Positions 1-64,000 of a stretch of 64,000 bases of DNA are shown here, in pieces. Origin of the DNA: Comamonadaceae bacterium (GTDB lineage: Bacteria; Pseudomonadota; Gammaproteobacteria; Burkholderiales; Burkholderiaceae_C); the NCBI GenBank assembly GCA_947450695.1, contig CANFWV010000003.1, positions 62,001-126,000 on the forward strand, given 5' to 3'. The position numbers were made by a program, and so were the translations under genes. The notes beneath the pieces are model-generated. The model was not told the DNA's origin. It saw only the letters and a list, made by a program, of their open reading frames with translations, and did not search any database. Each line of letters starts with the position of its first letter. Within the stretch, counting starts at the first letter, position 1.

Positions 1-183
1 GAGGGAAATGTGGACTGGGGCAAGGTCGAAGCAGGCCAATCGGCCGGTCTGATCCATCACATCAAACCCGTCGCCGATGTCATGCATGAATTGCTCCTCG
101 AGCTCGATTTAGCCACCCAACGAATGGCTCAGATGCGCAGCGGCACGCCATTTCATTCAACGGAAAGTTCTTGCAACGTATGA
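1..183 (+). CDS. C-terminal end of a probable nitronate monooxygenase (partial)
   Basis: The reading frame is open from base 1 to a TGA at 181-183 and gives about 60 residues. The stretch WGKVEAGQSAGLIHHIKPV resembles the C-terminal AGQSxGLI segment of nitronate monooxygenase (2-nitropropane dioxygenase), an FMN TIM-barrel enzyme that oxidises alkyl nitronates. Such proteins are often found in CoA-ester catabolic operons, where their true substrate is unclear. Its stop overlaps the ATG of the next gene (ATGA at 180-183), so it is probably translationally coupled to the operon downstream. The catalytic core lies outside the window, so the family call rests on a short tail only. Confidence 0.6.
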   Translation, partial: EGNVDWGKVEAGQSAGLIHHIKPVADVMHELLLELDLATQRMAQMRSGTPFHSTESSCNV

Positions 184-917
184 ATCCTCTGATCTCTGAA
201 ACCATTGACAAAGTCCGTGTCCTGACGCTGAACCGTCCCGACAAACACAATGCTCTCAACACGCTGTTAACGCAGCAATTGTTAGAAGCACTGCGACAAA
301 CCGAGCACGACGACTCGGTCCATGCCGTGGTTCTCACTGGGGCCGGAAAGTCCTTTTGCGCAGGCGCCGACACCAGCGAGTTTTCAAGCTTGGTGCCGGA
401 CAATCCACAAGCGGTCATGCGCCGTGCCGACTTGACCACGGCCTTGCATCTGAGCTTTTCGCAAATGTCCAAACCCATCATCGCTGCCGTGCATGGCAAC
501 GCCTTGGGTGGCGGTGCTGGCTTGGCCATCGCCTGCGACATGGTCGTGATGGCCGACGACGTGCGCTTTGGTTACCCAGAGCTGCAGCATGGCATTGTGG
601 CGGCAGTGGTGCTAGCCAACTTGGTACGGCAAGTCGGCGCCAAGCAGGCGTTCGAACTGGTTGCAATGGCCCGCCCGATCAACGGTGCGCGCGCCCAAAC
701 CCTCGGCTTGGCCAACCAGGTCGTCCCGCAAGATCAAGTGCTGTCAAGCGCCCTTGAAATGGCCCACCGATTGGCCAGTTGGAGCCCGATCGCGATGGCC
801 ACCACCAAGCGAACCTTCCACAAGGCCTGCGACCTGTCGCTGGCGCAAGCCCTGGATGTGGGTCGCGATGCCAACGTGATGATGCGCGGTTTCAAAAAAC
901 CAACGGAGAAACACTGA
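180..917 (+). CDS. Enoyl-CoA hydratase/isomerase family protein (crotonase fold)
   Basis: A 245-residue crotonase-superfamily protein, expected to act on an acyl-CoA in the cytoplasm. The oxyanion-hole segment GAGKSFCAGAD and the second hallmark HGNALGGGAGLAIACD are present, as is the YPELQHG loop carrying the glutamate equivalent to Glu164 of rat hydratase. The other hydratase glutamate (Glu144 position, usually GGGCEL) is replaced here by AGL, so a standard hydration is less certain than isomerase, hydrolase or lyase chemistry. The ATG at 180 is preferred over an in-frame TTG at 171 because it forms an ATGA overlap with the upstream stop and has GGAAAG upstream. The CoA-transferase gene begins 2 bases after its stop. 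Confidence 0.88.
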   Translation: MNPLISETIDKVRVLTLNRPDKHNALNTLLTQQLLEALRQTEHDDSVHAVVLTGAGKSFCAGADTSEFSSLVPDNPQAVMRRADLTTALHLSFSQMSKPIIAAVHGNALGGGAGLAIACDMVVMADDVRFGYPELQHGIVAAVVLANLVRQVGAKQAFELVAMARPINGARAQTLGLANQVVPQDQVLSSALEMAHRLASWSPIAMATTKRTFHKACDLSLAQALDVGRDANVMMRGFKKPTEKH

Positions 918-918
918 G

Positions 919-2115
919 ATGCGGCCGCTCGAAGGCGTCACCATTCTCGACCTGTCACGTGTCTTGGCTGGTCCATTTGCCAGCATGATCCTAGCCGAGC
1001 TGGGTGCCTCTGTGATCAAGGTAGAGCAGCCGGGTCAAGGCGATGAAACGCGCAACTACGAACCCATCGTCAAGGGCGAAGGCGGTGATGTGTCGGCCTA
1101 TTACATGGCCTTCAACCGCAGTAAACAATCCATCACAGTGAACTTGCGCCACCCCGAAGGTCAGGCCTTGATCAAAGAGCTCGCAGGCACGGTCGATGTA
1201 GTGTTGGAAAATTTCCCCGTCGGCACCCTGCAAAAATATGGGCTTCACTACGAGGCACTCTCGGCCCGCTACCCGTCCTTGATTTATGCGTCTTGCACCG
1301 GCTTTGGCATGACCGGACCGTACGCCAACCGCAAAGGCTATGACACCGTTTTTCAAGCCATGGGCGGCATCATGAGTCTGACTGGCGAGCGCGGCGGTGG
1401 ACCGGTCAAACCCGGATTGCCTGTGGCCGATTTGACCTCAGGCTTGTGGATTGCCATTGGTATTTTGTCGGCACTGGCGGGTCGAAAAACATCAGGCAAA
1501 GGCTGCCAACTCGACTTCTCAATGCTCGATGGCCAAGTGGGCTTGCTGTCACTGGCAGCGGCGCGCTTCTTCACCTTGGGTGAGGTGCCCGAGCGCTTGG
1601 GTACTGAGCATCCTGGACGGATTCCATCCGCGGCCTTTGTCTGCAGCGATGGCAAATGGGTGCAGATCACGGGTGCCGACCAACACTGGACGCCGCTGTG
1701 CCGCTTGCTCGGCTTGGAAGACTGGGCCGACGATCCCGTGCTGGCCAAGAACGCACAGCGCCTGACTCGACGCGAAGAAGTGATGGCTGGACTGGCTCGC
1801 GCCATTGCATTACTCAGCCGTGACGAGCTATGCAGACGCTGCGATGCGGTCGGCGTGCCCGCCGGACCGATATTGAATGTGCAAGAAATTTTGAGCAACG
1901 AACATGTGGCTGCGCGTGGCATGGTGGATTCTTTTGAGCATCCCTTGATTGGAAAATTTCCTTACTTACGCCTGCCATTTCAGTTCAAAGGTTTTGACAA
2001 CCCGACAGCTGAACGCCCCCCAATGCTCGGTGAGCAAACCGATACGGTGTTACTTGAACGGCTAGGACTGAGCGCCGATCGTCTCGCTCACCTGCGCCGC
2101 GAATCTGTCATCTGA
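919..2115 (+). CDS. Class III (CaiB/BaiF, Frc-type) CoA-transferase
   Basis: A 398-residue class III CoA-transferase. The family moves CoA between carboxylic acids by way of aspartyl anhydride intermediates in an interlocked dimer. Visible hallmarks are the N-terminal LDLSRVLAGPF, the segment VKPGLPVADLTSG holding the catalytic aspartate (Frc Asp169 equivalent), and the full family length. It sits between a crotonase-fold gene and a Bug receptor, so it probably activates the acid brought in by that transport system. The acceptor cannot be named from sequence. The same operon also encodes an AMP-forming acyl-CoA ligase, giving two possible activation routes. Confidence 0.92.
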   Translation: MRPLEGVTILDLSRVLAGPFASMILAELGASVIKVEQPGQGDETRNYEPIVKGEGGDVSAYYMAFNRSKQSITVNLRHPEGQALIKELAGTVDVVLENFPVGTLQKYGLHYEALSARYPSLIYASCTGFGMTGPYANRKGYDTVFQAMGGIMSLTGERGGGPVKPGLPVADLTSGLWIAIGILSALAGRKTSGKGCQLDFSMLDGQVGLLSLAAARFFTLGEVPERLGTEHPGRIPSAAFVCSDGKWVQITGADQHWTPLCRLLGLEDWADDPVLAKNAQRLTRREEVMAGLARAIALLSRDELCRRCDAVGVPAGPILNVQEILSNEHVAARGMVDSFEHPLIGKFPYLRLPFQFKGFDNPTAERPPMLGEQTDTVLLERLGLSADRLAHLRRESVI

Positions 2116-2141
2116 TGCTTTAACCCCCGAGGAGAAAATCA

Positions 2142-3116
2142 ATGAAGTTATCGAACTGTCTGTGTGCCTTGCTCATGATCCAAGGTCTGTCAACAACGGT
2201 CCACGCGCAAGCGGTGAACTACCCGAGCAAACCGGTGGTGCTGGTCAATCCTTACGCTGTCGGCGGTCCAACCGACCTGCTCGGACGCACCTTGGCCAAA
2301 GGGCTGACCGAACAACTGGGCCAGCAAGTATTGGTGGAAAACCGTGCCGGCGGTGGTGCCTCTATCGGGGCCGCCTACGTGGCTAAAGCGGCACCTGATG
2401 GGTACACCTTGTTGCTGGGCACCTCCGCTGCGCACGTGGTCACCCCGATGGCCACCTCGGTGCCATACAACGGCATCAAGAGCTTCGAATTCATCGGCAT
2501 TGTGGGTAGCGTGCCTAACATTTTGACGGTCCACAACAGCATGAAGCTGGAGACACTCAACGACTTTTTAGCTTTAGCCAAGTCACAGCCTGGCAAGTTG
2601 AGTTACGCATCGGCGGGGATGGGCAGTTCACCGCACATTGGGGCGGAACTGCTGAAGTACCGCGCCGGGATTGACTTGATGCATATTCCGTACCGCGGTG
2701 CGGCCCCTGCCATCACTGACTTGGTTGCCGGAACGGTGCCGGTCGGAATGCTGAATATCTCGGTGGTGCAAAACCATATTAAAAGCGGCTCACTCAAAGC
2801 CTTGGCTTATGCCAGCACCAAACGCTCACCGAGCTTGCCCAATGTGCCGACCTTTGCCGAAGCCGGTTTGCCGAATTTTGTCTCCGGCAGTTGGTACAGC
2901 TTAGCCGCACCGGCAAACACCCCTGTCACGGTGCTGGACCGTTTAGCCAAAGCATTGGCGAGTGTTCAAGCCAGCCCTGAATTTCAGGCTGCAGCAGCAC
3001 AGCAAAACGCTGAAATATACAGCCTGAGTCGCGCCGAGACTCTGCGTTTTTTGCAGGATGACTACAAAACAATGCAAGATTTGATCAAAACAACGGGTAT
3101 GAAATTGCTGGATTAA
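2142..3116 (+). CDS. Bug/TctC-type tripartite tricarboxylate transporter receptor
   Basis: A 324-residue periplasmic solute receptor of the Bordetella uptake gene (Bug) family. It has a Sec signal peptide ending near VHAQA, then the family landmarks YPSKPVVLVNPYAVGGPTDLLGR, ENRAGGGASIGA, the PDGYTLLLG strand and the HIPYRGAAPA ligand loop. These receptors bind carboxylates or related small acids and deliver them to a TctA/TctB permease. No tctA or tctB gene lies in the window, so it would have to work with a permease encoded elsewhere. A GGAGAA ribosome site precedes the ATG. Its position inside the CoA operon suggests that its ligand is the acid the operon degrades. Confidence 0.93.
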   Translation: MKLSNCLCALLMIQGLSTTVHAQAVNYPSKPVVLVNPYAVGGPTDLLGRTLAKGLTEQLGQQVLVENRAGGGASIGAAYVAKAAPDGYTLLLGTSAAHVVTPMATSVPYNGIKSFEFIGIVGSVPNILTVHNSMKLETLNDFLALAKSQPGKLSYASAGMGSSPHIGAELLKYRAGIDLMHIPYRGAAPAITDLVAGTVPVGMLNISVVQNHIKSGSLKALAYASTKRSPSLPNVPTFAEAGLPNFVSGSWYSLAAPANTPVTVLDRLAKALASVQASPEFQAAAAQQNAEIYSLSRAETLRFLQDDYKTMQDLIKTTGMKLLD

Positions 3117-3120
3117 ACAC

Positions 3121-3879
3121 ATGGACAAGACCTACACCACGCTCAAGCTCAGCGTCCAAGACCACGTTGCCACGCTGACACTGAACCGGCCTGAGAGCCG
3201 CAATGCCCTCAGTCTGGTCATGTGCCAAGAACTCATCCGCGCTTGCCGCACCTTGACTCAACAAACCGATGTGCATGTGGTTTTGATTGATGCCATGGGC
3301 AGCTCGTTTTGCGCGGGAGCAGATCTGAAAGAACGCCAGACCATGACCACCGCAGACTTGGTTGCACGTCGGGTAGAAGGCTTCACCGCCTACGCCGCCA
3401 TCGAGGCCTTGCCCATGCCGGTGATCGCCGTCGTGCAAGGACCGGCGTTTGGCTCAGGCGGGGAAGTCATGGCCGCCTGTGACTTTGTGCTGGCGAGTAC
3501 GGACGCCCGTTTTAAATACCCGGAAGTCGGCTGGGGCACCGTCGGCGCGACACAACGACTGCCGCGCATTGTGGGACGGCGCATGGCCAAAGAGCTGTTG
3601 TTCACCGGCCGAGTGGTCGACGCACAAGAAGCCCAAGCACTGGGTTTGGTCAACCATGTCTATGCACCCGATGAGTTGCAAGTCAATGCACGCGCTATGG
3701 CAGAGGCCATTGCCAAATGCAATCCGTTAACCACACGCTTGACCAAGAGAAGCATCGACCAAGGACTCGACACAACACGTGAGGGCGCTTTAGGCGTGGA
3801 ACTGTTGGCCATTCAAGAAAATTTGCAAGGCAGCGACTGGAAGACCGCCATTGCCAAGTTTGGCCAGACCAACGTTTAA
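3121..3879 (+). CDS. Enoyl-CoA hydratase
   Basis: A 252-residue crotonase-fold enzyme. The oxyanion-hole motif GSSFCAGADLKER is present. Unlike the first crotonase in this operon it carries both hydratase glutamates, one in GSGGEVMAACD and one in YPEVGWG, so ordinary 2-enoyl-CoA hydration is plausible. It starts 5 bases after the Bug receptor stop and is followed closely by the ligase gene. Having one canonical and one non-canonical crotonase in the same operon fits a pathway with two distinct CoA-ester steps before the final lyase. Confidence 0.92.
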   Translation: MDKTYTTLKLSVQDHVATLTLNRPESRNALSLVMCQELIRACRTLTQQTDVHVVLIDAMGSSFCAGADLKERQTMTTADLVARRVEGFTAYAAIEALPMPVIAVVQGPAFGSGGEVMAACDFVLASTDARFKYPEVGWGTVGATQRLPRIVGRRMAKELLFTGRVVDAQEAQALGLVNHVYAPDELQVNARAMAEAIAKCNPLTTRLTKRSIDQGLDTTREGALGVELLAIQENLQGSDWKTAIAKFGQTNV

Positions 3880-3886
3880 ACAAAAT

Positions 3887-5503
3887 ATGACCATGACGCC
3901 CTCCACCTTGGCACACGTATTGGCCAAGACCTGCCAACAATTTAGGACCCAAGAAGCCTACGTTGATCCTGAAGAAAGACTCACTTGGAACGCGCTTGAA
4001 CAGGGTTCACTCCGCATTTCATCCGCACTGATCGCCGCCGGCGTGCAGCGAGGCGATCACGTCGGCGTTCTCCTGGGTAACAACAGCACTTGGATACAGG
4101 TTTTTTTTGCTTGCGCCAGCATTGGCGCGGTGACGGTGCCGGTGAACACCCGCTTCAAGACCGAGGAATTGCGTTTTTGCTTACACCAAGCCGATGTCCG
4201 GGCCTTGGTCTTTGCCGATGACTTTTTGGGCATCGATTTCAAAGGCATGCTGCAAAGCATAGAACCCGCCGTAGCCACAGGTTTGCCCGGTCAGCAACTG
4301 CCATGCCTGCGTCTGGCTGTGATGGTTGGCAATAGCGACCTGCCTGCGGGTGCTGTGCCGTGGGCTGACTTCATCGCGGCCGGCCAACGCGTGACAGCGG
4401 CAGAGCGTCAAGAGCGCATGGCCAGCGTCACCGCGGATGACTGCTTGTTGATTCAATACACCTCGGGCACCACGTCTTACCCCAAAGGCGTGATGCTGAG
4501 CCAATCGAACATGTTGTTGGACGCCAAGGCCGCAGCCACCCGCATCGGCGTGAAATCCTCAGACCGTTACTTCAGCATCAGACCCTTCTTTCATGTCGCC
4601 GGTTCGACGCTGTCGATTTTGGTCAGCCTACAAACTGGCTGCTGCTTGCTGACCTTGCCCAAATTTGATATCGCAGAAAATTTGCGCGTCTTGGACCAAG
4701 AGAAATGCACTTTGATATCGGGCAACGACACCATCTTTTTATCGCTGATGGGGCATCCTGATTTTGATGCGGACAAACTCCACCTGCGCGGTGGTTGGGC
4801 GGCAGCAGGACCGGAGGTGATGCAAAAAATCCACGACCTCATGCGCATCCCCTCTATTTGCAACGCCTACGGTCAATCAGAGGCGTCCCCGAATGTCTGG
4901 CTGTCGGCGTGGGATGACCCCTTGCCATTGCGTGTGGCGGGTTTCGCCCAACCCCATGCGGGTGTTGACGTTCGGCTGGCAGATGCGACCACCAACTTGC
5001 CGACGCCACTCGGTGAACCCGGTGAGATTCAAGTTCGTGGCTGGAATGTGATGAAGGCTTATTACAAGATGCCTGAAGCCACGGCCAAAGCCTTCAGCGC
5101 GGATGGCTGGCTGAAAACCGGAGACTTAGGTGAATCGGATGGCTCCCAGCGTTTTCGCATGGTGGGCCGTTTGAAAGACATTTACCGGGTTGGGGGAGAA
5201 AACGTCGCCCCGGCCGAAGTGGAGGAGGTCTTACACGGTCACCCCAACGTCATGCAAGCTCAAGTGATCGGCGTTCCAGACGATCGCTTGGGGGAGGTCA
5301 CCGGCGCGTTTGTCTTACTCAAACACAGCGATGAGACCACGACCCAGGAACTGATCGACTGGTGCAAGTCGCGTTGCGCCAACTTCAAGGTGCCACGCTA
5401 TCTGGCCATTGTGGACAGCTTTGAGCATATCGGCATGACAGGCAGCTCCAAGGTACAGAAAAACAAATTGCGTGAACACGCTATTGCTCTGTGGAATCTA
5501 TGA
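3887..5503 (+). CDS. AMP-dependent acyl-CoA ligase
   Basis: A 538-residue member of the ANL superfamily that activates a carboxylic acid with ATP and loads it on CoA. The phosphate-binding loop QYTSGTTSYPKGVMLS, the NAYGQSE adenylate motif, the KTGDLGE hinge region and the C-terminal lysine segment (SSKVQKNKLR) are visible. Start ATG 3887 (or 3893 in frame) is chosen because upstream in-frame codons lie inside the preceding enoyl-CoA hydratase gene. Its stop overlaps the start of the lyase gene (ATGA at 5500-5503). Substrate is not predictable; medium-chain or aryl acids are typical for this subfamily. Confidence 0.92.
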   Translation: MTMTPSTLAHVLAKTCQQFRTQEAYVDPEERLTWNALEQGSLRISSALIAAGVQRGDHVGVLLGNNSTWIQVFFACASIGAVTVPVNTRFKTEELRFCLHQADVRALVFADDFLGIDFKGMLQSIEPAVATGLPGQQLPCLRLAVMVGNSDLPAGAVPWADFIAAGQRVTAAERQERMASVTADDCLLIQYTSGTTSYPKGVMLSQSNMLLDAKAAATRIGVKSSDRYFSIRPFFHVAGSTLSILVSLQTGCCLLTLPKFDIAENLRVLDQEKCTLISGNDTIFLSLMGHPDFDADKLHLRGGWAAAGPEVMQKIHDLMRIPSICNAYGQSEASPNVWLSAWDDPLPLRVAGFAQPHAGVDVRLADATTNLPTPLGEPGEIQVRGWNVMKAYYKMPEATAKAFSADGWLKTGDLGESDGSQRFRMVGRLKDIYRVGGENVAPAEVEEVLHGHPNVMQAQVIGVPDDRLGEVTGAFVLLKHSDETTTQELIDWCKSRCANFKVPRYLAIVDSFEHIGMTGSSKVQKNKLREHAIALWNL

Positions 5504-6477
5504 CAACGCTCAGACCCGCCCTGGCCGCAGACACGCGTGACGTTGTGTTGTGCGAATGCTTCGCCAGAGATGGCCTGCAACACGAGCCTGGCATGATGGC
5601 CACACAAAATAAAGTCTCTTTGATCGAGCGCTTTGTCGACATGGGCTTTGTCAGGGTTGAAGCGACTTCGTATTCGAACCCGAAAGTGATTCCGCAATTT
5701 TCAGATGCCAGCGATTTGCTCAAGCAGTTGCCCAGACAACCCGGTGTTTTTTACAAAGCGACCTGCGCCAATGTGCGGGCGGTCGAACGGGCCATGGCAG
5801 ATGACGTACATGGCTACGGCGCCAATGAAATCAGCCTGCTGGTGTCCGCCACAGACACGCATTCGCTTAAAAATTTGGTTCGTACGCGGGATGAACAATG
5901 GCTCAATATTGCCAACATGGTGACCGCGGCACAGAATAAATTTAGACTCATTGGTACCATCTCCATGGCATTCGGCTGCCCATTTGAGGGAGCGGTCAAC
6001 CCGGCTTCCGTGATGGCCGATGCAGAGAAATTCTTGCGCATAGGCGTACGCCACATCACCCTAGCCGACACCACGGGCACGGCCACGCCCAAGTCCACGT
6101 CCGCCCTTTTCAAGCAGCTTCAACGTGCCTTTCCAGAGGCGTGCGCCATCGCTCACTTTCATGACACACGAGGCACTGGTCTGGTGAATTACATGGCGGG
6201 CTTTGAAGCTGGTGTGCGCTATTTCGACTGCGCATTCGGTGGCGTCGGCGGACACCCCGTGAAAGTGAAATATGGTCAGGGCCATACCGGCAATGTGTGC
6301 ACCGAAGACTTGGTCGATTTTTTTGAATCCATGGGCGTTAAAACAGGTATCGATAGAGCGCAATTACTAGACGTTGGTCAGCACTGCGAAGACTTGCTTG
6401 CACGCGAGCTCAGCAGCAGAGTGCTAAGGTCTGGCTTGAATCCCTTGTGCCCGGTAACTTCACCCGCACATTCCTGA
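5500..6477 (+). CDS. HMG-CoA-lyase-like DRE-TIM metallolyase without the catalytic Cys
   Basis: A 325-residue DRE-TIM family protein. The N-terminal segment FARDGLQHE matches the catalytic Arg/Asp segment, and HFHDTRGTG supplies the metal-binding HxH. In 3-hydroxy-3-methylglutaryl-CoA lyase the glycine-rich signature ends in a reactive cysteine (GGCP); here it reads GGVGGHPVKV, with His252 in that place, followed by TGNVCTEDLV. I infer a retro-aldol lyase on a related CoA ester rather than proven HMG-CoA cleavage. ATG 5500 is chosen over an in-frame GTG at 5491 because it overlaps the ligase stop. As last enzyme of the operon it probably performs the carbon-carbon cleavage releasing acetyl-CoA or acetoacetate. 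Confidence 0.82.
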   Translation: MTTLRPALAADTRDVVLCECFARDGLQHEPGMMATQNKVSLIERFVDMGFVRVEATSYSNPKVIPQFSDASDLLKQLPRQPGVFYKATCANVRAVERAMADDVHGYGANEISLLVSATDTHSLKNLVRTRDEQWLNIANMVTAAQNKFRLIGTISMAFGCPFEGAVNPASVMADAEKFLRIGVRHITLADTTGTATPKSTSALFKQLQRAFPEACAIAHFHDTRGTGLVNYMAGFEAGVRYFDCAFGGVGGHPVKVKYGQGHTGNVCTEDLVDFFESMGVKTGIDRAQLLDVGQHCEDLLARELSSRVLRSGLNPLCPVTSPAHS

Positions 6478-6507
6478 GAACGCCTACTTTTTGAATCGAC
6501 AACACCA

Positions 6508-7023
6508 ATGCCACAAGTTCCAAGTTCAGCCCTAGAGCCGAACAATTTCAAAGATTTATTTTCGTTCCGATTGAATGTCTTGACTCATCGCATGAGTCAG
6601 TTAGCAGCGTTGCTCAATCAAGCTGCCTTCGAACTTGATCCACGCGAGTGGCGCATCCTCGGGTTACTGGGTACGACCGCCCCTTTGTCACTGCAAGCAC
6701 TCGCCAATGAGGTCGCCGTCGACAAGAGTCAAGCCAGTCGAATCGTCACCGGCTTGATTGAGCGGGGTCTTTTGCAACGCCATGCGAACGACGAGGATGG
6801 TCGGTCGATCCATTTGTCGTTGACGGCCAAGGGGAAAAATCTTTACCGCAAGGTATTTCCGCAAGCCGTGCAGCGCAACGAAACCTTGCTGTCAGTCCTC
6901 AACGCCAAAGAGCGCAAGGTCTTTGAAGACGCCATGGAAAAGCTGTCCAGCAAAGCTGTTGACATGCTAACTGCAGCACACCGTCAAACCCTATCAATTA
7001 AAAAATCGAAAAAACCCCAGTAA
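6508..7023 (+). CDS. MarR-family transcriptional regulator
   Basis: A 171-residue winged-helix regulator. The pattern LDPREWRILGLLG, LSLQALANEVAVDKSQASRIVTGLIERGLLQR and DGRSIHLSLTAKG is the MarR helix-turn-helix plus wing. MarR proteins typically repress nearby catabolic genes and release DNA on binding an aromatic acid or an acyl-CoA. It follows the acyl-CoA operon by 30 bases and precedes an RraA-like gene by 6, so it likely controls one or both. The N-terminal 25 residues and the Lys-rich tail look like extensions outside the conserved domain. Confidence 0.88.
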   Translation: MPQVPSSALEPNNFKDLFSFRLNVLTHRMSQLAALLNQAAFELDPREWRILGLLGTTAPLSLQALANEVAVDKSQASRIVTGLIERGLLQRHANDEDGRSIHLSLTAKGKNLYRKVFPQAVQRNETLLSVLNAKERKVFEDAMEKLSSKAVDMLTAAHRQTLSIKKSKKPQ

Positions 7024-7029
7024 GCACAC

Positions 7030-7755
7030 ATGACTGAAAAAAAATTAACCGGAAAAATAGCGCGCGAGCGCATTCAGAAAATGAGCGTCCCACGCCCTGC
7101 TCCCGGCTTGTTGGAAGGCTTTCGCAGTTTGGGCGATGCATCGGGCATTTTGTCGGATGTGATGGACCAGTTGGGGATCACGGGCGTGATCGGTGCAAGT
7201 ACCTTGAAACCCACCATGCCATCCAAATGCATGGTCGGCGTAGCGCTCACCGTTCGCAATATGGTGCAGCGTGAACATGTCTACGAAACCGCCAAAGCCA
7301 AGGTGAATCGCATGGCAGAGTTTGAAGCGCATAACCTCGCTCAAGCTGACGATGTGATTGTCATTCAGGGTGTACAGGGCATCTCCAACATGGGCGGTAT
7401 TTCTGCCCACACCGGCAAACGACAAGGCGAAGTAGGCGCCATCGTCTCCGGAGGCATTCGCGATGTAAGCCACTCCCGTTCAGTGGACTACCCGATATGG
7501 TCAACCGAGGTGACGCCGCTGACCGGAAAATGGCGAATTGAAACCGTCGAAATCAACGGTGATGTCGAGATTGAAGGCGTCAGGGTCGCTTGCGGCGACA
7601 TTGTGTTGGCCGACAGCACCGGCGTGTGCTTCGTTCCTATGGCGCGCGCCGCTGAGGTGTTGAAACTGGCCAAAGCGGTCCACGCAGCGGAGGAACGCAA
7701 GTGCCTGGTGATTGACAGCGGAACCCCCGTCGCTGATTTACCGACTAACGCCTGA
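7030..7755 (+). CDS. RraA-like aldolase (HMG/CHA aldolase family)
   Basis: A 241-residue RraA-family protein. Members include 4-hydroxy-4-methyl-2-oxoglutarate / 4-carboxy-4-hydroxy-2-oxoadipate aldolases, which cleave such acids to pyruvate in aromatic catabolism, and the RNase E inhibitor RraA, which is shorter. The metal/substrate segment GAIVSGGIRDV (conserved Arg-Asp) is present, as are the N-terminal SDVMDQLG region and the DSTGV strand. The length and the catabolic neighbours favour an aldolase or decarboxylase over RNase E regulation. It starts 6 bases after the MarR gene and is probably cotranscribed with it. Confidence 0.8.
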   Translation: MTEKKLTGKIARERIQKMSVPRPAPGLLEGFRSLGDASGILSDVMDQLGITGVIGASTLKPTMPSKCMVGVALTVRNMVQREHVYETAKAKVNRMAEFEAHNLAQADDVIVIQGVQGISNMGGISAHTGKRQGEVGAIVSGGIRDVSHSRSVDYPIWSTEVTPLTGKWRIETVEINGDVEIEGVRVACGDIVLADSTGVCFVPMARAAEVLKLAKAVHAAEERKCLVIDSGTPVADLPTNA

Positions 7756-7807
7756 CCCCTACACGTCCTCCTACATGTTCTTGCGTCTATGCTGACGCAG
7801 GGAACCC

Positions 7808-7832
7808 CTGACCGCAACTAAATTGCGATCAG
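7808..7832. promoter_or_regulatory. 10-bp inverted repeat just before the alpha/beta-hydrolase gene
   Basis: CTGACCGCAA and TTGCGATCAG form an inverted repeat with one mismatched pair and a 5-base spacer, flanked by CCCC and GGGGG, ending 12 bases before the ATG at 7845. It could be an operator or an mRNA hairpin near the ribosome site. I cannot match it to a known regulator. Confidence 0.35.
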
Positions 7833-7844
7833 AAGGGGGCAAGC

Positions 7845-8618
7845 ATGGACGTGACACTCAAGCGTGATTTTTTGGGTCGTAGGCAAGCGCCTGAGGTTGT
7901 GCAAACTGAAGTGCGCATCCCATCTGGTGCTGCTTGGCTCTACGGCGACTTGGCCCTGCCAGCAGGTTTGCTGGGTTTGGTTCTGTTTGCACATGGCAGC
8001 GGCAGCGGCCGGCACAGTGCGCGCCATCGACAGGTCGCGCAAGCATTGCAAAGTGCCGGCATTGGAACGTTGCTGTTTGATCTGCTGACGGCAGCAGAAG
8101 AGCAAACCGACATTCATACAGGCGAGCATCGCTTCAATATCGCCTTGCTAACACAGCGCATGCAAGACGCTACGCTGTGGGTCACCGCACAAGATCAATT
8201 CAAAAATGAACCCATAGGCTATTTCGGCGCCAGCACGGGCAGTGCTGCCGCGTTAATTGCTGCGGCCCGATTGCGCGACCGCGTATCAGCCGTGGTCTCG
8301 CGTGGCGGTCGACCTGATCTGGCAGGTCCGGTGGTTTTGGCTGAGTTGCATGCACCCACGTTGCTGATTGTGGGGAGCGATGACCCTGGCGTGATCGAAC
8401 TCAACGAAGAGGCCTTGCGGTTCATGCGTTGCGAGAAAAAATTGTCTATTGTTCCGCATGCGACCCATCTTTTTGAAGAGCCCGGCGCCTTAGAGAAAGT
8501 CGCAGCATTGGCCGCTGAATGGTACACACGCTACCTGCAAAAAATCGAGCTTCCTCGATCTGGCATGACACGCCAACGGACACAAAACATAGACACATCG
8601 AAGGAGGCTCGGCGATGA
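7845..8618 (+). CDS. Alpha/beta-hydrolase, dienelactone-hydrolase-like
   Basis: A 257-residue cytoplasmic alpha/beta-hydrolase. The N-terminal strand-loop LVLFAHGSGSGRHS forms the oxyanion region, the nucleophile elbow is GASTGS, and later DDPGV and PHATHLFEE supply the expected Asp and His of a Ser-Asp-His triad. It resembles the dienelactone-hydrolase-like proteins that occur beside, or fused to, phosphoribosyltransferase domains. Its stop overlaps the ATG of the phosphoribosyltransferase (ATGA at 8615-8618), which is strong evidence of joint expression. The natural substrate is unknown. Confidence 0.82.
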   Translation: MDVTLKRDFLGRRQAPEVVQTEVRIPSGAAWLYGDLALPAGLLGLVLFAHGSGSGRHSARHRQVAQALQSAGIGTLLFDLLTAAEEQTDIHTGEHRFNIALLTQRMQDATLWVTAQDQFKNEPIGYFGASTGSAAALIAAARLRDRVSAVVSRGGRPDLAGPVVLAELHAPTLLIVGSDDPGVIELNEEALRFMRCEKKLSIVPHATHLFEEPGALEKVAALAAEWYTRYLQKIELPRSGMTRQRTQNIDTSKEARR

Positions 8619-9316
8619 TGTCTCGACCTTGTTACAGCGATCGCCACGACGCGGGTCGTACGCTGGCGGAGCATCTCAGCCACTACAAAGACCAGCCCAA
8701 TGTGCTGGTTCTCGCCCTACCTCGCGGCGGCGTGGCAGTGGCTTACGAGGTGGCCCAAGCGCTCCATGCGCCGCTGGACGTTTGCGTGGTTCGTAAGCTC
8801 GGTTTACCGGGCCATGAGGAGTTCGCTATGGGTGCGATTGCCAGCGGTGGTGTGCGGGTGATGAACCCACTCCCCGGTATCACCATCGCACCGGAAGCCA
8901 TAAAAACAGTCTTGCTCAAAGAACAAAACGAGTTGCTCCGGCGCGAGAAGTTGTACAGAGCGCAACGCCCACCGGTCAAGATCGCCGGACGCACGGTCAT
9001 TTTGATTGATGACGGGCTAGCAACTGGGGCCACCATGCGCGCAGCCGCCGTATCCGTGCGACAACAACACCCTGCTCGTTTGGTGGTGGCCGTACCGGTC
9101 GGCGCCCGCGAAAGTTGCCAAAGCTTGCGCGACGTGGCTGACGAAATCATTTGCCCGGCCATGCCGGAACCTTTTCATGCCCTCAGCCTTTGGTATGACT
9201 TGATGCCGCAAGCCAGCGACGAAGAGGTCCGCACGCTGCTGCAAAAAGCTTGGCGAAAACATCCGTCCATGATTCAACTTGCCGCCAAATCAGCAGCTCA
9301 CTCAGCAGGACTTTGA
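8615..9316 (+). CDS. Phosphoribosyltransferase family protein
   Basis: A 233-residue type I phosphoribosyltransferase fold. The PRPP-binding loop VILIDDGLATGATMRAA is clear, and the N-terminal LALPRGGVAVAYEVA and VRKLGLPGHEEFAMGAIA segments match the subgroup found with hydrolases. ATG 8615 is chosen because an AAGGAGG site lies 8 bases upstream and it overlaps the preceding stop. The subgroup has no established substrate; it should not be read as a purine salvage enzyme. The erythromycin-esterase-like gene begins 3 bases after its stop, completing a three-gene unit. Confidence 0.85.
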   Translation: MMSRPCYSDRHDAGRTLAEHLSHYKDQPNVLVLALPRGGVAVAYEVAQALHAPLDVCVVRKLGLPGHEEFAMGAIASGGVRVMNPLPGITIAPEAIKTVLLKEQNELLRREKLYRAQRPPVKIAGRTVILIDDGLATGATMRAAAVSVRQQHPARLVVAVPVGARESCQSLRDVADEIICPAMPEPFHALSLWYDLMPQASDEEVRTLLQKAWRKHPSMIQLAAKSAAHSAGL

Positions 9317-9319
9317 GAT

Positions 9320-10708
9320 ATGCCGGTCAACTCACTTTTAAAAAACTCTATGCGGGTCAAAGACGCGCCGCGCACGTTACTTGAAGGTTTGCAGCGGCAT
9401 CTGCAACCATTAAGAGGCGCCGAAGATGATTACGACCTGCTGCTAAAAGCCATTGGCTCTGCACACTTTGTGCTGATCGGTGAAGCCTCGCATGGCACCC
9501 AAGAGTTTTACCGAGAGCGTGTGAAGATTACTCAGCGATTGATTATGGAAAAGGGCTTCACGGCCATTGCGGTTGAGGCTGACTGGCCAGACGCTTGGCG
9601 CGTGAACCGCTATGTGCTCGGCGTCTCGGGGGACAAAGATGCCCGCGAAGCCTTGGCCGGCTTTGAACGCTTTCCATCTTGGATGTGGCGCAACACCGAA
9701 GTCTGCGACTTCGTTGAATGGCTGCGCCAGCACAACAGCAGCGTCAGCCCTGCGAAGCAAGTCGGTTTTTTCGGTATGGACTTGTACAGCCTCTTCCGCT
9801 CGATGGAAGAAGTGCTAACTTTTTTAGACCGCACCGATCCAGCGGCAGCAAAGCAGGCGCGCGCTCGATATGCTTGCTTCGACCACGTTGGCCAAAACAG
9901 CCAAGCCTATGGCTACGCCGCAGCCTTCGGCATGGCCCGCAGCTGTGAAGACGAGGTCGTCAAGCAACTCCGCGACATGACCGTGGACTTGAACCCGACC
10001 CTTGCAGCGCTAAGATTAGAGCGCGACGAGTATTTTTACGCCCAGCAAAATGCACGACTTGTCCGCAACGCCGAAGCCTACTACCGCAGCATGTTCCGGG
10101 GCCGCGTGTCATCTTGGAATCTGCGGGACAGCCACATGGTCGAGACGCTGACCGCACTATCACAGCACTTGGGTGAAGGCGCTGCAACAGATCCACCCCA
10201 TATGATCGTCTGGGCGCACAACTCACACCTAGGCGACGCAGGCGCCACAGAAATGGGAGACCGCGGCGAGTGGAACGTAGGACAGCTCATGCGGGAACGT
10301 TATGGCGACGATGCGTTTTTAGTTGGCATGAGCACACATCATGGCTCGGTCACAGCCGCTTCAGAATGGGACGAACCACCGCAGCGAAAACGCGTTCGAC
10401 CCGGCTTGAACGGAAGCTGGGAGGCTGTATTTCACCAAGTGAACACGATGAATTTCATGCTCTTACTAAAAGCGCATTCAGAGCTGCAAATATTGACCCA
10501 AGCAATGCGCCTACAACGCGCGATTGGCGTGATTTATCGTCCCAAAACCGAACGCCAGAGCCACTACTTTTTTACGCATCTGGATCGGCAGTTTGATGCC
10601 GTACTGCACTGGGACGAAACCCATGCACTGGAACCTCTAGAGAAGGGGTTGGCCTGGCATAAAGAGGAAGGAGGGGAGTTACCGGAGACGTATCCGTGGG
10701 GCATATAA
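9320..10708 (+). CDS. Erythromycin-esterase-like protein
   Basis: A 462-residue protein of the EreA/ChaN-like family. The N-terminal signature LIGEASHGTQEFYRER carries the conserved Glu and His used in catalysis, and later AIAVEADWPDAWRVNRY and MIVWAHNSHLGDA are family blocks. Resistance esterases EreA and EreB are related, but the many chromosomal members beside phosphoribosyltransferases have no shown macrolide activity. From memory, similar domain pairs are fused in mycobacterial dormancy-regulon proteins (Rv2030c, Rv0571c), which suggests a stress role. Cytoplasmic, no signal peptide visible. Confidence 0.85.
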   Translation: MPVNSLLKNSMRVKDAPRTLLEGLQRHLQPLRGAEDDYDLLLKAIGSAHFVLIGEASHGTQEFYRERVKITQRLIMEKGFTAIAVEADWPDAWRVNRYVLGVSGDKDAREALAGFERFPSWMWRNTEVCDFVEWLRQHNSSVSPAKQVGFFGMDLYSLFRSMEEVLTFLDRTDPAAAKQARARYACFDHVGQNSQAYGYAAAFGMARSCEDEVVKQLRDMTVDLNPTLAALRLERDEYFYAQQNARLVRNAEAYYRSMFRGRVSSWNLRDSHMVETLTALSQHLGEGAATDPPHMIVWAHNSHLGDAGATEMGDRGEWNVGQLMRERYGDDAFLVGMSTHHGSVTAASEWDEPPQRKRVRPGLNGSWEAVFHQVNTMNFMLLLKAHSELQILTQAMRLQRAIGVIYRPKTERQSHYFFTHLDRQFDAVLHWDETHALEPLEKGLAWHKEEGGELPETYPWGI

Positions 10709-10758
10709 GTTGTCAGGAGTACCTAGCCCGACCTACCGCGCTCAGTGGAATGCGAGCT

Positions 10759-11295
10759 TCAGCGCACGCGTTTGCTGGCAAGCTTGAATATCAAAACCAC
10801 GACGACAAGGCAGAAAGCGATAAAAGCCAGAAAAGACCAGTTGGCGATAGACAGACCCCATAAAGTCCAATCAACCTTACTGCAATCTCCACTGCCCTTG
10901 AAGATCATGGGAATCACACGTTGCAAGGGGAAAGTTTCAATCATGCCGTAGAAGTCGCGCCCGCAGGCGGCAACTTCAGGCGGAAACCATTGCAGCCAAC
11001 TCTGGCGGGCAGCCACAAAAGCACCAAAACCTGAGGTGAGAAGCAAGAGGCCCGAACCAGTGATCAAGACCGGGCGGCCTGAATAAATGGCAGTTAGCCC
11101 GGCAAGCAGGGCCACCAACACCAGTGCGTAACGCTGAACAATGCACATTGGGCAAGGTTCAAGACCGACAACATGCTGCAAGTACAAACCAAAAGCCAGC
11201 ATAGCAACAGATGCCAAGCAGATCAGTGCCAGTACCCTGCGTGGAAATGCCGTGTTTTTCGTCAAAAACATGTTCATTTGTTGCCGATTATTCAA
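10759..11295 (-). CDS. dsbB: Disulfide bond formation protein B
   Basis: A 178-residue inner-membrane protein with four predicted membrane helices. The first redox pair is CPMC in GLEPCPMCIVQRYAL, and the second pair lies in the large periplasmic loop (AACGRDF and GSGDCSKV). DsbB reoxidises DsbA and passes electrons to quinone. The arginine after the first pair (VQRYAL) matches the quinone-binding position. It is transcribed away from its neighbours as a single gene. An alternative start is the second Met (MNMFL). Confidence 0.93.
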   Translation of the reverse strand: MNNRQQMNMFLTKNTAFPRRVLALICLASVAMLAFGLYLQHVVGLEPCPMCIVQRYALVLVALLAGLTAIYSGRPVLITGSGLLLLTSGFGAFVAARQSWLQWFPPEVAACGRDFYGMIETFPLQRVIPMIFKGSGDCSKVDWTLWGLSIANWSFLAFIAFCLVVVVLIFKLASKRVR

Positions 11296-11378
11296 CTGAG
11301 TTAGCTCAGCTTTTGGAAAGAATTTTTGTCAGAATGACAAACTGAGAGGCACCTGAAAAAAGGCGCCCCGTCAGATGC

Positions 11379-11621
11379 TTAAGCGGGCGGGTTGCTCAGC
11401 AATTCGTCGAGCCCTTTGCAAGAAGGTGCGCAAACTGCTTGGGCTTTGCCCAAGACCTTACGCGTACCCATCATGGAGCGGGGACGGTGCTTGCCGCACA
11501 TGAAGCACGACATGGTCGCGCTGCCAAAGGAGGTTGTAGCCACAAAAGGCGAACCCGATACTTTGGACTTATAGCGAAGACCATCTGGAAGGACGGCCGT
11601 TTTTGTTTCAGATCTTGCCAC
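11379..11621 (-). CDS. Small conserved protein with a CxxC and a later Cys pair
   Basis: An 80-residue basic protein. Four cysteines are arranged as SCFMCGKHR and, about 25 residues later, VCAPSC, which is compatible with a small zinc-ribbon or treble-clef fold. The sequence around CGKHRPRSMM is very basic, so nucleic-acid binding is possible. I have the impression of similar short proteins in Burkholderiales but cannot name a family. Coding is supported by the regular Cys spacing and normal codon use. Function unknown. Confidence 0.6.
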   Translation of the reverse strand: MARSETKTAVLPDGLRYKSKVSGSPFVATTSFGSATMSCFMCGKHRPRSMMGTRKVLGKAQAVCAPSCKGLDELLSNPPA

Positions 11622-11977
11622 TGGCGTTACCTTTTTCCGGTTGGCGCATAGCGCGTTCTATGACTTGTCTCGCCTGCTTAATAGCTGTCGGCGAACATCG
11701 ATTGACGAGCGGCACTTCAAATGCTTATCGGTTAGCAGGAGCAGGCCGATGACGTCGTTTTTGTTTTTCTTAGATATTTATTTTACCGCTCAAAGAAGAT
11801 GCATCGTTTAGGCAGATGACTTTGCCCCTCCCCATCTATCAGAAAAGAGAGCAAGAAGTAGGACCATTTCGGCTTGAAAGATAATCACATCTTGCTTCCG
11901 GTCGACATTTCAATTGTCGGAAGGACCGGCTTCTAAGCAACATTTTTTAACAGCGAACTCCGCGAAAGACTACACAT
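11622..11977. other. Intergenic stretch without a recognisable gene
   Basis: These 356 bases separate the small Cys protein from yggX. They are AT-richer than the surroundings, notably around 11760-11785. I see a weak inverted repeat CGACA/TGTCG at about 11902-11918 but no convincing ORF, tRNA or terminator. The segment presumably holds promoters for the divergent flanking genes. Confidence 0.5.
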
Positions 11978-12250
11978 ATGGCACGGATGGTTAACTGCAT
12001 CAAACTCGGCACGCAAGCAGAAGGCTTGGATCTACCGCCGTATCCCGGCCCATTAGGCAAACGCATCTGGGAAGAAGTGAGCAAAGCTGCGTGGGCTGAG
12101 TGGATGAAACAACAGACGATGCTAGTCAATGAAAACCGACTGAATTTGGCCGATGCCCGAGCTCGTCAATACCTTGCGCGACAAATGGAAAAACACTTCT
12201 TTGGCGACGGCGCAGATGCTGTGGCGGGCTACGTTCCACCCGCCCCTTGA
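11978..12250 (+). CDS. yggX: Fe(2+)-trafficking / oxidative damage protection protein YggX
   Basis: A 90-residue protein matching the YggX family along its whole length: [11 protein letters not shown] at the N-terminus with the conserved cysteine, then the [23 protein letters not shown] helix region broken by conserved Trp residues, and a C-terminal [15 protein letters not shown] helix. YggX is a small cytoplasmic protein linked to iron handling and protection of Fe-S clusters from oxidants. Its 3' end overlaps the start region of mnmC, so the two are likely translated from one message. Confidence 0.95.
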
Positions 12251-14054
12251 GCTTTTGCTGACAGCCCGGACCGTTTTTTTGCAAGGTTGCGGCCTGCCCA
12301 CCGCGTGGGCTGGCCAGCAGCAATGGCGGGTTCTCGAGACAGGCTTCGGGCTTGGCCTCAATTTTTTGATCACTTGGCGCGCATGGAAGAGTGATCCAAA
12401 TCGTCCCAATTTACTCCACTTCGTCTCGACCGAGGATTCTCCTGTTAGTGCGGGAAATCTCTTGCGCGAGGCCGCGAAGCATCCCGACTTGTTACCCTTG
12501 GCTGTAGAGCTAGCAGAGTACTGGCATGGCTTGCTTCCAGGCTTTCATCGCCTGGTTTTTGAAGGTGGAAAAGTCTTGCTAACGATCGGCATTGGTGACG
12601 TCAAAGGTTTGCTAAAAGAGCAGTCTTTTGAAGCGGATTCTGTTTACCTTGTAGACGTCAACCGGCCGCACAATCAAAATATTTGGGATACGCACTCGCT
12701 GAAATCCGTCGCCCGATGCTGCCGGCGTGGCACCCGTTTGGCGTGTTTAACGGGCAGCAACAGCGCGGCCGAAAGGCTCACGCAATCCGGCTTTGAAGTT
12801 ACCGATACGCCGGAAGGCACCGCCGAAGCGAAGCTTCTGCAAGCCTGCTTCAACCCGCATTGGGAACCCAAGAAAGCTGCCGCACCCAACAAGCCAAAAC
12901 AGCACGCACCCCAACGCTGTGTCGTCATTGGTGCCGGCTTAGCAGGTGCAGCCTGCGCCGCTAGTCTGGCGCGGCGAGGCTGGCAAGTGACGGTGCTAGA
13001 CGCACACGAGTCTGCCGCGGGTGGCGCTTCGGCACTTCCGGCAGGCATGTTGGCCCCACACACATCGCCCGACGACAGCTTGTTGTCGCGATTAACCCGA
13101 AACGGGCTACGCGCCACATGGCAAGTGGCCAAGGCGCAGCTCTTGGCCGATGTGGACTGGCAAGCCAGTGGCGTCCTGCAGCGCCGGTTTGACAACAGCG
13201 GGGGCTTACCCAGTGAATGGCCTGAAGCTGGAGAACATTGGAGTCGGCTCGCGGGACTCGGTGAAAACACCGCCCTTTGGCACGCATCTGGCGGCTGGAT
13301 CAAACCGAGACGACTGGTCGAGGCGCTGCTGGCGTCATCGGGCATCAGCCAGCGCTACGGCGTCAAAGTCGCAGGCCTGCAACTCACATCTGCAGCTGAC
13401 ACCGACGCTTTTTGGCAGGTGCTAGACACCCACGGTGAATGCTTGGCAGTGGCTGAACTGGTGGTCTTGGCGGCAGGTTTTGAAAGCGCTGGATTCGTGC
13501 CACCAAGAGGCCCAACCGCTGAGTCTCAGGCTGAGCACAAATCAACGCAGTTGACGCTGCAAGCAATTCGCGGTCAAGTCGCTTGGGGGACCGTCACGGA
13601 TGCCCACGCCATGCCGCTCGTTCCCGTCAACGGCCACGGCAGCTTCATCCCGGCCTTTAGCGGTGACGACAACAAAACCAGCTGGCTGATGGGTGCCACC
13701 TTCGAGCGAAACAACAACACCCCCGACATCAAAGTCAAGGACCGTCAAGAGATCTTCGAGCGACTGCGTCAGCTGCTACCGCAAACGGCAGAGGCTTTAA
13801 AGGCATCCTTCGAAACAAGCGAATCTTGGGCCGGCGTGCGCTGCGTTTCGCCCGATCGGTTGCCCATCGTCGGACCGCTGGACGATGAAGACCTGCCAGG
13901 CTTATGGGTGTGCACCGCTTTGGGCTCCAGAGGCTTGAGCTTTGCCGTACTGTGCGGAGAACTTCTGGCCGCCTGGCTACACGCCGAACCCTTGCCAATT
14001 GAAAAACGATTAGCACAATCACTACTGGCCAAGCGATATCGTTTTTCTGAATAA
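12216..14054 (+). CDS. mnmC: MnmC-like tRNA-modification protein, methyltransferase domain apparently degenerate
   Basis: Bifunctional MnmC finishes the mnm5 group at wobble uridine of certain tRNAs: a C-terminal FAD oxidase removes carboxymethyl and an N-terminal SAM methyltransferase adds methyl. Here the oxidase half is intact ([21 protein letters not shown], then a DAO-type core to the C-terminus). The SAM motif [11 protein letters not shown] is kept, but the protein begins almost directly at the [13 protein letters not shown] segment, lacking the usual 25-30 residue N-terminus because yggX ends there. The catalytic DGFxPxxNPxxW block reads [12 protein letters not shown], and the later region is also atypical. 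ATG 12216 is used; an in-frame ATG at 12153 lies deep inside yggX. Confidence 0.8.
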
Positions 14055-14055
14055 G

Positions 14056-14069
14056 CTTATGCGCATAAG
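14056..14069. promoter_or_regulatory. Perfect 14-bp palindrome between mnmC and the TSUP permease
   Basis: CTTATGCGCATAAG is a perfect palindrome located 2 bases after the mnmC stop and about 55 bases before the permease ATG. The spacing suits an operator of a dimeric regulator. There is no T-tract, so it is not a typical terminator. The regulator is unknown. Confidence 0.35.
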
Positions 14070-14124
14070 TGAAGAAGAAAACTGTCGTTTGAATTCACAT
14101 ATCCTTGTTTTACAGTAGCGCTCT

Positions 14125-14916
14125 ATGTATGATTTTGCGTTTATTTTTGCCGGCTTTGCCGTTGGCCTGATCGTCGGTCTGACGGGCGTCGGTGGGGGTT
14201 CGTTGATGACCCCGCTGCTGATTTTTGGATTCGATATCAAGCCACATCTGGCCATTGGTACCGATTTGCTTTTTGCGGCTTTCACAAAAATGGGTGGCAC
14301 TGTTAGCTTGGCGCGGCAACGCGTTGTTCCTTGGCGGTTGGTCGGAGCCCTCAGCATGGGCAGCATTCCAGCCGCGTTGCTGACACTGTATGTCCTGCAC
14401 GAGTTGGGCCCGGCCAACCCGGCCGTGCAAAAAGCCATGACGATGACGCTGGGTATAGCCTTGTTGTTCACGGCCTTCGCCACGCTTTACAAAGCCATTC
14501 AAGGTAAAAAAATCCCCCGCCAAATTGCGGGTGCGCAGTTAGAAGAGGCCACACGACCACGCCACTGGAGTCTGCCAATTTTGTTTGGCACTGTGATAGG
14601 AACCTTGGTCACCCTCACCTCTGTCGGTGCCGGTGCGATTGGTGTCACGGCGCTGATATTGCTCTACCCACTACTGCCACTGCCGCGCATTGTCGCGGCA
14701 GACATCGCTTACGCAGTGCCACTGACGCTGGTGGCCGGCCTAGGCCACGCCTCGCTCGGATCAGTCGACTGGCCGCTGCTGGGCAAGCTGCTGATCGGTT
14801 CGCTGCCAGGCATCTGGCTGGGTTCGCAGCTGGTTCACAAAACGCCAGACCGTATCATTCGTACCCTTTTGTCTTTGCTGCTGGCCTATGCCGGCGTCAA
14901 ACTGATCACCATCTGA
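14125..14916 (+). CDS. TSUP (TauE/SafE) family membrane permease
   Basis: A 263-residue polytopic membrane protein. The N-terminal repeat GFAVGLIVGLTGVGGGSLMTPLLI and the second-half GTLVTLTSVGAGAIGVTALILLYPL are the paired glycine-rich signatures of the TSUP family, which moves sulfite, sulfoacetate, sulfonates or other small anions. The gene lies 60 bases before cysI, so sulfate/sulfite movement linked to assimilation is the best inference. About seven to eight membrane helices are visible. Direction of transport is not predictable. Confidence 0.85.
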   Translation: MYDFAFIFAGFAVGLIVGLTGVGGGSLMTPLLIFGFDIKPHLAIGTDLLFAAFTKMGGTVSLARQRVVPWRLVGALSMGSIPAALLTLYVLHELGPANPAVQKAMTMTLGIALLFTAFATLYKAIQGKKIPRQIAGAQLEEATRPRHWSLPILFGTVIGTLVTLTSVGAGAIGVTALILLYPLLPLPRIVAADIAYAVPLTLVAGLGHASLGSVDWPLLGKLLIGSLPGIWLGSQLVHKTPDRIIRTLLSLLLAYAGVKLITI

Positions 14917-14975
14917 ACCGCTTGAAAAACGCTCTCTGTCACCCTTTTGTGACCCCCTTTTAATTTCAAACCGCT

Positions 14976-16781
14976 ATGTACCAATACACAGAATTTGACC
15001 GCCAGTTCGTCCGAGCACGGGCTGACCAATACCGTGACCAGCTCACGCGCTGGCAAGCAGGTACGCTGCCCGAAGATGAGTTTCGCCCGTTGCGCCTGCA
15101 AAACGGCTGGTACGTGCAGCGTTACGCGCCGATGTTGCGCGTAGCCGTGCCCTATGGCGAGCTCTCCAGCGCGCAAGTCCGGGTATTGGCCAAAATTGCC
15201 CGCGAATACGACCAGCCCAATGCCGAGCTGTTCCAAGCTGCCCAAGCCAAGCAAGACTTGCTCGGCCCTGTGCTGACCGGCGGTTTGGCCATCAGCTCCA
15301 AGCTGACCGCCGGCTATGCCCACTTCACCACGCGCCAGAACATCCAGTACAACTGGATTCCACTCGACAAATCAGCCGACGTGATGGACCTGCTGGCCAG
15401 CGTCGACATGCACGGCATCCAGACCAGCGGTAACTGCATCCGGAACATCACGAGCGACGAACGTGCCGGTATTGCAGCCGATGAAATTGCCGATCCGCGG
15501 CCGTTTGGCGAGATCCTGCGACAGTGGAGCACGCTGCACCCTGAATTCGCCTTCTTGCCTCGCAAGTTCAAAATCGCCGTGAGTGGCGCCCGTGAAGACC
15601 GCGCTGCCACAGCATGGCATGACGTCGGCCTGCATTTGATCCGCAACACCGAAGGCGAACTCGGCTTCAAAGTGTTGGTCGGCGGCGGCATGGGCCGCAC
15701 GCCCATCATTGGGACCGTGATCCGTGAGTTTCTGCCGTGGCATCAGGTGATGAACTTCATCGAAGCCATCGTTCGCGTTTACAACCGCTACGGCCGTCGC
15801 GACAACATTTACAAAGCCCGTATCAAGATTTTGGTCAAGGCCGAAGGTCAGCGCTACATCGACGACGTCGAGGCCGAATACCTGCAAATCATGGAACACG
15901 ATGGCGGCCCACACACGATCACACAAGAAGAACTCGACCGCGTCACGGCCTGCTTCGTGCCACCGTCGCTGAGCTGTGATCGTAAAACAGCCGATGCCAA
16001 AATTGCCAACATCCTGCGCGCTGCAGCTGAAGACGACATTGAATTTGGCCGTTGGCTCAAGCAAAACGTTGCTTCACACAAGAACCCAGATTTGCGCGCC
16101 GTGACCCTTTCTTTCAAACGCTTAGGCCAAGCGCCCGGCGATGCGACGGCAGACCAACTCGACAAGGCCGCCGAATTGGCTGACGCCTTCAGCGCTGGGG
16201 AACTGCGCGTCACACACGACCAAAACTTGCTGCTGCCATGGGTCGCCTGTGACCAGTTGCCGGAGCTCTGGCGCGCCGCCCGCAAGGCCGGCTTTGCACG
16301 TCCGAACATCCGCCTGTTGACCGACATGATTGCCTGCCCCGGTGGCGACTTTTGTTCATTGGCGAATGCCCGCTCGATCCCGATTGCCGAGGCCATCACT
16401 GAGCGCTACCAAGACATGGACGAGTTGCACGACCTCGGTGAGATTGACCTGCACATCAGCGGCTGCATCAACTCCTGCGGCCATCACCACAGCGGCCACA
16501 TCGGCATTTTGGGCGTCGACAAAGACGGCCTAGAGTGGTATCAAGTGTCGCTGGGCGGCTCTGACGGTTCAACCCTGAGCGGTGACCCTGTGCCAGGCAA
16601 AGTTGTCGGCCCATCGTTCACAGCGTCTGAAGTGCCCGAAGTCATTGAAGCGGTACTCGAGACTTATCGCCAGCACCGCACGACAGGCGAAACCTTCATT
16701 ACCACGCTGCGACGTGTCGGCATGGAGCCGTACAAGGCGGCTGCTAAGAGCGCACGCATCGCTGTGGTCGAACAGGCTTGA
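14976..16781 (+). CDS. cysI: Assimilatory sulfite (nitrite/sulfite) reductase hemoprotein
   Basis: A 601-residue siroheme/4Fe-4S reductase with the duplicated ferredoxin-like and siroheme-binding repeats of the family. The cluster cysteines lie in CPGGDFCSLANARS and in HISGCINSCGHHH. It reduces sulfite to sulfide with six electrons. No flavoprotein subunit gene (cysJ) is present; the DUF934 gene follows directly and a ferredoxin plus ferredoxin reductase lie 3.6 kb downstream, which suggests ferredoxin-type electron supply. Clear cysI context with cysH, cysD and cysN argues against a nitrite-only role. Confidence 0.93.
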   Translation: MYQYTEFDRQFVRARADQYRDQLTRWQAGTLPEDEFRPLRLQNGWYVQRYAPMLRVAVPYGELSSAQVRVLAKIAREYDQPNAELFQAAQAKQDLLGPVLTGGLAISSKLTAGYAHFTTRQNIQYNWIPLDKSADVMDLLASVDMHGIQTSGNCIRNITSDERAGIAADEIADPRPFGEILRQWSTLHPEFAFLPRKFKIAVSGAREDRAATAWHDVGLHLIRNTEGELGFKVLVGGGMGRTPIIGTVIREFLPWHQVMNFIEAIVRVYNRYGRRDNIYKARIKILVKAEGQRYIDDVEAEYLQIMEHDGGPHTITQEELDRVTACFVPPSLSCDRKTADAKIANILRAAAEDDIEFGRWLKQNVASHKNPDLRAVTLSFKRLGQAPGDATADQLDKAAELADAFSAGELRVTHDQNLLLPWVACDQLPELWRAARKAGFARPNIRLLTDMIACPGGDFCSLANARSIPIAEAITERYQDMDELHDLGEIDLHISGCINSCGHHHSGHIGILGVDKDGLEWYQVSLGGSDGSTLSGDPVPGKVVGPSFTASEVPEVIEAVLETYRQHRTTGETFITTLRRVGMEPYKAAAKSARIAVVEQA

Positions 16782-16792
16782 AAGAACCCATC

Positions 16793-17209
16793 ATGAAATT
16801 ACTCACCCCCCACGAGAACGCTAAAGACAACGCCACTGAACAGCCAGGCACCGTGGTTTTCGCCAACGATGCCGACCCGATGGACCTGCCGCTGGATGGC
16901 GTCAAACGCATCGACCTGCACTTTCCGAAGTTCACTGACGGTCGCGCCTATAGCCAAGCTTTTTTGCTGCGCCGCAGGCGTGAATTCACCGGCGAGATTC
17001 GCGCCACCGGCGACGTGTTGGTTGACCAGCTCGCCCAAATGGAACGCAGCGGCTTTAACGTGGCCGTGTTGCGCGCCGACCAACCACTTGACGTCGCACA
17101 GCGCGTGTTGGCCAGCTACCCGGGCTACGGCGTGGGCCGTTATCAGGGCGACGCCGTGCAGATCGAACCGCACTTTGCGCACACTGAAAAAGAAAGCGTC
17201 AGCTTATGA
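16793..17209 (+). CDS. DUF934 protein associated with sulfite reductase
   Basis: A 138-residue DUF934 protein. The family almost always sits directly after cysI in beta- and alphaproteobacteria, and is presumed to help electron transfer or assembly of the sulfite reductase, although no activity is established. Family landmarks visible are the IDLHFPKFTDGRAYSQA and RATGDVLVDQLAQMERSGF segments. ATG 16793 is preferred over an upstream in-frame TTG at 16778 that overlaps cysI. Its stop overlaps the cysH ATG (17206-17209). Confidence 0.88.
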   Translation: MKLLTPHENAKDNATEQPGTVVFANDADPMDLPLDGVKRIDLHFPKFTDGRAYSQAFLLRRRREFTGEIRATGDVLVDQLAQMERSGFNVAVLRADQPLDVAQRVLASYPGYGVGRYQGDAVQIEPHFAHTEKESVSL

Positions 17210-17988
17210 GCGCGGTCTCCCTTTACGCGAAAGCATCGACGGACTTCGATGCTAAGCTGGCCGAAACCATCGCGCTCTTGAAGCGTGCGTCCCAAGAGTT
17301 TTCGCCCTTGACGCAAGCCTCCAGCTTGGGTGCAGAAGACATGGTCATCACCCACTTGCTGGCTGAGCACCGCATCGATTGCAGTATTTTTGTGCTCGAA
17401 ACCGGCATGCTGCACCCACAGACCGTAGCGATGATTGGCCGCATTGAGGCGCGCTACGCCCGCCCGGTTGAAGCTTATCGTCCGGTTGTAGAAGTCGCCG
17501 CTGAATTCGTCAGCACACATGGCGACAAAGCCATGTACCAGAGCGTTGACCTGCGCAAAGCCTGCTGTGGCATCCGCAAGATGGAGCCACTGGGCCGCGC
17601 GCTGGCTGGTAAAAAAGGTTGGTTGACGGGCCTGCGCCGCGAGCAGTCAAACGCCAGGGCGGAAGTCGAGTTCATTGAGCACGAGTTGGTCGGGCAACCG
17701 GGCGAGCGTGCCAAGGTCAACCCGCTCGCGCGTTGGACCGCCGGCGATGTTTGGCATTTCATCGGCATCAACAACATCCTCTACAACCCGCTGCACGACG
17801 AGTTTTTCCCGAGCATCGGTTGCGCGCCTTGCACCCGCGCCGTCACGCTGGGTGAAGACATCCGCTCCGGCCGCTGGTGGTGGGAGCAGGAAAGCGCCAA
17901 AGAGTGCGGCCTGCATGTGTCTGACAGCGCCGACGGTCAGACATCCGCCATTTCATCCATCATTCCCATCAAAGAGGTCTCCGCGTGA
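17206..17988 (+). CDS. cysH: Assimilatory adenylyl-sulfate (APS) reductase
   Basis: A 260-residue CysH-family protein that reduces APS to sulfite and AMP. The pairs Cys120-Cys121 (KACCGIRK) and Cys206-Cys209 (GCAPCT) ligate the 4Fe-4S cluster and mark an APS-specific enzyme rather than the cluster-free PAPS reductase. The nucleophile Cys234 lies in the ECGLH motif, and SSLGAED forms the phosphate loop. No cysC (APS kinase) gene is present beside it, consistent with direct APS use. Overlaps cysD by a GTGA junction. Confidence 0.94.
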   Translation: MSAVSLYAKASTDFDAKLAETIALLKRASQEFSPLTQASSLGAEDMVITHLLAEHRIDCSIFVLETGMLHPQTVAMIGRIEARYARPVEAYRPVVEVAAEFVSTHGDKAMYQSVDLRKACCGIRKMEPLGRALAGKKGWLTGLRREQSNARAEVEFIEHELVGQPGERAKVNPLARWTAGDVWHFIGINNILYNPLHDEFFPSIGCAPCTRAVTLGEDIRSGRWWWEQESAKECGLHVSDSADGQTSAISSIIPIKEVSA

Positions 17989-18947
17989 ACGCTGTAGCCG
18001 AAGCCACCGTGCTGACTCAAGCCCAAAACCACCCCCAGCTGAGCAATGCCCACTTGGACGCTTTAGAAGAAGAAGCAATTTTCATCTTACGTGAAGTCGC
18101 GGCTGCTTTCGAGCGCCCGACCCTGCTTTTTTCTGGCGGGAAAGACTCGCTGGTGCTGCTCAAATGCGCTGAAAAAGCTTTTGTCGACAGTACCCGTGGC
18201 GGCCACATTCCCTACCCGTTGCTGATGATCGACACCGGCCACAACTTCCCTGAAGTGACGGCTTTTCGCGACTACCGGGCCAAGCAACTCGGTGCCAATC
18301 TGATTGTCCGCAACGTCGAAGATTCGATGAAGCGCGGCACTGTTCGACTGGCGCACCCAGACGAGCCGCGTAACGTACACCAGTCGGTCACATTGCTAGA
18401 GGCGATTGAAGAGTTTCGCTTTGACGCCCTGATTGGCGGCGCCCGCCGTGACGAAGAAAAAGCCCGTGCCAAAGAGCGAATTTTTTCGCACCGTGACGCC
18501 TTCGGTCAATGGCAGCCCAAAGCCCAACGCCCAGAGTTGTGGAACCTGTTCAACACGCGCTTGCAGCCGGGTGAGCACTTTCGCGTGTTCCCGATTTCCA
18601 ACTGGACCGAACTCGACGTCTGGCAATACATCGAGCGCGAGAAGATCGAACTGCCGTCGCTGTATTACGCGCACCAACGCACGGTGGTTGAGCGCAAAGG
18701 TCTGCTGGTGCCGGTGACCGACCTCACACCTTTGAAAGCGGGTGAAAACGCGGTGGATAAAACCGTGCGCTTTCGCACCTTGGGCGACATCACCTGCACC
18801 TGCCCGGTTGAGAGCCCAGCAGCCAACCCCGCCGAAGTGGTGCTGGAAACGCTGACGGCAGACGTCAGCGAGCGCGGTGCCACCCGCATGGACGACAAGA
18901 CTTCCGACGCCTCGATGGAGAAGCGCAAAAAAGAGGGTTATTTCTGA
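17985..18947 (+). CDS. cysD: Sulfate adenylyltransferase subunit 2
   Basis: A 320-residue PP-loop ATP pyrophosphatase subunit of ATP sulfurylase, which joins sulfate to ATP to give APS. The SGGKDS loop is at residues 50-55, and the MIDTGHNFPEV and GGARRDEEKARAKER blocks match CysD. The start is a GTG overlapping the cysH stop (GTGA), and the end overlaps the cysN ATG by one base (TGATG), so cysH, cysD and cysN appear translationally coupled. Full length and intact. Confidence 0.96.
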   Translation: MNAVAEATVLTQAQNHPQLSNAHLDALEEEAIFILREVAAAFERPTLLFSGGKDSLVLLKCAEKAFVDSTRGGHIPYPLLMIDTGHNFPEVTAFRDYRAKQLGANLIVRNVEDSMKRGTVRLAHPDEPRNVHQSVTLLEAIEEFRFDALIGGARRDEEKARAKERIFSHRDAFGQWQPKAQRPELWNLFNTRLQPGEHFRVFPISNWTELDVWQYIEREKIELPSLYYAHQRTVVERKGLLVPVTDLTPLKAGENAVDKTVRFRTLGDITCTCPVESPAANPAEVVLETLTADVSERGATRMDDKTSDASMEKRKKEGYF

Positions 18948-20284
18948 TGAGCACGATTCTTCAAACCAGCAGCCCAGATGTTGCTGACAACGCATCTTTC
19001 AACGTCGAGCAAGACACCCGCGCAGCCCTGCGCTTTGTCACCTGCGGCAGCGTCGACGACGGCAAGAGCACGCTGATCGGTCGCCTGTTGGTCGACTCCC
19101 GCGCCGTGCTGCAAGACCAACTGGCCAGCGTGCAACGCAGCGGCAAGGTCGACCTAGCCCTACTGACCGACGGCTTGCAAGCTGAGCGCGAACAAGGCAT
19201 CACGATTGATGTGGCCTACCGCTACTTCAACACGGTCGCCCGCAAATTCATCATTGCCGATGCGCCCGGTCATGAGCAGTACACCCGCAACATGGTTACG
19301 GCAGCGTCCAGCGCCGACGCGGCCGTGGTGCTGGTCGACGCCACCAAACTAGATTGGCAGTCAGCACTGCCCAAACTGTTGCCGCAAACACGCCGTCATT
19401 CGCTGCTGGTGAAATTGCTGCGTGTGCCGTCCATCGTCTTCGCTGTCAACAAACTCGACGCTGTGGAAGACCCTGCGCTGGCGTTTGAACACATCAGCGC
19501 CGCGCTTCGGCAGTTCACCCAAGAGGCTGGCATCAGCGCACAAGCCATCGTGCCGGTGTCGGCCCTGATTGGCTACAACGTGGTTGACGCCCATCCCGGC
19601 TGGTGCAACTACCAAGGCCCGGCCTTGCTGGCCATTTTGGAGCAACTGTCGGCCACACCCGCTGACACCGCCCAGCCCTTCAGCTTTCCAGTGCAATGGG
19701 TTGAGAAGTTTTCTTCCAGCGCCGACACCTCACAAGGACGGCGCATTTTCTGGGGCCGCATTGCCAGCGGCGCGGTGCAAGTCGGCCAGAGCGTCAGCGT
19801 CTTGCCTGGCGGCAAAAGCGCTGTGGTAGCCGAGGTACTGGACCATGCGCGTTCGCCGAAATCGGTGCGTGCAGGCCACAGCGCCGGCATCATCTTGGAC
19901 CGCGAACTCGACGTGTCACGCGGCGACGTGCTGTTGGCCGCCGAAGGCTTTGGCGCATCACCCGGCAAGCGTGAGCTGACCGCAACCATCGCCTGGATGG
20001 ACGAAGAACCTTTGCTACCCGGCCGCGTGTATTGGGCCTTGCAAGGTCACCGCTGGGTCAAGGCCAAGGTCAAGCGCATCGTGCACCAAGTGAACATCAA
20101 CACGCTGGAAGAGCAAGCGGCGACGCAACTTGACGCCAACGCCATCGGCGTGGTCGAGCTGACCCTGCAAGAGCCGATCGCCGCGGAGCCCTTTGCTGAA
20201 TCGCGCATTCTGGGCTCGCTGGTGCTGGTCGATACCGCCTCGCACAAGACCTCCGGTGCCGCATTGATTCTGTCGGCTCAATAG
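18947..20284 (+). CDS. cysN: Sulfate adenylyltransferase subunit 1 (GTPase)
   Basis: A 445-residue EF-Tu-like GTPase that drives ATP sulfurylase. The P-loop GSVDDGKST is near residues 34-42, the G3 motif DAPGHEQY and G4 motif NKLD are present, and beta-barrel domains follow. The length fits CysN alone with no fused APS kinase (CysC), in keeping with the APS-reductase route. It is the last gene of the tightly packed cys block; fdxA begins 86 bases later. Confidence 0.96.
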   Translation: MSTILQTSSPDVADNASFNVEQDTRAALRFVTCGSVDDGKSTLIGRLLVDSRAVLQDQLASVQRSGKVDLALLTDGLQAEREQGITIDVAYRYFNTVARKFIIADAPGHEQYTRNMVTAASSADAAVVLVDATKLDWQSALPKLLPQTRRHSLLVKLLRVPSIVFAVNKLDAVEDPALAFEHISAALRQFTQEAGISAQAIVPVSALIGYNVVDAHPGWCNYQGPALLAILEQLSATPADTAQPFSFPVQWVEKFSSSADTSQGRRIFWGRIASGAVQVGQSVSVLPGGKSAVVAEVLDHARSPKSVRAGHSAGIILDRELDVSRGDVLLAAEGFGASPGKRELTATIAWMDEEPLLPGRVYWALQGHRWVKAKVKRIVHQVNINTLEEQAATQLDANAIGVVELTLQEPIAAEPFAESRILGSLVLVDTASHKTSGAALILSAQ

Positions 20285-20370
20285 ATTTAAACCAGCCTTT
20301 CAACCCTCCCCTTAGCCCTCCCCTGGAAAGATCTTAAAATCTAGGGTTTTACCGACCGAGCCAAAAAAGC

Positions 20371-20700
20371 ATGACCCACGTCGTTTCTGAATCCTGTATC
20401 CGTTGCAAGTACACCGACTGTGTGGATGTGTGCCCCGTCGACTGTTTCCGCGAAGGTCCCAACATGTTGGTGATCGAGCCTGACGAGTGCATTGACTGCG
20501 CCGTCTGCATTCCTGAATGCCCGGTCAACGCGATTTATGCAGAAGAAGACTTGCCCGCAGACCAGCTCAACTTCATCAAGATCAACCTTGAGTTGTCAAC
20601 CCAGCCAGGCTGGAAAAGCATCACCAAGCGCAAGCCGGCTTTGCCAGATGCAGAAGAATGGAAAGACAAGACCGGTAAGCTCAGCGAACTCATTCGCTGA
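20371..20700 (+). CDS. fdxA: 7Fe-8S ferredoxin FdxA
   Basis: A 109-residue ferredoxin with the two-cluster pattern [17 protein letters not shown] and [12 protein letters not shown] of the Azotobacter FdI/FdxA type, binding one 3Fe-4S and one 4Fe-4S cluster, followed by a C-terminal extension typical of proteobacterial FdxA. It is a soluble one-electron carrier. Lying between the cys genes and a ferredoxin reductase, it is a plausible electron donor to the sulfite reductase, although this is inference from position only. Confidence 0.95.
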
Positions 20701-20719
20701 TTTTTTGACGGCCGATCCA

Positions 20720-21781
20720 GTGACACCCACAGTGATCGAAACCGATGCCGTCATCATCGGCGCGGGGCCGGTCGGCTTGTTTCAGGTCTTCCAGCTCGGC
20801 CTGCTGGAGATCAAGGCCCATGTGATAGATTCGCTGGCCTACGCGGGCGGCCAATGCATTGAGCTGTACCCCGACAAGCCCATCTATGACATTCCGGCCA
20901 TGCCGGCGACCACCGGTCGCGAACTCACAGTGTCACTGCTGCGGCAGATTGGGCCCTTTGGCGCGACCTTTCATTTCGGGCAAGAAGTCAGCACACTTGA
21001 CAAGCAAACCGATGGTCGGTTTTTGCTGGTGACGAACAAAGGTACGAGCTTTTTAACCAAGACGATTTTTATCGCTGCCGGTGTCGGTGCATTTCAGCCG
21101 CGTCTGCTTCGCGTCGAGGGCTTAGACAAATTTGACGAGACGCAACTTTTTTACCGCGTGAACAAGCCAGCAGACTTTGCGGGGCAAGACTTGGTGATCG
21201 TCGGCGGTGGCGATTCAGCCATCGACGCGGCCATCGACTTCGCCACAGCAGGCCCCAACCAAGCCAAGAGCGTGACCCTGGTGCATCGCCGTGACAGCTT
21301 CCAAGCACTGCCGGCCAAAGTCGCTGAAATGAAAGCCTTGTGCGCGGCCTCCGCCATGCACTTCATGGCCGGCCAAGTCACCAGTTACGACGAAAAAAAA
21401 GGCCGACTGAGTACCGCCAACGTCACTGACCCCGAGGGTGTCACGCACGCGCTGCCTGTTGAAAAGCTGCTGGTGTTTTTTGGCTTGTCCCCCAAGCTCG
21501 GGGCCATTGCCGACTGGGGTCTGGCCATTGAACGCAAGCAACTCACGGTCGACACCGAAAAGTTTTCGACCAGCGAGCCAGGCATTTTTGCGGTCGGCGA
21601 CATCAACACCTACCCCGGCAAGAAAAAGCTGATTGTGTGCGGCTTCCATGAATGTGTGCTGGCCGCTTTTGGCGCTGCACCGATCATCTTTCCAGACAAA
21701 ACCATCCCACTGCAATACACCACCACCAGCACCAAGTTGCACAAGGTGCTGGGCGTTGAGAAGCCTATCTCAAGCGACTAA
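20720..21781 (+). CDS. Thioredoxin-reductase-like ferredoxin-NADP(+) reductase
   Basis: A protein of about 353 residues with two Rossmann domains: the FAD site [19 protein letters not shown] near the start and the NADPH site [17 protein letters not shown] in the middle, ending with the [18 protein letters not shown] segment. It lacks the CxxC disulfide of thioredoxin reductase, which marks the TrxR-like ferredoxin/flavodoxin reductases. The start is uncertain: GTG 20720 or TTG 20705 fit best, since no ATG occurs before the FAD motif except inside fdxA in another frame. It likely pairs with FdxA encoded 20 bases upstream. Confidence 0.87.
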
Positions 21782-21845
21782 AACTCAACTTGTGCAACAG
21801 CCCTTGACGGCGCATTACAATTCACAGCGTTCGCAAGAACCATTC

Positions 21846-21930
21846 GCTAGGGGTGCTGTCGTCACGAAAGTGGCAACGGCTGAGAAAGTCCCTTTGAACC
21901 TGATTGAGGTAATCCTCGCGCAGGGAAGCC
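21846..21930 (+). promoter_or_regulatory. TPP riboswitch (THI element) 1
   Basis: The conserved blocks GGGGTGC, GGCTGAGAAAGTCCCTTTGAACCTGAT and GAGGTAATCCTCGCGCAGGGAAG appear in the right order and spacing for a thiamin pyrophosphate aptamer. It lies 78 bases before the LuxE-like start codon. TCCCTG at 21984-21989 is complementary to CAGGGA in the aptamer 3' strand (21921-21926), which could allow alternative pairing and control of translation. It directly ties the following six-gene operon to cellular TPP. Confidence 0.93.
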
Positions 21931-22007
21931 AGTTTGACAACGACCGTCTCTGCATCAGAGTACGTCCTCGTTAGCCACCAGCCTCCCTGCCAAAAATGGG
22001 ACAGGAC

Positions 22008-23102
22008 ATGCCAAACGGCAGCATAACTTCTGAAGACATCGCCAGTGAATTGCTGGCGTTCATCTCGCGCCCAACCGTCAGCGATGTTGACTTCAATGAT
22101 CTGGCGTTGCGCCTATTTGCCCGTCAGTTCGCTCTCAACCTGCCCTTTCAGCGCTTTTGCCAACTGCGCGGCAATACCCCGCGGCTGGTGAAAAGTTGGC
22201 GCGACATTCCGGCCGTGCCGATCGATGCCTTCAAAGAGTTCACGCTGAGTTGCGTCCCTGCAGAGGAATGCGAACGCGTCTTCATGACCAGCGGCACGAC
22301 TCGTGGCGAGGTCAAAGGCCGACACCACCACCCGAACTTGGCGGTGTATGACGCCTCCATGCGGCGCCACTTCAGCGAACACTTCATGCAAGGCGATGCA
22401 CGCCTGCCGATGGGCATTTTGTTCCCAACAGAAAACGTGATGCATAACTCTTCGCTCGCCCACTACTTGAGCTTAGCAATGCAGCATTTTGGGACTGCCG
22501 ACAGCGCTTATTACTTGGACCAGAACGGCCTGCACACCGACGCGCTATGTGCCGCCCTGCAAAAGGCCGCGCAGTCGGGCCAAGCCTTTGCCATGTTGGG
22601 GGCGAGCTACAGCTTTGTTCATCTGCTGGATGAACTGCAGACCCGCGGGCAGTCATTTGTCCTGCCCAAGGGGAGCCGCATCCTCGACACCGGTGGCTTC
22701 AAGGGCCAGTCGCGGGATATTCCGATGGAAGATTTTTACGCCCAGTTGTCAGCCACCTTTGGCGTCGACCGGCGTCAGTGCATCAACATGTACGGCATGA
22801 CGGAGCTGAGCACGCAGTTTTATGACGCCGGCAACCGCAGCGTTCCTTCAGTCAAGCGCGGGCCGCACTGGATGCGGTCACGCTTGCTCGACCCGATGAC
22901 GGGCCAAGAAGTCGCCCGAGGCGAACGCGGTGTGTTGGCGCACACTGATCTGGCCAACGTCAATTCAGTCACGACCATCCTGACGGAGGACGTAGGCGTC
23001 GCCACCGACGATGGATTTGTCTTGCTCGGTCGGGCTCAAGGTGCAGAGGCTAAAGGCTGTTCCCTGGCCGTTGAAGATTTTTTGAAAGCTGCACGCGGAT
23101 GA
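22008..23102 (+). CDS. LuxE-like acyl-protein synthetase under TPP riboswitch control
   Basis: A protein of about 364 residues from the LuxE/acyl-protein synthetase branch of adenylate-forming enzymes, which activate a carboxylic acid as acyl-AMP and transfer it to a protein cysteine. The phosphate loop FMTSGTTRGEVKGRHH (about residues 92-107) and the NMYGMTELSTQFYDAG block are visible. ATG 22008 is preferred because GACAGGA precedes it; an ATG at 21996 is in frame but lacks a ribosome site. No luxA or luxB is near, so this is not bioluminescence. I infer activation of a carboxylated thiamin precursor. Confidence 0.85.
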   Translation: MPNGSITSEDIASELLAFISRPTVSDVDFNDLALRLFARQFALNLPFQRFCQLRGNTPRLVKSWRDIPAVPIDAFKEFTLSCVPAEECERVFMTSGTTRGEVKGRHHHPNLAVYDASMRRHFSEHFMQGDARLPMGILFPTENVMHNSSLAHYLSLAMQHFGTADSAYYLDQNGLHTDALCAALQKAAQSGQAFAMLGASYSFVHLLDELQTRGQSFVLPKGSRILDTGGFKGQSRDIPMEDFYAQLSATFGVDRRQCINMYGMTELSTQFYDAGNRSVPSVKRGPHWMRSRLLDPMTGQEVARGERGVLAHTDLANVNSVTTILTEDVGVATDDGFVLLGRAQGAEAKGCSLAVEDFLKAARG

Positions 23103-24586
23103 TGACCACCGCCAACAAAGAAGACTTCAAAAATGAAGTCTTCAAAGCGGGTTACCTGCCCGGCTTGAGGGACGACGAAGTTCGCTGGAAGCCTATTCAA
23201 CTGGGCACCCCCAATCATGCGCTGACGGTGGAGGTCCCAGAGCTCAGCAAAGACCAACTCAAAACCCTCGCCAGTCGCATTCGTCACGCCAGCCGGGCGC
23301 ATTTGAAGTCATGGCCCGTCTCGGACATCATCCGCACCATTGACACCGCCATCGCGCGCTTGCTGAACGCACACGACCCTTACCGCCAAGCCTTCGAGCG
23401 TCTGTTGCCACGTGCTACAGGCTTTGACGCCACCATGGTGCGGCTAGGTTTGAACAGCTACTTGCAGACTTTTCGAGCGCTGCAGCTACAGCGCTTTGTC
23501 ACCGAAGACTTTGCCAATCCCAAACTGCTCGACGAATTCCAAGCCCGACCCAAAGGCGGCTGGAGCAAGGCCATCGGCCCCGAACTGCTGGTCCATGTCT
23601 GGGCTGGCAATGTGCCTGCCCTGCCCTTGTGGAGTTTTGTGTCTGGCCTGCTGGTGAAAGCCGGTGCCATCGGCAAAATCTCCAGCTCAGAACCGATTTT
23701 TGCCAGCCTCTTTGCACGGCTGCTGGTCGAGGTCGAGCCACGCTGGACTGACTGCTTCGCCGTGGTCTGGTGGCAAGGCGGTAACCCAGACCTTGAGCGC
23801 TGCGTCTTTGCCGAGGCCGACGTGGTGATGGCCTACGGCGGCAACACAGCGCTACGCGGCATGCAAGACCGGATGCCGGTGACCACACGTTTCTTGCCGC
23901 ACGGCCACAAGCTCAGTTTTGGTATGGTCTCGAACGCTGCTTTATCAGTCCTGCGGGGGCAAGCCACTGCGCGTGCCTCGGCGCTGGATGTTGCGCGTTA
24001 TGACCAGCAAGGTTGCTACTCCCCGCATGTGTTTTTTGTGCAGCGTGGTGGGCAAGTGCAGCCCGCTGAATTTGCGCAGCGCTTAGCCAGCGAGCTGGCG
24101 GCACTAGCGACTAAATTTACACGCCGCGCGTTAACACTCGAGGAAGCGGCCAGCGTAGCAAGTTGGCGCGAGCTTCAAGAATTTGAAAGCATCAGACAAA
24201 CAGCTCACCGCGTGCTGGGCGACGCCTCGCAGCCCTTCACTGTCGTCTACGCCGACACACCGCAGCCTCTGCTGCCTGGTCCGCTGAACCGCTGCGTGCT
24301 AGTCGTCGCCGTGAACTCGCTGCAAGACGTGATCCCGTTGATTGAGCCCCAACGTGCCTACTTGCAAACAGTTGGCTTGGCCGCCGCGCCCGAAGAACTG
24401 CTGGCGCTGGGTGACGCTCTGGGACAGGCCGGCGTCACTCGCATTTGCGCCTTGGGTGCGATGACATCACCCGAAGCCGGCTGGCATCACGACGGCCGTT
24501 TCAGCTTGCTGGACTTGGTGCGCATGGTCGACATCGACCAATCCGCTGAACTGACGGCTGAACGTTTCACTCGCTACGAGCTTTGA
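23099..24586 (+). CDS. LuxC-like acyl-CoA/acyl-protein reductase
   Basis: A 495-residue LuxC-family NADPH-dependent reductase, an aldehyde-dehydrogenase-fold enzyme that takes an acyl thioester to the aldehyde. The presumed acyl-carrying cysteine is Cys306 in DQQGCYSPHVFFV, and VHVWAGNVPALPLWSFVSGLLVK resembles the nucleotide-binding block. It overlaps the LuxE-like gene (ATGA at 23099-23102), matching the known LuxE-to-LuxC acyl hand-over. Its presence behind a TPP riboswitch is the unusual point. Start 23099 or the adjacent ATG 23102. Confidence 0.85.
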   Translation: MMTTANKEDFKNEVFKAGYLPGLRDDEVRWKPIQLGTPNHALTVEVPELSKDQLKTLASRIRHASRAHLKSWPVSDIIRTIDTAIARLLNAHDPYRQAFERLLPRATGFDATMVRLGLNSYLQTFRALQLQRFVTEDFANPKLLDEFQARPKGGWSKAIGPELLVHVWAGNVPALPLWSFVSGLLVKAGAIGKISSSEPIFASLFARLLVEVEPRWTDCFAVVWWQGGNPDLERCVFAEADVVMAYGGNTALRGMQDRMPVTTRFLPHGHKLSFGMVSNAALSVLRGQATARASALDVARYDQQGCYSPHVFFVQRGGQVQPAEFAQRLASELAALATKFTRRALTLEEAASVASWRELQEFESIRQTAHRVLGDASQPFTVVYADTPQPLLPGPLNRCVLVVAVNSLQDVIPLIEPQRAYLQTVGLAAAPEELLALGDALGQAGVTRICALGAMTSPEAGWHHDGRFSLLDLVRMVDIDQSAELTAERFTRYEL

Positions 24587-24587
24587 C

Positions 24588-25343
24588 ATGATGCGCTTTC
24601 TAGACATTGACAGCGTTCACTACGCCTACCCCGGCCGGGGCGAGGTCGTGCGCGGCGCCAGTCTGCACATCGCGCCCGGCGCTTTTCATTGCCTGATTGG
24701 CCGCAGTGGTTGCGGCAAGACAACCTTGCTCAAACTCGCCGCAGGTTTGCTGCAACCGCAGCATGGTGCGATAGCGTTGCAAGGAATGCCGGTTACAGAG
24801 CCTAACCCAGATATGGGTTTTGTCTTCCAGACGCCGACCTTGCTGGACTGGCTCACGGTGTTGGACAACGTGTTGTTGCCGATCGCTCTGCATGCGCAAG
24901 TTCAAGCTGGCCAGCGTCAAAAGGCCATGGCGTTGCTTGATCAACTCGGTTTGAACAGGCAGAGCGGTCTGCAGTCGCGCTATCCGCAACAGCTCTCAGG
25001 CGGGCAACAAAGCCGTGTCGCGATCGCTCGAGCCCTGATCACCACGCCGCCGATGTTGTTCATGGACGAGCCGTTTGCATCGCTAGACGCCATCACGCGC
25101 AGTGAGTTGCAACAAGACTTGCTGGCGCTCTGCCAAAGTCAAGGCACCTCGGTCTTGTTCATCACGCATGACATCGCTGAAGCGGTCTATCTGGCGGACC
25201 ATGTCAGCGTCATGCACGCTGGCAAGATATGCCATCAACTGGCCATTGACTTGCCACATCCGCGCCAGCACGCTATTCGCTACACGGCCGACTTCAACAC
25301 CCTTTGCGCCGAACTGCGTCAAGCCATGGATGAGACTGCGTGA
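24588..25343 (+). CDS. ABC transporter ATP-binding protein (thiamin-precursor importer, inferred)
   Basis: A 251-residue ABC ATPase of the nitrate/sulfonate/THI5-type importer group. The Walker A GRSGCGKTT, the Q-loop FVFQTPTLLDW, the signature LSGGQQSRVAIARAL, Walker B MLFMDEPFASLD and H-loop ITHD are all intact. It starts one base after the LuxC-like stop and ends in a one-base overlap with the permease. TPP-riboswitch control and the NMT1-like binding protein point to uptake of a pyrimidine or thiazole compound (ThiZ-like). Confidence 0.93.
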   Translation: MMRFLDIDSVHYAYPGRGEVVRGASLHIAPGAFHCLIGRSGCGKTTLLKLAAGLLQPQHGAIALQGMPVTEPNPDMGFVFQTPTLLDWLTVLDNVLLPIALHAQVQAGQRQKAMALLDQLGLNRQSGLQSRYPQQLSGGQQSRVAIARALITTPPMLFMDEPFASLDAITRSELQQDLLALCQSQGTSVLFITHDIAEAVYLADHVSVMHAGKICHQLAIDLPHPRQHAIRYTADFNTLCAELRQAMDETA

Positions 25344-26113
25344 TGCGCCGCGAACACTGGATTTCAGTTGTCATAGCCGTCGGGTTCATCTTTCTGTGGG
25401 AGGCGTGGGTGAGCATGGCCCAGACCTCAGCCTTGGTGCTGCCCGCCCCCAGTGTGGTGGCGCAATCACTTTGGCAGGGTTTGACAAGCGGCTATCTGTG
25501 GCCGCACATTGCTAGCACCACCCGAGCCGTGGTGCTGGGACTTTTGCTAGGCGGCACGGTAGGCTTTGTAGGCGGCATGGTGTTAGGGGAGTCAGCTCGA
25601 TTGCGAGGCATCTTAATGCCTTACGTGGTGATCAGCCAGGTCGTGCCCAAGCTGGCGCTGGCACCACTTTTCATCGTCTGGTTTGGCTTTGGCACCTTGC
25701 CCATCGTGGTCATGACCGCCTTGATTTGTTTTTTCCCCTTGCTAGAAAACACCGCCACCAGCTTGCAACAAGTGGACCCACAGCGGCTGGAGTTGTTTCG
25801 CATGTTGCGGGCCAGCCGATGGCAAACCCTGTGGCTGCTGAAGGTTAGGACTGGCCTGCCCAGCATCATGGCCGGTGTGCGCGTTGCCGTGGTGTTGGCT
25901 TGGGTCGGCGCGGTGGTGGCGGAGTTCATTGGTGCCAGCAAAGGGCTGGGTGCGTTGATCATTGCCGCCCAAGGCTCGATGGACACGCCTCTGATGTTTG
26001 CGGTGTTGATGCTGATCACCCTGATTGGACTGGTGTTTTATAAGTTTGCCGAATGGCTGGAGAGACGTCTGCTTCGGTCTTCAATTGATAATCAACAGAA
26101 AGATGAAAAATGA
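25343..26113 (+). CDS. ABC transporter permease (thiamin-precursor importer, inferred)
   Basis: A 256-residue BPD-type inner-membrane permease (ThiX/SsuC-like). Six hydrophobic segments are visible, and the EAA loop is in the region TATSLQQVDPQRLELFRMLRASRWQTLWLLKV. Start ATG 25343 overlaps the ATPase stop by one base (TGATG); an in-frame GTG at 25340 is the alternative. Its stop overlaps the binding-protein gene by four bases. Expected to form a homodimer with two ATPase copies. Confidence 0.92.
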   Translation: MRREHWISVVIAVGFIFLWEAWVSMAQTSALVLPAPSVVAQSLWQGLTSGYLWPHIASTTRAVVLGLLLGGTVGFVGGMVLGESARLRGILMPYVVISQVVPKLALAPLFIVWFGFGTLPIVVMTALICFFPLLENTATSLQQVDPQRLELFRMLRASRWQTLWLLKVRTGLPSIMAGVRVAVVLAWVGAVVAEFIGASKGLGALIIAAQGSMDTPLMFAVLMLITLIGLVFYKFAEWLERRLLRSSIDNQQKDEK

Positions 26114-27132
26114 AAAACTGGACTGCCAAATTTAAAGAACAAACGTCGCTGCTCGCTATGGCATTGAGCGTTCTGGCTATCAGCGCGCCCACCACCAGCC
26201 TGGCGCAAACACCCGCCCGACTCGACAAGCTGGTGGTCGCCGGCTGGAGCAAACCCATCACCGAAATCACCAACTTACTGGTTGAAGAAGACAAGGGCTT
26301 TTTCAAAGCGCGCGGCATTGAACTGGGCTACGTGCCGGGCGCAGGGGGCGGTGATGCTTTGCGCAACATCTTAAGCGGCCAAGCCGACATTGCCTTCACA
26401 GATCCGGGTTCATTTTTTGCGGCCTTGGACAAAGGTGAACAACTGCACGCCATCTACGACATCTATCCGCAAAACGTCTTCAACGTCGTGTCCCTCAAAT
26501 CAGCCAACATCAACAAGCCAGCCGACCTCAAAGGCAAACGCATTGGCGTTTACAGCCTGTCGAGCGGCACCCGGCAAAACCTTCAGGTCCTTTTGCACGA
26601 AGCCGGTTTGAGCGAATCCGACGTCACCGTGGTGGTGACGGGTTTGTTGAACTTCGCACCGCTGATGCAAGGGCAGGTTGACGCCACCGCCGCCACAGAC
26701 ACCGGCTTACTGGTCGGCAAACAACGCGGCCTAGGCGACGTGAATGTGATGGAAGTCAAAAAACACCTGAACATTTCAAGCGACTTTTTTGTGGTTCGTG
26801 AGGACACCTACCAACAGAAAAAAGAAGTCCTCAAGCGCTTTCTGCTGGCCTACCGTGACAGCGCAAACTGGATGATCAGCGCGCCTGAAGAAGCCGCTAA
26901 GCTGGCCGTCAAATACGCCATCGACGGGCAGAACCCTGCCATCAATATCGAAGTCATCAAGCTGCGCAATCTGTCCAGCGTCTCGGTCAACACGCAAAAA
27001 AATGGGCTTGGTTCTTTTGACATGCTCGCGCTGCAAAAAGGAGCTCAATCCTACAAAGCGTTTGGCGTGATTCAGCGTGACATCAAAATCTCTGACGTCG
27101 TCAGTCAAGACTTATTGCCAGGGAAAAAATGA
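26110..27132 (+). CDS. NMT1/THI5-like periplasmic substrate-binding protein
   Basis: A 340-residue secreted binding protein with a Sec signal ending near SLAQT. The fold group is the NMT1/THI5, SsuA-like family: LLVEEDKGFFKARGIELGYVPGAGGGDALRNILSGQADIAF is characteristic, and KPADLKGKRIGVY follows. Relatives ThiY and THI5-like proteins bind formylaminopyrimidine or other pyrimidines, but sulfonate and nitrate binders share the fold. The TPP-riboswitch context makes a thiamin-related ligand the best inference. Overlaps both neighbours by ATGA. Confidence 0.88.
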   Translation: MKNWTAKFKEQTSLLAMALSVLAISAPTTSLAQTPARLDKLVVAGWSKPITEITNLLVEEDKGFFKARGIELGYVPGAGGGDALRNILSGQADIAFTDPGSFFAALDKGEQLHAIYDIYPQNVFNVVSLKSANINKPADLKGKRIGVYSLSSGTRQNLQVLLHEAGLSESDVTVVVTGLLNFAPLMQGQVDATAATDTGLLVGKQRGLGDVNVMEVKKHLNISSDFFVVREDTYQQKKEVLKRFLLAYRDSANWMISAPEEAAKLAVKYAIDGQNPAINIEVIKLRNLSSVSVNTQKNGLGSFDMLALQKGAQSYKAFGVIQRDIKISDVVSQDLLPGKK

Positions 27133-27911
27133 GCGTAGACCGCCGCCCCTTTCAAGGCAAAGTCGTCTTGGTCACTGGTGCCAGCCGCGGTATTGGCGCG
27201 GCCATTGCCAAGGCGTTTGCACGCGAAGGCGCCATGGTCTTGGTCAACTACCTGCAAAACGCAGCCGCCGCTGACGAGGTGGTACAAGCCTGCCAACAAC
27301 TGGGCGGCGACGCCATGGCCTTGCAGGCCGATGTGCGCGAGCCGCAAGCGGTCACCGCCATGGTCGCGCAGGCGCTGCTGGAAACCGGCCGCATTGATGT
27401 GGTGGTCAACAACGCCTTCAGCCCGTATGGCTTTGACCCCGAGCAGCGCCAGCGTTTTTGGGAACTGCCGTGGGAGGCCTTTCAAACCCAATTCGACGGC
27501 TCGGTGCAAGCCGCCTACAACGTCTGCCAAGCCGTGCTGCCGCACTTCCGGCAACGCACGCAAGGCAGCATCATCAACATGGTGAGTGACTTGGTGGAAC
27601 GCCCGACCGTGGCTTACAACGACTACGCCACCGCCAAGTCAGCCTTGGTCGGTTTCAGTCGACATCTGGCGACGGATTTAGGGCCGCTGGGCATTCGCGT
27701 GAACTGTATCGCGCCCGGTTTGGTGATGCCCACGGAATCAAGTCGCCTGACGCGGGAAGCTGTCAAAGACGCAATCGTGGCGCAAACGCCGTTGGGCCGC
27801 ATCGGCACGCCTGAAGACATCACCGGACCGGTCTTGTTCTTGGCCTCTGACTGGAGCCGATTCATGACCGGTCAGGTGCTGGTGGTCGACGGCGGTTTGG
27901 TGATGAAATGA
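27129..27911 (+). CDS. Short-chain dehydrogenase/reductase (SDR)
   Basis: A 260-residue classical SDR. The cofactor motif TGASRGIGAAIA, the NNA segment, the catalytic Ser in INMVSD, and YATAK (Tyr/Lys) are intact, and DGGLVMK closes the protein. It would interconvert an alcohol and an aldehyde or ketone with NAD(P)H. It is coupled to the binding-protein gene (ATGA at 27129-27132). In the proposed route it would reduce the aldehyde made by the LuxC-like enzyme to a hydroxymethyl or hydroxyethyl group. Its 3' end overlaps the 3' end of thiD by 40 bases, tail to tail. Confidence 0.9.
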   Translation: MSVDRRPFQGKVVLVTGASRGIGAAIAKAFAREGAMVLVNYLQNAAAADEVVQACQQLGGDAMALQADVREPQAVTAMVAQALLETGRIDVVVNNAFSPYGFDPEQRQRFWELPWEAFQTQFDGSVQAAYNVCQAVLPHFRQRTQGSIINMVSDLVERPTVAYNDYATAKSALVGFSRHLATDLGPLGIRVNCIAPGLVMPTESSRLTREAVKDAIVAQTPLGRIGTPEDITGPVLFLASDWSRFMTGQVLVVDGGLVMK

Positions 27912-28744
27912 AGCGGCACAGGCGCAAAACCATGGTTCAAGGGACCATGGCCTAAGCCGGTTTCAACCGCCGCACCGGCAGCAATAGCGGCCAAAATATA
28001 AACTCGCGCTTGTTGCACAGCATCTCGCAGCGGCAGCCCCAGCGCGAGATGCGAGGCAATGGCAGACGACAAAGTGCAGCCCGTGCCGTGCACGTTTTTA
28101 CTGGCGATACGCTCAGAGCGTAAATGCAGCCAAGGCTGGTCGTTCTCGGCCAACACATCCACCACCGCTTGCCCCTGCAAGTGGCCGCCCTTGAGCAACA
28201 CGGCGCGGGCACCCATCGCCATTAAATCGCTGGCGGCTTGCTCCAGCTGGTCCGCACGTTCAATCGGTCTCCCCAACAGCAAAGCCGCCTCGTCAAGGTT
28301 CGGCGTGATCACACTCACCAGTGGAAAAAGCTCTTGCTGCAGCACCTGAACCGTGTCCTGTTCAATCAAACGGTCGCCACTGGTGGCCACCATGACAGGG
28401 TCAAGTACCACGTTCACAAGCTGGTAGTGGCGAATCGCCCAAGCCACGACCTTGACGACTTCCGGGGAATGCAGCATGCCGATCTTCACTGCGTCCACGC
28501 CGATGTCTTCAATGACGGCTTGCAATTGCGCCTTTAAAAACTCAGGTGGTACGGCATGAATACCGCGCACGCCCAGCGTGTTTTGAGCCGTCAGGGCCGT
28601 GATGGCGGTCATGCCGTAGCAACCCAACGCGCTGAAGGTTTTCAGGTCGGCCTGAATGCCGGCACCGCCGCCACTGTCAGAACCGGCAATAGACAAAACA
28701 CGGGCATAGCGGTGGTGAGGGATGGGGAAGGCGTAAGTGCTCAT
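27872..28744 (-). CDS. thiD: Hydroxymethylpyrimidine/phosphomethylpyrimidine kinase
   Basis: A ThiD-family kinase that phosphorylates HMP to HMP-P and then HMP-PP. The N-terminal VLSIAGSDSGGGAGIQADLK and the C-terminal VHGTGCTLSSAIASHLA anion-hole motif are clear. ATG 28744 (MSTYAFPIP) is the likely start; an in-frame Met lies six codons upstream at 28762. It is transcribed toward the LuxE/LuxC operon and divergently from thiO. The TPP riboswitch upstream of thiO is on the opposite strand and does not lie in its mRNA. Confidence 0.95.
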   Translation of the reverse strand: MSTYAFPIPHHRYARVLSIAGSDSGGGAGIQADLKTFSALGCYGMTAITALTAQNTLGVRGIHAVPPEFLKAQLQAVIEDIGVDAVKIGMLHSPEVVKVVAWAIRHYQLVNVVLDPVMVATSGDRLIEQDTVQVLQQELFPLVSVITPNLDEAALLLGRPIERADQLEQAASDLMAMGARAVLLKGGHLQGQAVVDVLAENDQPWLHLRSERIASKNVHGTGCTLSSAIASHLALGLPLRDAVQQARVYILAAIAAGAAVETGLGHGPLNHGFAPVPLHFITKPPSTTST

Positions 28745-28818
28745 CACAAAATTATCGGGCATGTTGCACCGCCTTAAAGCCAGGTAAGCGACTTGTGATG
28801 TAATTCTGGCTACGGATG

Positions 28819-28897
28819 AAACAGGGGTGTCTGGCTTGACAGCCGGTCTGAGAAAAACCCTAAGACCCGATCCAGATCATGCTGGCGTGGGAAGTTT
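28819..28897 (+). promoter_or_regulatory. TPP riboswitch (THI element) 2
   Basis: GGGGTGTC, CTGAGAAAAACCC and CCGATCCAGATCATGCTGGCGTGGGAAG match the TPP aptamer blocks in order. AAAC at 28819-28822 and GTTT at 28894-28897 can form the closing P1 helix. It leads the thiO-thiS-thiG-thiE genes with the thiO start about 60 bases downstream. The open frame continues upstream through the riboswitch, but those codons should not count as protein. Confidence 0.93.
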
Positions 28898-28955
28898 TCA
28901 GACAGCGTCGTTTTTACCCAGCACGCTCTTGTTTTGTCCACCTGCTTTACTTCAG

Positions 28956-30101
28956 ATGGATTCAATGACAACCGCTCCCCGCGCTTCTAGTGTCCCCAGT
29001 GCTCACATGATTGTTCTCGGTGCTGGCCTCATGGGCCGGCTGCTGGCCGTGACGCTGGTCCAAGCCGGCCACAGGGTTGAAGTGCATGAAGCTGGCTCAC
29101 CAGACGCCACCACATCTGCTGCCCGCGCAGCAGCGGCCATGTTGGCGCCGCTAGCGGAATCTGCAGTGACAGAAAACGGCGTGGTTCGCATGGGCAGTCA
29201 CGGCCTCAAACGCTGGCCCGAACTCATCGCGCAGCTGGCACAACCGACCTTTTTTCAACACAACGGCACCTTGATCGTCTGGCACCGTCAAGACGCGGCG
29301 GAGGCCTCGCGCTTTCAGCGGCAACTTGACACTACCGCCCGCGCCATGCCCGAGTTGCAAGCAGCCCAATCGCTGGACGCCGCTGCCATCAGCGCACTCG
29401 AACCCGCGCTAGGTCAGCGCTTTGCGCAAGGCTTGTATTTGCCAGGTGAAGGCCAGCTCGACAACCGACAGCTGCTGGCCGCCTTGCTGCATCAGTTGGA
29501 GCAACTCCAGGTCGAGCTGCACTGGAACAGCCCACGCTCACCCGAAGCGTTTTCGCCCGGCACAGCAGGCCAGCCCGACTGGGTGTTTGACTGCCGTGGT
29601 CTGGGTGCCAAGCCACATTGGCAAGGCTTGCGCGGTGTACGCGGTGAAGTAGTGCGCGTGCATGCACCCGAAGTGACGTTGCTGAGGCCGGTGCGTCTGG
29701 TGCATCCGCGTTACCCGCTTTATATTGCGCCCAAAGAAGAGCATGTTTTTGTGATCGGTGCGACCGAGATTGAATCCGAAGACATGTCACCGGCCAGCGT
29801 GCGTTCCGCGCTTGAATTGCTCAGCGCAGCGTACTCGGTGCACTCGGGCTTTGCCGAAGCGCGACTGCTTGAAATCTCCACGCAATGCCGTCCGACCTTG
29901 ATTGACAACCTGCCCGCTGTGCGCTTCACCGGCGCACGTTCACTGCAAATCAACGGCTTGTACCGCCACGGTTTTTTGATTGCGCCGGCCATGCTCGACG
30001 TCGTGATGGAACTACTGACCACCGGCGACAGCGAGCTGGCGCGCACCTTTGACCTTCGGGTTGAACACCTCTCCAATAGGCCAGCATGCAAATCTTTGTG
30101 A
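28956..30101 (+). CDS. thiO: Glycine oxidase ThiO
   Basis: An FAD-dependent DAO-family protein of about 381 residues. It oxidises glycine to iminoglycine, the nitrogen and carbon donor for the thiazole ring in aerobic bacteria. The FAD motif IVLGAGLMGRLLAVTL lies close to the N-terminus and the C-terminal NGLYRHGFLIAPAM matches ThiO. The start could be ATG 28956, 28965 or 29007; upstream codons belong to the riboswitch leader. The gene overlaps thiS by 16 bases. Confidence 0.9.
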   Translation: MDSMTTAPRASSVPSAHMIVLGAGLMGRLLAVTLVQAGHRVEVHEAGSPDATTSAARAAAAMLAPLAESAVTENGVVRMGSHGLKRWPELIAQLAQPTFFQHNGTLIVWHRQDAAEASRFQRQLDTTARAMPELQAAQSLDAAAISALEPALGQRFAQGLYLPGEGQLDNRQLLAALLHQLEQLQVELHWNSPRSPEAFSPGTAGQPDWVFDCRGLGAKPHWQGLRGVRGEVVRVHAPEVTLLRPVRLVHPRYPLYIAPKEEHVFVIGATEIESEDMSPASVRSALELLSAAYSVHSGFAEARLLEISTQCRPTLIDNLPAVRFTGARSLQINGLYRHGFLIAPAMLDVVMELLTTGDSELARTFDLRVEHLSNRPACKSL

Positions 30102-30283
30102 ACCGCATCCCGCACGACATCGACGCGGCCGCCACGCTTGCCGACGCACTGACCTTGGCCAACGCACGGCCGCCTTTTGCTGCGGCCGTGAACCTGCAGT
30201 TCGTGCCCAAAACCCGATACGCGGCGACGCTGCTACAAGCCGGCGACGAGATCGAAATCATTGCCCCCATCACCGGCGGCTAA
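30086..30283 (+). CDS. thiS: Sulfur carrier protein ThiS
   Basis: A 65-residue ubiquitin-like protein ending in ITGG, the di-glycine tail that is adenylated and converted to a thiocarboxylate to give sulfur for the thiazole. The N-terminus MQIFVNRIPHDI and the EIEIIAPITGG tail are typical. It starts inside the end of thiO and is followed by thiG after 27 bases. Confidence 0.95.
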   Translation: MQIFVNRIPHDIDAAATLADALTLANARPPFAAAVNLQFVPKTRYAATLLQAGDEIEIIAPITGG

Positions 30284-30310
30284 ACCAGCCGCTCAGTCAG
30301 GATTAGATTC

Positions 30311-31129
30311 ATGAACGACGCTTCAACTTCAGTGGCCGCAGATACGCTGGTCCTCTACGGCGAAACCTTCCAGAGCCGCTTGCTGCTCGGCACGGCGCGC
30401 TACCCGTCGCCCAGCGTCATGGAGGCGGCCCTGCGGCGTGCCAAGCCGGCCATGGTTACGGCGTCACTGCGTCGCCAAGGCGTTGTCACCGCGGACACCA
30501 GCAACGGCTTTTGGGAACTCCTCAAAAAGCTCGGCATTCCGGTGTTGCCCAACACTGCCGGTTGCCACAGCATGCAAGAAGTCATCACCACCGCGCAGAT
30601 GGCGCGCGAAGTTTTTTCGACCGACTGGATCAAGCTCGAACTGATCGGCGACGACTACACACTACAGCCCGACACGCTCAATTTAGTGGAGGTTGCCAGC
30701 CACCTCATCAAAGACGGTTTCAAGGTCTTGCCCTATTGCACAGAAGACTTGGTACTGTGTCGCAAATTAGTCGACGTCGGTTGTCAAGCTGTGATGCCAT
30801 GGGCCGCACCCATTGGCACGGGCAAAGGCCCCATCAACCCCTACGCCATGCGCCTGCTGCGTGAGCGGCTCGACGTTCCCATGATTGTTGACGCCGGGCT
30901 CGGCCTGCCCTCACATGCCTGTCAAGTGATGGAGTGGGGTTACGACGGCGTGCTGCTCAACACCGCCGTGGCACAGGCGCAAGACCCGTTGCTGATGGCC
31001 GGCGCTTTTGCCGATGCCGTGCAGGCCGGCCGCAGCGCACACCGCGGTGGCGTGATGGCAGAGCAAGAAGCCGCACAGCCCAGTACCCCTGTGTTGGGTA
31101 CGCCGTTTTGGCACCACGCTGGCGACTAG
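30311..31129 (+). CDS. thiG: Thiazole synthase
   Basis: A 272-residue TIM-barrel enzyme that combines deoxyxylulose phosphate, iminoglycine and ThiS-thiocarboxylate into the thiazole phosphate carboxylate. Visible blocks are FQSRLLLGTARYPS, the Schiff-base Lys region WIKLELIGDD, and VDAGLGLPSHACQVMEWGYDGVLLNTAVAQAQDP. Full length compared with the family, plus a short Glu/Ala-rich tail. Part of the riboswitch-controlled thi operon. Confidence 0.96.
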   Translation: MNDASTSVAADTLVLYGETFQSRLLLGTARYPSPSVMEAALRRAKPAMVTASLRRQGVVTADTSNGFWELLKKLGIPVLPNTAGCHSMQEVITTAQMAREVFSTDWIKLELIGDDYTLQPDTLNLVEVASHLIKDGFKVLPYCTEDLVLCRKLVDVGCQAVMPWAAPIGTGKGPINPYAMRLLRERLDVPMIVDAGLGLPSHACQVMEWGYDGVLLNTAVAQAQDPLLMAGAFADAVQAGRSAHRGGVMAEQEAAQPSTPVLGTPFWHHAGD

Positions 31130-31152
31130 AGCAAAAGCGTAAAGGAAACGCC

Positions 31153-32112
31153 ATGACTAACACGCAACACCCTGTGCAGACTTTGGAGAGCATCGACCAC
31201 GACCGCGCCGTGCAGACAATTGTCAGCACGCATCAAGCTGCTTTCGGTCTTGAAACATCTTCAGCTGCGGTCTACAAATCCGTCAACAACGCTGTCTACA
31301 ACGCCGCCAATGAAGCCTGCTTGCGCATGGGTTTTATCGAGATCGACGCGGACAGTGTCGCCAAGGCCTGGCAGGCTCAAACAGAACGTACCGGCCAGTT
31401 TGACGCGACCCAATGGCCCACAGAACCGAGCGACTTCGGCATTCAGCCTTTGCCTCGAAAAAACAGCTTTGCGCCCTGCCCGCAACAACTCGGTCTGTAT
31501 GCCGTGTTGCCCGATGCGGCGTGGGTCGCACGCATGGCCAGAGCCGGTGTACCCACAGTGCAACTGCGCTTCAAGTCAGAAGAGCCCGCGGCCATTGCGC
31601 ACGAAGTACAAGCCGCCGTCAATGCGGTGCAAGACACGAACGCGCTGCTCTTCATCAACGACCACTGGCAAGCGGCGATTGACGCTGGAGCCTACGGCGT
31701 TCACCTAGGCCAAGAAGACTTGGACACCGCCGACCTGAACGCCATTCGCCACGCGGGACTGCGCTTGGGACTCAGCACCCACGGCTACGCAGAAATAATG
31801 CGAGCCGACGCGCACGCGCCCAGCTACATTGCCATGGGCGCCGTGTTCCCCACCACGCTCAAACGCATGCTCACAGCGCCGCAAGGCACAGGCCGACTGA
31901 GCGCCTATGTCAGCGTGTTATGTGACTACCCACTGGTCGCCATTGGCGGCATTGATGCGGCCCGCTTGCCCGACGTCATGGCCAGCGGTGTCGGTTCTGC
32001 AGCGGTCGTCCGCGCACTGGTGGCGGCAGCTGATCCAGAAACCGAAGCGAGTCGGCTCCAGGCTGAAATTTTGAAACTCAGCCATCAGAACAGCCAAAAA
32101 AGCACGCTATAA
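31153..32112 (+). CDS. thiE: Thiamin phosphate synthase with N-terminal extension
   Basis: A 319-residue protein, whereas typical ThiE has about 210. The C-terminal part from about residue 112 is ThiE: LGLYAVLPD, VPTVQLRFKS, LFINDHWQAAIDAGAYGVHLGQEDL, and the phosphate site at VAIGGID. It joins HMP-PP and thiazole phosphate to thiamin phosphate. The first 110 residues (for example SSAAVYKSVNNAVYNAANEA) form a separate helical-looking region I cannot assign; it may be a lineage-specific extension in Burkholderiales. ATG 31153 has AAAGGAAA upstream. Last gene before tRNA-Asn. Confidence 0.9.
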   Translation: MTNTQHPVQTLESIDHDRAVQTIVSTHQAAFGLETSSAAVYKSVNNAVYNAANEACLRMGFIEIDADSVAKAWQAQTERTGQFDATQWPTEPSDFGIQPLPRKNSFAPCPQQLGLYAVLPDAAWVARMARAGVPTVQLRFKSEEPAAIAHEVQAAVNAVQDTNALLFINDHWQAAIDAGAYGVHLGQEDLDTADLNAIRHAGLRLGLSTHGYAEIMRADAHAPSYIAMGAVFPTTLKRMLTAPQGTGRLSAYVSVLCDYPLVAIGGIDAARLPDVMASGVGSAAVVRALVAAADPETEASRLQAEILKLSHQNSQKSTL

Positions 32113-32125
32113 TCTGAGGCTTCAT

Positions 32126-32201
32126 TCCTCGATAGCTCAGTTGGTAGAGCGCCGGACTGTTAATCCGTAGGTCCCTGGTTCGAGCCCAGGTCGAGGAGCC
32201 A
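32126..32201 (+). tRNA. tRNA-Asn (GTT)
   Basis: A complete cloverleaf of 76 bases. The acceptor strands TCCTCGA and TCGAGGA pair exactly, the D arm contains AGCTCAGTTGGTAGAGC, the anticodon loop CTGTTAA gives GTT at 32159-32161, and the T arm holds GGTTCGAGCC. CCA is encoded at 32199-32201. Confidence 0.97.
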
Positions 32202-32222
32202 GAACAAGCCGAACAGGCTCTC

Positions 32223-32261
32223 AGCCCCCTGCTATTCACAAGATAGCAGGGGGCTTTTTTT
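32223..32261 (+). terminator. Rho-independent terminator after tRNA-Asn
   Basis: A perfect 13-bp stem (AGCCCCCTGCTAT with ATAGCAGGGGGCT) with a 7-base loop is followed by seven T residues. It ends the tRNA transcript and possibly thi read-through. Confidence 0.93.
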
Positions 32262-32293
32262 GTGCACAATCAGAAAACAATAGGAAGAAAAAC

Positions 32294-32551
32294 ATGACCG
32301 AAAAAAGCGCTAAACGGATCTATCTTGAAACATTCGAAGACTTTGACAACGGTCTGTCAGACCTGATTGACCTGTGGTCAAGCGCTGACAAGAAGGTCAC
32401 GGTAAAAATTAAAGAAGCAGCACTCGCTAATTACAAAGAAGACTTGGATGAAGCCACCCTCCAGTGGGCCGACAACAAAGCCAAGTCTAAAAAGTACGCA
32501 GCTATCGCTGAAGAACTGGCTGAATTCGAAGAAGCACTGAAGCAAGGCTGA
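32294..32551 (+). CDS. Small acidic hypothetical protein
   Basis: An 85-residue protein, mostly charged and helical in look (YKEDLDEATLQWADNKAKSKKYAAIAEELAEFEEALKQG), so a coiled coil is possible in the C-terminal half. No family recognised and no signal peptide. AGGAAG precedes the ATG by 5 bases. It is a single gene following the tRNA terminator. Confidence 0.6.
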   Translation: MTEKSAKRIYLETFEDFDNGLSDLIDLWSSADKKVTVKIKEAALANYKEDLDEATLQWADNKAKSKKYAAIAEELAEFEEALKQG

Positions 32552-32653
32552 TAGATTGCGGCAAACGTGTCACCGGAACATCCCTTGACGCTCAAGGCCC
32601 GCAAACTATGAAAAAAATCTTCGGCGCGAAGTCACCGAAGGTGCAACGCTGGC

Positions 32654-33535
32654 TCAACGGGTCATTGAGCAGGGCCAATCAAGCAAAGCAGATAGTGACC
32701 GCCCCATCACCCATGGCAAGTCTTCTTGACTGATGAAGTCCAATGTCTCTGTGAAATGGGTCACAGCCTCTCGGTACGAACAAGGAAGACGCGATACGTC
32801 GGACCCCCAAAGCATTCTTTTAGGGCCAAATGATTGGTAGATCGCTTCCAAGTAGCCATTGAATTTGCGAAATGGATAAGGCGCATTGCTGTAACACGGC
32901 ACTGCCGATGTTTTGATCGCAACGTTAGAACGACGCGCCAACGGCAGCACACGCTTCAAGTCCTCACCGCATTCATCATCCCGGTGCTGGCTGTGCATTC
33001 CAAGGTGATCAACGATCAACGTCAGATTAGGGTGCCGGCTTGCGATACGGTCAATGTCTGCCATTCGACCCGGCGCCAGAAGCATCACGGGTATTCGGTA
33101 GCGCTCGCAGCTGGCCCAGAAGTCGTCAAGAGTACCGTCAGTCAACCAGCTCGCCCACTCCGGCTTGTGAAAAGTCATGCGGATGCCCGCCATGTGCGCT
33201 TGATCGCGCCAGGTCGGCAGTTGGGCTAAAGCCCCCGCAGCGGTCGGGTTGAACCGGCCCATCACCAAAAAACGACCAGGGTACTGGGCTGCAGTCTCAA
33301 GTGCGAACAGGTTGCTGTCGCCCACCGGTGATGGCGGCACGATAATCGCGCGGCTCACGCCTGCGGTGTTCATCATGTCGGTCATCTCCAGCCCGTTGAT
33401 CGGCTCAGCCCGGTGAGGACGCGCGCCGGGCACCGCCACAAAACTAGGTGTCCCTTGATTTTCAGAAGGCCATGGGCGGTCTGGGCGATGAGCCTCCCAG
33501 ACATGGACTTGAGCATCTGTGATGATCATGCGCAC
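32654..33535 (-). CDS. Amidohydrolase family 2 (TIM-barrel) hydrolase
   Basis: A 293-residue metal-dependent hydrolase of the amidohydrolase-2/ACMSD-LigI-like group. The N-terminal metal motif reads TDAQVHVW, with Gln where many members have His (DxHxH), a variant also seen in this group. VDHLGMH, the AIKTSA strand and MLWGSDVSR (final Asp) are present. It starts 9 bases after the next amidohydrolase gene on the same strand and is probably cotranscribed with it and a Bug receptor. Likely opens a lactone or cleaves a small cyclic acid; substrate unknown. Confidence 0.82.
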   Translation of the reverse strand: MRMIITDAQVHVWEAHRPDRPWPSENQGTPSFVAVPGARPHRAEPINGLEMTDMMNTAGVSRAIIVPPSPVGDSNLFALETAAQYPGRFLVMGRFNPTAAGALAQLPTWRDQAHMAGIRMTFHKPEWASWLTDGTLDDFWASCERYRIPVMLLAPGRMADIDRIASRHPNLTLIVDHLGMHSQHRDDECGEDLKRVLPLARRSNVAIKTSAVPCYSNAPYPFRKFNGYLEAIYQSFGPKRMLWGSDVSRLPCSYREAVTHFTETLDFISQEDLPWVMGRSLSALLDWPCSMTR

Positions 33536-33543
33536 AGTCTCAC

Positions 33544-34362
33544 TTAACGGAAGTAAAGATCAATGGCATTACGGTCTATCACCCGGCGGTTTCGAGCGTC
33601 CGGCACCGCCTCGTCGTACCAATCCAGAGTGCTTTGATACGTCGTGGATTCCGCCCCAACGAATGGACAGTCGCTGGCCCAAAGCAAACGCTCATAACCC
33701 ACTTGGCGGGCCATCTCGAGAGCCAGCCCAACTGAGTGCGGACCAAGCCTATAGCCAGCTGAGAGCTTGACCCAGGTGTTCCCTTTCTGAACCGCGCGAA
33801 CTGTGGCTTGAAAGCCCTCGCATTTTTCCAGCAACTGTGGATCAGGCCGGGCAATGTGGTCAATGACGATCTTGACGCCCGATTTCAAAAGCGCAGGGAG
33901 CACCAAGGGAATGCGAGGACCATCCAGGTGAAGATGAACATGCCAGTTCATGTCGGCAAGTCGCCAAAGAAAGCGCCGGTACTCCCAACTGTCAAGATCT
34001 GGCAGTTTCGGCATGCTAATGAAAGGTAGCCGCACACCCACAATACCGTCACGGGCGAGCTGATCCAGTTCGTGCCGCCCAACTGTGGGCTCAAGAATCA
34101 CGGTGCCACGCCAGAGCGGTCGCGAGCGCAGTGACCTGACCACATAGTCGTTGCAATCTGCCCAAGGACTGGCTGCAGCAATGACGCAGAACTTGACGCC
34201 ATGGTCATCAAGCGTTGACTCTAGCTTCTCAGCGGTGAAATCGTAGTCTGGGGCGTGCCGGGGATCAGGCATCAGGGGCATTGAGCGCGTAAAAATATGC
34301 ACATGGGTGTCGACCAGCGGAGCATCTGGCAACTGGGCACGGGTAGTTGAGATAACAGACAT
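33544..34362 (-). CDS. Amidohydrolase family 2 (TIM-barrel) hydrolase
   Basis: A 272-residue amidohydrolase. It carries the full DTHVHIF metal motif, DHIARPDP, the WVKLSAGYR strand and WASDCPFV with the last metal Asp. It resembles 2-pyrone-4,6-dicarboxylate lactonase relatives. Position between another amidohydrolase and a Bug receptor gene (5 bases away) suggests it hydrolyses the compound taken up by that receptor. Confidence 0.86.
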   Translation of the reverse strand: MSVISTTRAQLPDAPLVDTHVHIFTRSMPLMPDPRHAPDYDFTAEKLESTLDDHGVKFCVIAAASPWADCNDYVVRSLRSRPLWRGTVILEPTVGRHELDQLARDGIVGVRLPFISMPKLPDLDSWEYRRFLWRLADMNWHVHLHLDGPRIPLVLPALLKSGVKIVIDHIARPDPQLLEKCEGFQATVRAVQKGNTWVKLSAGYRLGPHSVGLALEMARQVGYERLLWASDCPFVGAESTTYQSTLDWYDEAVPDARNRRVIDRNAIDLYFR

Positions 34363-34367
34363 ATGAA

Positions 34368-35414
34368 TCAGACCTTAAGCTTAGCAAGCTGAATCACCTG
34401 GGCCCACTTACGTCGATCTCGTTCAAATACATCAGCCATCTCTGCCGACGAACTGGTACGAGGCTCGACGCCGAGATCTAGCAGGCGCTTGCGCATGTCG
34501 GGGCTGGCAATAACTTCGCGCAGGGCTTTCCCGATGGCCTCAAGCACGGCAACTGGCGTCCCTTTTGGAGCGTACAAGGCGTTCCAACCGGTGACTTCGT
34601 AGTCGGAGACACCGGCCTCTTTCACGGTCGGAACTTGGGGCAACCAAGTGGTTCTGGATGGCCCGGTGGTCGCCAGAGCCCGCAACACACCACTCTCAAT
34701 CCCGCCGCGCAATGCAGCATACGACTCGAAGCCGACGTCAATGTCGCCGCGTTGTAGCGCCAATTGCACCTCGCCAGAAGTCTTGAAGGGCACCAGAGTA
34801 GCGTCAAGCCGAGCGACAGATTTGAATAGTTCGGCCGACAAGTGCTGGGTACTGCCGGGATTAATGGCTCCAAAGGTCAGTTGCCTGCGGCTACTTTCAG
34901 CCATCAATGAGCGCAAGTCAGTGAATTTGCTGTCTCTACCCACCAATAAATTGAGGTCAAAGTAAGCGAGTGACGATATCGGTACAAAGTCTGCCTGCGG
35001 GTCAAAGGGCAGCTTCAAAAGAGACTTGGAAATCGCAGTGCCGTTACTGAACAAAATCAGATGGTGTCCATCTGCAGGGGCTGAAGAAATCACGCTGGCA
35101 GCGACTACACCACCAGCGCCAGGTCGGTTTTCGACAAGTACCGACTGCCCGATTTTTTCGGCGAGTTTTTGCCCCGCGAGACGGGTCGAAATATCCGCCA
35201 GCCCACCTGGACCAAAAGGCACGACGATTCGGATGGTCTGGGACGGAAAGGTTGCTTGGGCACTTGTGACACATGGCCACGCCATGGCACCAAGGGTCAG
35301 CCCAAGAGCTGAATGTAAGATCTGTCGCCGTCCGCGCAGTCTGGCAGGATTGTCGAAACAAATTTGTTCTGGCAAGGGCATGGGCGATGTCTCCGAATTT
35401 GAGGTAGTCCCCAA
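34368..35414 (-). CDS. Bug/TctC-type receptor with twin-arginine-like signal
   Basis: A 348-residue Bug-family receptor. The long N-terminus contains RGRRQILHSALGLTLGAMAWPC before the Ala-Gln cleavage region, which looks like a Tat-type signal, unusual among the Bug proteins here that mostly use Sec signals. FPSQTIRIVVPFGPGGLADISTR, ENRPGAGGVVA and the CGLW-type C-terminal strands follow. It is first gene of a minus-strand operon with two amidohydrolases, and divergent genes for a LysR regulator lie upstream. Confidence 0.9.
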   Translation of the reverse strand: MGTTSNSETSPMPLPEQICFDNPARLRGRRQILHSALGLTLGAMAWPCVTSAQATFPSQTIRIVVPFGPGGLADISTRLAGQKLAEKIGQSVLVENRPGAGGVVAASVISSAPADGHHLILFSNGTAISKSLLKLPFDPQADFVPISSLAYFDLNLLVGRDSKFTDLRSLMAESSRRQLTFGAINPGSTQHLSAELFKSVARLDATLVPFKTSGEVQLALQRGDIDVGFESYAALRGGIESGVLRALATTGPSRTTWLPQVPTVKEAGVSDYEVTGWNALYAPKGTPVAVLEAIGKALREVIASPDMRKRLLDLGVEPRTSSSAEMADVFERDRRKWAQVIQLAKLKV

Positions 35415-35476
35415 AGTCTAGTGAGACCATGGCCTACAAGGCAAATGAATTTAATTTGCTAGCCACGGCTATGTAT

Positions 35477-36382
35477 TTACGACATGCCGATGACCGTCAT
35501 CTCCTGAATAAGGGCCACGAAGATATCCGCGATCAAGCGCGGCTCCCCCATCAAAGGCACGCCCTCCGGCGTCAGCAATACAAGCATGCGACCAATTTCG
35601 GGCTTGCGCAAAGGCACCATGGTCAGTCCGTCTTGTGGCGAAACGGCTAGAGCAGGCACGACGGTGAGCCCTAAGCCTGCGCGCACCATTTGAAGGGCCA
35701 TCGCTGTACGCTGAGTTTCATAGACCCATTTCAAACGTTCGCGGAAGGGGCCCAGAGTTTCATCAATCGTGGCGCTGTTACCCGATGGCAGACTGATACG
35801 GATCAGTCGCTCGGATTCCAGCGTAGCCCAGTCCACCGAGGGCAGCCCTGCCAACGCGTGATCTCGCGGACAAACCAGCACAAATCGTTCGCGAGCGACA
35901 GGTTCCATCCGTAAGCCAGCAGGCGCACTTTGTTCCAACGTCAGACCAAATTCACATGTGCCAGCTTGCACCAGCTCCACTATTTCGCCGGGCGAGCTGT
36001 CAAACACGCGAATCCGAACGCCAGGCAGCAGCGCATCGACCCGGCTCAGAGCCGGCACCAGTACACCGGCCGCCACGGTAGGGAGACAAGCCAGCGTAAC
36101 CCAGGCTGGCGCGACCTGCCCGCTTATACGCGCGACCGCCAAAGATTCCTCGAGTTGAATCACAGACTGCCGCGCTCGTGGCAGCATGGCCTCGCCCGCC
36201 TGGGTGAGCGTTGCGCCGCGCGAAGTACGCACTATCAGGGTCACCCCAAGACTTTCTTCAAGCTTTCGCATGCGGTGACTAACAGCCGCTTGGGTCAGGT
36301 GTAGCCGGGATGCGGCAAGCCCAAAGGTTCCGCACTCGGCAACGGCCAGAAAAGCCTGAATGCCCAGAAAATCAATATGCAC
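35477..36382 (-). CDS. LysR-family transcriptional regulator
   Basis: A 301-residue LysR protein. The N-terminal winged helix-turn-helix (FLAVAECGTFGLAASRLHLTQAAVSHRMRKLEESLGVTLIVRT) is canonical, followed by the periplasmic-binding-like effector domain. It lies between a Bug/amidohydrolase operon on its own strand and a divergent Bug/amidohydrolase set that starts at 36520, so it probably controls one or both with a small acid as coinducer. The 137-base divergent gap would hold its operator. Confidence 0.92.
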   Translation of the reverse strand: MHIDFLGIQAFLAVAECGTFGLAASRLHLTQAAVSHRMRKLEESLGVTLIVRTSRGATLTQAGEAMLPRARQSVIQLEESLAVARISGQVAPAWVTLACLPTVAAGVLVPALSRVDALLPGVRIRVFDSSPGEIVELVQAGTCEFGLTLEQSAPAGLRMEPVARERFVLVCPRDHALAGLPSVDWATLESERLIRISLPSGNSATIDETLGPFRERLKWVYETQRTAMALQMVRAGLGLTVVPALAVSPQDGLTMVPLRKPEIGRMLVLLTPEGVPLMGEPRLIADIFVALIQEMTVIGMS

Positions 36383-36519
36383 TTTAAGTCTCCATTCGCC
36401 CGAATCGAATTATGTACGGACGGTCAGCACATTAGAAATTTTCATTGGTGCAGACTTCCCAGCTCTGGTTTACTCGCAATCAATGCGCTTGATGTAGAAC
36501 CCAGAAGGAGATAACTTCC

Positions 36520-37497
36520 ATGCAAATAAAAAATAGTCGACTGACCCTGTTGACTGGGTGCGCCGGAATACTAGGAGCCTTGGCGATCACCGCACACGCC
36601 GCCTACCCTGATCGCCCGATACGACTGATTGTTCCCTTCTCTGCAGGTGGCACCGTCGACGCAGTAGCCCGAACATTGGGGGCACACTTGACCCATGTGA
36701 TGAATACACCAGTGCTCATTGAAAACGTGCCTGGTGCTGGCGGCGCGCTGGCGACGCAGCGAGTGATCCGGTCGGCACCAGACGGCTACACCTTATTGTT
36801 CACGACCCCCAACCACACAATTAATCCCGCTCTGAATGACAAAATTGGCTTCGACACCGGGCGCGACTTAGCCGCGATCTCACTTGTTGCCCAGATTCCA
36901 GAGCTGCTCATTGCCAACGCCAGCCAGCCTTATTCAGATTTTGCTGGCTTCGTGAAGTACGCCACGTCCAATCCGGGGAAGCTGAACTATGCATCCGCTG
37001 GCAACGGCACCCTACCGCATGTCACCATGGAATTGCTGCAGCAAAAGCTAGGCTTGCAAATGACTCACGTTCCCTACAAGGGTGCGGCACCGGCACTCAA
37101 CGACGTGCTATCGGGCGTTGTGGCACTGAAGTACGACACCATCGCCACGTCGTCTGGCCACATCCGCAATGGACGCATCAAACCATTGGCCATCGCCAGT
37201 TTTAAGCGCTCTCCGCTGATGCCGGATGTACCGACCATCGCTGAGTCTGGACTTCCAGGCTATCAGGGAATCCTTTGGATGGGGGTGTTGGCCCCAGCCG
37301 GTACGCCTCGCGACATTGTCGACATGATGAACCGTGGATTGAGAGCGACGCTGCGTGATCCGGGAGTGCTGAAGCAACTAGAGACCAATGGCGTCGAGAC
37401 CGTCGGCAACACGCCGGCAGAATTCGAAAAATTAATCGACGCTGAATTGCGTCAGTGGGCGGATCTGGTCAAGAGTTCCAATATCAAGGCTTACTGA
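36520..37497 (+). CDS. Bug/TctC-type receptor
   Basis: A 325-residue Bug receptor with a Sec signal ending near AHAAY. YPDRPIRLIVPFSAGGTVDAVAR, ENVPGAGGALATQ and HVPYKGAAPA are present. AGAAGGAG precedes the ATG. It is divergent from the LysR gene and is followed after 4 bases by a LigI-like hydrolase, so receptor and hydrolase form a pair. Confidence 0.93.
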   Translation: MQIKNSRLTLLTGCAGILGALAITAHAAYPDRPIRLIVPFSAGGTVDAVARTLGAHLTHVMNTPVLIENVPGAGGALATQRVIRSAPDGYTLLFTTPNHTINPALNDKIGFDTGRDLAAISLVAQIPELLIANASQPYSDFAGFVKYATSNPGKLNYASAGNGTLPHVTMELLQQKLGLQMTHVPYKGAAPALNDVLSGVVALKYDTIATSSGHIRNGRIKPLAIASFKRSPLMPDVPTIAESGLPGYQGILWMGVLAPAGTPRDIVDMMNRGLRATLRDPGVLKQLETNGVETVGNTPAEFEKLIDAELRQWADLVKSSNIKAY

Positions 37498-37501
37498 ATC
37501 C

Positions 37502-38374
37502 ATGACACCGCCTCTCACACCACCACCTGACCCAAACACACGCAAGTCGGCATTAAAAGCACCCCCGGGTGCCATTGACTGCCATGTACATCTGTTCGGA
37601 CCATCCAGCCAATGGCCTTTTCATCCCGGCAGTCGATACACATCCCAAGATGCATTACCAGAGACACAGATCGCGATGCAGGATACGCTCGGTTTAGCGG
37701 GTGCGGTAGTGGTCAGCGGCGGCGGCTACGGACAAGACACTCGGCACCTTGAGGAAATTTTGGCCCGCTTTCCAAAGCGCTTTCGCGGCGTCGCACTGCT
37801 CCCCGATAACGTGACACGTGATCATGTCGCTCGGCTGGATCGTTTGGGTGTCCGCGGTGCACGCTTTGTCAGCGCAGGTCACCGGGGCGCCCTTCCTCGC
37901 TTGTCAAAACGTGTGATTGACCTCGTCTCAGACTTTGGCTGGCACGTTCAGTTTTACCCCGCTGGCGATGATCTGCTTGCCCACGAACAGGAGCTGTTGT
38001 CCCTTCCAGCGCCTGTGGTCTTGGACCACTTCGCTGCGGTGCCTGCGGCTGGCGGCACCTCACAGCCAGCCTTCCAGTGCCTACTGCGCATGCTGTCGAC
38101 TGGCCGCGTTTGGGTCAAACTCTCCGGCCCCATGCGCTGCACGCCTAGCGACATGCCGTACAACGATGTCACGCCGCTGGCATGCGCCCTGGTAGCCCAT
38201 GCACCTGAGCGGCTGCTTTGGGGCAGCGACTGGCCACACGTCAACATGGTGGGGCGTCATATGCCCAACGACGGCGATCTCTTCGACTTGCTGGGTGAAT
38301 GGGTGCCTGATGCAGAGACACGTCGCCGCATTCTGGTCGATCAGCCTCGACAGCTTTACGGATTCGACGAGTGA
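37502..38374 (+). CDS. LigI-like amidohydrolase (2-pyrone-4,6-dicarboxylate lactonase family)
   Basis: A 290-residue hydrolase. The start APPGAIDCHVHLFGP has the xCHxH signature of LigI-like lactonases, FRGVALL and VRGARFVSA follow, WVKLSGPMR and LLWGSDWPHVN supply the rest of the metal site. LigI opens 2-pyrone-4,6-dicarboxylate in lignin and phthalate-type catabolism; this member may take that or a related lactone. Follows a Bug receptor. Confidence 0.86.
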   Translation: MTPPLTPPPDPNTRKSALKAPPGAIDCHVHLFGPSSQWPFHPGSRYTSQDALPETQIAMQDTLGLAGAVVVSGGGYGQDTRHLEEILARFPKRFRGVALLPDNVTRDHVARLDRLGVRGARFVSAGHRGALPRLSKRVIDLVSDFGWHVQFYPAGDDLLAHEQELLSLPAPVVLDHFAAVPAAGGTSQPAFQCLLRMLSTGRVWVKLSGPMRCTPSDMPYNDVTPLACALVAHAPERLLWGSDWPHVNMVGRHMPNDGDLFDLLGEWVPDAETRRRILVDQPRQLYGFDE

Positions 38375-38444
38375 CCGCATCAAATCAGCCCTGATTACCG
38401 TTTATGCTTCTTGCAATGTTGATGGTTGTTGTAATGGAAACTAG

Positions 38445-39440
38445 ATGGCCCGTATGACCCTTATCTTTTTGCGTCTGTTGACCTCACTTGCTGCCGCCAG
38501 CGTTTTCGCCTTTGCGCTTTATACACCGCAAGCGTTAGCCCAAGACTATCCGAACAAGCCCATTCGTCTCGTCGTGCCCTTCCCGCCCGGTGGCGGTAAT
38601 GACGCGCTTGGCCGGCTGATTGCACAGCGTTTGTCCGTGGCTCTAGGTCAGCAGGTTTTTGTCGACAACAAGGCCGGCGCGGGTGGTAACTTGGGCACAG
38701 AACTGGTCGCCCGTTCCAAACCCGATGGCTACACGCTGACGCTGGGTTTTGCACCTAACTTCGCCATCACACCGCACTTAGGTAAGGTCAATTACGATCC
38801 GTTCAAAGACTTTGCGCCCATCAGCATGGTGGCTCAGGGTTATCAAATCCTCGTGGTCAACCCGGCATTCCCCGCCAAAACGCTGCCCGAACTGGTGGCC
38901 ATGGCCAAGGCGAAACCAGGCAGCATCAACTTTGCATCGGGCGGCAATGGATCACCACTGCATTTGGCCGCAGAATTGTTCAAAATGGCGTCGGGGGTGG
39001 ACATCACGCACATCCCATATCGAGGCAGTGCGCCTGCCGCCGCAGCGGTCGTGGCGGGTGAAACGGAAATGATGTTTGGCGGTGTGGTTTCTAGCCTGTC
39101 CTTCATCCGCGTCAACCGCTTGCGCCCGCTGGCCGTGACGTCACCCAAACGCATTGAGGCTTTGCCCGACACGCCCACGCTGGCAGAGCTCGGCTACCCC
39201 GGCGCACAAGCCAGCTCTTGGTACGGATTGTTCGCGCCGGCGGGCACGCCTGCCACCATCATTTCGCGCCTGAACCGGGAAATGGTGGCTTTGGGTAAAA
39301 ATGCCGAGCACAAAGAACAACTGAGCAAGCAGGGACAAGAGGCCGCTTACAGCACGCCCGAAGAGCTGGCTCAGTTTGTAAAAGCCGAGTCCGAGAAATG
39401 GGCTCGCGTCATCAAAACAGCACACATCGAGGCCTACTGA
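38445..39440 (+). CDS. Bug/TctC-type receptor
   Basis: A 331-residue Bug receptor. The signal peptide region ALYTPQALAQD precedes YPNKPIRLVVPFPPGGGNDALGR; DNKAGAGGNLGT and HIPYRGSAPA are present. Start ATG 38445 or 38454 (third codon on). It is followed after 3 bases by a 4,5-dihydroxyphthalate-decarboxylase-like gene, suggesting an aromatic or dicarboxylic ligand. Confidence 0.92.
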   Translation: MARMTLIFLRLLTSLAAASVFAFALYTPQALAQDYPNKPIRLVVPFPPGGGNDALGRLIAQRLSVALGQQVFVDNKAGAGGNLGTELVARSKPDGYTLTLGFAPNFAITPHLGKVNYDPFKDFAPISMVAQGYQILVVNPAFPAKTLPELVAMAKAKPGSINFASGGNGSPLHLAAELFKMASGVDITHIPYRGSAPAAAAVVAGETEMMFGGVVSSLSFIRVNRLRPLAVTSPKRIEALPDTPTLAELGYPGAQASSWYGLFAPAGTPATIISRLNREMVALGKNAEHKEQLSKQGQEAAYSTPEELAQFVKAESEKWARVIKTAHIEAY

Positions 39441-39443
39441 CAC

Positions 39444-40442
39444 ATGAACCCGCTCTCCCTCACTCTGGCCCTTGGCCTCTACGACCACACCCGTGACGTG
39501 ACCGACGGCACGGTGCACGCTGAAGGTATCCAACTGCGCACGCTGGACCTGCCGATTGAAGAGATCTTTTACCGCTTCACCCTCTACCGTGAGTGGGACA
39601 TCTCCGAGATGTCGATGGGCAAGTACATTGCCCTGCGCTCGCAAGACGACACCAGCATCACCGCGCTGCCCGTGTTCATCTCGCGCGCCTTTCGGCACTC
39701 CATGTTTTATGTGCGTGAAGGCAGCGCCATCAAACGCCCGGAAGACTTGCAGGGCAAACGCATAGGTATCCCCGAGTGGGCGCAAACCGCAGGCATCTAC
39801 GGCCGCGGCTACCTGAGCGATTACGTGGGCCTCAAGCTTAAAGATATTCAGTGGATTCAGGCCGGCGTCAACCAGCCGGGACGCAAAGAAAAAGTCCAAC
39901 TCAAGTTGCCCGATGGCATCCACATTACCAACGTCAGCGACAACAGCTTGAACGCTATGCTGCTCAACGGCGAGTTGGATGCCGTCATGTCGGCCCGCCC
40001 ACCTGTTGGCTTAGGCCAAGGCATCGTGCGCTTGATGCCTGACGCACAAGCGGCCGAGCAGCAGTACTTCAAAGACACCCAGATTTTCCCCATCATGCAT
40101 TCGCTGGTGCTCAGAACACCGGTGCTTGACGCCCACCCTTGGGTTGGCATGAACCTCTACAAAACGTTTTTAGAAGCGAAAAACCGCTCGATGGAACGCC
40201 TCTCAGACGTCACGGCATCACACGCCCCGATGGCCTGGCTCACCGATACCACCAGCCGACTGCGCGGCATCTTCGGCGACGACTTCTACCCCTACGGTAT
40301 TGGCCCTGAGCAAGGTGGCCGAATCAACCACGCCACGCTGGCCGCATTCCTCAAATTCGGCTTTGAACAAGGCGTGTGCTACCGGCATCTGGACGTGGAA
40401 GAACTTTTCCCGAAACAGGTGTTGGCATCTTACAAAGTGTGA
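39444..40442 (+). CDS. 4,5-dihydroxyphthalate-decarboxylase-like protein
   Basis: A 332-residue protein resembling the Pht5/PhtD family (often misannotated as ABC substrate-binding, because the fold is of the periplasmic binding type). It has no signal peptide, so a cytoplasmic enzyme is more likely. Family-like blocks are LYDHTRDVTDGTVHAEGI, EMSMGKYIALRS, SRAFRHSMFYV, and IGIPEWAQTAG. In phthalate breakdown the enzyme decarboxylates 4,5-dihydroxyphthalate to protocatechuate. No phthalate dioxygenase is here, so the true substrate is open. Confidence 0.78.
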   Translation: MNPLSLTLALGLYDHTRDVTDGTVHAEGIQLRTLDLPIEEIFYRFTLYREWDISEMSMGKYIALRSQDDTSITALPVFISRAFRHSMFYVREGSAIKRPEDLQGKRIGIPEWAQTAGIYGRGYLSDYVGLKLKDIQWIQAGVNQPGRKEKVQLKLPDGIHITNVSDNSLNAMLLNGELDAVMSARPPVGLGQGIVRLMPDAQAAEQQYFKDTQIFPIMHSLVLRTPVLDAHPWVGMNLYKTFLEAKNRSMERLSDVTASHAPMAWLTDTTSRLRGIFGDDFYPYGIGPEQGGRINHATLAAFLKFGFEQGVCYRHLDVEELFPKQVLASYKV

Positions 40443-40459
40443 GATCACGTTCAACCTCT

Positions 40460-41785
40460 TCAGCACTTGACTTCAGGCAATTCATCCCAGCGCGTGGTGA
40501 AGCTGCCTGATCGATTCTCAGACTTCATGCCCCAGCGCTCTGCGGTGCCGCAGACGCCCGTGCGCAGGGTATTGCGCCCATGAGTCCGATTGACGCTGTC
40601 GAGGGCAGCCATCAACCGGGCTGAGCGCGCGCGGGCTATTGGGTCGTCAAACAATGTTTCTTGCCTAGCGGCTTGTCTGGACAGCATGGTCAGCATGACG
40701 CCGGCTTTTTTGTACTGGTAGCCGGGCTTGTAAATCAGCTCCAAGCCGAAGATGGCTGCCCGCGTGAGCGCCAGTGTGTCGCTGCTGGGGTCCATCAGTG
40801 GCACCAGCCAACCGGCGTTGTATTGCGGATCGCTGGCCTTGAAACAGTTGGTCTGCACGAAGACTTGGACGGCCGCGGCCACCGAGCCTTGCTGACGAAG
40901 TTTTTCTGCCGCCTTGGCCACGTAGCTGGCCACCGCTTCCCGCAACTCGGGCAAGGTGATCACCGGCGCGCCAAAGCTGCGAGAGCTCATGATTTGCTGC
41001 TTTGGCGGCGCAACGTCCTCAAGCTCTAGACAGGAAATGCCGCGCAACTCGTTGCAGGTGCGCTCCATGACCACGCCAAACTGCACCTGCATGTGCTTGG
41101 GCGACTGGCGCCGCAAGTCCAGCACGGTGTGTACGCCCATGGCTTGTAGTCGCTGGGCGATGCGCCGACCGACGCCCCAGACCTCACCGACGTCGGTTTG
41201 CGACATCCACTGCAAACGCTCTGGCTTGCTCAGCGCATGCAAGTCACACACGCCGTTGAACTCCGGGTTCTTTTTGGCGAGATGGTTGGCCAGCTTGGCC
41301 AAGGTTTTGGTCGGACCCAGACCGGCACACACGGGCAGCCCCGTCCATTGCCGAATGCGCCGTCGCATGAGCTGCCCCATGGCCAAGCCACCGCCGTAAT
41401 GCCGCAGCACAGACTCCACGCGTAAGAAACTTTCGTCGATGCTGTAGACCTCGATGTCGGGGGCGAAGTCGCGCAAGATGCTGACGACGCGGTTGCTCAT
41501 GTCGCCATACAGCGTGTAGTTGGACGAGAGCGCCTGAATACCGTGCTCGGCTGCCAAGTCTTTCATCTTGAACCAGGGTGTGCCCATCTTCACGCCCAAG
41601 GCCTTGACCTCAGCGCTGCGCGCCACGGCGCAACCGTCGTTATTGGACAGCACCACTATAGGCACGCCTTCGAGCTTGGGCTGAAAAACCCGCTCACAGG
41701 AGACGTAAAAGTTGTTGACGTCGACCAACGCGAACTGCGGCGCTATATACGGCGCTATATGTGGATCTATAACAGGTGTGGGCAC
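40460..41785 (-). CDS. umuC: DNA polymerase V catalytic subunit UmuC
   Basis: A 441-residue Y-family polymerase for translesion synthesis. [17 protein letters not shown] holds the first catalytic acidic residue and SIDESFLRV the second pair; little-finger domain and the DUF4113-like C-terminal end ([20 protein letters not shown]) follow. The N-terminus has a short extra stretch [10 protein letters not shown]. It is encoded directly after umuD on the same strand, 2 bases apart, and is under the same LexA box. Confidence 0.94.
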
Positions 41786-41787
41786 GC

Positions 41788-42252
41788 TCAGCCCCGCGTG
41801 GTGAGGCGTCGCACCACGCCAACGACAACACCCCAGACTTCGAGCTCAGCGCCTTCTGCAAACGTGATGGGCGAGTAGCTCGGGTTTTCTGGCCAGAGTT
41901 CAGGCTGGCCTTGCCGATAGCGCAGCCGTTTGATGGTGTAGTCGCTGTTGACCACGGCCACCACGATGTCGCCCGACTGCGGCGTGAGTGACCGGTCAAC
42001 CACCACCTTGTCTTCGTGATGGATGCCAGCGTGTGTCATCGAGTCACCCTTGACAGTGAACATGAAGGTCGCCGGTTTGTTGCGCACCAAGTAGTCGTTG
42101 AGGTTGAGCGCCTCTTCGGTGTAGTCCGCAGCGGGCGAAGGGAAACCGGCCGACAGCCGGTGGCTGATCAGCCGCAGCTGGACGGCTGGCAAGCTGGGCG
42201 CTAAAGGCTGTGGCGTTTGGTCGAGAGAGGGTTCAAGTCGAGAGGAAAGCAT
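41788..42252 (-). CDS. umuD: Polymerase V accessory subunit UmuD (LexA-like protease)
   Basis: A 154-residue S24 peptidase. The self-cleavage region reads [11 protein letters not shown], like UmuD ([10 protein letters not shown]). The nucleophile is Ser in [10 protein letters not shown] and the general-base Lys is in DYTIKRLR. UmuD processes itself on RecA filament and then joins UmuC. The LexA box 42263-42278 is immediately upstream of its start. Confidence 0.95.
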
Positions 42253-42262
42253 GATGCATTAA

Positions 42263-42278
42263 CTGTATAAAAACACAG
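42263..42278 (-). promoter_or_regulatory. LexA (SOS) box upstream of umuDC
   Basis: CTGT-N8-ACAG (CTGTATAAAAACACAG) is an exact match to the core LexA operator and lies 11 bases before the umuD start on the minus strand. It indicates SOS control of umuDC. Confidence 0.93.
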
Positions 42279-42314
42279 TCTACCTGCTTCCCTCGCCCGC
42301 CACATATTGGCGGC

Positions 42315-43292
42315 TTATTCAGCGACGATGTGCAGTTCCTTGACCAGCTGCTGGTTGCGCGCGTAGGTGTCTCGCGCCAGTTTGGCGGCATCGGCAGACG
42401 TGCCCCCGGCAGGCTGCACGCCCATCGTGCGCAGGCGTTCCTTGAAGTCGGGCGTCGTCAAGATGGCATTGATCTCAGCATTCAGGCGCTGAATTACAGG
42501 CGCGGGTGTGCCGGCGGGCGCCAGAATTTGGAAGAACACCGTGGTCTCAACACCGGGAATGCCTGACTCGGTCAGCGTGTGCAGGTTGGGAATCAATTCG
42601 GAGCGCTGTTTTTCAACCAATGCCACCGGCAGCAGCTTACCGACGGCAATGTGCGGAGCCGCACCAGCAAGGGAAACAATCGACATTGGCAATTCACCGG
42701 ACAAGACGGCATTGACGGCGGGCGAAACGCCACGGTAAGGCACATGGTTCAACTGCGTTCCGGTTGAGCGCTTGAACATTTCCCCTGCGATATTCATGGG
42801 CGAACCCGTGCCAGGGCTGCCATAACTCGTCGGCCCGTTTTTCTTCAGGTAAGCCACCAGCTCTTGCGGTGTTTTGACGTTGATAGACGGGCTGACCACG
42901 ATCAGCACGGGCGCGGAGCCGGCGGTGAGGATGGGCGTGAAGTCCTTGATGACATCGAAGTTTGCACCGCCAGCCTTGGGCGTGAGAATGGGTGCCATGT
43001 AGACGTCGCTGGGGACAATCACGATGGTGTGGCCGTCCGGTGCCGATCGCGCCACGCTGGCCGCACCGACCAGACCGCTGGCCCCGGGGCGGTTGTCAAC
43101 GATAACGGCTTGGCCCAGTTTGGCAGGCAAGCGCTCTGACAGCATGCGGGCAATCAAGTCATTGCTGGAGCCTGGTGCCACCGGCACCACAAAGGTAATC
43201 GTCTTGGTCGGACTCCAGCTTTGCGCCAAGGCCAATGCTGGCAACAGCGCGACAACCGTGCTGGCGAGGATGCAACTGAAACGATGCATCAT
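42315..43292 (-). CDS. Bug/TctC-type receptor
   Basis: A Bug receptor of about 325 residues. The Sec signal is MMHRFSCILASTVVALLPALALAQ. VVPVAPGSSNDLIAR, DNRPGASGLVGA and HVPYRGVSPAVNA are present. ATG 43292 is preferred; the open frame continues upstream through an imperfect A-rich repeat (43303-43336) and 40 more codons that do not look like signal sequence. The DoxX gene ends just upstream, and this is the last member of the minus-strand cluster. Confidence 0.88.
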   Translation of the reverse strand: MMHRFSCILASTVVALLPALALAQSWSPTKTITFVVPVAPGSSNDLIARMLSERLPAKLGQAVIVDNRPGASGLVGAASVARSAPDGHTIVIVPSDVYMAPILTPKAGGANFDVIKDFTPILTAGSAPVLIVVSPSINVKTPQELVAYLKKNGPTSYGSPGTGSPMNIAGEMFKRSTGTQLNHVPYRGVSPAVNAVLSGELPMSIVSLAGAAPHIAVGKLLPVALVEKQRSELIPNLHTLTESGIPGVETTVFFQILAPAGTPAPVIQRLNAEINAILTTPDFKERLRTMGVQPAGGTSADAAKLARDTYARNQQLVKELHIVAE

Positions 43293-43339
43293 GACGTCTC
43301 TTATTTTCATTTTCACTTTCATTTTCAACTTCATTGAAC

Positions 43340-43792
43340 CTACAACTGCTTGCCGATTTTTCGATCCAGCGACCAAGGACCCCCACCGCGCAACGCAACG
43401 GCGAACATGATCAAGCCCCACATCAGCGTGTATTCATAACCGGGTCCAGTCCAGCCAAATTTCGGGAAGTAGTTGTAGACGATCACGAACATCTCGATGG
43501 TGATGGCCGCTGCAAAAAAGCGTGTGAACAGGCCCAACGCAATACACAAACCGCCCACCGTTTCCAAGACGATAAGAACCACCGCGAGCGGTTCAGCAGC
43601 ACCGATGCCGCGCTTCACCAGCGCAGCAGCAGCAGTGGCGGCCACACCGTCCATCAATTTGGGAATCCCGTGCGGCAACAGCATAAGCCCGACCGTCAGA
43701 CGTATCAACAGCCATGACAGCGGTTCGACGGCGTCGTAGAACGGCTTGAGTTGAGGGATCAGAAGTTGGGGTTCGGTCTGAGTGTTGTTCAT
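43340..43792 (-). CDS. DoxX-family membrane protein
   Basis: A 150-residue membrane protein with four predicted helices. LLIRLTVGLMLLPHGIPKLMDG and LETVGGLCIALGLFTRFFA are DoxX-like. The family includes subunits of terminal oxidases and of small quinone-linked assemblies. Position within a minus-strand aromatic cluster suggests an accessory electron or detoxification role, not established. Ends 48 bases before the Bug receptor start. Confidence 0.82.
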   Translation of the reverse strand: MNNTQTEPQLLIPQLKPFYDAVEPLSWLLIRLTVGLMLLPHGIPKLMDGVAATAAAALVKRGIGAAEPLAVVLIVLETVGGLCIALGLFTRFFAAAITIEMFVIVYNYFPKFGWTGPGYEYTLMWGLIMFAVALRGGGPWSLDRKIGKQL

Positions 43793-43881
43793 TTTTAAAA
43801 TGTTATTTTTTATTTCAGTGGGATTGCAGAGGGGAAACCCTCAGCGTCTGTCAGCCATGATTCACTCTTAGAAGGGCCGAT

Positions 43882-45207
43882 TTAGACAGGCCAATTCTTG
43901 GCAGGACAAATTCGACCACGACACTCGCCAAACCCAATGGACACAGCACCTTCATGCGCTGCTCGGGCCTTGAGAATTATTTCGTCACCGTCTTCAAGCG
44001 CAAGACGACATTCACCGCCACCCAACACAAGCGGATCTGCACCCGCATGGGTCAACTCCGTGATGCAGGCACGCGAAGCATCGTCCGAACCGGAAATGGT
44101 GCCACTGCCAATCAAGTCACCGGCGCGCAGATTGCAGCCGTTGCTGGCGTGATGGGTCAGCATCTGACCGAAGGTCCAGTAGAGATTTTGCAAATGCGTG
44201 TGAGTGATACGCACTGGCTGACGCTGCTCATGGCGTTGTGTTGACGTTGACATCCAGGCTTCGAGTTCAATGTCGATGCCGCCTGCCCGCTGATCCTCAT
44301 CACCTTGCAGATAAGGCAAAGGCACCGGGTCACTGGTCGGGCGACGCGGTGCAGGGAGCCGAAACGGCAACAAGGCTTCGGACGTCACGATCCACGGAGA
44401 AATTGAAGAGATGAAATTTTTACCCAAGAAAGGGCCAAGTACCTGCTCCCACCACTGAATGCTTTTGGCAGACCAGTCATTGAGAAGGCAGTAGCCAAAA
44501 ATATAGTCCTGCACCGCACGGATGGGGATGGGTTCGCTCATGGTATTGCCGCGGGCCACGAATGCGGCGAGTTCGAGTTCAAAGTCCAGCATGGGCGCAG
44601 GACCAAAGGCCAGCTGACCCTGCGCATCTTTGTACTGCCCGTTGGGACGAGTCACCGCTGTGCCGCTAACGCGTATCGACGATGCGCGGCCGTGGTAAGC
44701 CACGGGCAAGGACTTGAACGCGGGTGGCAGCGGGTCTTTCAGACCTTTGAATCGGCCATGCCGCTCAGTGTGGTGCTGTGAAGTCAAAAAGTCTGTGTAG
44801 TCACCAATCTCGCATGGCAGTTCCATGGCCACACTATCGATCGGCAGCAGGATCTGGTGCTCCAGTTCACGCGCGCGCAACAACTGGGGACTGTCACTTC
44901 GCAACAAGTCAGACAGTTGCGAGCGCAGTGCCGATGCGCAGTCGTTCCCCAACGCCATCAAGCCCTTCAACTGACCGCCTTCCGTCGCGCGGATGGCGAT
45001 TGCGGCATCGCCATCGATCAGCTTCGCATTCAGCACTTGCTGCAGATCGACAATTTTGTCGCCGATGGCCACCCCGGCACGTTTTTGTCCGTCAACACTG
45101 AACACGCCCAAGGGCAAATTTTGAATCGGAAAATCGCAACTAGGCTGGTTGGCAGATTCGACCCATGACCATCGCAGGGGATCATGCGTTGCATTTAATT
45201 TTTTCAT
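43882..45207 (-). CDS. Fumarylacetoacetase-like hydrolase (FahA)
   Basis: A 441-residue full-length fumarylacetoacetase. It carries an N-terminal SH3-like part (LPLGVFSVDGQKRAGVAIGDKIVDL) and the FAH core: YTDFLTSQHHTERHG with catalytic His and Asp, FELELAAFVA, and LNDWSAKSIQWWE. It hydrolyses fumarylacetoacetate or related 3,5-dioxo acids to fumarate or maleate plus a keto acid. Start ATG overlaps the VOC gene stop (ATGA). No homogentisate dioxygenase is in the window, so the exact substrate is open. Confidence 0.9.
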   Translation of the reverse strand: MKKLNATHDPLRWSWVESANQPSCDFPIQNLPLGVFSVDGQKRAGVAIGDKIVDLQQVLNAKLIDGDAAIAIRATEGGQLKGLMALGNDCASALRSQLSDLLRSDSPQLLRARELEHQILLPIDSVAMELPCEIGDYTDFLTSQHHTERHGRFKGLKDPLPPAFKSLPVAYHGRASSIRVSGTAVTRPNGQYKDAQGQLAFGPAPMLDFELELAAFVARGNTMSEPIPIRAVQDYIFGYCLLNDWSAKSIQWWEQVLGPFLGKNFISSISPWIVTSEALLPFRLPAPRRPTSDPVPLPYLQGDEDQRAGGIDIELEAWMSTSTQRHEQRQPVRITHTHLQNLYWTFGQMLTHHASNGCNLRAGDLIGSGTISGSDDASRACITELTHAGADPLVLGGGECRLALEDGDEIILKARAAHEGAVSIGFGECRGRICPAKNWPV

Positions 45208-45770
45208 TTTTCAGGCTTGAACTCGCGAGTCGATGCCAACTTTTCGCGCGTCCATTCATCTAGCGCTTGCCTAGCGTTCACCTTAAAGCCTTTGTGCTGT
45301 GCGCTGGTTCCCGTGGGCACGGTGAATTCAAGACGAAACCCGTTGGGATCAAAAAAGTAAATGGACTTCACGAACTGATGGTCAGTGATGCCCACGACGT
45401 CGATGCCAGCCGTTTCCAGACGCAGCTTCATAACGGCAAGTTCTTCAAGCGACCCAAGACGCAAGGCGATATGGTTGACCCATGCCGGTGTATTGGCCGA
45501 CGGCTGTGCCATTTCCCCATCACCCAAATCAAAGAAGGCGATGCTGGAACCATCGGCCATCTCAAAAAACAAATGCACGTAGGGGCAATATTCACCCGTG
45601 CTCGGGACATGGTCTAGCCGTATCAAGTGAATCAGCGGCAACCCGAGCAAGTCTTCATAGAACGCGCGTGTTTCTTCCGCATCACGGCAGCGCCAAGCGA
45701 AATGATGCAAACCAAACACCGTGGGTGGCTTGCGTACGTCACCCATCTGAGAAACATCCCGGCTGCTCAT
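45204..45770 (-). CDS. VOC-family protein, type I extradiol-dioxygenase-like
   Basis: A 188-residue vicinal oxygen chelate fold. The metal residues fit the two-His, one-Glu pattern: FGLHHFAWRC, WVNHIALRL and FFDPNGFRLEF. It is close to glyoxalase/extradiol dioxygenase family proteins but half the length of two-domain extradiol dioxygenases. ATG 45770 is preferred over an in-frame TTG at 45776. It lies 2 bases after the monooxygenase stop and overlaps the FAH gene, so it probably catalyses the step between hydroxylation and hydrolytic cleavage. Confidence 0.83.
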   Translation of the reverse strand: MSSRDVSQMGDVRKPPTVFGLHHFAWRCRDAEETRAFYEDLLGLPLIHLIRLDHVPSTGEYCPYVHLFFEMADGSSIAFFDLGDGEMAQPSANTPAWVNHIALRLGSLEELAVMKLRLETAGIDVVGITDHQFVKSIYFFDPNGFRLEFTVPTGTSAQHKGFKVNARQALDEWTREKLASTREFKPEK

Positions 45771-45772
45771 AG

Positions 45773-46960
45773 TCAAAGCGCCACCGCGTCAATGTCGTAG
45801 TTGAACAGCCATTCATAACGCTCCTTGACGCGCGCTTCATTCCACTCCCGACTCACGTAATCCGCCGCCCCCTCTGCATGCGCCAATGCGGGGTTGTGGA
45901 ACCGCTTGGTATTGGCCGCAGAGCCAACAACAACGCGCGCAGTCCGTTCTTGACGGGCCTGTTCATAACGCTCGAAAGCGACGGTCGGAGCCTGCGAATA
46001 TTTCTCCAGAGCGCGCGCCAGAATGTAACCATCTTCAATGGCCATGGCCGCCCCCTGCGCCAGAAATGGCAAGGTCGGATGGCACGCATCCCCAAGGAGG
46101 GTCACACAGCCTTGACTCCATTGGGGCATCGGATCGCGCACCATCAATACCCATTTGTACGGGATCTTGATGGCCTTGATCAGGGTCTGCACGTCTTCGT
46201 GCCAACCTTTGAAGTCGTTCAGGCATTCGTCGTGCGAGCCTTTCTCCGACCATGACTCGACATCCCAACGATTGGCCTCAACAGCCCCCACGAAATTGAC
46301 GAGCTCGCCATTGCGCAGCGGGTACTGCACCACATGAGCGCCGGGGCCGACCCAGTTTGAGCCATAGAGCTCGCGCATGTGCGCTGGCAACGCAGACGCC
46401 TCAATCACCCCGCGCCAGGCCATCACACCCGAGTAACGCGGTGCATCCAGTCCAAAGAGTGCCTCCCTGACCTTGGAGTGAACACCATCCGCGCCCACGA
46501 CCAAACCGGATTCAATGACTTCACCATGGCTTGTTTGGAGGGTGACGCCGCGCTCATGTTGTGCCAGACCGCTGACCTTGACGCCCAAGCGAATCGCATC
46601 GCTCTTTAAGCGGCGAACGCCATCGGCAAGCACTTGAAGCAGATCGGCACGATGCACCGTCAAGTACGGATAACCGTAGGCCTCGCGTGAAACACTCCCG
46701 AGATCAAACAAAGGCCATATCTGGCCGGTATTCCAGAGACGGACACGTTTGCCAATCGGCTCCGAGGCGATCTTTTCAAGCGCATCACCAAGCCCCAATC
46801 GGAAAAGCACGCCCGTCGCATTGGGGCCCAGTTGTACGCCAGCACCGATCTCTTTGAGTTCAGCCGCCTGCTCCAAAATAGTGACGTCAAAGCCTTTTTC
46901 AAGAAGCGCCAACCCCGCTGCGAGGCCACCTAAACCGGCGCCAATGATGGTTATTTTCAT
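45773..46960 (-). CDS. FAD-dependent aromatic monooxygenase (3-hydroxybenzoate 6-hydroxylase/salicylate hydroxylase-like)
   Basis: A 395-residue class A flavoprotein hydroxylase. The N-terminal IIGAGLGGLAAGLALLEKG is the FAD Rossmann motif, VVGADGVHSKVRE is the DG motif, and GDACHPTLPFLAQGAAMAIED is the second FAD motif. It resembles 3-hydroxybenzoate 6-hydroxylase and salicylate hydroxylase, which use NAD(P)H and O2. With VOC and FAH genes directly downstream it probably starts an aromatic ring breakdown. Confidence 0.9.
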   Translation of the reverse strand: MKITIIGAGLGGLAAGLALLEKGFDVTILEQAAELKEIGAGVQLGPNATGVLFRLGLGDALEKIASEPIGKRVRLWNTGQIWPLFDLGSVSREAYGYPYLTVHRADLLQVLADGVRRLKSDAIRLGVKVSGLAQHERGVTLQTSHGEVIESGLVVGADGVHSKVREALFGLDAPRYSGVMAWRGVIEASALPAHMRELYGSNWVGPGAHVVQYPLRNGELVNFVGAVEANRWDVESWSEKGSHDECLNDFKGWHEDVQTLIKAIKIPYKWVLMVRDPMPQWSQGCVTLLGDACHPTLPFLAQGAAMAIEDGYILARALEKYSQAPTVAFERYEQARQERTARVVVGSAANTKRFHNPALAHAEGAADYVSREWNEARVKERYEWLFNYDIDAVAL

Positions 46961-47011
46961 GTATCTCTGTGACTTGCTTGTTGTTTGCTAGTTGCTTGAA
47001 AACAGAGGACT

Positions 47012-47989
47012 TCAGTCCACCGTCGGCTTGACTTTGAGCACCAAACGCGTCCATTTGCCGAGCTCGGACTCAATGTCTTGCCTGAATTTTTCAGGCGAGC
47101 TTTTGACCGGCTCAAGTCCGGTCGCGGCAATTTCAGCCTGCAGCGATGGATCGTTTTCAGCGGTCCGCATGGCGTCTGACAATATCTTCAAAGTTTCTGG
47201 TGGTGTGTTGGCGGGTGCCACCAAGCCAACCCATGAATAGGCCTCGAAGTTACCGCCGATGACCTCCCTGACAGTCGGAACGTTGGGCAGCAGTGAAGAC
47301 CGGGACCGCCCTGCCGTGGCCAGCACCTTGAGACGTTCGGATTTCAGGAAAGGACTGACCGTCGGGATGGTTTCGAACACCATGTCGATCTGGCCACCCA
47401 GCAGATCATTCAATGCGGGCAGGCCACCCTTGTAAGGAACGTGCAGCATATCGACGTTTGCTTCGTTCTTAAACCATTCACCCACAAGATGGTTGATGGA
47501 GCCGCTACCGGCCGAACCATAAGACAGCTTTTTCTCACGACTCAAAGCGATAAATTCCTTGAGCGTGTTGGCGGCCATATCACCGCGACCGGCCAAAATA
47601 ATCGGGCTGCGTGCGACCATACCCAGAGGGGCAAATGACGTCAGCGGTGCGTAGCCGAGTTTGGGATACAGGGTGGGCGCGACGCCAAGGCTGCTCGTAC
47701 TGCCCCAAAGAAGCGTGTAGCCGTCGGCTGTTCCACGCGCCACATAGGTCGAGCCCGTGGTTCCACCGGCGCCCGGCCTGTTTTCAATGACAACGGCCTG
47801 TTTGAGTATGCTGCCCAAGGACTTGCCGACTAGCCGAGCACTGCTGTCGGTGGGCCCGCCCGGAGGGAACGGCACCACGATGGTGATGGGATGCGTCGGA
47901 AATGTTTGTGCGCCAACTGTGGAGAGAACACAGACTGCCGCCGTCACAAAAAATCCGACGGAACGAAGGAATTGAGCGCTTTTTTTCAT
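47012..47989 (-). CDS. Bug/TctC-type receptor
   Basis: A 325-residue Bug receptor with a Sec signal ending near STVGAQT. FPTHPITIVVPFPPGGPTDSSAR, ENRPGAGGTTGS and HVPYKGGLPALND are present. It is the upstream neighbour of the aromatic monooxygenase gene, so an aromatic or oxo acid ligand is a reasonable inference. Confidence 0.93.
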   Translation of the reverse strand: MKKSAQFLRSVGFFVTAAVCVLSTVGAQTFPTHPITIVVPFPPGGPTDSSARLVGKSLGSILKQAVVIENRPGAGGTTGSTYVARGTADGYTLLWGSTSSLGVAPTLYPKLGYAPLTSFAPLGMVARSPIILAGRGDMAANTLKEFIALSREKKLSYGSAGSGSINHLVGEWFKNEANVDMLHVPYKGGLPALNDLLGGQIDMVFETIPTVSPFLKSERLKVLATAGRSRSSLLPNVPTVREVIGGNFEAYSWVGLVAPANTPPETLKILSDAMRTAENDPSLQAEIAATGLEPVKSSPEKFRQDIESELGKWTRLVLKVKPTVD

Positions 47990-48126
47990 CTTGGTTCGAT
48001 ACAGGCTTGTATCTCAATAGAGTTCAGAAAAATATCACGAATCACAGCAAAGAAATCAACTGCTGGATTCAAACATTCAACTGAACTCAGGTCAATCAAC
48101 CAAATGAAAAACACATTTTTACGCCC

Positions 48127-49011
48127 TCAGGTTGATGCTGGCACCAACTTGTCTTGCGTTTGCGTGTCGAAGTCACTGGCGTCGTGACGCTCATGCAGCT
48201 GTGACTCTAAAGGTCCCATCACTCGATTGACCATGCGGCCGCGGATCACGGCAGGACGTTTGGCAATCTCGTTGGCCCAGCGAACGACATGCGTGTACTC
48301 GTGCACTTGCAAAAATTCAGCCGCATCGTAAAGCTGCCCTAAGACCAGACCCCCGTACCAAGGCCAAATCGCGATGTCGGCGATGGTGTAGTCGTCTCCG
48401 CCCACATAATGACTCTTGGCTAGTCGTCTGTTGAGCACGTCCAACTCACGCTTGGCTTCCATCGAAAAACGGTTGATGGGGTATTCCATTTTTGTCGGTG
48501 CGTAGGCGTAGAAATGACCAAAACCACCGCCCAAATAGGGCGCGCTGCCCATCTGCCAAAACAACCATGACAGGCATTCCGCGCGGGCAGCCGCTTCAGT
48601 CGGCAACAGCACACCAAACTTCTCTGCCAGATACATCAAAATCGCCCCGGATTCGAAGACCCTCACCGGCTTGGACCCGCTGTAATCCATCAGCGCCGGA
48701 ATTTTGGAATTTGGGTTGACCTCGACAAAACCACTGCCGAATTGATCGCCCTTCTGAATGCGGATGAGCCAAGCGTCGTACTCCGCCGCGCTGAAGCCAA
48801 GCTCGAGCAACTCTTCGAGCATGACGGTGACTTTGACACCATTTGGCGTCGCCAATGAATACAGCTGAAACGGGTGCTTGCCGCGTGGCAACACCTGCTC
48901 ATGCGTGGGCCCTGCCACTGGCCGGTTGATATTGGCGAATTTTCCACCGTTTTCGCTGTCAAAAGTCCAGACTTTGGGTGGTATGTAGGTTTGTGAATCA
49001 GACTGGGTCAA
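48127..49011 (-). CDS. YghU-like glutathione S-transferase (disulfide-bond oxidoreductase)
   Basis: A 294-residue GST of the Nu class, longer than ordinary GSTs as is typical for YghU. An N-terminal extension (PPKVWTFDSENGGKFANINRP) precedes the thioredoxin-like half with YSLATPNGVKVTVMLEEL, then the C-terminal helical domain DYTIADIAIWPW. YghU reduces small disulfides with glutathione. In this cluster it might act as a glutathione-dependent maleylacetoacetate-type isomerase, but the YghU resemblance is stronger. It is the first gene of the minus-strand cluster. Confidence 0.88.
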   Translation of the reverse strand: MTQSDSQTYIPPKVWTFDSENGGKFANINRPVAGPTHEQVLPRGKHPFQLYSLATPNGVKVTVMLEELLELGFSAAEYDAWLIRIQKGDQFGSGFVEVNPNSKIPALMDYSGSKPVRVFESGAILMYLAEKFGVLLPTEAAARAECLSWLFWQMGSAPYLGGGFGHFYAYAPTKMEYPINRFSMEAKRELDVLNRRLAKSHYVGGDDYTIADIAIWPWYGGLVLGQLYDAAEFLQVHEYTHVVRWANEIAKRPAVIRGRMVNRVMGPLESQLHERHDASDFDTQTQDKLVPAST

Positions 49012-49165
49012 AACATTTTCCTGGTTGAAATTTTTGTAGGTTGATTATGTTGTGGCGACCTCTTCTCTGCAGTCGCCAAGAGAAATGTCAGTCGAATGCC
49101 TGAAAATTGAAGGGAAATGCCAGTAACAATCTAATCACTCATAAAAATGATTTATTTGATTACAA

Positions 49166-49987
49166 ATGCGACTTTTTCCACCCTCGGCAGCAGCTTCACC
49201 GCTCGCTTACCTCTTGGCCATCGGAACAGCCACCCACAGCCATGCAGCAGAAGACTTCGCCGCCTGCCCACAGTTTTTTGCACACCGAACCGCACCCATC
49301 ATTGAAAAGCACCCGACACACCGCACGCTTTGCTTCGACGCCTTTGCTCTCTTGCATTCAGGAGAAAGCAAAACCCCCGTGTTCGTCGCCGAGAAGCTCA
49401 ACAAAGCCAGCATCGCTGATACGCATGAAAAGCGCACCAATCGGTTTTTTGCTGATGCACGACTTCGGTCTGCAGAGCGCGCCACGCTAGAGGACTACAA
49501 AGGCAGCGGCTACGATCGCGGTCACATGGCGCCTGCGGGTGACATGCCAACAGCCCAGGCCATGGCGCAAAGTTTTTCGCTGGCCAACATGGTGCCCCAA
49601 GCGCCTGAACACAACCGGGGCGTGTGGGCCAAAACCGTTGAAGCAACGACGCGACAATATGCATCCCGTGCGACTGGCGATGTGTATGTCATCACCGGCC
49701 CTGTGTATGTGCCCAGCATCGCCTTGAGTCCCGGCATTGGTCCCGGACAGGTCCGCGTTCCGAAGTACCTGTTCAAGCTGGTCTATGACGAGCAGAAAAA
49801 CAAAGCCTGGGCCTATTGGCAAGAAAATGCGAACACAACGCAAGCCTCAGCCCCAATCAGCTACGCAGAACTGGTGAACAGAACAGGCATTTCTTTTTTA
49901 CCGAACATCAAAGAAACTGACACCCCACCGGCTCCGCTATTGACGCCAGAAAAGCGCGCGTCAACCAAGTGGGCCTGGCAGCGTTGA
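49166..49987 (+). CDS. Secreted DNA/RNA non-specific endonuclease (NUC1 family)
   Basis: A 273-residue nuclease with the DRGHMAPAGD active-site motif (catalytic His in RGH) and NMVPQAPEHNRGVW carrying the metal Asn region. A signal peptide ending near SHAAED directs it outside. Members cut DNA and RNA without sequence preference and need Mg2+. ATG is at 49166; the short N-terminal signal is Pro/Ala-rich. Followed 38 bases later by a small secreted protein gene. Confidence 0.9.
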   Translation: MRLFPPSAAASPLAYLLAIGTATHSHAAEDFAACPQFFAHRTAPIIEKHPTHRTLCFDAFALLHSGESKTPVFVAEKLNKASIADTHEKRTNRFFADARLRSAERATLEDYKGSGYDRGHMAPAGDMPTAQAMAQSFSLANMVPQAPEHNRGVWAKTVEATTRQYASRATGDVYVITGPVYVPSIALSPGIGPGQVRVPKYLFKLVYDEQKNKAWAYWQENANTTQASAPISYAELVNRTGISFLPNIKETDTPPAPLLTPEKRASTKWAWQR

Positions 49988-50025
49988 ATCAACGTGGCCT
50001 TTTTGCCATGCTTTTGGAGACACTC

Positions 50026-50364
50026 ATGTTGAAGAACACTCTGATTTTTGCGCTGCTTGCAACGGCCGGGTTTGTGGCATCGGCACAAACAACGACTGCC
50101 CCTAAAACGGCACCTGCGGCAACAACAGCCCCCGCAGCGCCAGCGAAGCCTGCTGCGGCCACGCCTGCTACGCCTGCTACGCCAGCGGCACCTGCGGCAG
50201 CCACAGCCAAAGCGACTGATGAGCCTGCCGTCAAAAAATCAAAGACCAGCATTTGTCACGACAAGACCAGCGCTAGCTACAAGCAAACCACCAACTTCAC
50301 CGCGTACAAGACCATGGATGAATGCGTGAAGAGTGGTGGTCGTCCACCGAAAACCGGCAAGTAA
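50026..50364 (+). CDS. Small secreted Ala/Pro/Thr-rich protein with C-terminal Cys motif
   Basis: A 112-residue protein. A signal peptide (MLKNTLIFALLATAGFVASAQT) is followed by a low-complexity Ala/Pro/Thr region and a C-terminal part with cysteines in SICHDKTSAS and DECVKSGGRPPKTGK. No family named. TTGGAGA precedes the ATG by 6 bases. The repeat region is made by tandem copies of GCTACGCCT-like units at 50160-50190. Possibly periplasmic or attached to the cell wall. The conserved-looking C-terminus suggests a real gene. Confidence 0.7.
   Translation: MLKNTLIFALLATAGFVASAQTTTAPKTAPAATTAPAAPAKPAAATPATPATPAAPAAATAKATDEPAVKKSKTSICHDKTSASYKQTTNFTAYKTMDECVKSGGRPPKTGK
50160..50190. repeat. Short tandem repeat inside the Ala/Pro-rich secreted protein gene
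   Basis: Successive GCCTGCTAC-type units of 9 bases encode repeated Ala-Thr-Pro. The array is short and inside the coding region, so it can change protein length without breaking the frame. Confidence 0.7.
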
Positions 50365-50374
50365 TCGGACGTTC

Positions 50375-50408
50375 GCACGGGGCTCAACCAGGGTGTTGGG
50401 CACCGTGC
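50375..50408. terminator. Strong hairpin between two convergent genes (probable terminator)
   Basis: GCACGG and CCGTGC (6 bp) enclose a further 7-bp stem GCTCAAC with GTTGGGC (one G-T pair) and a 6-base loop, with one internal mismatch. It lies between the 3' ends of the convergent secreted-protein and permease genes. No T-tract follows on either strand, so a factor-assisted stop is possible. Confidence 0.5.
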
Positions 50409-50428
50409 ATTCCCGGTTGTCTCAACCC

Positions 50429-52291
50429 TCAAAGCGGCCAAACCCACAGCAGCAGCGGCACACCGACAACGATCACCAGTAGTTCCAGCGGCAGACCCAG
50501 CCGCCAATAGTCGGCAAAACGAAAACCGCCGGGTCCCAGAATCAATGTGTTGTTCTGATGACCGATCGGCGTCAAGAAAGCGCAAGACGCACCAATCGCC
50601 ACCGCCATCAAGAAGGGGTCGACATGAACCCCTAACGCGCTGGCAGTCCCAATGGCGATAGGACACATCACAGCTGCCGTGGCTGCATTGTTCATCAGGT
50701 CTGACAGACACATCGTGACCACCAAAATCAGCACAAGTCCGATGACAGCATTGCCTTGAGCAACGCTGTCAAGCAAGAAACGGGCGATCAGATCGGCCGT
50801 GCCAGTCGTTTCCATCGCACCGGCCACCGGAATCAGCGCACCCAACAACACCACGACCGGCCAATCAATCGCGTCGTACACGGCTCTCAGTGGGACGGTC
50901 CGTAGCACCATCGTCGCCAACACACCAAGCGCAAAAGAAATCGCCGCCGGCAACAGGCCGAAGGCGGCAGCGCCAACGGAGAGCGCCATGATCGCGCTGG
51001 CCATCACCGCCTTTCTGTTGTTGGGCATGTGCAATTCACGCTCGGCCAGTGGGACGCAGCCGGAGTCGGCTGAAAATTCGGCCAGCGCCTCGCTAGAGCC
51101 CTGCATCAACAACAGGTCGCCGGGCTCAATCGTCAGGCTGCTCAGCCTGGCTTTTGAGCGCGTACCCTCACGCGACACGGCCAGCAGGTTCAGTCCGTAG
51201 CGCATGCGCAGTCGCATCTCTTTGGCCGACAAGCCGGCGATGGCCGACATCGGCAGCACCGCCAATTCCATCAACTCGATGTCGTCCGAAGGTGGGGCCT
51301 TGGCTTCTTTCGCTTCTTTGTCGTCCGCCTTAGAGTCGCTCTTTACGACGCTCTTGACTACGCCGTCCACAACTCGCTCCTTCTCCACCAGTGCTGGATC
51401 CGGTGTGACCGCTTCTTCAAGTTTCAGGCCCAGCCCCGAGAGCACTGTGCCCAGCGTCGCCACATCAGCCTCAATGATCAAAATGTCACCCGCCAGCACC
51501 AGCCACCCGGCTTGCGGCGCGGTCAGGTGCCGATCATGGCGAACCACGCCGAACACCAGCGCATCAGCCTCGTCCAGCGCCATCTCAAGGTCGTTCATCA
51601 TCATGCCGGCGGCCTTGCTGTCGGGCAGCACGCGGACTTCGGTCCGGTAGGCACCGGTTTCAAAGTCGGCCGCACCCTGTTGTTTACGCGCCGGCACCAA
51701 ACGCCAAGCGACTGCCACAAAAGCCACGCCTGCAACGGCAACGGCCAAGCCGACCGGCGTAAAGTCAAACATGCCAAAACTGCCGGCGCCATTCTGAGCC
51801 CGAAAACCAGAAACGATCAGATTCGGCGGCGTGCCTATGAGGGTTGTCATGCCGCCCAGAATGGTGCCGAAGGCCAAAGGCATCAACACACGACCGGGCG
51901 GCAGTTCGAGCCGGCCGGCCAGTTGAATGGCGACGGGCATCAGTAGCGCCATGGCGCCGACGTTGTTCATGAAGCCCGACAGCACCGCGCCTAGACCGAC
52001 CAACGCGGCCAAGCTCAAGGTTGGGCCAGCCTTTTTGGGTAGGGTCCAACGGACCAAGACATCGACCGCACCGGACAGTTGCAGGCCGCGACTCAAGATC
52101 AACACGCACACCACCGAGATCACCGCGGGATTGGCAAAACCAGTGAAGGCATCGGCCGGCACAATCAGCCCGCCGAGCACACAAGCCAGCAGCGCCCCAA
52201 CAGCGACCATGTCATGGCGCCAGCGGCCCCACAAAAACATCAGCACTGTGGCTGCCAGAATGGCAAAAATCAGGATCTGCTTTGAAGTCAT
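50429..52291 (-). CDS. SLC13-type anion permease with TrkA-C domains
   Basis: A 620-residue polytopic membrane protein of the DASS/SLC13 group, with two cytoplasmic TrkA-C (RCK_C-like) segments in the middle (roughly residues 200-400 of the mature frame) between N- and C-terminal membrane halves. Relatives carry sulfate, succinate or other anions, with the TrkA-C domains giving ligand control. Start ATG 52291 (MTSKQILIF) is chosen because the upstream frame runs through a terminator hairpin. Ligand unknown. Confidence 0.87.
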   Translation of the reverse strand: MTSKQILIFAILAATVLMFLWGRWRHDMVAVGALLACVLGGLIVPADAFTGFANPAVISVVCVLILSRGLQLSGAVDVLVRWTLPKKAGPTLSLAALVGLGAVLSGFMNNVGAMALLMPVAIQLAGRLELPPGRVLMPLAFGTILGGMTTLIGTPPNLIVSGFRAQNGAGSFGMFDFTPVGLAVAVAGVAFVAVAWRLVPARKQQGAADFETGAYRTEVRVLPDSKAAGMMMNDLEMALDEADALVFGVVRHDRHLTAPQAGWLVLAGDILIIEADVATLGTVLSGLGLKLEEAVTPDPALVEKERVVDGVVKSVVKSDSKADDKEAKEAKAPPSDDIELMELAVLPMSAIAGLSAKEMRLRMRYGLNLLAVSREGTRSKARLSSLTIEPGDLLLMQGSSEALAEFSADSGCVPLAERELHMPNNRKAVMASAIMALSVGAAAFGLLPAAISFALGVLATMVLRTVPLRAVYDAIDWPVVVLLGALIPVAGAMETTGTADLIARFLLDSVAQGNAVIGLVLILVVTMCLSDLMNNAATAAVMCPIAIGTASALGVHVDPFLMAVAIGASCAFLTPIGHQNNTLILGPGGFRFADYWRLGLPLELLVIVVGVPLLLWVWPL

Positions 52292-52321
52292 AGGGTCAAT
52301 GGGTAAATTGGCCAAAGGCGA

Positions 52322-52354
52322 TAAAAAAAGCCACCTGCGCAGGTGGCTTTTAGG
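52322..52354 (-). terminator. Rho-independent terminator of the FMN reductase gene
   Basis: AGCCACCTGCGCAGGTGGCT is a perfect 20-base palindrome with A residues on the plus-strand left side, which become T's on the minus strand. It lies 17 bases past the end of the FMN reductase gene and just before the SLC13 start. Confidence 0.9.
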
Positions 52355-52370
52355 ATGTTTTTGTAACGGG

Positions 52371-52919
52371 TCAGAGGTTCTTTTTGACAAACGCCACATA
52401 GTGGTCAACCCAGCCCTGCAAGAACTTCGCGCTATCAGGGCCGATGTTGCCAGCCGCGTCATACAGGCCGTCCTTGTGGTGGATAAATGCCTCCGGCTGA
52501 CCCAGCGTGGGCATGTTGAGGTACGCGAGAATGTTACGCAAATGCTGCTGCGCCATCGCCGTGCCTATTGGGCCCATCGATGCACCCATCACACCGGCTG
52601 GCTTGCCATTCCAAACACTTTTGCCATACGGACGCGACCCATGGTCCAGTGCATTTTTCAACACACCAGGGATCGACCTGTTGTATTCGGGCGTGATGAA
52701 CAGCAAACCGTGTGAGGCCGCAACCTGAACCTTCATGCGCTTGACAGGCTCCGAGGGCTGGCCGTCATCATCTTGGTTATAGAGCGGCAAGTCATCAATG
52801 CGCAGCGGCTCGAACACAGCATCAGACGGTGCCAGTTTGGCCAGCGCCAGTGCCAATTTTTGGTTGATCGAGTCTTTGCGCAAACTGCCAACAACGACGG
52901 CTATTTTGAAGGGGGTCAT
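52371..52919 (-). CDS. NADPH-dependent FMN reductase family protein
   Basis: A 182-residue flavodoxin-fold reductase. VVGSLRKDSINQKLALALAK forms the phosphate loop and PEYNRSIPGVLKNALDHGS is the family signature. Such proteins reduce FMN, quinones, chromate or azo compounds, probably as a protection against oxidants. The gene stands alone with its own terminator. Confidence 0.9.
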   Translation of the reverse strand: MTPFKIAVVVGSLRKDSINQKLALALAKLAPSDAVFEPLRIDDLPLYNQDDDGQPSEPVKRMKVQVAASHGLLFITPEYNRSIPGVLKNALDHGSRPYGKSVWNGKPAGVMGASMGPIGTAMAQQHLRNILAYLNMPTLGQPEAFIHHKDGLYDAAGNIGPDSAKFLQGWVDHYVAFVKKNL

Positions 52920-52964
52920 GTACTTTTCCTTTAAAAATTAATGGCTCAATCTAGACTTAAAACG

Positions 52965-53150
52965 CTACAGCGTGTCGTTAAACCTAAGGCGCTCCAAGAT
53001 TTTTTCTGCCTCTTCTTGGCAAAAATAAAATGGCTCTTCTGAGCCTTTGTCGATTTCCTCAGCGCAGTGCCGAATCATCAGTGACAAAGCGTCCCTGATC
53101 AGGATCAATTCATGGTCGTTCAGCACCAGTGTGTGCCTCGGGTCGGTCAT
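52965..53150 (-). CDS. Small hypothetical cytoplasmic protein
   Basis: A protein of about 61 residues, helical in look (HELILIRDALSLMIRHCAEEIDKG ... EEAEKILERLRF, split here). No domain recognised. ATG 53150 is preferred over an in-frame TTG at 53165. Moderate support: it fills a gap between two real genes and has an orderly amphipathic pattern. Confidence 0.45.
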   Translation of the reverse strand: MTDPRHTLVLNDHELILIRDALSLMIRHCAEEIDKGSEEPFYFCQEEAEKILERLRFNDTL

Positions 53151-53187
53151 ATGAACTGCTATCAACCTAAAGCGGTGTCAGTCATAT

Positions 53188-53409
53188 TCACTTCTTGCTT
53201 GAACCGATGAGGAGCAGCAATAGACCGATACCCACCGTGCCAAGACCTGCCCACATGGGGATATTCACGCGCTCCTGCTCTTTAACTTGAAGTTGAAGCG
53301 GCCCAATATTGGCCTTGTGGGTCTCCTTGGTGTAATCAAAACCGCCATAAGCAGCGCCAAGGGCTCCGCCAATGATGAGAAGAATAGCTACGAATTTGAG
53401 GGTGTTCAT
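53188..53409 (-). CDS. Small inner-membrane protein (DUF3185-like)
   Basis: A 73-residue protein with two hydrophobic segments, FVAILLIIGGALGAAYGGF at the start and AGLGTVGIGLLLLLIG near the end. It resembles small stress-related membrane proteins of the DUF3185 type. A good AGGAG site precedes the ATG at 53409. Function unknown. Confidence 0.7.
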   Translation of the reverse strand: MNTLKFVAILLIIGGALGAAYGGFDYTKETHKANIGPLQLQVKEQERVNIPMWAGLGTVGIGLLLLLIGSSKK

Positions 53410-53421
53410 GCTCAGCTCCTG

Positions 53422-53571
53422 TTAAAGGGGAGGACGACCGCGAATCACACGTATCAAGACCACAACCACTGCGATCACCAACAAAATGTGAATAAATCCC
53501 CCTATGGTGTAAGAAGACACCATGCCGAGGGCCCAAAGGATGATTAGAACGATTGCAACGGCTTCAAGCAT
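53422..53571 (-). CDS. Very small lmo0937-like membrane protein (49 aa)
   Basis: ATG at 53571 to TAA at 53422 gives 49 residues: MLEAVAIVLIILWALG, then YTIGGFIHILLVIAVVVVLIRVI and RGRPPL. This is the pattern of the lmo0937 family of tiny membrane proteins with two hydrophobic helices. It is shorter than the usual 60-residue cut-off for gene lists. Placed directly upstream of the DUF3185-like gene, so the two probably form one small operon. Confidence 0.75.
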   Translation of the reverse strand: MLEAVAIVLIILWALGMVSSYTIGGFIHILLVIAVVVVLIRVIRGRPPL

Positions 53572-53810
53572 AGATCTTTTTTACATTCATTTTTATTACA
53601 TTTTAAATTTTAATTTATACGTATTGATCATACAAATTACTTCGTTTAATTGAGAATTGTTTTTTTATTGACAGCAACTGAAGGGTAAAAACTCCCCAAC
53701 ACGTTGTAAAGAGCTCGAACTTGGGCTCGTGCTCCGGAATTTCCCCTAGTCAATTTCCAAGACCTTCCCCTACGATCTGAAGCTGTCCCGCCAATCTTCT
53801 GGAGCAAAAA

Positions 53811-55781
53811 ATGGAAAAGAAAAACCCAGCCTCAACCGTGGGGCGCAGAAGTTTTCTCGGTGGCGTTGTCGCCTCCAGCGCGGCAACCCTGCTGACCACC
53901 GTCCAGGCTGCCGGCCCAGATTCCGCCAACAGCACATCAGCGAAACCTTCGGCACTACCCCCTTCGGCACAAGGTGCCGCCGCCGAGACCGGCGTTCCAG
54001 CTGATTTGGGCCATGCGCAAGGCATCCCCGGCTCGGACTTCATGGTAGACGTGATCAAGTCGCTCGACATCCCATTCCTGCCCTCAAACTGCGCCTCCAG
54101 TTTTCGCGCTTTGCACGAGTCATTGATCGATTACGGCGGCAACACCAAACCGGAATTTCTAACCTGCCTGCATGAAGAATCTGCAGTTGGCATGGCCCAT
54201 GGCTATTTCAAAATCGCCGGTAAGCCGCTGCTAACCTTGGTCCATGGCACGGTCGGGTTGCAGCACGCGTCGATGGGAATCTACAACGCCTGGTGCGACC
54301 GGGTGCCAGTGATCATCGTCGGTGGCAACGACTTAGACGCAGCCTATCGTCCGCCTGGCGTACCCACATTTCACGCCGCGCAAGACATCAATGCCATGGT
54401 GCGCGACTACACCAAATGGGATGACACACCGGTTTCACTGCAGCACTTTTCCCAGTCATTCGTGCGGGCCTACAAAATTGCGATGACGCCGCCCTACGGC
54501 CCTGTTGCTATTTCTCTAGATGCGGCCCTGCAAATGGCACCGATGCATGCGCATGCCGGGAAGATGCCCTATATCCCGCGCTATGTGCCGACCTCACCCC
54601 CGCAGGGCGATAGCGGGGCGGTTAAAGAAGCCGCTAAATTGCTGGCCAATGCAGTCAATCCGGTCATCGTGGCAGACCGCACAGCACGCACCCCAGCAGG
54701 TATTGCGCTGTTGGTGGAACTGGCCGAGTTGCTGCAGGCAAAGGTGATCGATCAGGGCAGCCGGATGAATTTCCCGACAACCCACTACCTCAGCAGCGGC
54801 CTGGGCGCAGTCGCTGATGCCGACGTGATCATCGGCCTTGAACTGTCGGACTTTTGGGGCACCGTCAATGCCTATACCGACAACAACGCGGAAGGGGGCG
54901 ATGGCGTGCAAACCAGCCGCATCAAACCCCAAACCAAACTTATCAGCATCAACGCGGTCGAGCTGAACACCAAAGCCAATTACCAAGACTTTCAGCGCTT
55001 CCAAGTGGTGGATGTACAAATGGCGGCCGATGCCCAAGCCACCTTGCCAGCGCTCATTGAAGCGGTTCGCTCGGCCATTCCGAACGACCGCAAAGCCATC
55101 ATTGCCAAACGTGCTGACGCCGCCAAAAAAGCCTGGGAAGAAAATATGGTCCGCAACCGAACGGCCGCAGCTTTGGGCTGGAACGCCAGCCCCATCAGCA
55201 CCGCGCGTCTGGTGATGGAAACGTTCGACGCCATCAAGCATCTGGATTGGTCTTTGGTGGCATCTGAAGGCAATGTCAGTAACTGGCCAACGCGGTTATG
55301 GCCGATGGAAAAACACCACCAGTGGCTCGGGCGTTCTGGTGGCTATGGCGTGGGTTATGGTGCGCCAGCCTCGGTGGGTGCAGCGCTGGCCAACAAAGAT
55401 CTTGGCCGGTTCTCGGTGTCAATTCAGTCGGACGGCGATTTGATGTATGCGCCGGGCGTGCTGTGGACTGCCGCAAAGCACAAAATCCCCTTGCTCTCCG
55501 TGATGCATAACAACCGAGGCTATCACCAAGAAGTCATGCACGTACAACGCTTGGCCAATTTTCGCAACCGCAAAGTCAATCTGGGCGGCGATATGGGTCC
55601 GGTGGGGACCAGCCTCCAAAAGCCTGACATTGAATTCCATAAGCTGGCCGAGTCAATGGGCTGGTGGGCCAAAGGCCCCATCAAAGACCCGGCTCAGCTC
55701 AAAAGTGCACTCAAAGAAGCCGTTGCAGTGGTCCAGTCGGGCCATCCCGCTTTGCTCAACGTCTGGACGCAACCGCGTTGA
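53811..55781 (+). CDS. Tat-signal ThDP-dependent enzyme (acetolactate synthase/benzoylformate decarboxylase-like)
   Basis: A 656-residue thiamin-diphosphate enzyme with a twin-arginine signal (RRSFLGGVVASSAA, Arg12-Arg13) and an Ala/Ser-rich linker. The PYR domain shows the activating glutamate in HEESAVGMAHGY (Glu122/123), and the PP domain shows the ThDP-Mg2+ motif from Asp541-Gly-Asp543 to Asn567-Asn568. Relatives are cytoplasmic enzymes cleaving or joining 2-oxo acids; a periplasmic location is unusual. The next gene, after 16 bases, is a c-type cytochrome with its own signal, so an oxidative decarboxylation with transfer to the respiratory chain is a plausible inference. Confidence 0.88.
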   Translation: MEKKNPASTVGRRSFLGGVVASSAATLLTTVQAAGPDSANSTSAKPSALPPSAQGAAAETGVPADLGHAQGIPGSDFMVDVIKSLDIPFLPSNCASSFRALHESLIDYGGNTKPEFLTCLHEESAVGMAHGYFKIAGKPLLTLVHGTVGLQHASMGIYNAWCDRVPVIIVGGNDLDAAYRPPGVPTFHAAQDINAMVRDYTKWDDTPVSLQHFSQSFVRAYKIAMTPPYGPVAISLDAALQMAPMHAHAGKMPYIPRYVPTSPPQGDSGAVKEAAKLLANAVNPVIVADRTARTPAGIALLVELAELLQAKVIDQGSRMNFPTTHYLSSGLGAVADADVIIGLELSDFWGTVNAYTDNNAEGGDGVQTSRIKPQTKLISINAVELNTKANYQDFQRFQVVDVQMAADAQATLPALIEAVRSAIPNDRKAIIAKRADAAKKAWEENMVRNRTAAALGWNASPISTARLVMETFDAIKHLDWSLVASEGNVSNWPTRLWPMEKHHQWLGRSGGYGVGYGAPASVGAALANKDLGRFSVSIQSDGDLMYAPGVLWTAAKHKIPLLSVMHNNRGYHQEVMHVQRLANFRNRKVNLGGDMGPVGTSLQKPDIEFHKLAESMGWWAKGPIKDPAQLKSALKEAVAVVQSGHPALLNVWTQPR

Positions 55782-55797
55782 AGAAGGAAATCACTCC

Positions 55798-56142
55798 ATG
55801 AAATTTTCAGCTTTATGGTCACCATTTTTTATCACCGCAAGTCTGCTGAGTGCGCCGGCCTTGTCTTGGGCGCAATCTGCCGAAAAAGGGAAGGAGACTT
55901 TTGTGAAAAACGGTTGCTGGCAATGTCACGGCTTTGTCGGTCAAGGCGGCGTCACAGGGCCAAAATTGGCACCCGACCCAAAGCCATATGAATACATCGC
56001 CGTCTTTGTTCGCCATACCAACGGTGCCATGCCACCCTACTCCGAGAAAATTCTATCGAAGGAAGACTTAGCCGACATCTACGCCTTTCTCAAGTCAGTC
56101 CCCAAAGGGGCCGACTACAAATCAATTCCCCTGCTGAATTGA
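55798..56142 (+). CDS. Periplasmic c-type cytochrome (partner of the Tat ThDP enzyme)
   Basis: A 114-residue monoheme cytochrome c with a Sec signal ending near SWAQS and the heme motif CWQCH. The distal Met ligand is likely in TNGAMPPYS. The start is ATG 55798 with GAAGGAAA upstream. Immediate position after the Tat ThDP gene points to a functional pair. The terminal helix KEDLADIYAFLKSV is typical. Confidence 0.92.
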   Translation: MKFSALWSPFFITASLLSAPALSWAQSAEKGKETFVKNGCWQCHGFVGQGGVTGPKLAPDPKPYEYIAVFVRHTNGAMPPYSEKILSKEDLADIYAFLKSVPKGADYKSIPLLN

Positions 56143-56208
56143 TTCTACCGATGGCTAGACAGGTCAATAACGATGGGTAGCGAATATTCCTCTAAGTAGG
56201 ATTTTTCC

Positions 56209-56523
56209 TCAACGATCGTTGGCTTTGGTGCGAATATAGGCCCAAATAAAATCCATATCAAAATCGGTGATGACTCCGCGCCACGGAGGCATTTGACCTT
56301 TACCATTTTGTACAGAACTCTCAAACCGTGGGCGCTCGCCGACCTTCAGTCGACGAAGATCAAAGCTCTGACCAGAATTGACTAAATTCTCACCATGGCA
56401 TGTCTCACAATAATTGTTGTAGATTTTTTCTCCCTTCTCAACTTTGATCTTATCTTGCGCATGAACTGCGGTCATGAATATCAGTGCCAAGACCCAAATA
56501 ACCACCAAATGTCTTAATTTCAT
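56209..56523 (-). CDS. Periplasmic c-type cytochrome (AT-rich block)
   Basis: A 104-residue cytochrome c with a signal peptide ending at AVHAQ, heme motif CETCH and a likely Met ligand in GQMPPWRG. It is the 3'-most gene of the minus-strand AT-rich block and would take electrons from the PQQ dehydrogenase encoded upstream. Its codons are richer in A/T than those of the cytochrome on the opposite strand. Confidence 0.92.
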   Translation of the reverse strand: MKLRHLVVIWVLALIFMTAVHAQDKIKVEKGEKIYNNYCETCHGENLVNSGQSFDLRRLKVGERPRFESSVQNGKGQMPPWRGVITDFDMDFIWAYIRTKANDR

Positions 56524-56537
56524 CTATTTATCTTTAT

Positions 56538-56855
56538 TCAATGTGCAGGAGGAAATCCTATTTTTGTTAAATATTCAATAACCTCGTAACGACAAATATC
56601 AATAGGTTTTCTCATCTCACCCGATGCCAAATCAGTTAAAACTTTGACCGAGTCCCAACCTTCACGAACCTTTCGCCTAAAATCTTGTCCGATCATCAAC
56701 TGGGAATTTGTTACTTGATCAATTTCTTTCTTGACTGCTTCAAAATCGCAAACTACTGCAGCCTCACACCAAGAAAAAAATAAAACTAAAATCAGGCCCA
56801 GCAAATAATATTTACACGTTTTAAAATAATTTTTATACATAAAATCAAATGTCAA
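56538..56855 (-). CDS. Small secreted hypothetical protein with Cys pair (AT-rich block)
   Basis: A 105-residue protein with a signal sequence around YYLLGLILVLFFSWCEAA. Two cysteines, VCDFEAVKKE and DICRYEV, may pair. There is no CxxCH, so no heme. It lies between the cytochrome c gene and the PQQ dehydrogenase gene on the same strand, so a role as an extra subunit or assembly factor of the dehydrogenase is possible. No family recognised. Confidence 0.6.
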   Translation of the reverse strand: MTFDFMYKNYFKTCKYYLLGLILVLFFSWCEAAVVCDFEAVKKEIDQVTNSQLMIGQDFRRKVREGWDSVKVLTDLASGEMRKPIDICRYEVIEYLTKIGFPPAH

Positions 56856-56945
56856 GCACCTCTTTAAAATACTCTATTTGAATAATAATTGAATACAATT
56901 CTCAAAAGCCCGAATTTTTATATGCGAGCTTTATTTTTATAGTAT

Positions 56946-58646
56946 TTATTTACCAATTAGTGCAAACGTCCACAAGGATGCACCCGCAGGCACGTCCTTT
57001 AAATTGGGGTCAGCTGCTCGCAACGCATAAAGCCCCCCCATGCCACTCAAAACAGTCACGTATTGACGACCATTTTTCTGCCATGTAATAGGCTGAGATA
57101 ACATTCCAGAGGATGTTTGAAAACTCCACAGTAACTTACCATTATTAGCGTCATAGGCTTGGAACTCGCCGGTCATCAATCCTGTAAAAACTAAATTTGA
57201 TTGAGTTACCAAGGTTGAAGACCAATTTGGGCTTTTAAATGGAACCGCCCATGAAGTTTTACCGGTCATTGGGTCCACCGCTTTCAAATGACCTCTCACG
57301 TTAGGATCGTCAAAAACCGTGGTTCTTTTCACAGAGCCGGGACCAGAAGGCTTGCCGGGGACATACTTCTCTGGCTCCGGTGCTTCATAGATCATGCCAA
57401 TATGAAGGGTATTCATATATAACTTCTGAGTTACAGGACTAAATGAAATATGTTGCCAATTTATACCACCGGATGTGGATGGCCAAACTGTGACGTTGCG
57501 ACCTTCTATGGCGCCTTTGAAGACATCGTTATAAATAGGACGCCCCGTTGTCATATCTATTCCATCAGCCCAATTAACTTTTTCAAATGGGTTTGCGGCT
57601 AAGAGCTTTCCATTTGCAGCATCCAATACGTACAAAAATCCACTTCTGTTCGCCTGCATTACCACTTTCTGCGATTTTCCATTGACTTTCAGTGTGGCTT
57701 GGATCGGTGTTTGAACTGCATCGTAGTCAAACGGATCGTTAGGAGATGTTTGATAATGCCAAACCAACTCACCAGTTTTTGGCTTTAATGCGACGATAGA
57801 ATTTGTATAGAGGTTATCCCCCTTGCGGCCTCTGGGGTTCCAAGGGGAAGGATTACCAACACCCCAATACACCAAGTCCAATTCTGGGTCATAACTTCCG
57901 GTTACCCAGGAACTACCTCCACCAGTTATATTTGACTCCTTATCCCAAGTTTCCGCCCCTTTTTCGCCCGCTGCGGGAACGTTGTAATGTCGCCAAAGAT
58001 GTTTACCTGTATTAGCGTCATAGCCTTCGATAAAACCGCGATGTCCATACTCAGCCCCTGCGACACCCACGATGGCAACGCCACCTACTACCAAGGGTGC
58101 CCCTGTCATCGCATAACCATTTTCAATCGTAGCGGGTGCAGGTGAGGCCGTACTCCATAGTTCTTTACCCGTCTTTGCATCCATGGCCATGACGATGTTG
58201 TTCATTAATGATCTGATGACCTTGCCTTCGTAAATTGCTGCGCCGCGATTCACGATTCCGCAACAAACGACCCTGAGAGTCTCCGGCGGATAATCATGCA
58301 ATACTTTCCAAACTGGTTTTCCACTCAATGCATCAACCGCAACAGTTGAATTATGAGTAGTTGCATAAATAATACCGTCATGAATAATTGGAAATGACTC
58401 GGCGCCACGGTTATCATTCAATGAATAAGACCAAATTGGCACTAATTTTTTAATATTACTCTTGTTAATTTTGGTTAATGGACTAAAACGCTGTGCGTTG
58501 TACCCCATACCATAGACCAGCACGTCATCAGTTGACTTACTGTCATTGACCAAGTCCCTGCTAGTCTGAGCATTGACCTTTACTGCGACTAGACCGACAG
58601 ATAGGGTCAACAATAAAATCGCACTTCTTAAATTTAAAATTTTCAT
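56946..58646 (-). CDS. PQQ-dependent alcohol dehydrogenase (Asp-x-Asp, lanthanide-type signature)
   Basis: A 566-residue periplasmic quinoprotein of the methanol/ethanol dehydrogenase family with a Sec signal ending near VNAQT and beta-propeller tryptophan repeats. The vicinal disulfide Cys128-Cys129 (RVVCCG), Glu199 (AGAEYGHRG), Asn265 (GVGNPSPW) and catalytic Asp307 are present. Asp309, two residues after Asp307 (FDYDAV), is the extra metal ligand seen in lanthanide-dependent XoxF and PedH types. No PQQ synthesis genes are nearby. The AT-rich composition separates it from the flanking genes. Confidence 0.93.
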   Translation of the reverse strand: MKILNLRSAILLLTLSVGLVAVKVNAQTSRDLVNDSKSTDDVLVYGMGYNAQRFSPLTKINKSNIKKLVPIWSYSLNDNRGAESFPIIHDGIIYATTHNSTVAVDALSGKPVWKVLHDYPPETLRVVCCGIVNRGAAIYEGKVIRSLMNNIVMAMDAKTGKELWSTASPAPATIENGYAMTGAPLVVGGVAIVGVAGAEYGHRGFIEGYDANTGKHLWRHYNVPAAGEKGAETWDKESNITGGGSSWVTGSYDPELDLVYWGVGNPSPWNPRGRKGDNLYTNSIVALKPKTGELVWHYQTSPNDPFDYDAVQTPIQATLKVNGKSQKVVMQANRSGFLYVLDAANGKLLAANPFEKVNWADGIDMTTGRPIYNDVFKGAIEGRNVTVWPSTSGGINWQHISFSPVTQKLYMNTLHIGMIYEAPEPEKYVPGKPSGPGSVKRTTVFDDPNVRGHLKAVDPMTGKTSWAVPFKSPNWSSTLVTQSNLVFTGLMTGEFQAYDANNGKLLWSFQTSSGMLSQPITWQKNGRQYVTVLSGMGGLYALRAADPNLKDVPAGASLWTFALIGK

Positions 58647-58870
58647 TTATATGCTCCTTGTGACGAGGATTCTAAAGTTAAGAATCATGCATAAAACTAG
58701 GATTAACCATTAGTCAATGCCCCGCATCACACACGTCGTGGCAGGAGTTAAATTTCAGAAAATGACTCCCTACGGGATCTCAGAACAAAAGCAAAAGCAA
58801 ATGCCGGCCAATTAGGCTTGCCACCATCATCACATGTTGATACCATGCGATCTTTCCTTGATTGGACACG

Positions 58871-59587
58871 ATGGCGCATTACAAAAATCTGTACGGACAA
58901 GTGCTCGACGAACTGGGTCGGCAAATAGTCTCGGGTAGCGTGGCGCCGGGTGCGGCGTTACCGTCGGAGCCGCTCCTTTGTGAGAGTTTTGGCGTCAGTC
59001 GGGTGGTGGTGCGTGAAGCCATCAAGTCACTGTGTGCAAAGGGCCTTGTGACCGTGGGCCCCAGCATCGGCACCCGGGTGCAACCACTTGAGCAATGGCG
59101 AATGCTTGATCCAGACGTGCTGTCTTGGCACGCCAGTGGGCAGTTCAGCCCCAAGCTCATCGCCGATCTGATCGAGTTGCGCCGGATCATTGAACCCCAA
59201 GCGGCACGCCTCGCTGCTGAACGTGCGAATCCTACGGACTTGCTCGCTATACGACAAGCCTATGCAGAAATGGTCGAAGCGGTGGCGGGCCGCGGGGACT
59301 ACATCACCGCTGACGCAAACTTTCACAGCGCTGTCCTAACGGCATCACACAATCAATTTCTAGGTCAATTGCAAAGTGCACTGATTCAAATCTTGAAGTT
59401 GAGCTTCTCGATTTCGGTCCAGCATCCAGACAATGCGCAGACCAGCTTGCCGTTTCACGAAGCTCTGCTGCTACGCATCGAAGCAAAGGACGCCAATGGC
59501 GCCGCGGCCATCGTCGAGGCCATGATTTCCCGCAATGACATTTATCTGCAAAAGATGATGGCCAACTTGCAGCCGACCCACCATTAA
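58871..59587 (+). CDS. GntR-family (FadR subfamily) transcriptional regulator
   Basis: A 238-residue regulator. The winged helix PLLCESFGVSRVVVREAIKSLCAKGLV is typical for GntR and the helical C-terminal FCD domain (residues about 95-215) carries ligand-binding residues (HSAVLTASHN). ATG 58871 is preferred over an in-frame TTG at 58862. It precedes a sugar-acid/enolase-type operon by 12 bases and likely controls it in response to its substrate. Confidence 0.92.
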   Translation: MAHYKNLYGQVLDELGRQIVSGSVAPGAALPSEPLLCESFGVSRVVVREAIKSLCAKGLVTVGPSIGTRVQPLEQWRMLDPDVLSWHASGQFSPKLIADLIELRRIIEPQAARLAAERANPTDLLAIRQAYAEMVEAVAGRGDYITADANFHSAVLTASHNQFLGQLQSALIQILKLSFSISVQHPDNAQTSLPFHEALLLRIEAKDANGAAAIVEAMISRNDIYLQKMMANLQPTHH

Positions 59588-59599
59588 GAACCCAAGCCC

Positions 59600-60685
59600 A
59601 TGAAAATCACTCGCCTCCATACTGAAGTCGTCAAGCTGCCCCTGGCCAAACCGATCCCGAGCGGTCGTATGACCATCCAGTCGATCGACTGCATCCTGGT
59701 CTTTCTTGAAACAGATGAAGGCGCCATTGGCGAGGGACTTGTCTTCACGCTCAATGGACATCGTCTGCCCGCACTCCACGCCATGCTGCAAAGTCTGGCG
59801 CCTTTGGTCATCGGCGTGAACCCTGATGAAAGTGCGGCCTTCTGGCTGCGGGCTTACGCCGACCTTGGCTTCCTCGGTCACGGCGGGGCCACCATGGTGG
59901 CACTCGCTGGGCTGGACATGGCGATGTGGGATTTAAAAGGTAAAAGCGCGGGTCGCAATGTGTCGAGTCTGCTGGGGCGCTGCCACACCTCGCTTGCCGT
60001 TTACCGCAGCGGTGGATTGCGACTGTCCTCCTCAATCGATGAACTGCAGGAAGAGGCAGCGGGTTTTCTGAAGCAAGGCTTCAAGGCCATGAAGATGTCA
60101 CTCGGCAAGGTGAATCCCGCTGAAGACCGCGCAAGGGTTGCGGCGGTGCGTGAAGCGATTGGCTTTGAGACCACACTCATGACCGACTGCAACCAGCAAT
60201 TCACCGCGCCGCAAGCCATCCGGCTCGGCCGCATGCTTGAAGAATTTCAGTTGGCATGGATCGAAGAGCCTGTGCCCTACCATGACCATGAAGCATCGGC
60301 CAAGGTTGCACAGGCCCTCGACACACCGATCGCCAGTGGCGAAAACGAATACATGCGCCGCGGCATTCTCGACATGATGCGTGCCGGCGCGGCCGACATC
60401 TTGATGCCAGACCTGCAGCGCATGGGCGGCCCAACGGAACTGATCAAGGTGGTTCACTGCGCTGAATTGAGTGGCATCCCCGTGTCACTGCATCTGTTCA
60501 GCGAGATGAGCTTGTCGCTGGCCGCAACGATGCCCAACGTGAAGTATCTGGAATACATGCCTTGGTTTGCGACGCTGTACACACAGGCACTCGCTCCGGA
60601 CGCCAACGGCCAAGCCGCCGTACCAACCGCAGCGGGCTGGGGTTATGCATTCGATTTAGAGGCTGTGGCAAGGTTCAAGGTTTAG
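59600..60685 (+). CDS. Mandelate racemase/muconate lactonizing enzyme family (enolase superfamily)
   Basis: A 361-residue enolase-superfamily enzyme. The capping domain is N-terminal and the barrel shows the KxK motif at KAMKMSLGK, metal ligands in MTDCNQQF (Asp), WIEEPVP (Glu) and ASGENEY (Glu), and SLHLFSE (His). The family dehydrates sugar acids or racemises or cycloisomerises acids. Downstream Bug receptors and a LigI-like hydrolase suggest a lactone or sugar-acid pathway. The exact substrate is not predictable. Confidence 0.88.
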   Translation: MKITRLHTEVVKLPLAKPIPSGRMTIQSIDCILVFLETDEGAIGEGLVFTLNGHRLPALHAMLQSLAPLVIGVNPDESAAFWLRAYADLGFLGHGGATMVALAGLDMAMWDLKGKSAGRNVSSLLGRCHTSLAVYRSGGLRLSSSIDELQEEAAGFLKQGFKAMKMSLGKVNPAEDRARVAAVREAIGFETTLMTDCNQQFTAPQAIRLGRMLEEFQLAWIEEPVPYHDHEASAKVAQALDTPIASGENEYMRRGILDMMRAGAADILMPDLQRMGGPTELIKVVHCAELSGIPVSLHLFSEMSLSLAATMPNVKYLEYMPWFATLYTQALAPDANGQAAVPTAAGWGYAFDLEAVARFKV

Positions 60686-60725
60686 CTGCACAGCAAAGAC
60701 TTAGGGCAAAGCAAGGAGACAAAAA

Positions 60726-61706
60726 ATGATTTCACGCCGACAACTATTGCAGACTGTGTCAGCCGCTGGGCTCTTAGCCTCAGGTGCTGTTTGGGCCAAA
60801 TACCCTGAGCGTCCGATTCGTCTGATCGTGCCGCTGGCAGCTGGCGGCAACGGGGACATCATGGCGCGCCTAGTGCAAACACTGATGGGTGCGTCACTCA
60901 ACCAAAGCATCGTCGTTGACAACAAGGGCGGCGCTGGCGGCGGTCTTGGGACGGACCTCGCAGCGCATTCGCCGGCAGATGGCTACACATTGCTCTGGGG
61001 CTCGAATGGCTCAATGGTCAACAGTCCCCTGATGCTCCGTAAACCGCGTTACGACCCGCTCAAAGACTTTCAGGCGGTCGGCCTGATGTCACTGGTGCCG
61101 ATGGCGCTGGTCGTGAGCAAGAACATACCCGTCACCAACCTCAAGGAATTCCTGGCCTATGCGGCCAAGTCTGGGAAAGGTCTGAATATCGGTACCTCGG
61201 GAATCGGAGGTGCCAATCACATTCCCCTTGAACTTTTTAAGGCTGCGACCAAGGCGAATATCGAGCACGTGCCCTACAAAGGCGGCGGATCGGCACTGCC
61301 CGATTTGATGAGCGGCAATGTAGATGGGTTGTTGACGGAAGTCTCCACGGTCATGGACATGCACAACGAAGGGCGAGTGCGTATCGTAGGTCTTGCGGCA
61401 GATCAACGCTCGCCTTTACTGCCGAACGTAGAGACCTTTATTGAGTTCGGACTGAAGGACTTCACTGCCTATACATTCAACGGTCTTTGGGCTCCTACCG
61501 GCGTCCCTGCCGAAATCATCCAATCCCTGCAGACGGCGCTTGCCAATGCCATCAAAGACCCGAACGTGATCGCCAATGTGACCAAGCGAGCAGCGCAGAT
61601 GGCGTCTACCGAACTCCAGACGCCAACCGGTGCGCACACATTTTTAGCCAAGGAAATTACCCGAGCCAAACAGGCCATGCAGATTGCCAACATCCAGCCC
61701 GAGTGA
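60726..61706 (+). CDS. Bug/TctC-type receptor
   Basis: A 326-residue Bug receptor. The N-terminus MISRRQLLQTVSAAGLLASGAVWAK has an SRR pattern and a short hydrophobic stretch, so Tat export is possible. YPERPIRLIVPLAAGGNGDIMAR, DNKGGAGGGLGTD and HVPYKGGGSALPD follow. AAGGAGACAAAAA precedes the ATG, the same context found at the second Bug gene of this operon (62638). Confidence 0.93.
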   Translation: MISRRQLLQTVSAAGLLASGAVWAKYPERPIRLIVPLAAGGNGDIMARLVQTLMGASLNQSIVVDNKGGAGGGLGTDLAAHSPADGYTLLWGSNGSMVNSPLMLRKPRYDPLKDFQAVGLMSLVPMALVVSKNIPVTNLKEFLAYAAKSGKGLNIGTSGIGGANHIPLELFKAATKANIEHVPYKGGGSALPDLMSGNVDGLLTEVSTVMDMHNEGRVRIVGLAADQRSPLLPNVETFIEFGLKDFTAYTFNGLWAPTGVPAEIIQSLQTALANAIKDPNVIANVTKRAAQMASTELQTPTGAHTFLAKEITRAKQAMQIANIQPE

Positions 61707-61710
61707 CCTG

Positions 61711-62580
61711 ATGGCGCCAATCACATCCATACAGCAACGCAAACCCGGTTTCCAACTACCTGCCGGAGCCTGCGACACCCATTGCCACATATGGGGGCCG
61801 CTGGAGCGCTATCCGTTTGCAGAGCAGCGAACTTATACGCCGCAAGAATGTGACAAACATGTTTTGCGCGCGATGCATCAGCGCTTGGGAATTTCACGAG
61901 TCGTGGTGGTGCAACCTATCGTCCATGGCACGGACAACCGCGTCACGCTAGACGCCATCGCGGACGATCCCGCGAATTACCGAGGGATCGCATTGGTCGA
62001 TGCAGATGTCAGCGATGCTGAACTTTTGAAGCTGCACGAGGGCGGAGTCCGCGGCATTAGGTTCGGTTTTGTCAAACACCTCAAGGCACGTCCTGATCTG
62101 GGTGAGTTCCGCCGCATGGTTGATAAGATCGCGCCGCTTGGTTGGCACGTGTTGATCCACCTCGACGCTGCCGACATCGAAGAGCTGCGCGAACTCCTTT
62201 GCGGATTGCCGGTGCCCTTTGTCATTGACCACATGGGGCGCATTGATGCTGCAGTAGGCCTACATCAGCCTGCGTTTACGCAACTGCTGGCGCTGGCTAA
62301 GCAGCCCAACTGCTGGGTCAAACTCTCAGGCGCTGACCGGGTCTCTGCAACGGGTGACGACTTTATGGACGGCGTGCCTTTCGCACAAGCGTTGATGAGG
62401 ACATCACCTGACCGTGTGTTGTGGGGGACCGACTTCCCGCACCCCAATCCTCGCCATGCAATCAGTGACGATGCCGATCTTGTCGATCTGCTGCAGCACT
62501 TCGGCAACCCGCTTGCATTGCACAAGTTGCTCGTGAGCAACCCAGCACAACTTTATGATTTTTCAGACCCCGGCAAATGA
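61711..62580 (+). CDS. LigI-like amidohydrolase (2-pyrone-4,6-dicarboxylate lactonase family)
   Basis: A 289-residue TIM-barrel hydrolase with LPAGACDTHCHIWGP (the THCH metal motif), FVIDHMGRIDA, WVKLSGADR and VLWGTDFPHPN. ATG 61711 is chosen; the frame continues upstream inside the receptor gene. It would open a lactone produced in the pathway. Placed between the two Bug receptors of this operon. Confidence 0.88.
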   Translation: MAPITSIQQRKPGFQLPAGACDTHCHIWGPLERYPFAEQRTYTPQECDKHVLRAMHQRLGISRVVVVQPIVHGTDNRVTLDAIADDPANYRGIALVDADVSDAELLKLHEGGVRGIRFGFVKHLKARPDLGEFRRMVDKIAPLGWHVLIHLDAADIEELRELLCGLPVPFVIDHMGRIDAAVGLHQPAFTQLLALAKQPNCWVKLSGADRVSATGDDFMDGVPFAQALMRTSPDRVLWGTDFPHPNPRHAISDDADLVDLLQHFGNPLALHKLLVSNPAQLYDFSDPGK

Positions 62581-62637
62581 AGACAAGGACTGAGCCCAAA
62601 CGGCCGCGTTAACACCCCAACATCAAGGAGACAAAAA

Positions 62638-63621
62638 ATGATTCAAAACAAAAAATTTATGCGAGTATTTACGACCGTCGTGGCGGCGATGATTCTGGCG
62701 ACAACAAGCCACGCTGCGGACGATTGGCCCACGAAGCGACCGATCCGGCTCATCGTCCCTTTTGACGCAGGCGCCAGCGCCGACGCAGTGCAACGGTTCT
62801 TCGCAATCCGACTATCGCAAGCGCTGGGACAGCAAATCATTGTGGAAAATTTAGGCGGTGCTGGTGGTGCGATTGGCGCCATGAAAGTGGTGGGTTCCGC
62901 ACCCGATGGCTATACCTTGCTTGGCACCATCATCACTGCAGTTGCAGCTCTGCCGCACATGCAAAAAATGCAGTACGACACACTCAAGGATGTCACGCCG
63001 ATCGCCCGGCTTGGCTTCCCGATCACTTTTCTCGGCGCTAGCAAGTCTCTTGGCGTCACGACCATGCAGCAGTTCACGGACAAGGCCAAAGCCCAACCCA
63101 GTACGCTTTCTTATGCATCCGCTGGCGTTGGCAGTGCGCCCCAGTTTCGCTACGAAGCATTGATGGCTGCAACTGGTATCAAACTGAACCATGTCCCCTA
63201 CAAAGGCGGTTCGGCATACGTGGCCGATTTACTGGCCGGGCGCATTGACGCATTTGCCGATGGAACACTTGGCGCCAGTCTCGGCAAGGCGGGGAAAGTG
63301 AACTTGCTGGCGGTACTAGATACCAAGCGTGCGGCTGACTTCCCCGATGTACCGTCCATCAACGAAGTGGTCCCCACTTACAGCATTCCGCCGACCTGGT
63401 ATCTCATTGAAGGGCCGGCGGGTTTGCCGCCCGAGATAACGAATCGCATCGCCACCGAGATTGCCAACATCTCCAAGCAGCCTAAGACGATCGCATTCAT
63501 GGAGGGACTGATGCTCAGACCCAGCACAGATGCAGCCGACTTCAACCTTGGCGCGGAGATCAAATCAGCTTACGACATGTACGGCAAACTCATCCGCGAG
63601 CGCAACATCAAGGCGCCTTGA
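62638..63621 (+). CDS. Bug/TctC-type receptor
   Basis: A 327-residue Bug receptor with a Sec signal ending near SHAAD. RPIRLIVPFDAGASADAVQR, VENLGGAGGAIGA and HVPYKGGSAYVADLL are present. The operon holds two Bug genes on either side of a LigI-like hydrolase gene, each with the same AAGGAGACAAAAA ribosome site. It ends the recognisable operon; the region after it holds no intact gene. Confidence 0.92.
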   Translation: MIQNKKFMRVFTTVVAAMILATTSHAADDWPTKRPIRLIVPFDAGASADAVQRFFAIRLSQALGQQIIVENLGGAGGAIGAMKVVGSAPDGYTLLGTIITAVAALPHMQKMQYDTLKDVTPIARLGFPITFLGASKSLGVTTMQQFTDKAKAQPSTLSYASAGVGSAPQFRYEALMAATGIKLNHVPYKGGSAYVADLLAGRIDAFADGTLGASLGKAGKVNLLAVLDTKRAADFPDVPSINEVVPTYSIPPTWYLIEGPAGLPPEITNRIATEIANISKQPKTIAFMEGLMLRPSTDAADFNLGAEIKSAYDMYGKLIRERNIKAP

Positions 63622-64000
63622 TACTAGTAGACGGCTGAGCAAGCGCAGGGCTGCATTGAATCCTCGAGCACTTAGGTGGTCAGTACTGATGACTAAAGAT
63701 TCAATCCACACTAGCTCACTCGGCATAGGCAAGTGCATCAACTGTTCCGCTTGCTCAACAGTCGCTCCGACCCAGTCCAGGTAACTCGACTCTGCGAAGA
63801 TGACTGGTATTCGCTTCTCGTCACCATCTTTGCGACCGGCGCTCTGCCCGACCTGCACAAAAATCTTGAGACAACAGTCCGCGCCTACGACCGTTCGACC
63901 GAAGTTTTTCGATCAGCGAATTGATCATCATTTCGCGCGATAGGAAATTTCAGCGTTTCCAGACGTGAAACAGCCCGAAAACCCATGAGCACACTGGTCT
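63622..64000. other. Right end of the window, no intact gene
   Basis: Apart from the possible minus-strand remnant at 63650-63858, no convincing ORF is seen. The plus-strand frames that are open here are short and lack motifs. Confidence 0.5.
63650..63858 (-). pseudogene. Possible remnant of an SRAP/YedK-like gene (C-terminal part)
   Basis: A minus-strand reading of GRKDGDEKRIPVIFAESSY and then DWVGATVEQAEQLM resembles, from memory, the C-terminal end of SOS-response-associated peptidase (HMCES/YedK-like) proteins (DEKRMPVI...YDDWL). No start or N-terminal catalytic Cys2 region can be found in the same frame, because a stop precedes it. The match is short and could be chance, so this stays tentative. 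Confidence 0.3.

Follow-up and report, generated by a model that had tools for sequence, protein, structure and literature searches.

A conserved TPP riboswitch operon with LuxE-like and LuxC-like genes: candidate genes for salvage of the thiamin pyrimidine

In the ThiXYZ-TenA salvage of formylaminopyrimidine, an ABC importer of three genes, its binding protein being of the NMT1/THI5 type, is combined with a TPP riboswitch, and the product is HMP. The six-gene operon described here, which lies in a window of 64,000 nucleotides (the whole stretch of DNA that was analysed) from a Comamonadaceae bacterium, is alike in these respects, HMP being its proposed product, but it is proposed to use acid reduction and not deamination, and TenA (PF03070) had no match in the host. 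The enzymes proposed for the reduction resemble LuxC-LuxE of luminescence. Unlike the luminescence pair, they are found in an operon with a TPP riboswitch on the 5′ side, an SDR gene on the 3′ side and no luciferase: Pfam assigned none of the six operon genes to a luciferase, which, for these genes, bears out the remark in the initial annotation that no luxAB lies nearby. The operon is probably a TPP-repressed salvage system for the pyrimidine half of thiamin, which would convert 4-amino-2-methylpyrimidine-5-carboxylate to HMP.

Riboswitches and layout of the locus

The features, in window coordinates, are:

21839-21943, + strand: TPP riboswitch aptamer heading the operon (RF00059 by cmscan, 64.9 bits, gathering threshold 54.3)
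21996-23102, + strand: LuxE-like acyl-protein synthetase (PF04443, 75.2 bits, gathering threshold 24.9)
23099-24586, + strand: LuxC-like acyl-thioester reductase (PF05893, 302 bits, gathering threshold 21)
24588-25343, + strand: ABC importer ATPase (PF00005, ABC_tran; position kept in operon relatives)
25340-26113, + strand: ABC importer permease (PF00528, BPD_transp_1; position kept in operon relatives)
26110-27132, + strand: periplasmic binding protein of the ThiY/THI5 superfamily (NMT1; PF09084, 170 bits)
27129-27911, + strand: SDR, proposed for the aldehyde-to-alcohol step (PF13561/PF00106)
27872-28762, − strand: thiD, HMP/HMP-P kinase (TIGR00097, 328 bits, cut-off 205)
28813-28910, + strand: second TPP riboswitch, heading thiO-thiS-thiG-thiE (RF00059, 57.8 bits)
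28827-30101, + strand: thiO-like FAD oxidase open reading frame (PF01266 and position; true start probably internal, past the riboswitch)
30086-30283, + strand: thiS, 65 amino acids with a GG end (by eye, from the open reading frame and its place between thiO and thiG)
30311-31129, + strand: thiG, thiazole synthase (PF05690, 332 bits)
31153-32112, + strand: thiE, thiamin phosphate synthase, extended at the N terminus by about 120 amino acids (PF02581, 151 bits, residues 122-289)

The TPP aptamer that the initial annotation had placed at 21846-21930 is real by the covariance model: its score lies above the gathering threshold, which makes it a member of RF00059, and with an E value of 1.8e-10 for the whole window a chance occurrence is ruled out. 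Failure in such a search, named beforehand as an outcome that would speak against the idea, did not occur. The host assembly has two TPP matches, this one and the one at 28813-28910. When the free leader was folded, the purine-rich stretch 22003-22006 near the start of the first gene was open (probability of being unpaired 0.97-1.00); when it was folded without the aptamer part, 22003-22005 lay within a hairpin (0.02-0.12). This fold of the downstream part only was taken as a proxy, because the aptamer had no effect as a folding constraint. The start codon of the LuxE-like gene is uncertain and may be at 21996 or 22008. The six genes stand where they had been placed by the initial annotation, separated by 4-base overlaps or a 1-base gap, and their Pfam families agree with it. 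The nearby ThiD and ThiE were also read correctly: thiD adjoins the operon, convergent with the SDR gene and overlapping it by 40 bases, and thiE follows thiO-thiS-thiG.

With an NMT1/THI5-type binding protein, a permease and an ATPase under TPP control, the importer is of the ThiXYZ type. The AlphaFold2 model of the binding protein (pLDDT 87.5) has as its best fold match the formylaminomethylpyrimidine-binding protein 3ix1, to which it is 19% identical in the fold alignment, and as its second the thiamin-bound protein 4nmy; SsuA, TauA and THI5 are also high among the matches of this widespread fold. The similarity to a binder of the thiamin pyrimidine was counted in favour of pyrimidine salvage, and the wide occurrence of the fold against it. 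The SDR is of the classical type by its glycine-rich motif (Gly17 and Gly21 in 80 of 80 sequences) and its YxxxK motif (Tyr166 and Lys170, kept in at least 98% of the 80).

The LuxE-like and LuxC-like enzymes

Profiles built from seven relatives of each enzyme match LuxE and LuxC of PDB 7xc6, a fatty acid reductase, with E values of 2e-27 and 1e-28, and the alignments extend over almost the full length with both cysteines matched. Cys355 of the LuxE-like protein, invariant in 93 of 93 aligned sequences, is aligned with residue 364 of chain E, presumably the acyl-accepting site; Cys306 of the LuxC-like protein is invariant in 92 of 92. The SGT motif is common to both LuxE proteins, whereas FNQVE of the 7xc6 enzyme is replaced by YGMTE, which is invariant among the operon relatives. 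Neither protein passes the NCBIfam equivalog cut-off for its luminescence counterpart (67.5 bits against 550 for LuxE, 111 against 750 for LuxC). It counts against a pyrimidine substrate that the only relatives of the pair found with a solved structure, those in 7xc6, act on long-chain fatty acids. Records from Pantoea, Priestia and Azospirillum annotate the pair as 'long-chain fatty acid--CoA ligase' and 'acyl-CoA reductase'.

Distribution of the gene set and thiamin genes of its carriers

A LuxE scan with one genome per species gave 344 related stretches, of which the best 80 are the named loci; being the best matches, these are biased toward the kin of the host. The full six-gene set is present in all six other LuxE carriers of the order draw and in 67 of the 80 named loci, the contigs of the other 13 ending early, and the gene order is fixed in both groups. 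A TPP aptamer, in some cases below the gathering threshold, precedes the operon in every examined locus with at least 300 bases upstream: 6/6 other order carriers, 77/80 named loci (the best 80 of 344; the other three have fewer than 300 bases upstream), 29/29 family-draw loci, 4/4 Geobacillus-family carriers and 8/8 plasmid loci examined out of 27 records. For the named loci a covariance model built on six aptamers of the same operon type (R1) was used, and the Rfam model was run on four of the 80. The combination of LuxE/LuxC homologues with a TPP aptamer and ABC genes, which the initial annotation had proposed to look for in other genomes, therefore recurs, and the opposite outcome envisaged beforehand, homologous operons that never stand with a TPP riboswitch, did not occur. 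On the same recurrence, restriction of the gene set to a single genome was rejected.

Azospirillum, Pantoea, Geobacillus, Priestia, Niallia and lactobacilli also have the LuxE-LuxC-SDR core, again with a TPP riboswitch in front. In Lactiplantibacillus and Niallia a nucleobase-type permease (PF00860), whose gene overlaps LuxE, takes the place of the ABC genes, and the Niallia operon also carries thiW, of a thiamin-precursor transporter family. Pantoea and Pseudomonas silvicola have the enzyme trio under TPP control with no ABC genes alongside, and wherever the ABC genes are missing the SDR follows LuxC directly. LuxE is present in four of 41 Geobacillus-family genomes, including that of locus L076. 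Contamination of L076 from Burkholderiales was considered and rejected, given its GC content of 0.50, its own TPP aptamer of 63.6 bits and the LuxE genes of the family. By eye, its neighbouring open reading frames and lipobox look native. The root of the LuxE tree was chosen by us.

This distribution bears on two other readings of the operon. One is ordinary ThiXYZ uptake of HMP or of aminomethyl- or formylaminomethyl-pyrimidine, with LuxE, LuxC and SDR acting elsewhere, for example in lipid aldehyde metabolism. The binding protein does resemble ThiY, and parts of PMC12637900 report thiV, thiY and/or cytX in thiC-less Limnohabitans genomes and discuss TenA salvage. However, the constant part is the enzyme trio and not the importer, since the trio remains TPP-controlled in Pantoea and Pseudomonas silvicola without ABC genes and is kept with another permease in lactobacilli and Niallia; moreover, TenA was found neither in the host nor in 26 of 30 ThiC-less carriers (four have a match). 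We consider this reading unlikely. The other is new synthesis, in which the trio would obtain the HMP skeleton by reducing an acid of intracellular origin, such as one derived from the degradation of vitamin B6. That B6 can supply HMP is known from yeast THI5, and the Pantoea trio has no transporter in the same gene run. Yet 67 of the 80 named loci (the best 80 of 344) include the importer in the operon, the rest being cut by contig ends, and no further pyrimidine-building enzyme was seen in the operon, which makes synthesis rather improbable.

What do the carriers lack, and what do they keep? ThiC (PF01964) had no match in the host, a 92.7% complete assembly, which nevertheless has thiO, thiS, thiG, thiE and thiD. 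ThiC was missing in two of seven carriers of the order draw (the host and G240, the latter by its absence from the match list) against 39 of 300 overall, and in 23 of 44 carriers picked by hand from the 80 named ones (the best 80 of 344). In the family draw, by comparison, ThiC is missing no more often in carriers (12 of 37) than in non-carriers (130 of 362; p 0.72), and 25 of the 37 carriers have both operon and ThiC. The operon therefore does not simply stand in for ThiC. Family-draw carriers were defined by LuxE; an adjoining LuxC and an upstream TPP aptamer were confirmed for 29 loci; together with L005 these account for 30 of the 37, and the seven others include the ThiC-less G431 and G722.

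Among ThiC-less family-draw genomes, full-length ThiG is present in 11 of 12 LuxE carriers against three of 44 non-carriers examined (Fisher p 3e-8, a value that treats genomes as independent, which related genomes are not). It is also present in 23 of 23 named ThiC-less carriers, five of which repeat family-draw genomes. Full length means a match below E 1e-90, a cut of our own, the next match after 1e-92 being at 9e-6. The unfiltered tally for the 79 (47 matching at E 0.001, 41 above the Pfam cut-off) includes many partial matches of about 30-100 of 247 positions, and four ThiC-less non-carriers with a partial ThiG over the cut-off (G363, G425, G602 and G626) were left uncounted. The test was planned after the ThiC result of the family draw and then held.

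This genome pattern, which was observed alongside the riboswitch, the conserved gene set and the invariant cysteines, points toward the pyrimidine branch. The same acid-to-alcohol chemistry and TPP control could also serve thiazole salvage, in which 4-methylthiazole-5-acetate from thiamin oxidation would be imported and reduced to hydroxyethylthiazole, and thiW in the Niallia operon suits such a role. The pyrimidine is nevertheless favoured, because carriers without the pyrimidine enzyme ThiC still keep ThiG, because thiD stands directly before LuxE in 18 and thiE after the SDR in 12 of the 80 named loci (the best 80 of 344), because some carriers have a nucleobase-type permease instead of the ABC importer, and because hydroxyethylthiazole kinase (ThiM, PF02110) is over the cut-off in only one of seven order carriers and in none of the other six; the host shows two weak matches (22.2 bits), and thiD itself is one of them. 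Thiazole salvage is therefore quite unlikely. A third possibility is whole-thiamin repair, that is, import of thiamin acetic acid, a known product of thiamin oxidation, and its reduction back to thiamin; that a thiamin-bound protein ranks second among the fold matches of the binding protein agrees with this. This is very unlikely: thiamin pyrophosphokinase (TPK, PF04263, not the ThiK type) was not found in seven of seven order carriers, the host having none over the cut-off, and repair would leave unexplained both the ThiG kept in ThiC-less carriers and the joining of thiD and thiE to the operon. Judged from the genome pattern, with ThiG kept without ThiC and thiD leading, an HMP-type pyrimidine is the likely product. 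Against this counts that 45 of the 80 named loci (the best 80 of 344) have no thi gene in their available DNA, which in many of them is short.

Proposed pyrimidine salvage and its relation to known systems

For salvage of the pyrimidine half, we infer the substrate, the chemical steps and their direction as follows. A carboxylated pyrimidine, most likely 4-amino-2-methylpyrimidine-5-carboxylate, would be taken up through the ABC importer and its ThiY-like binding protein; this acid could arise when thiamin or HMP is oxidised and broken down. Using ATP, the LuxE-like enzyme would activate the carboxyl group, which would then be bound to Cys355 as a thioester; transfer of the acyl group to Cys306 of the LuxC-like enzyme and its reduction there with NAD(P)H would give the aldehyde, from which the SDR would make the alcohol, HMP. 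ThiD could then phosphorylate HMP, and ThiE could couple the product to the thiazole supplied by ThiO/S/G. The initial annotation, which had an imported pyrimidine or thiazole acid reduced to the alcohol, is thus supported in its pyrimidine form, the reduction itself being the putative part. As a metabolite of thiamin the proposed acid is already on record, going by the title of Neal and Pearson (1964) in the reference list of PMC7780320. The literature searched on LuxE/LuxC with TPP, or on the carboxylate, held no description of such a salvage route.

B1 precursors help to decide which organisms grow in lakes and seas. HMP auxotrophy is given as the most frequent B1 auxotrophy in parts of PMC11452348 and PMC12637900, and the vitamers named in passages of two environmental B1 papers, PMC12637900 among them, are HMP, AmMP, FAMP, HET and cHET, with no pyrimidine acid in those passages, a point against the proposal. 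If the proposal is true, an unmeasured B1 resource exists, thiC-based auxotrophy calls are incomplete, and an enzyme pair of the bioluminescence type has a second job in vitamin salvage; with 344 related stretches at one genome per species, many annotations could change. More broadly, the chances seem about even that the carboxylated thiamin pyrimidine is a true vitamer circulating between organisms, reclaimed by a mobile, TPP-controlled LuxE-LuxC-SDR module with exchangeable transporters that has spread across Pseudomonadota and Bacillota, including lactobacillus plasmids; in that case many of the freshwater bacteria now classed as HMP auxotrophs could live on the acid.

In its proposed chemistry, from acid through acyl-AMP and thioester to aldehyde, the operon is like the LuxC-LuxE fatty acid reductase of 7xc6. 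Its binding protein belongs to the same superfamily as the yeast HMP-P synthase THI5, which is an enzyme without an importer; in contrast, the operon protein sits in an ABC operon and has a signal peptide, read by eye, in place of which the Geobacillus relative has a lipobox, also read by eye. With the CytX and NCS-type HMP transporters, the operon type shares a nucleobase-type permease in a TPP operon, the PF00860 permease that precedes LuxE in lactobacilli and Niallia, which we take to be of the NCS2 type, CytX presumably belonging to another permease family.

Architecture of the operon and its leader

The initial annotation had placed a TPP aptamer at the head of six close-set genes, with ThiD and ThiE encoded beside them, and both statements are borne out. 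The aptamer exceeds the gathering score of its covariance model and is one of two TPP aptamers in the host assembly. The genes lie directly 3′ of it on the same strand and are spaced by 4-base overlaps or a 1-base gap:

21839-21943, + strand: TPP aptamer, 64.9 bits (gathering score 54.3)
21996-27911, + strand: six genes, in the order LuxE-like (PF04443), LuxC-like (PF05893), ABC ATPase, ABC permease, NMT1/THI5-like binding protein, SDR

Adjoining the operon are a convergent thiD and then a thiO-thiS-thiG-thiE cluster under the second TPP aptamer. The ThiE encoded at 31153-32112 carries about 120 extra N-terminal residues, which have no Pfam match. Just upstream of the operon (17985-21781) are cysD, cysN, a ferredoxin gene and a pyridine-nucleotide oxidoreductase gene, a block that is kept in the nearest relatives (e.g. 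Limnohabitans) and is not shown by most other carrier loci.

The predicted fold of the free leader has GCAGGGA (21920-21926, within the aptamer) base-paired to UCCCUGC (21984-21990) and leaves AGGA (22003-22006) single-stranded (probability unpaired 0.97-1.00). To approximate the TPP-bound form, the region following the aptamer was folded alone; there 22003-22005 lay in a hairpin (0.02-0.12). These modelled folds fit TPP turning off translation, but the start codon is uncertain and AGGA is closely spaced to the ATG at 22008.

The LuxE and LuxC profiles each match their counterpart chain in the LuxC-LuxE complex 7xc6. The cysteine of the KGCS motif aligns with residue 364 of its LuxE chain and is invariant in 93 of 93 sequences, and Cys306 aligns with residue 285 of its LuxC chain (invariant in 92 of 92); we take the regions of these two residues to be the acyl-transfer sites. 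Both proteins fall below the cut-offs of the NCBIfam luminescence models and are therefore relatives, not members, of those families. The modelled binding protein (pLDDT 87.5) has as its best fold match 3ix1, a formylaminomethylpyrimidine binder, and as its second the thiamin-bound 4nmy; close behind rank alkanesulfonate, taurine and THI5 proteins, the last of which are also among its sequence matches.

Distribution and conserved core

The TPP-controlled module is real and widespread. Of 300 genomes from the host's order, 7 have a LuxE match, namely the host and, at 60-65% identity, six more; the corresponding figures are 37 of 399 for the host's family and 4 of 41 for the Geobacillus family. 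Scanning genome contigs produced 344 related stretches, the best 80 of which are the named loci counted here; the top match among them is a Comamonadaceae MAG contig, and Limnohabitans isolates are among the next ones. The initial annotation had asked whether LuxE/LuxC homologues elsewhere stand behind TPP aptamers together with the ABC genes, and in the order and among the named loci they do: the six other order carriers have all six genes in the same order, and the complete run is present in 67 of the 80 named loci, the available sequence of the remaining 13 stopping at most 109 bases past the last matched gene.

A TPP aptamer precedes the operon in all six other order carriers, above the gathering score in three and below it in three (54.1, 50.7 and 48.6 bits, E 2e-8 to 4e-7). 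With a covariance model derived from these six aptamers, on which the window's own scores 30.5 bits, 73 of the 80 named loci have an upstream match (weakest, 26.9 bits). The Geobacillus locus L076 has an upstream TPP aptamer of 63.6 bits; L020, L021 and L024 have putative TPP aptamers with an inserted arm, assigned on Rfam scores below gathering (33.6-38.3 bits, E 6e-4 to 8e-3); L029, L034 and L068 have less than 300 bases of upstream sequence. Among the family loci L099-L127, the model matches upstream and LuxC directly follows LuxE in 29 of 29. Two differing operon copies, L016 and L017, whose LuxE shares 100% and 90% identity with that of the window, occur on contigs of one MAG and are probably mixed strains. 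In L010 (13463-13672), a pair of adjacent glycine riboswitch aptamers lies close to a thi cluster.

Plasmids carry LuxE relatives in 27 records: Pantoea (13), Azospirillum (9), and Priestia, Pseudomonas, Niallia, Lactiplantibacillus and Levilactobacillus (one each). A TPP aptamer precedes all eight loci examined of these 27, seven over gathering and that of Priestia at 49.0 bits. The complete six-gene set is present in Azospirillum (two loci) and Priestia; Pantoea and Pseudomonas silvicola have LuxE-LuxC-SDR only; Lactiplantibacillus, Levilactobacillus and Niallia have these three genes and, instead of the ABC genes, a permease (PF00860 in both of the two scanned) whose gene overlaps that of LuxE. 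Since the trio is kept with the ABC genes, without them or with another permease, LuxE-LuxC-SDR is the invariant core and the transporter can be swapped. In a tree of 25 LuxE sequences, Geobacillus and Priestia group with Polaromonas and Rhodoferax (support 0.91), a placement that suggests horizontal transfer.

The three P. silvicola matches (L137, 8001-11267) are each split in two pieces, reflecting decayed genes or sequencing slips. In Niallia taxi (L136), a tandem pair of TPP aptamers (5763-6059) is followed by thiW, an NCS2 permease, LuxE, LuxC and SDR. The small food-lactobacillus plasmids of L134 and L139 also bear a toxin-antitoxin pair and an integrase, and the L. brevis one is typed mobilizable.

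The half of thiamin probably supplied

ThiC, which synthesizes the pyrimidine half of thiamin (HMP) de novo, has no match in the host assembly (92.7% complete). Its absence is alike in family carriers (12 of 37) and others (130 of 362). Among ThiC-less family genomes, full-length ThiG, the thiazole synthase, is present in 11 of 12 carriers versus 3 of 44 non-carriers, the subset of the 130 that was examined (p 3e-8); four more non-carriers, with ThiG matches partial though over the Pfam cut-off, were left out of this count. The sole exceptional carrier is a genome only 55% complete. All 23 named ThiC-less carriers have full-length ThiG; five of them repeat family genomes, giving 29 of 30 distinct carriers overall. 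Therefore, the family genomes examined that lack ThiC mostly also lack the thiazole branch, unless the operon is present. The same contrast is seen within genera g215 and g221; in g213 the carrier has ThiG, three non-carriers lack it and a fourth, G716, keeps it. G716 and two further ThiC-less genomes that retain full-length ThiG with no LuxE match (G371, G467) may obtain HMP in some other way or be incompletely assembled.

Regarding the salvage kinases for thiazole and thiamin, ThiM over cut-off is absent in six of seven order carriers and TPK in all seven. In the 80 named loci, thiD is immediately upstream of LuxE in 18, thiE immediately downstream of SDR in 12 and a convergent thiD behind SDR in 16; the available sequence of 45 has no thi gene. 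The ThiC-less genome G240 has the same TPP-thiD-LuxE order. Taken together, the ThiG kept in ThiC-less carriers, the mostly missing ThiM and TPK, and the thiD and thiE joined to the operon point to HMP as the product.

Proposed reaction and known thiamin salvage

LuxE would activate an acid, which LuxC and then the SDR would reduce to an alcohol. If that alcohol is HMP, the acid would be 4-amino-2-methylpyrimidine-5-carboxylate, a thiamin metabolite isolated from rat urine according to a 1964 paper, as cited in the accessible part of PMC7780320. We consider reduction of a pyrimidine acid to HMP the best explanation and a reasonably probable one; the exact substrate is an inference.

The accessible part of PMC12637900 describes Limnohabitans genomes without thiC, yet with thiV, thiY and/or cytX; the operon's importer may be the gene called thiY there. 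According to the part of PMC3766115 available, TPP-regulated transporters were not found in Burkholderia and Ralstonia, its two beta lineages. No link between LuxE/LuxC and thiamin salvage appeared in the titles and abstract openings searched; subscription papers and RegPrecise lay outside this scope, and an earlier report is possible. The TenA route, which serves other pyrimidine vitamers, needs TenA, whereas the host and 26 of the 30 ThiC-less carriers have none; as far as the literature was searched, the LuxE-LuxC-SDR trio is new to thiamin salvage.
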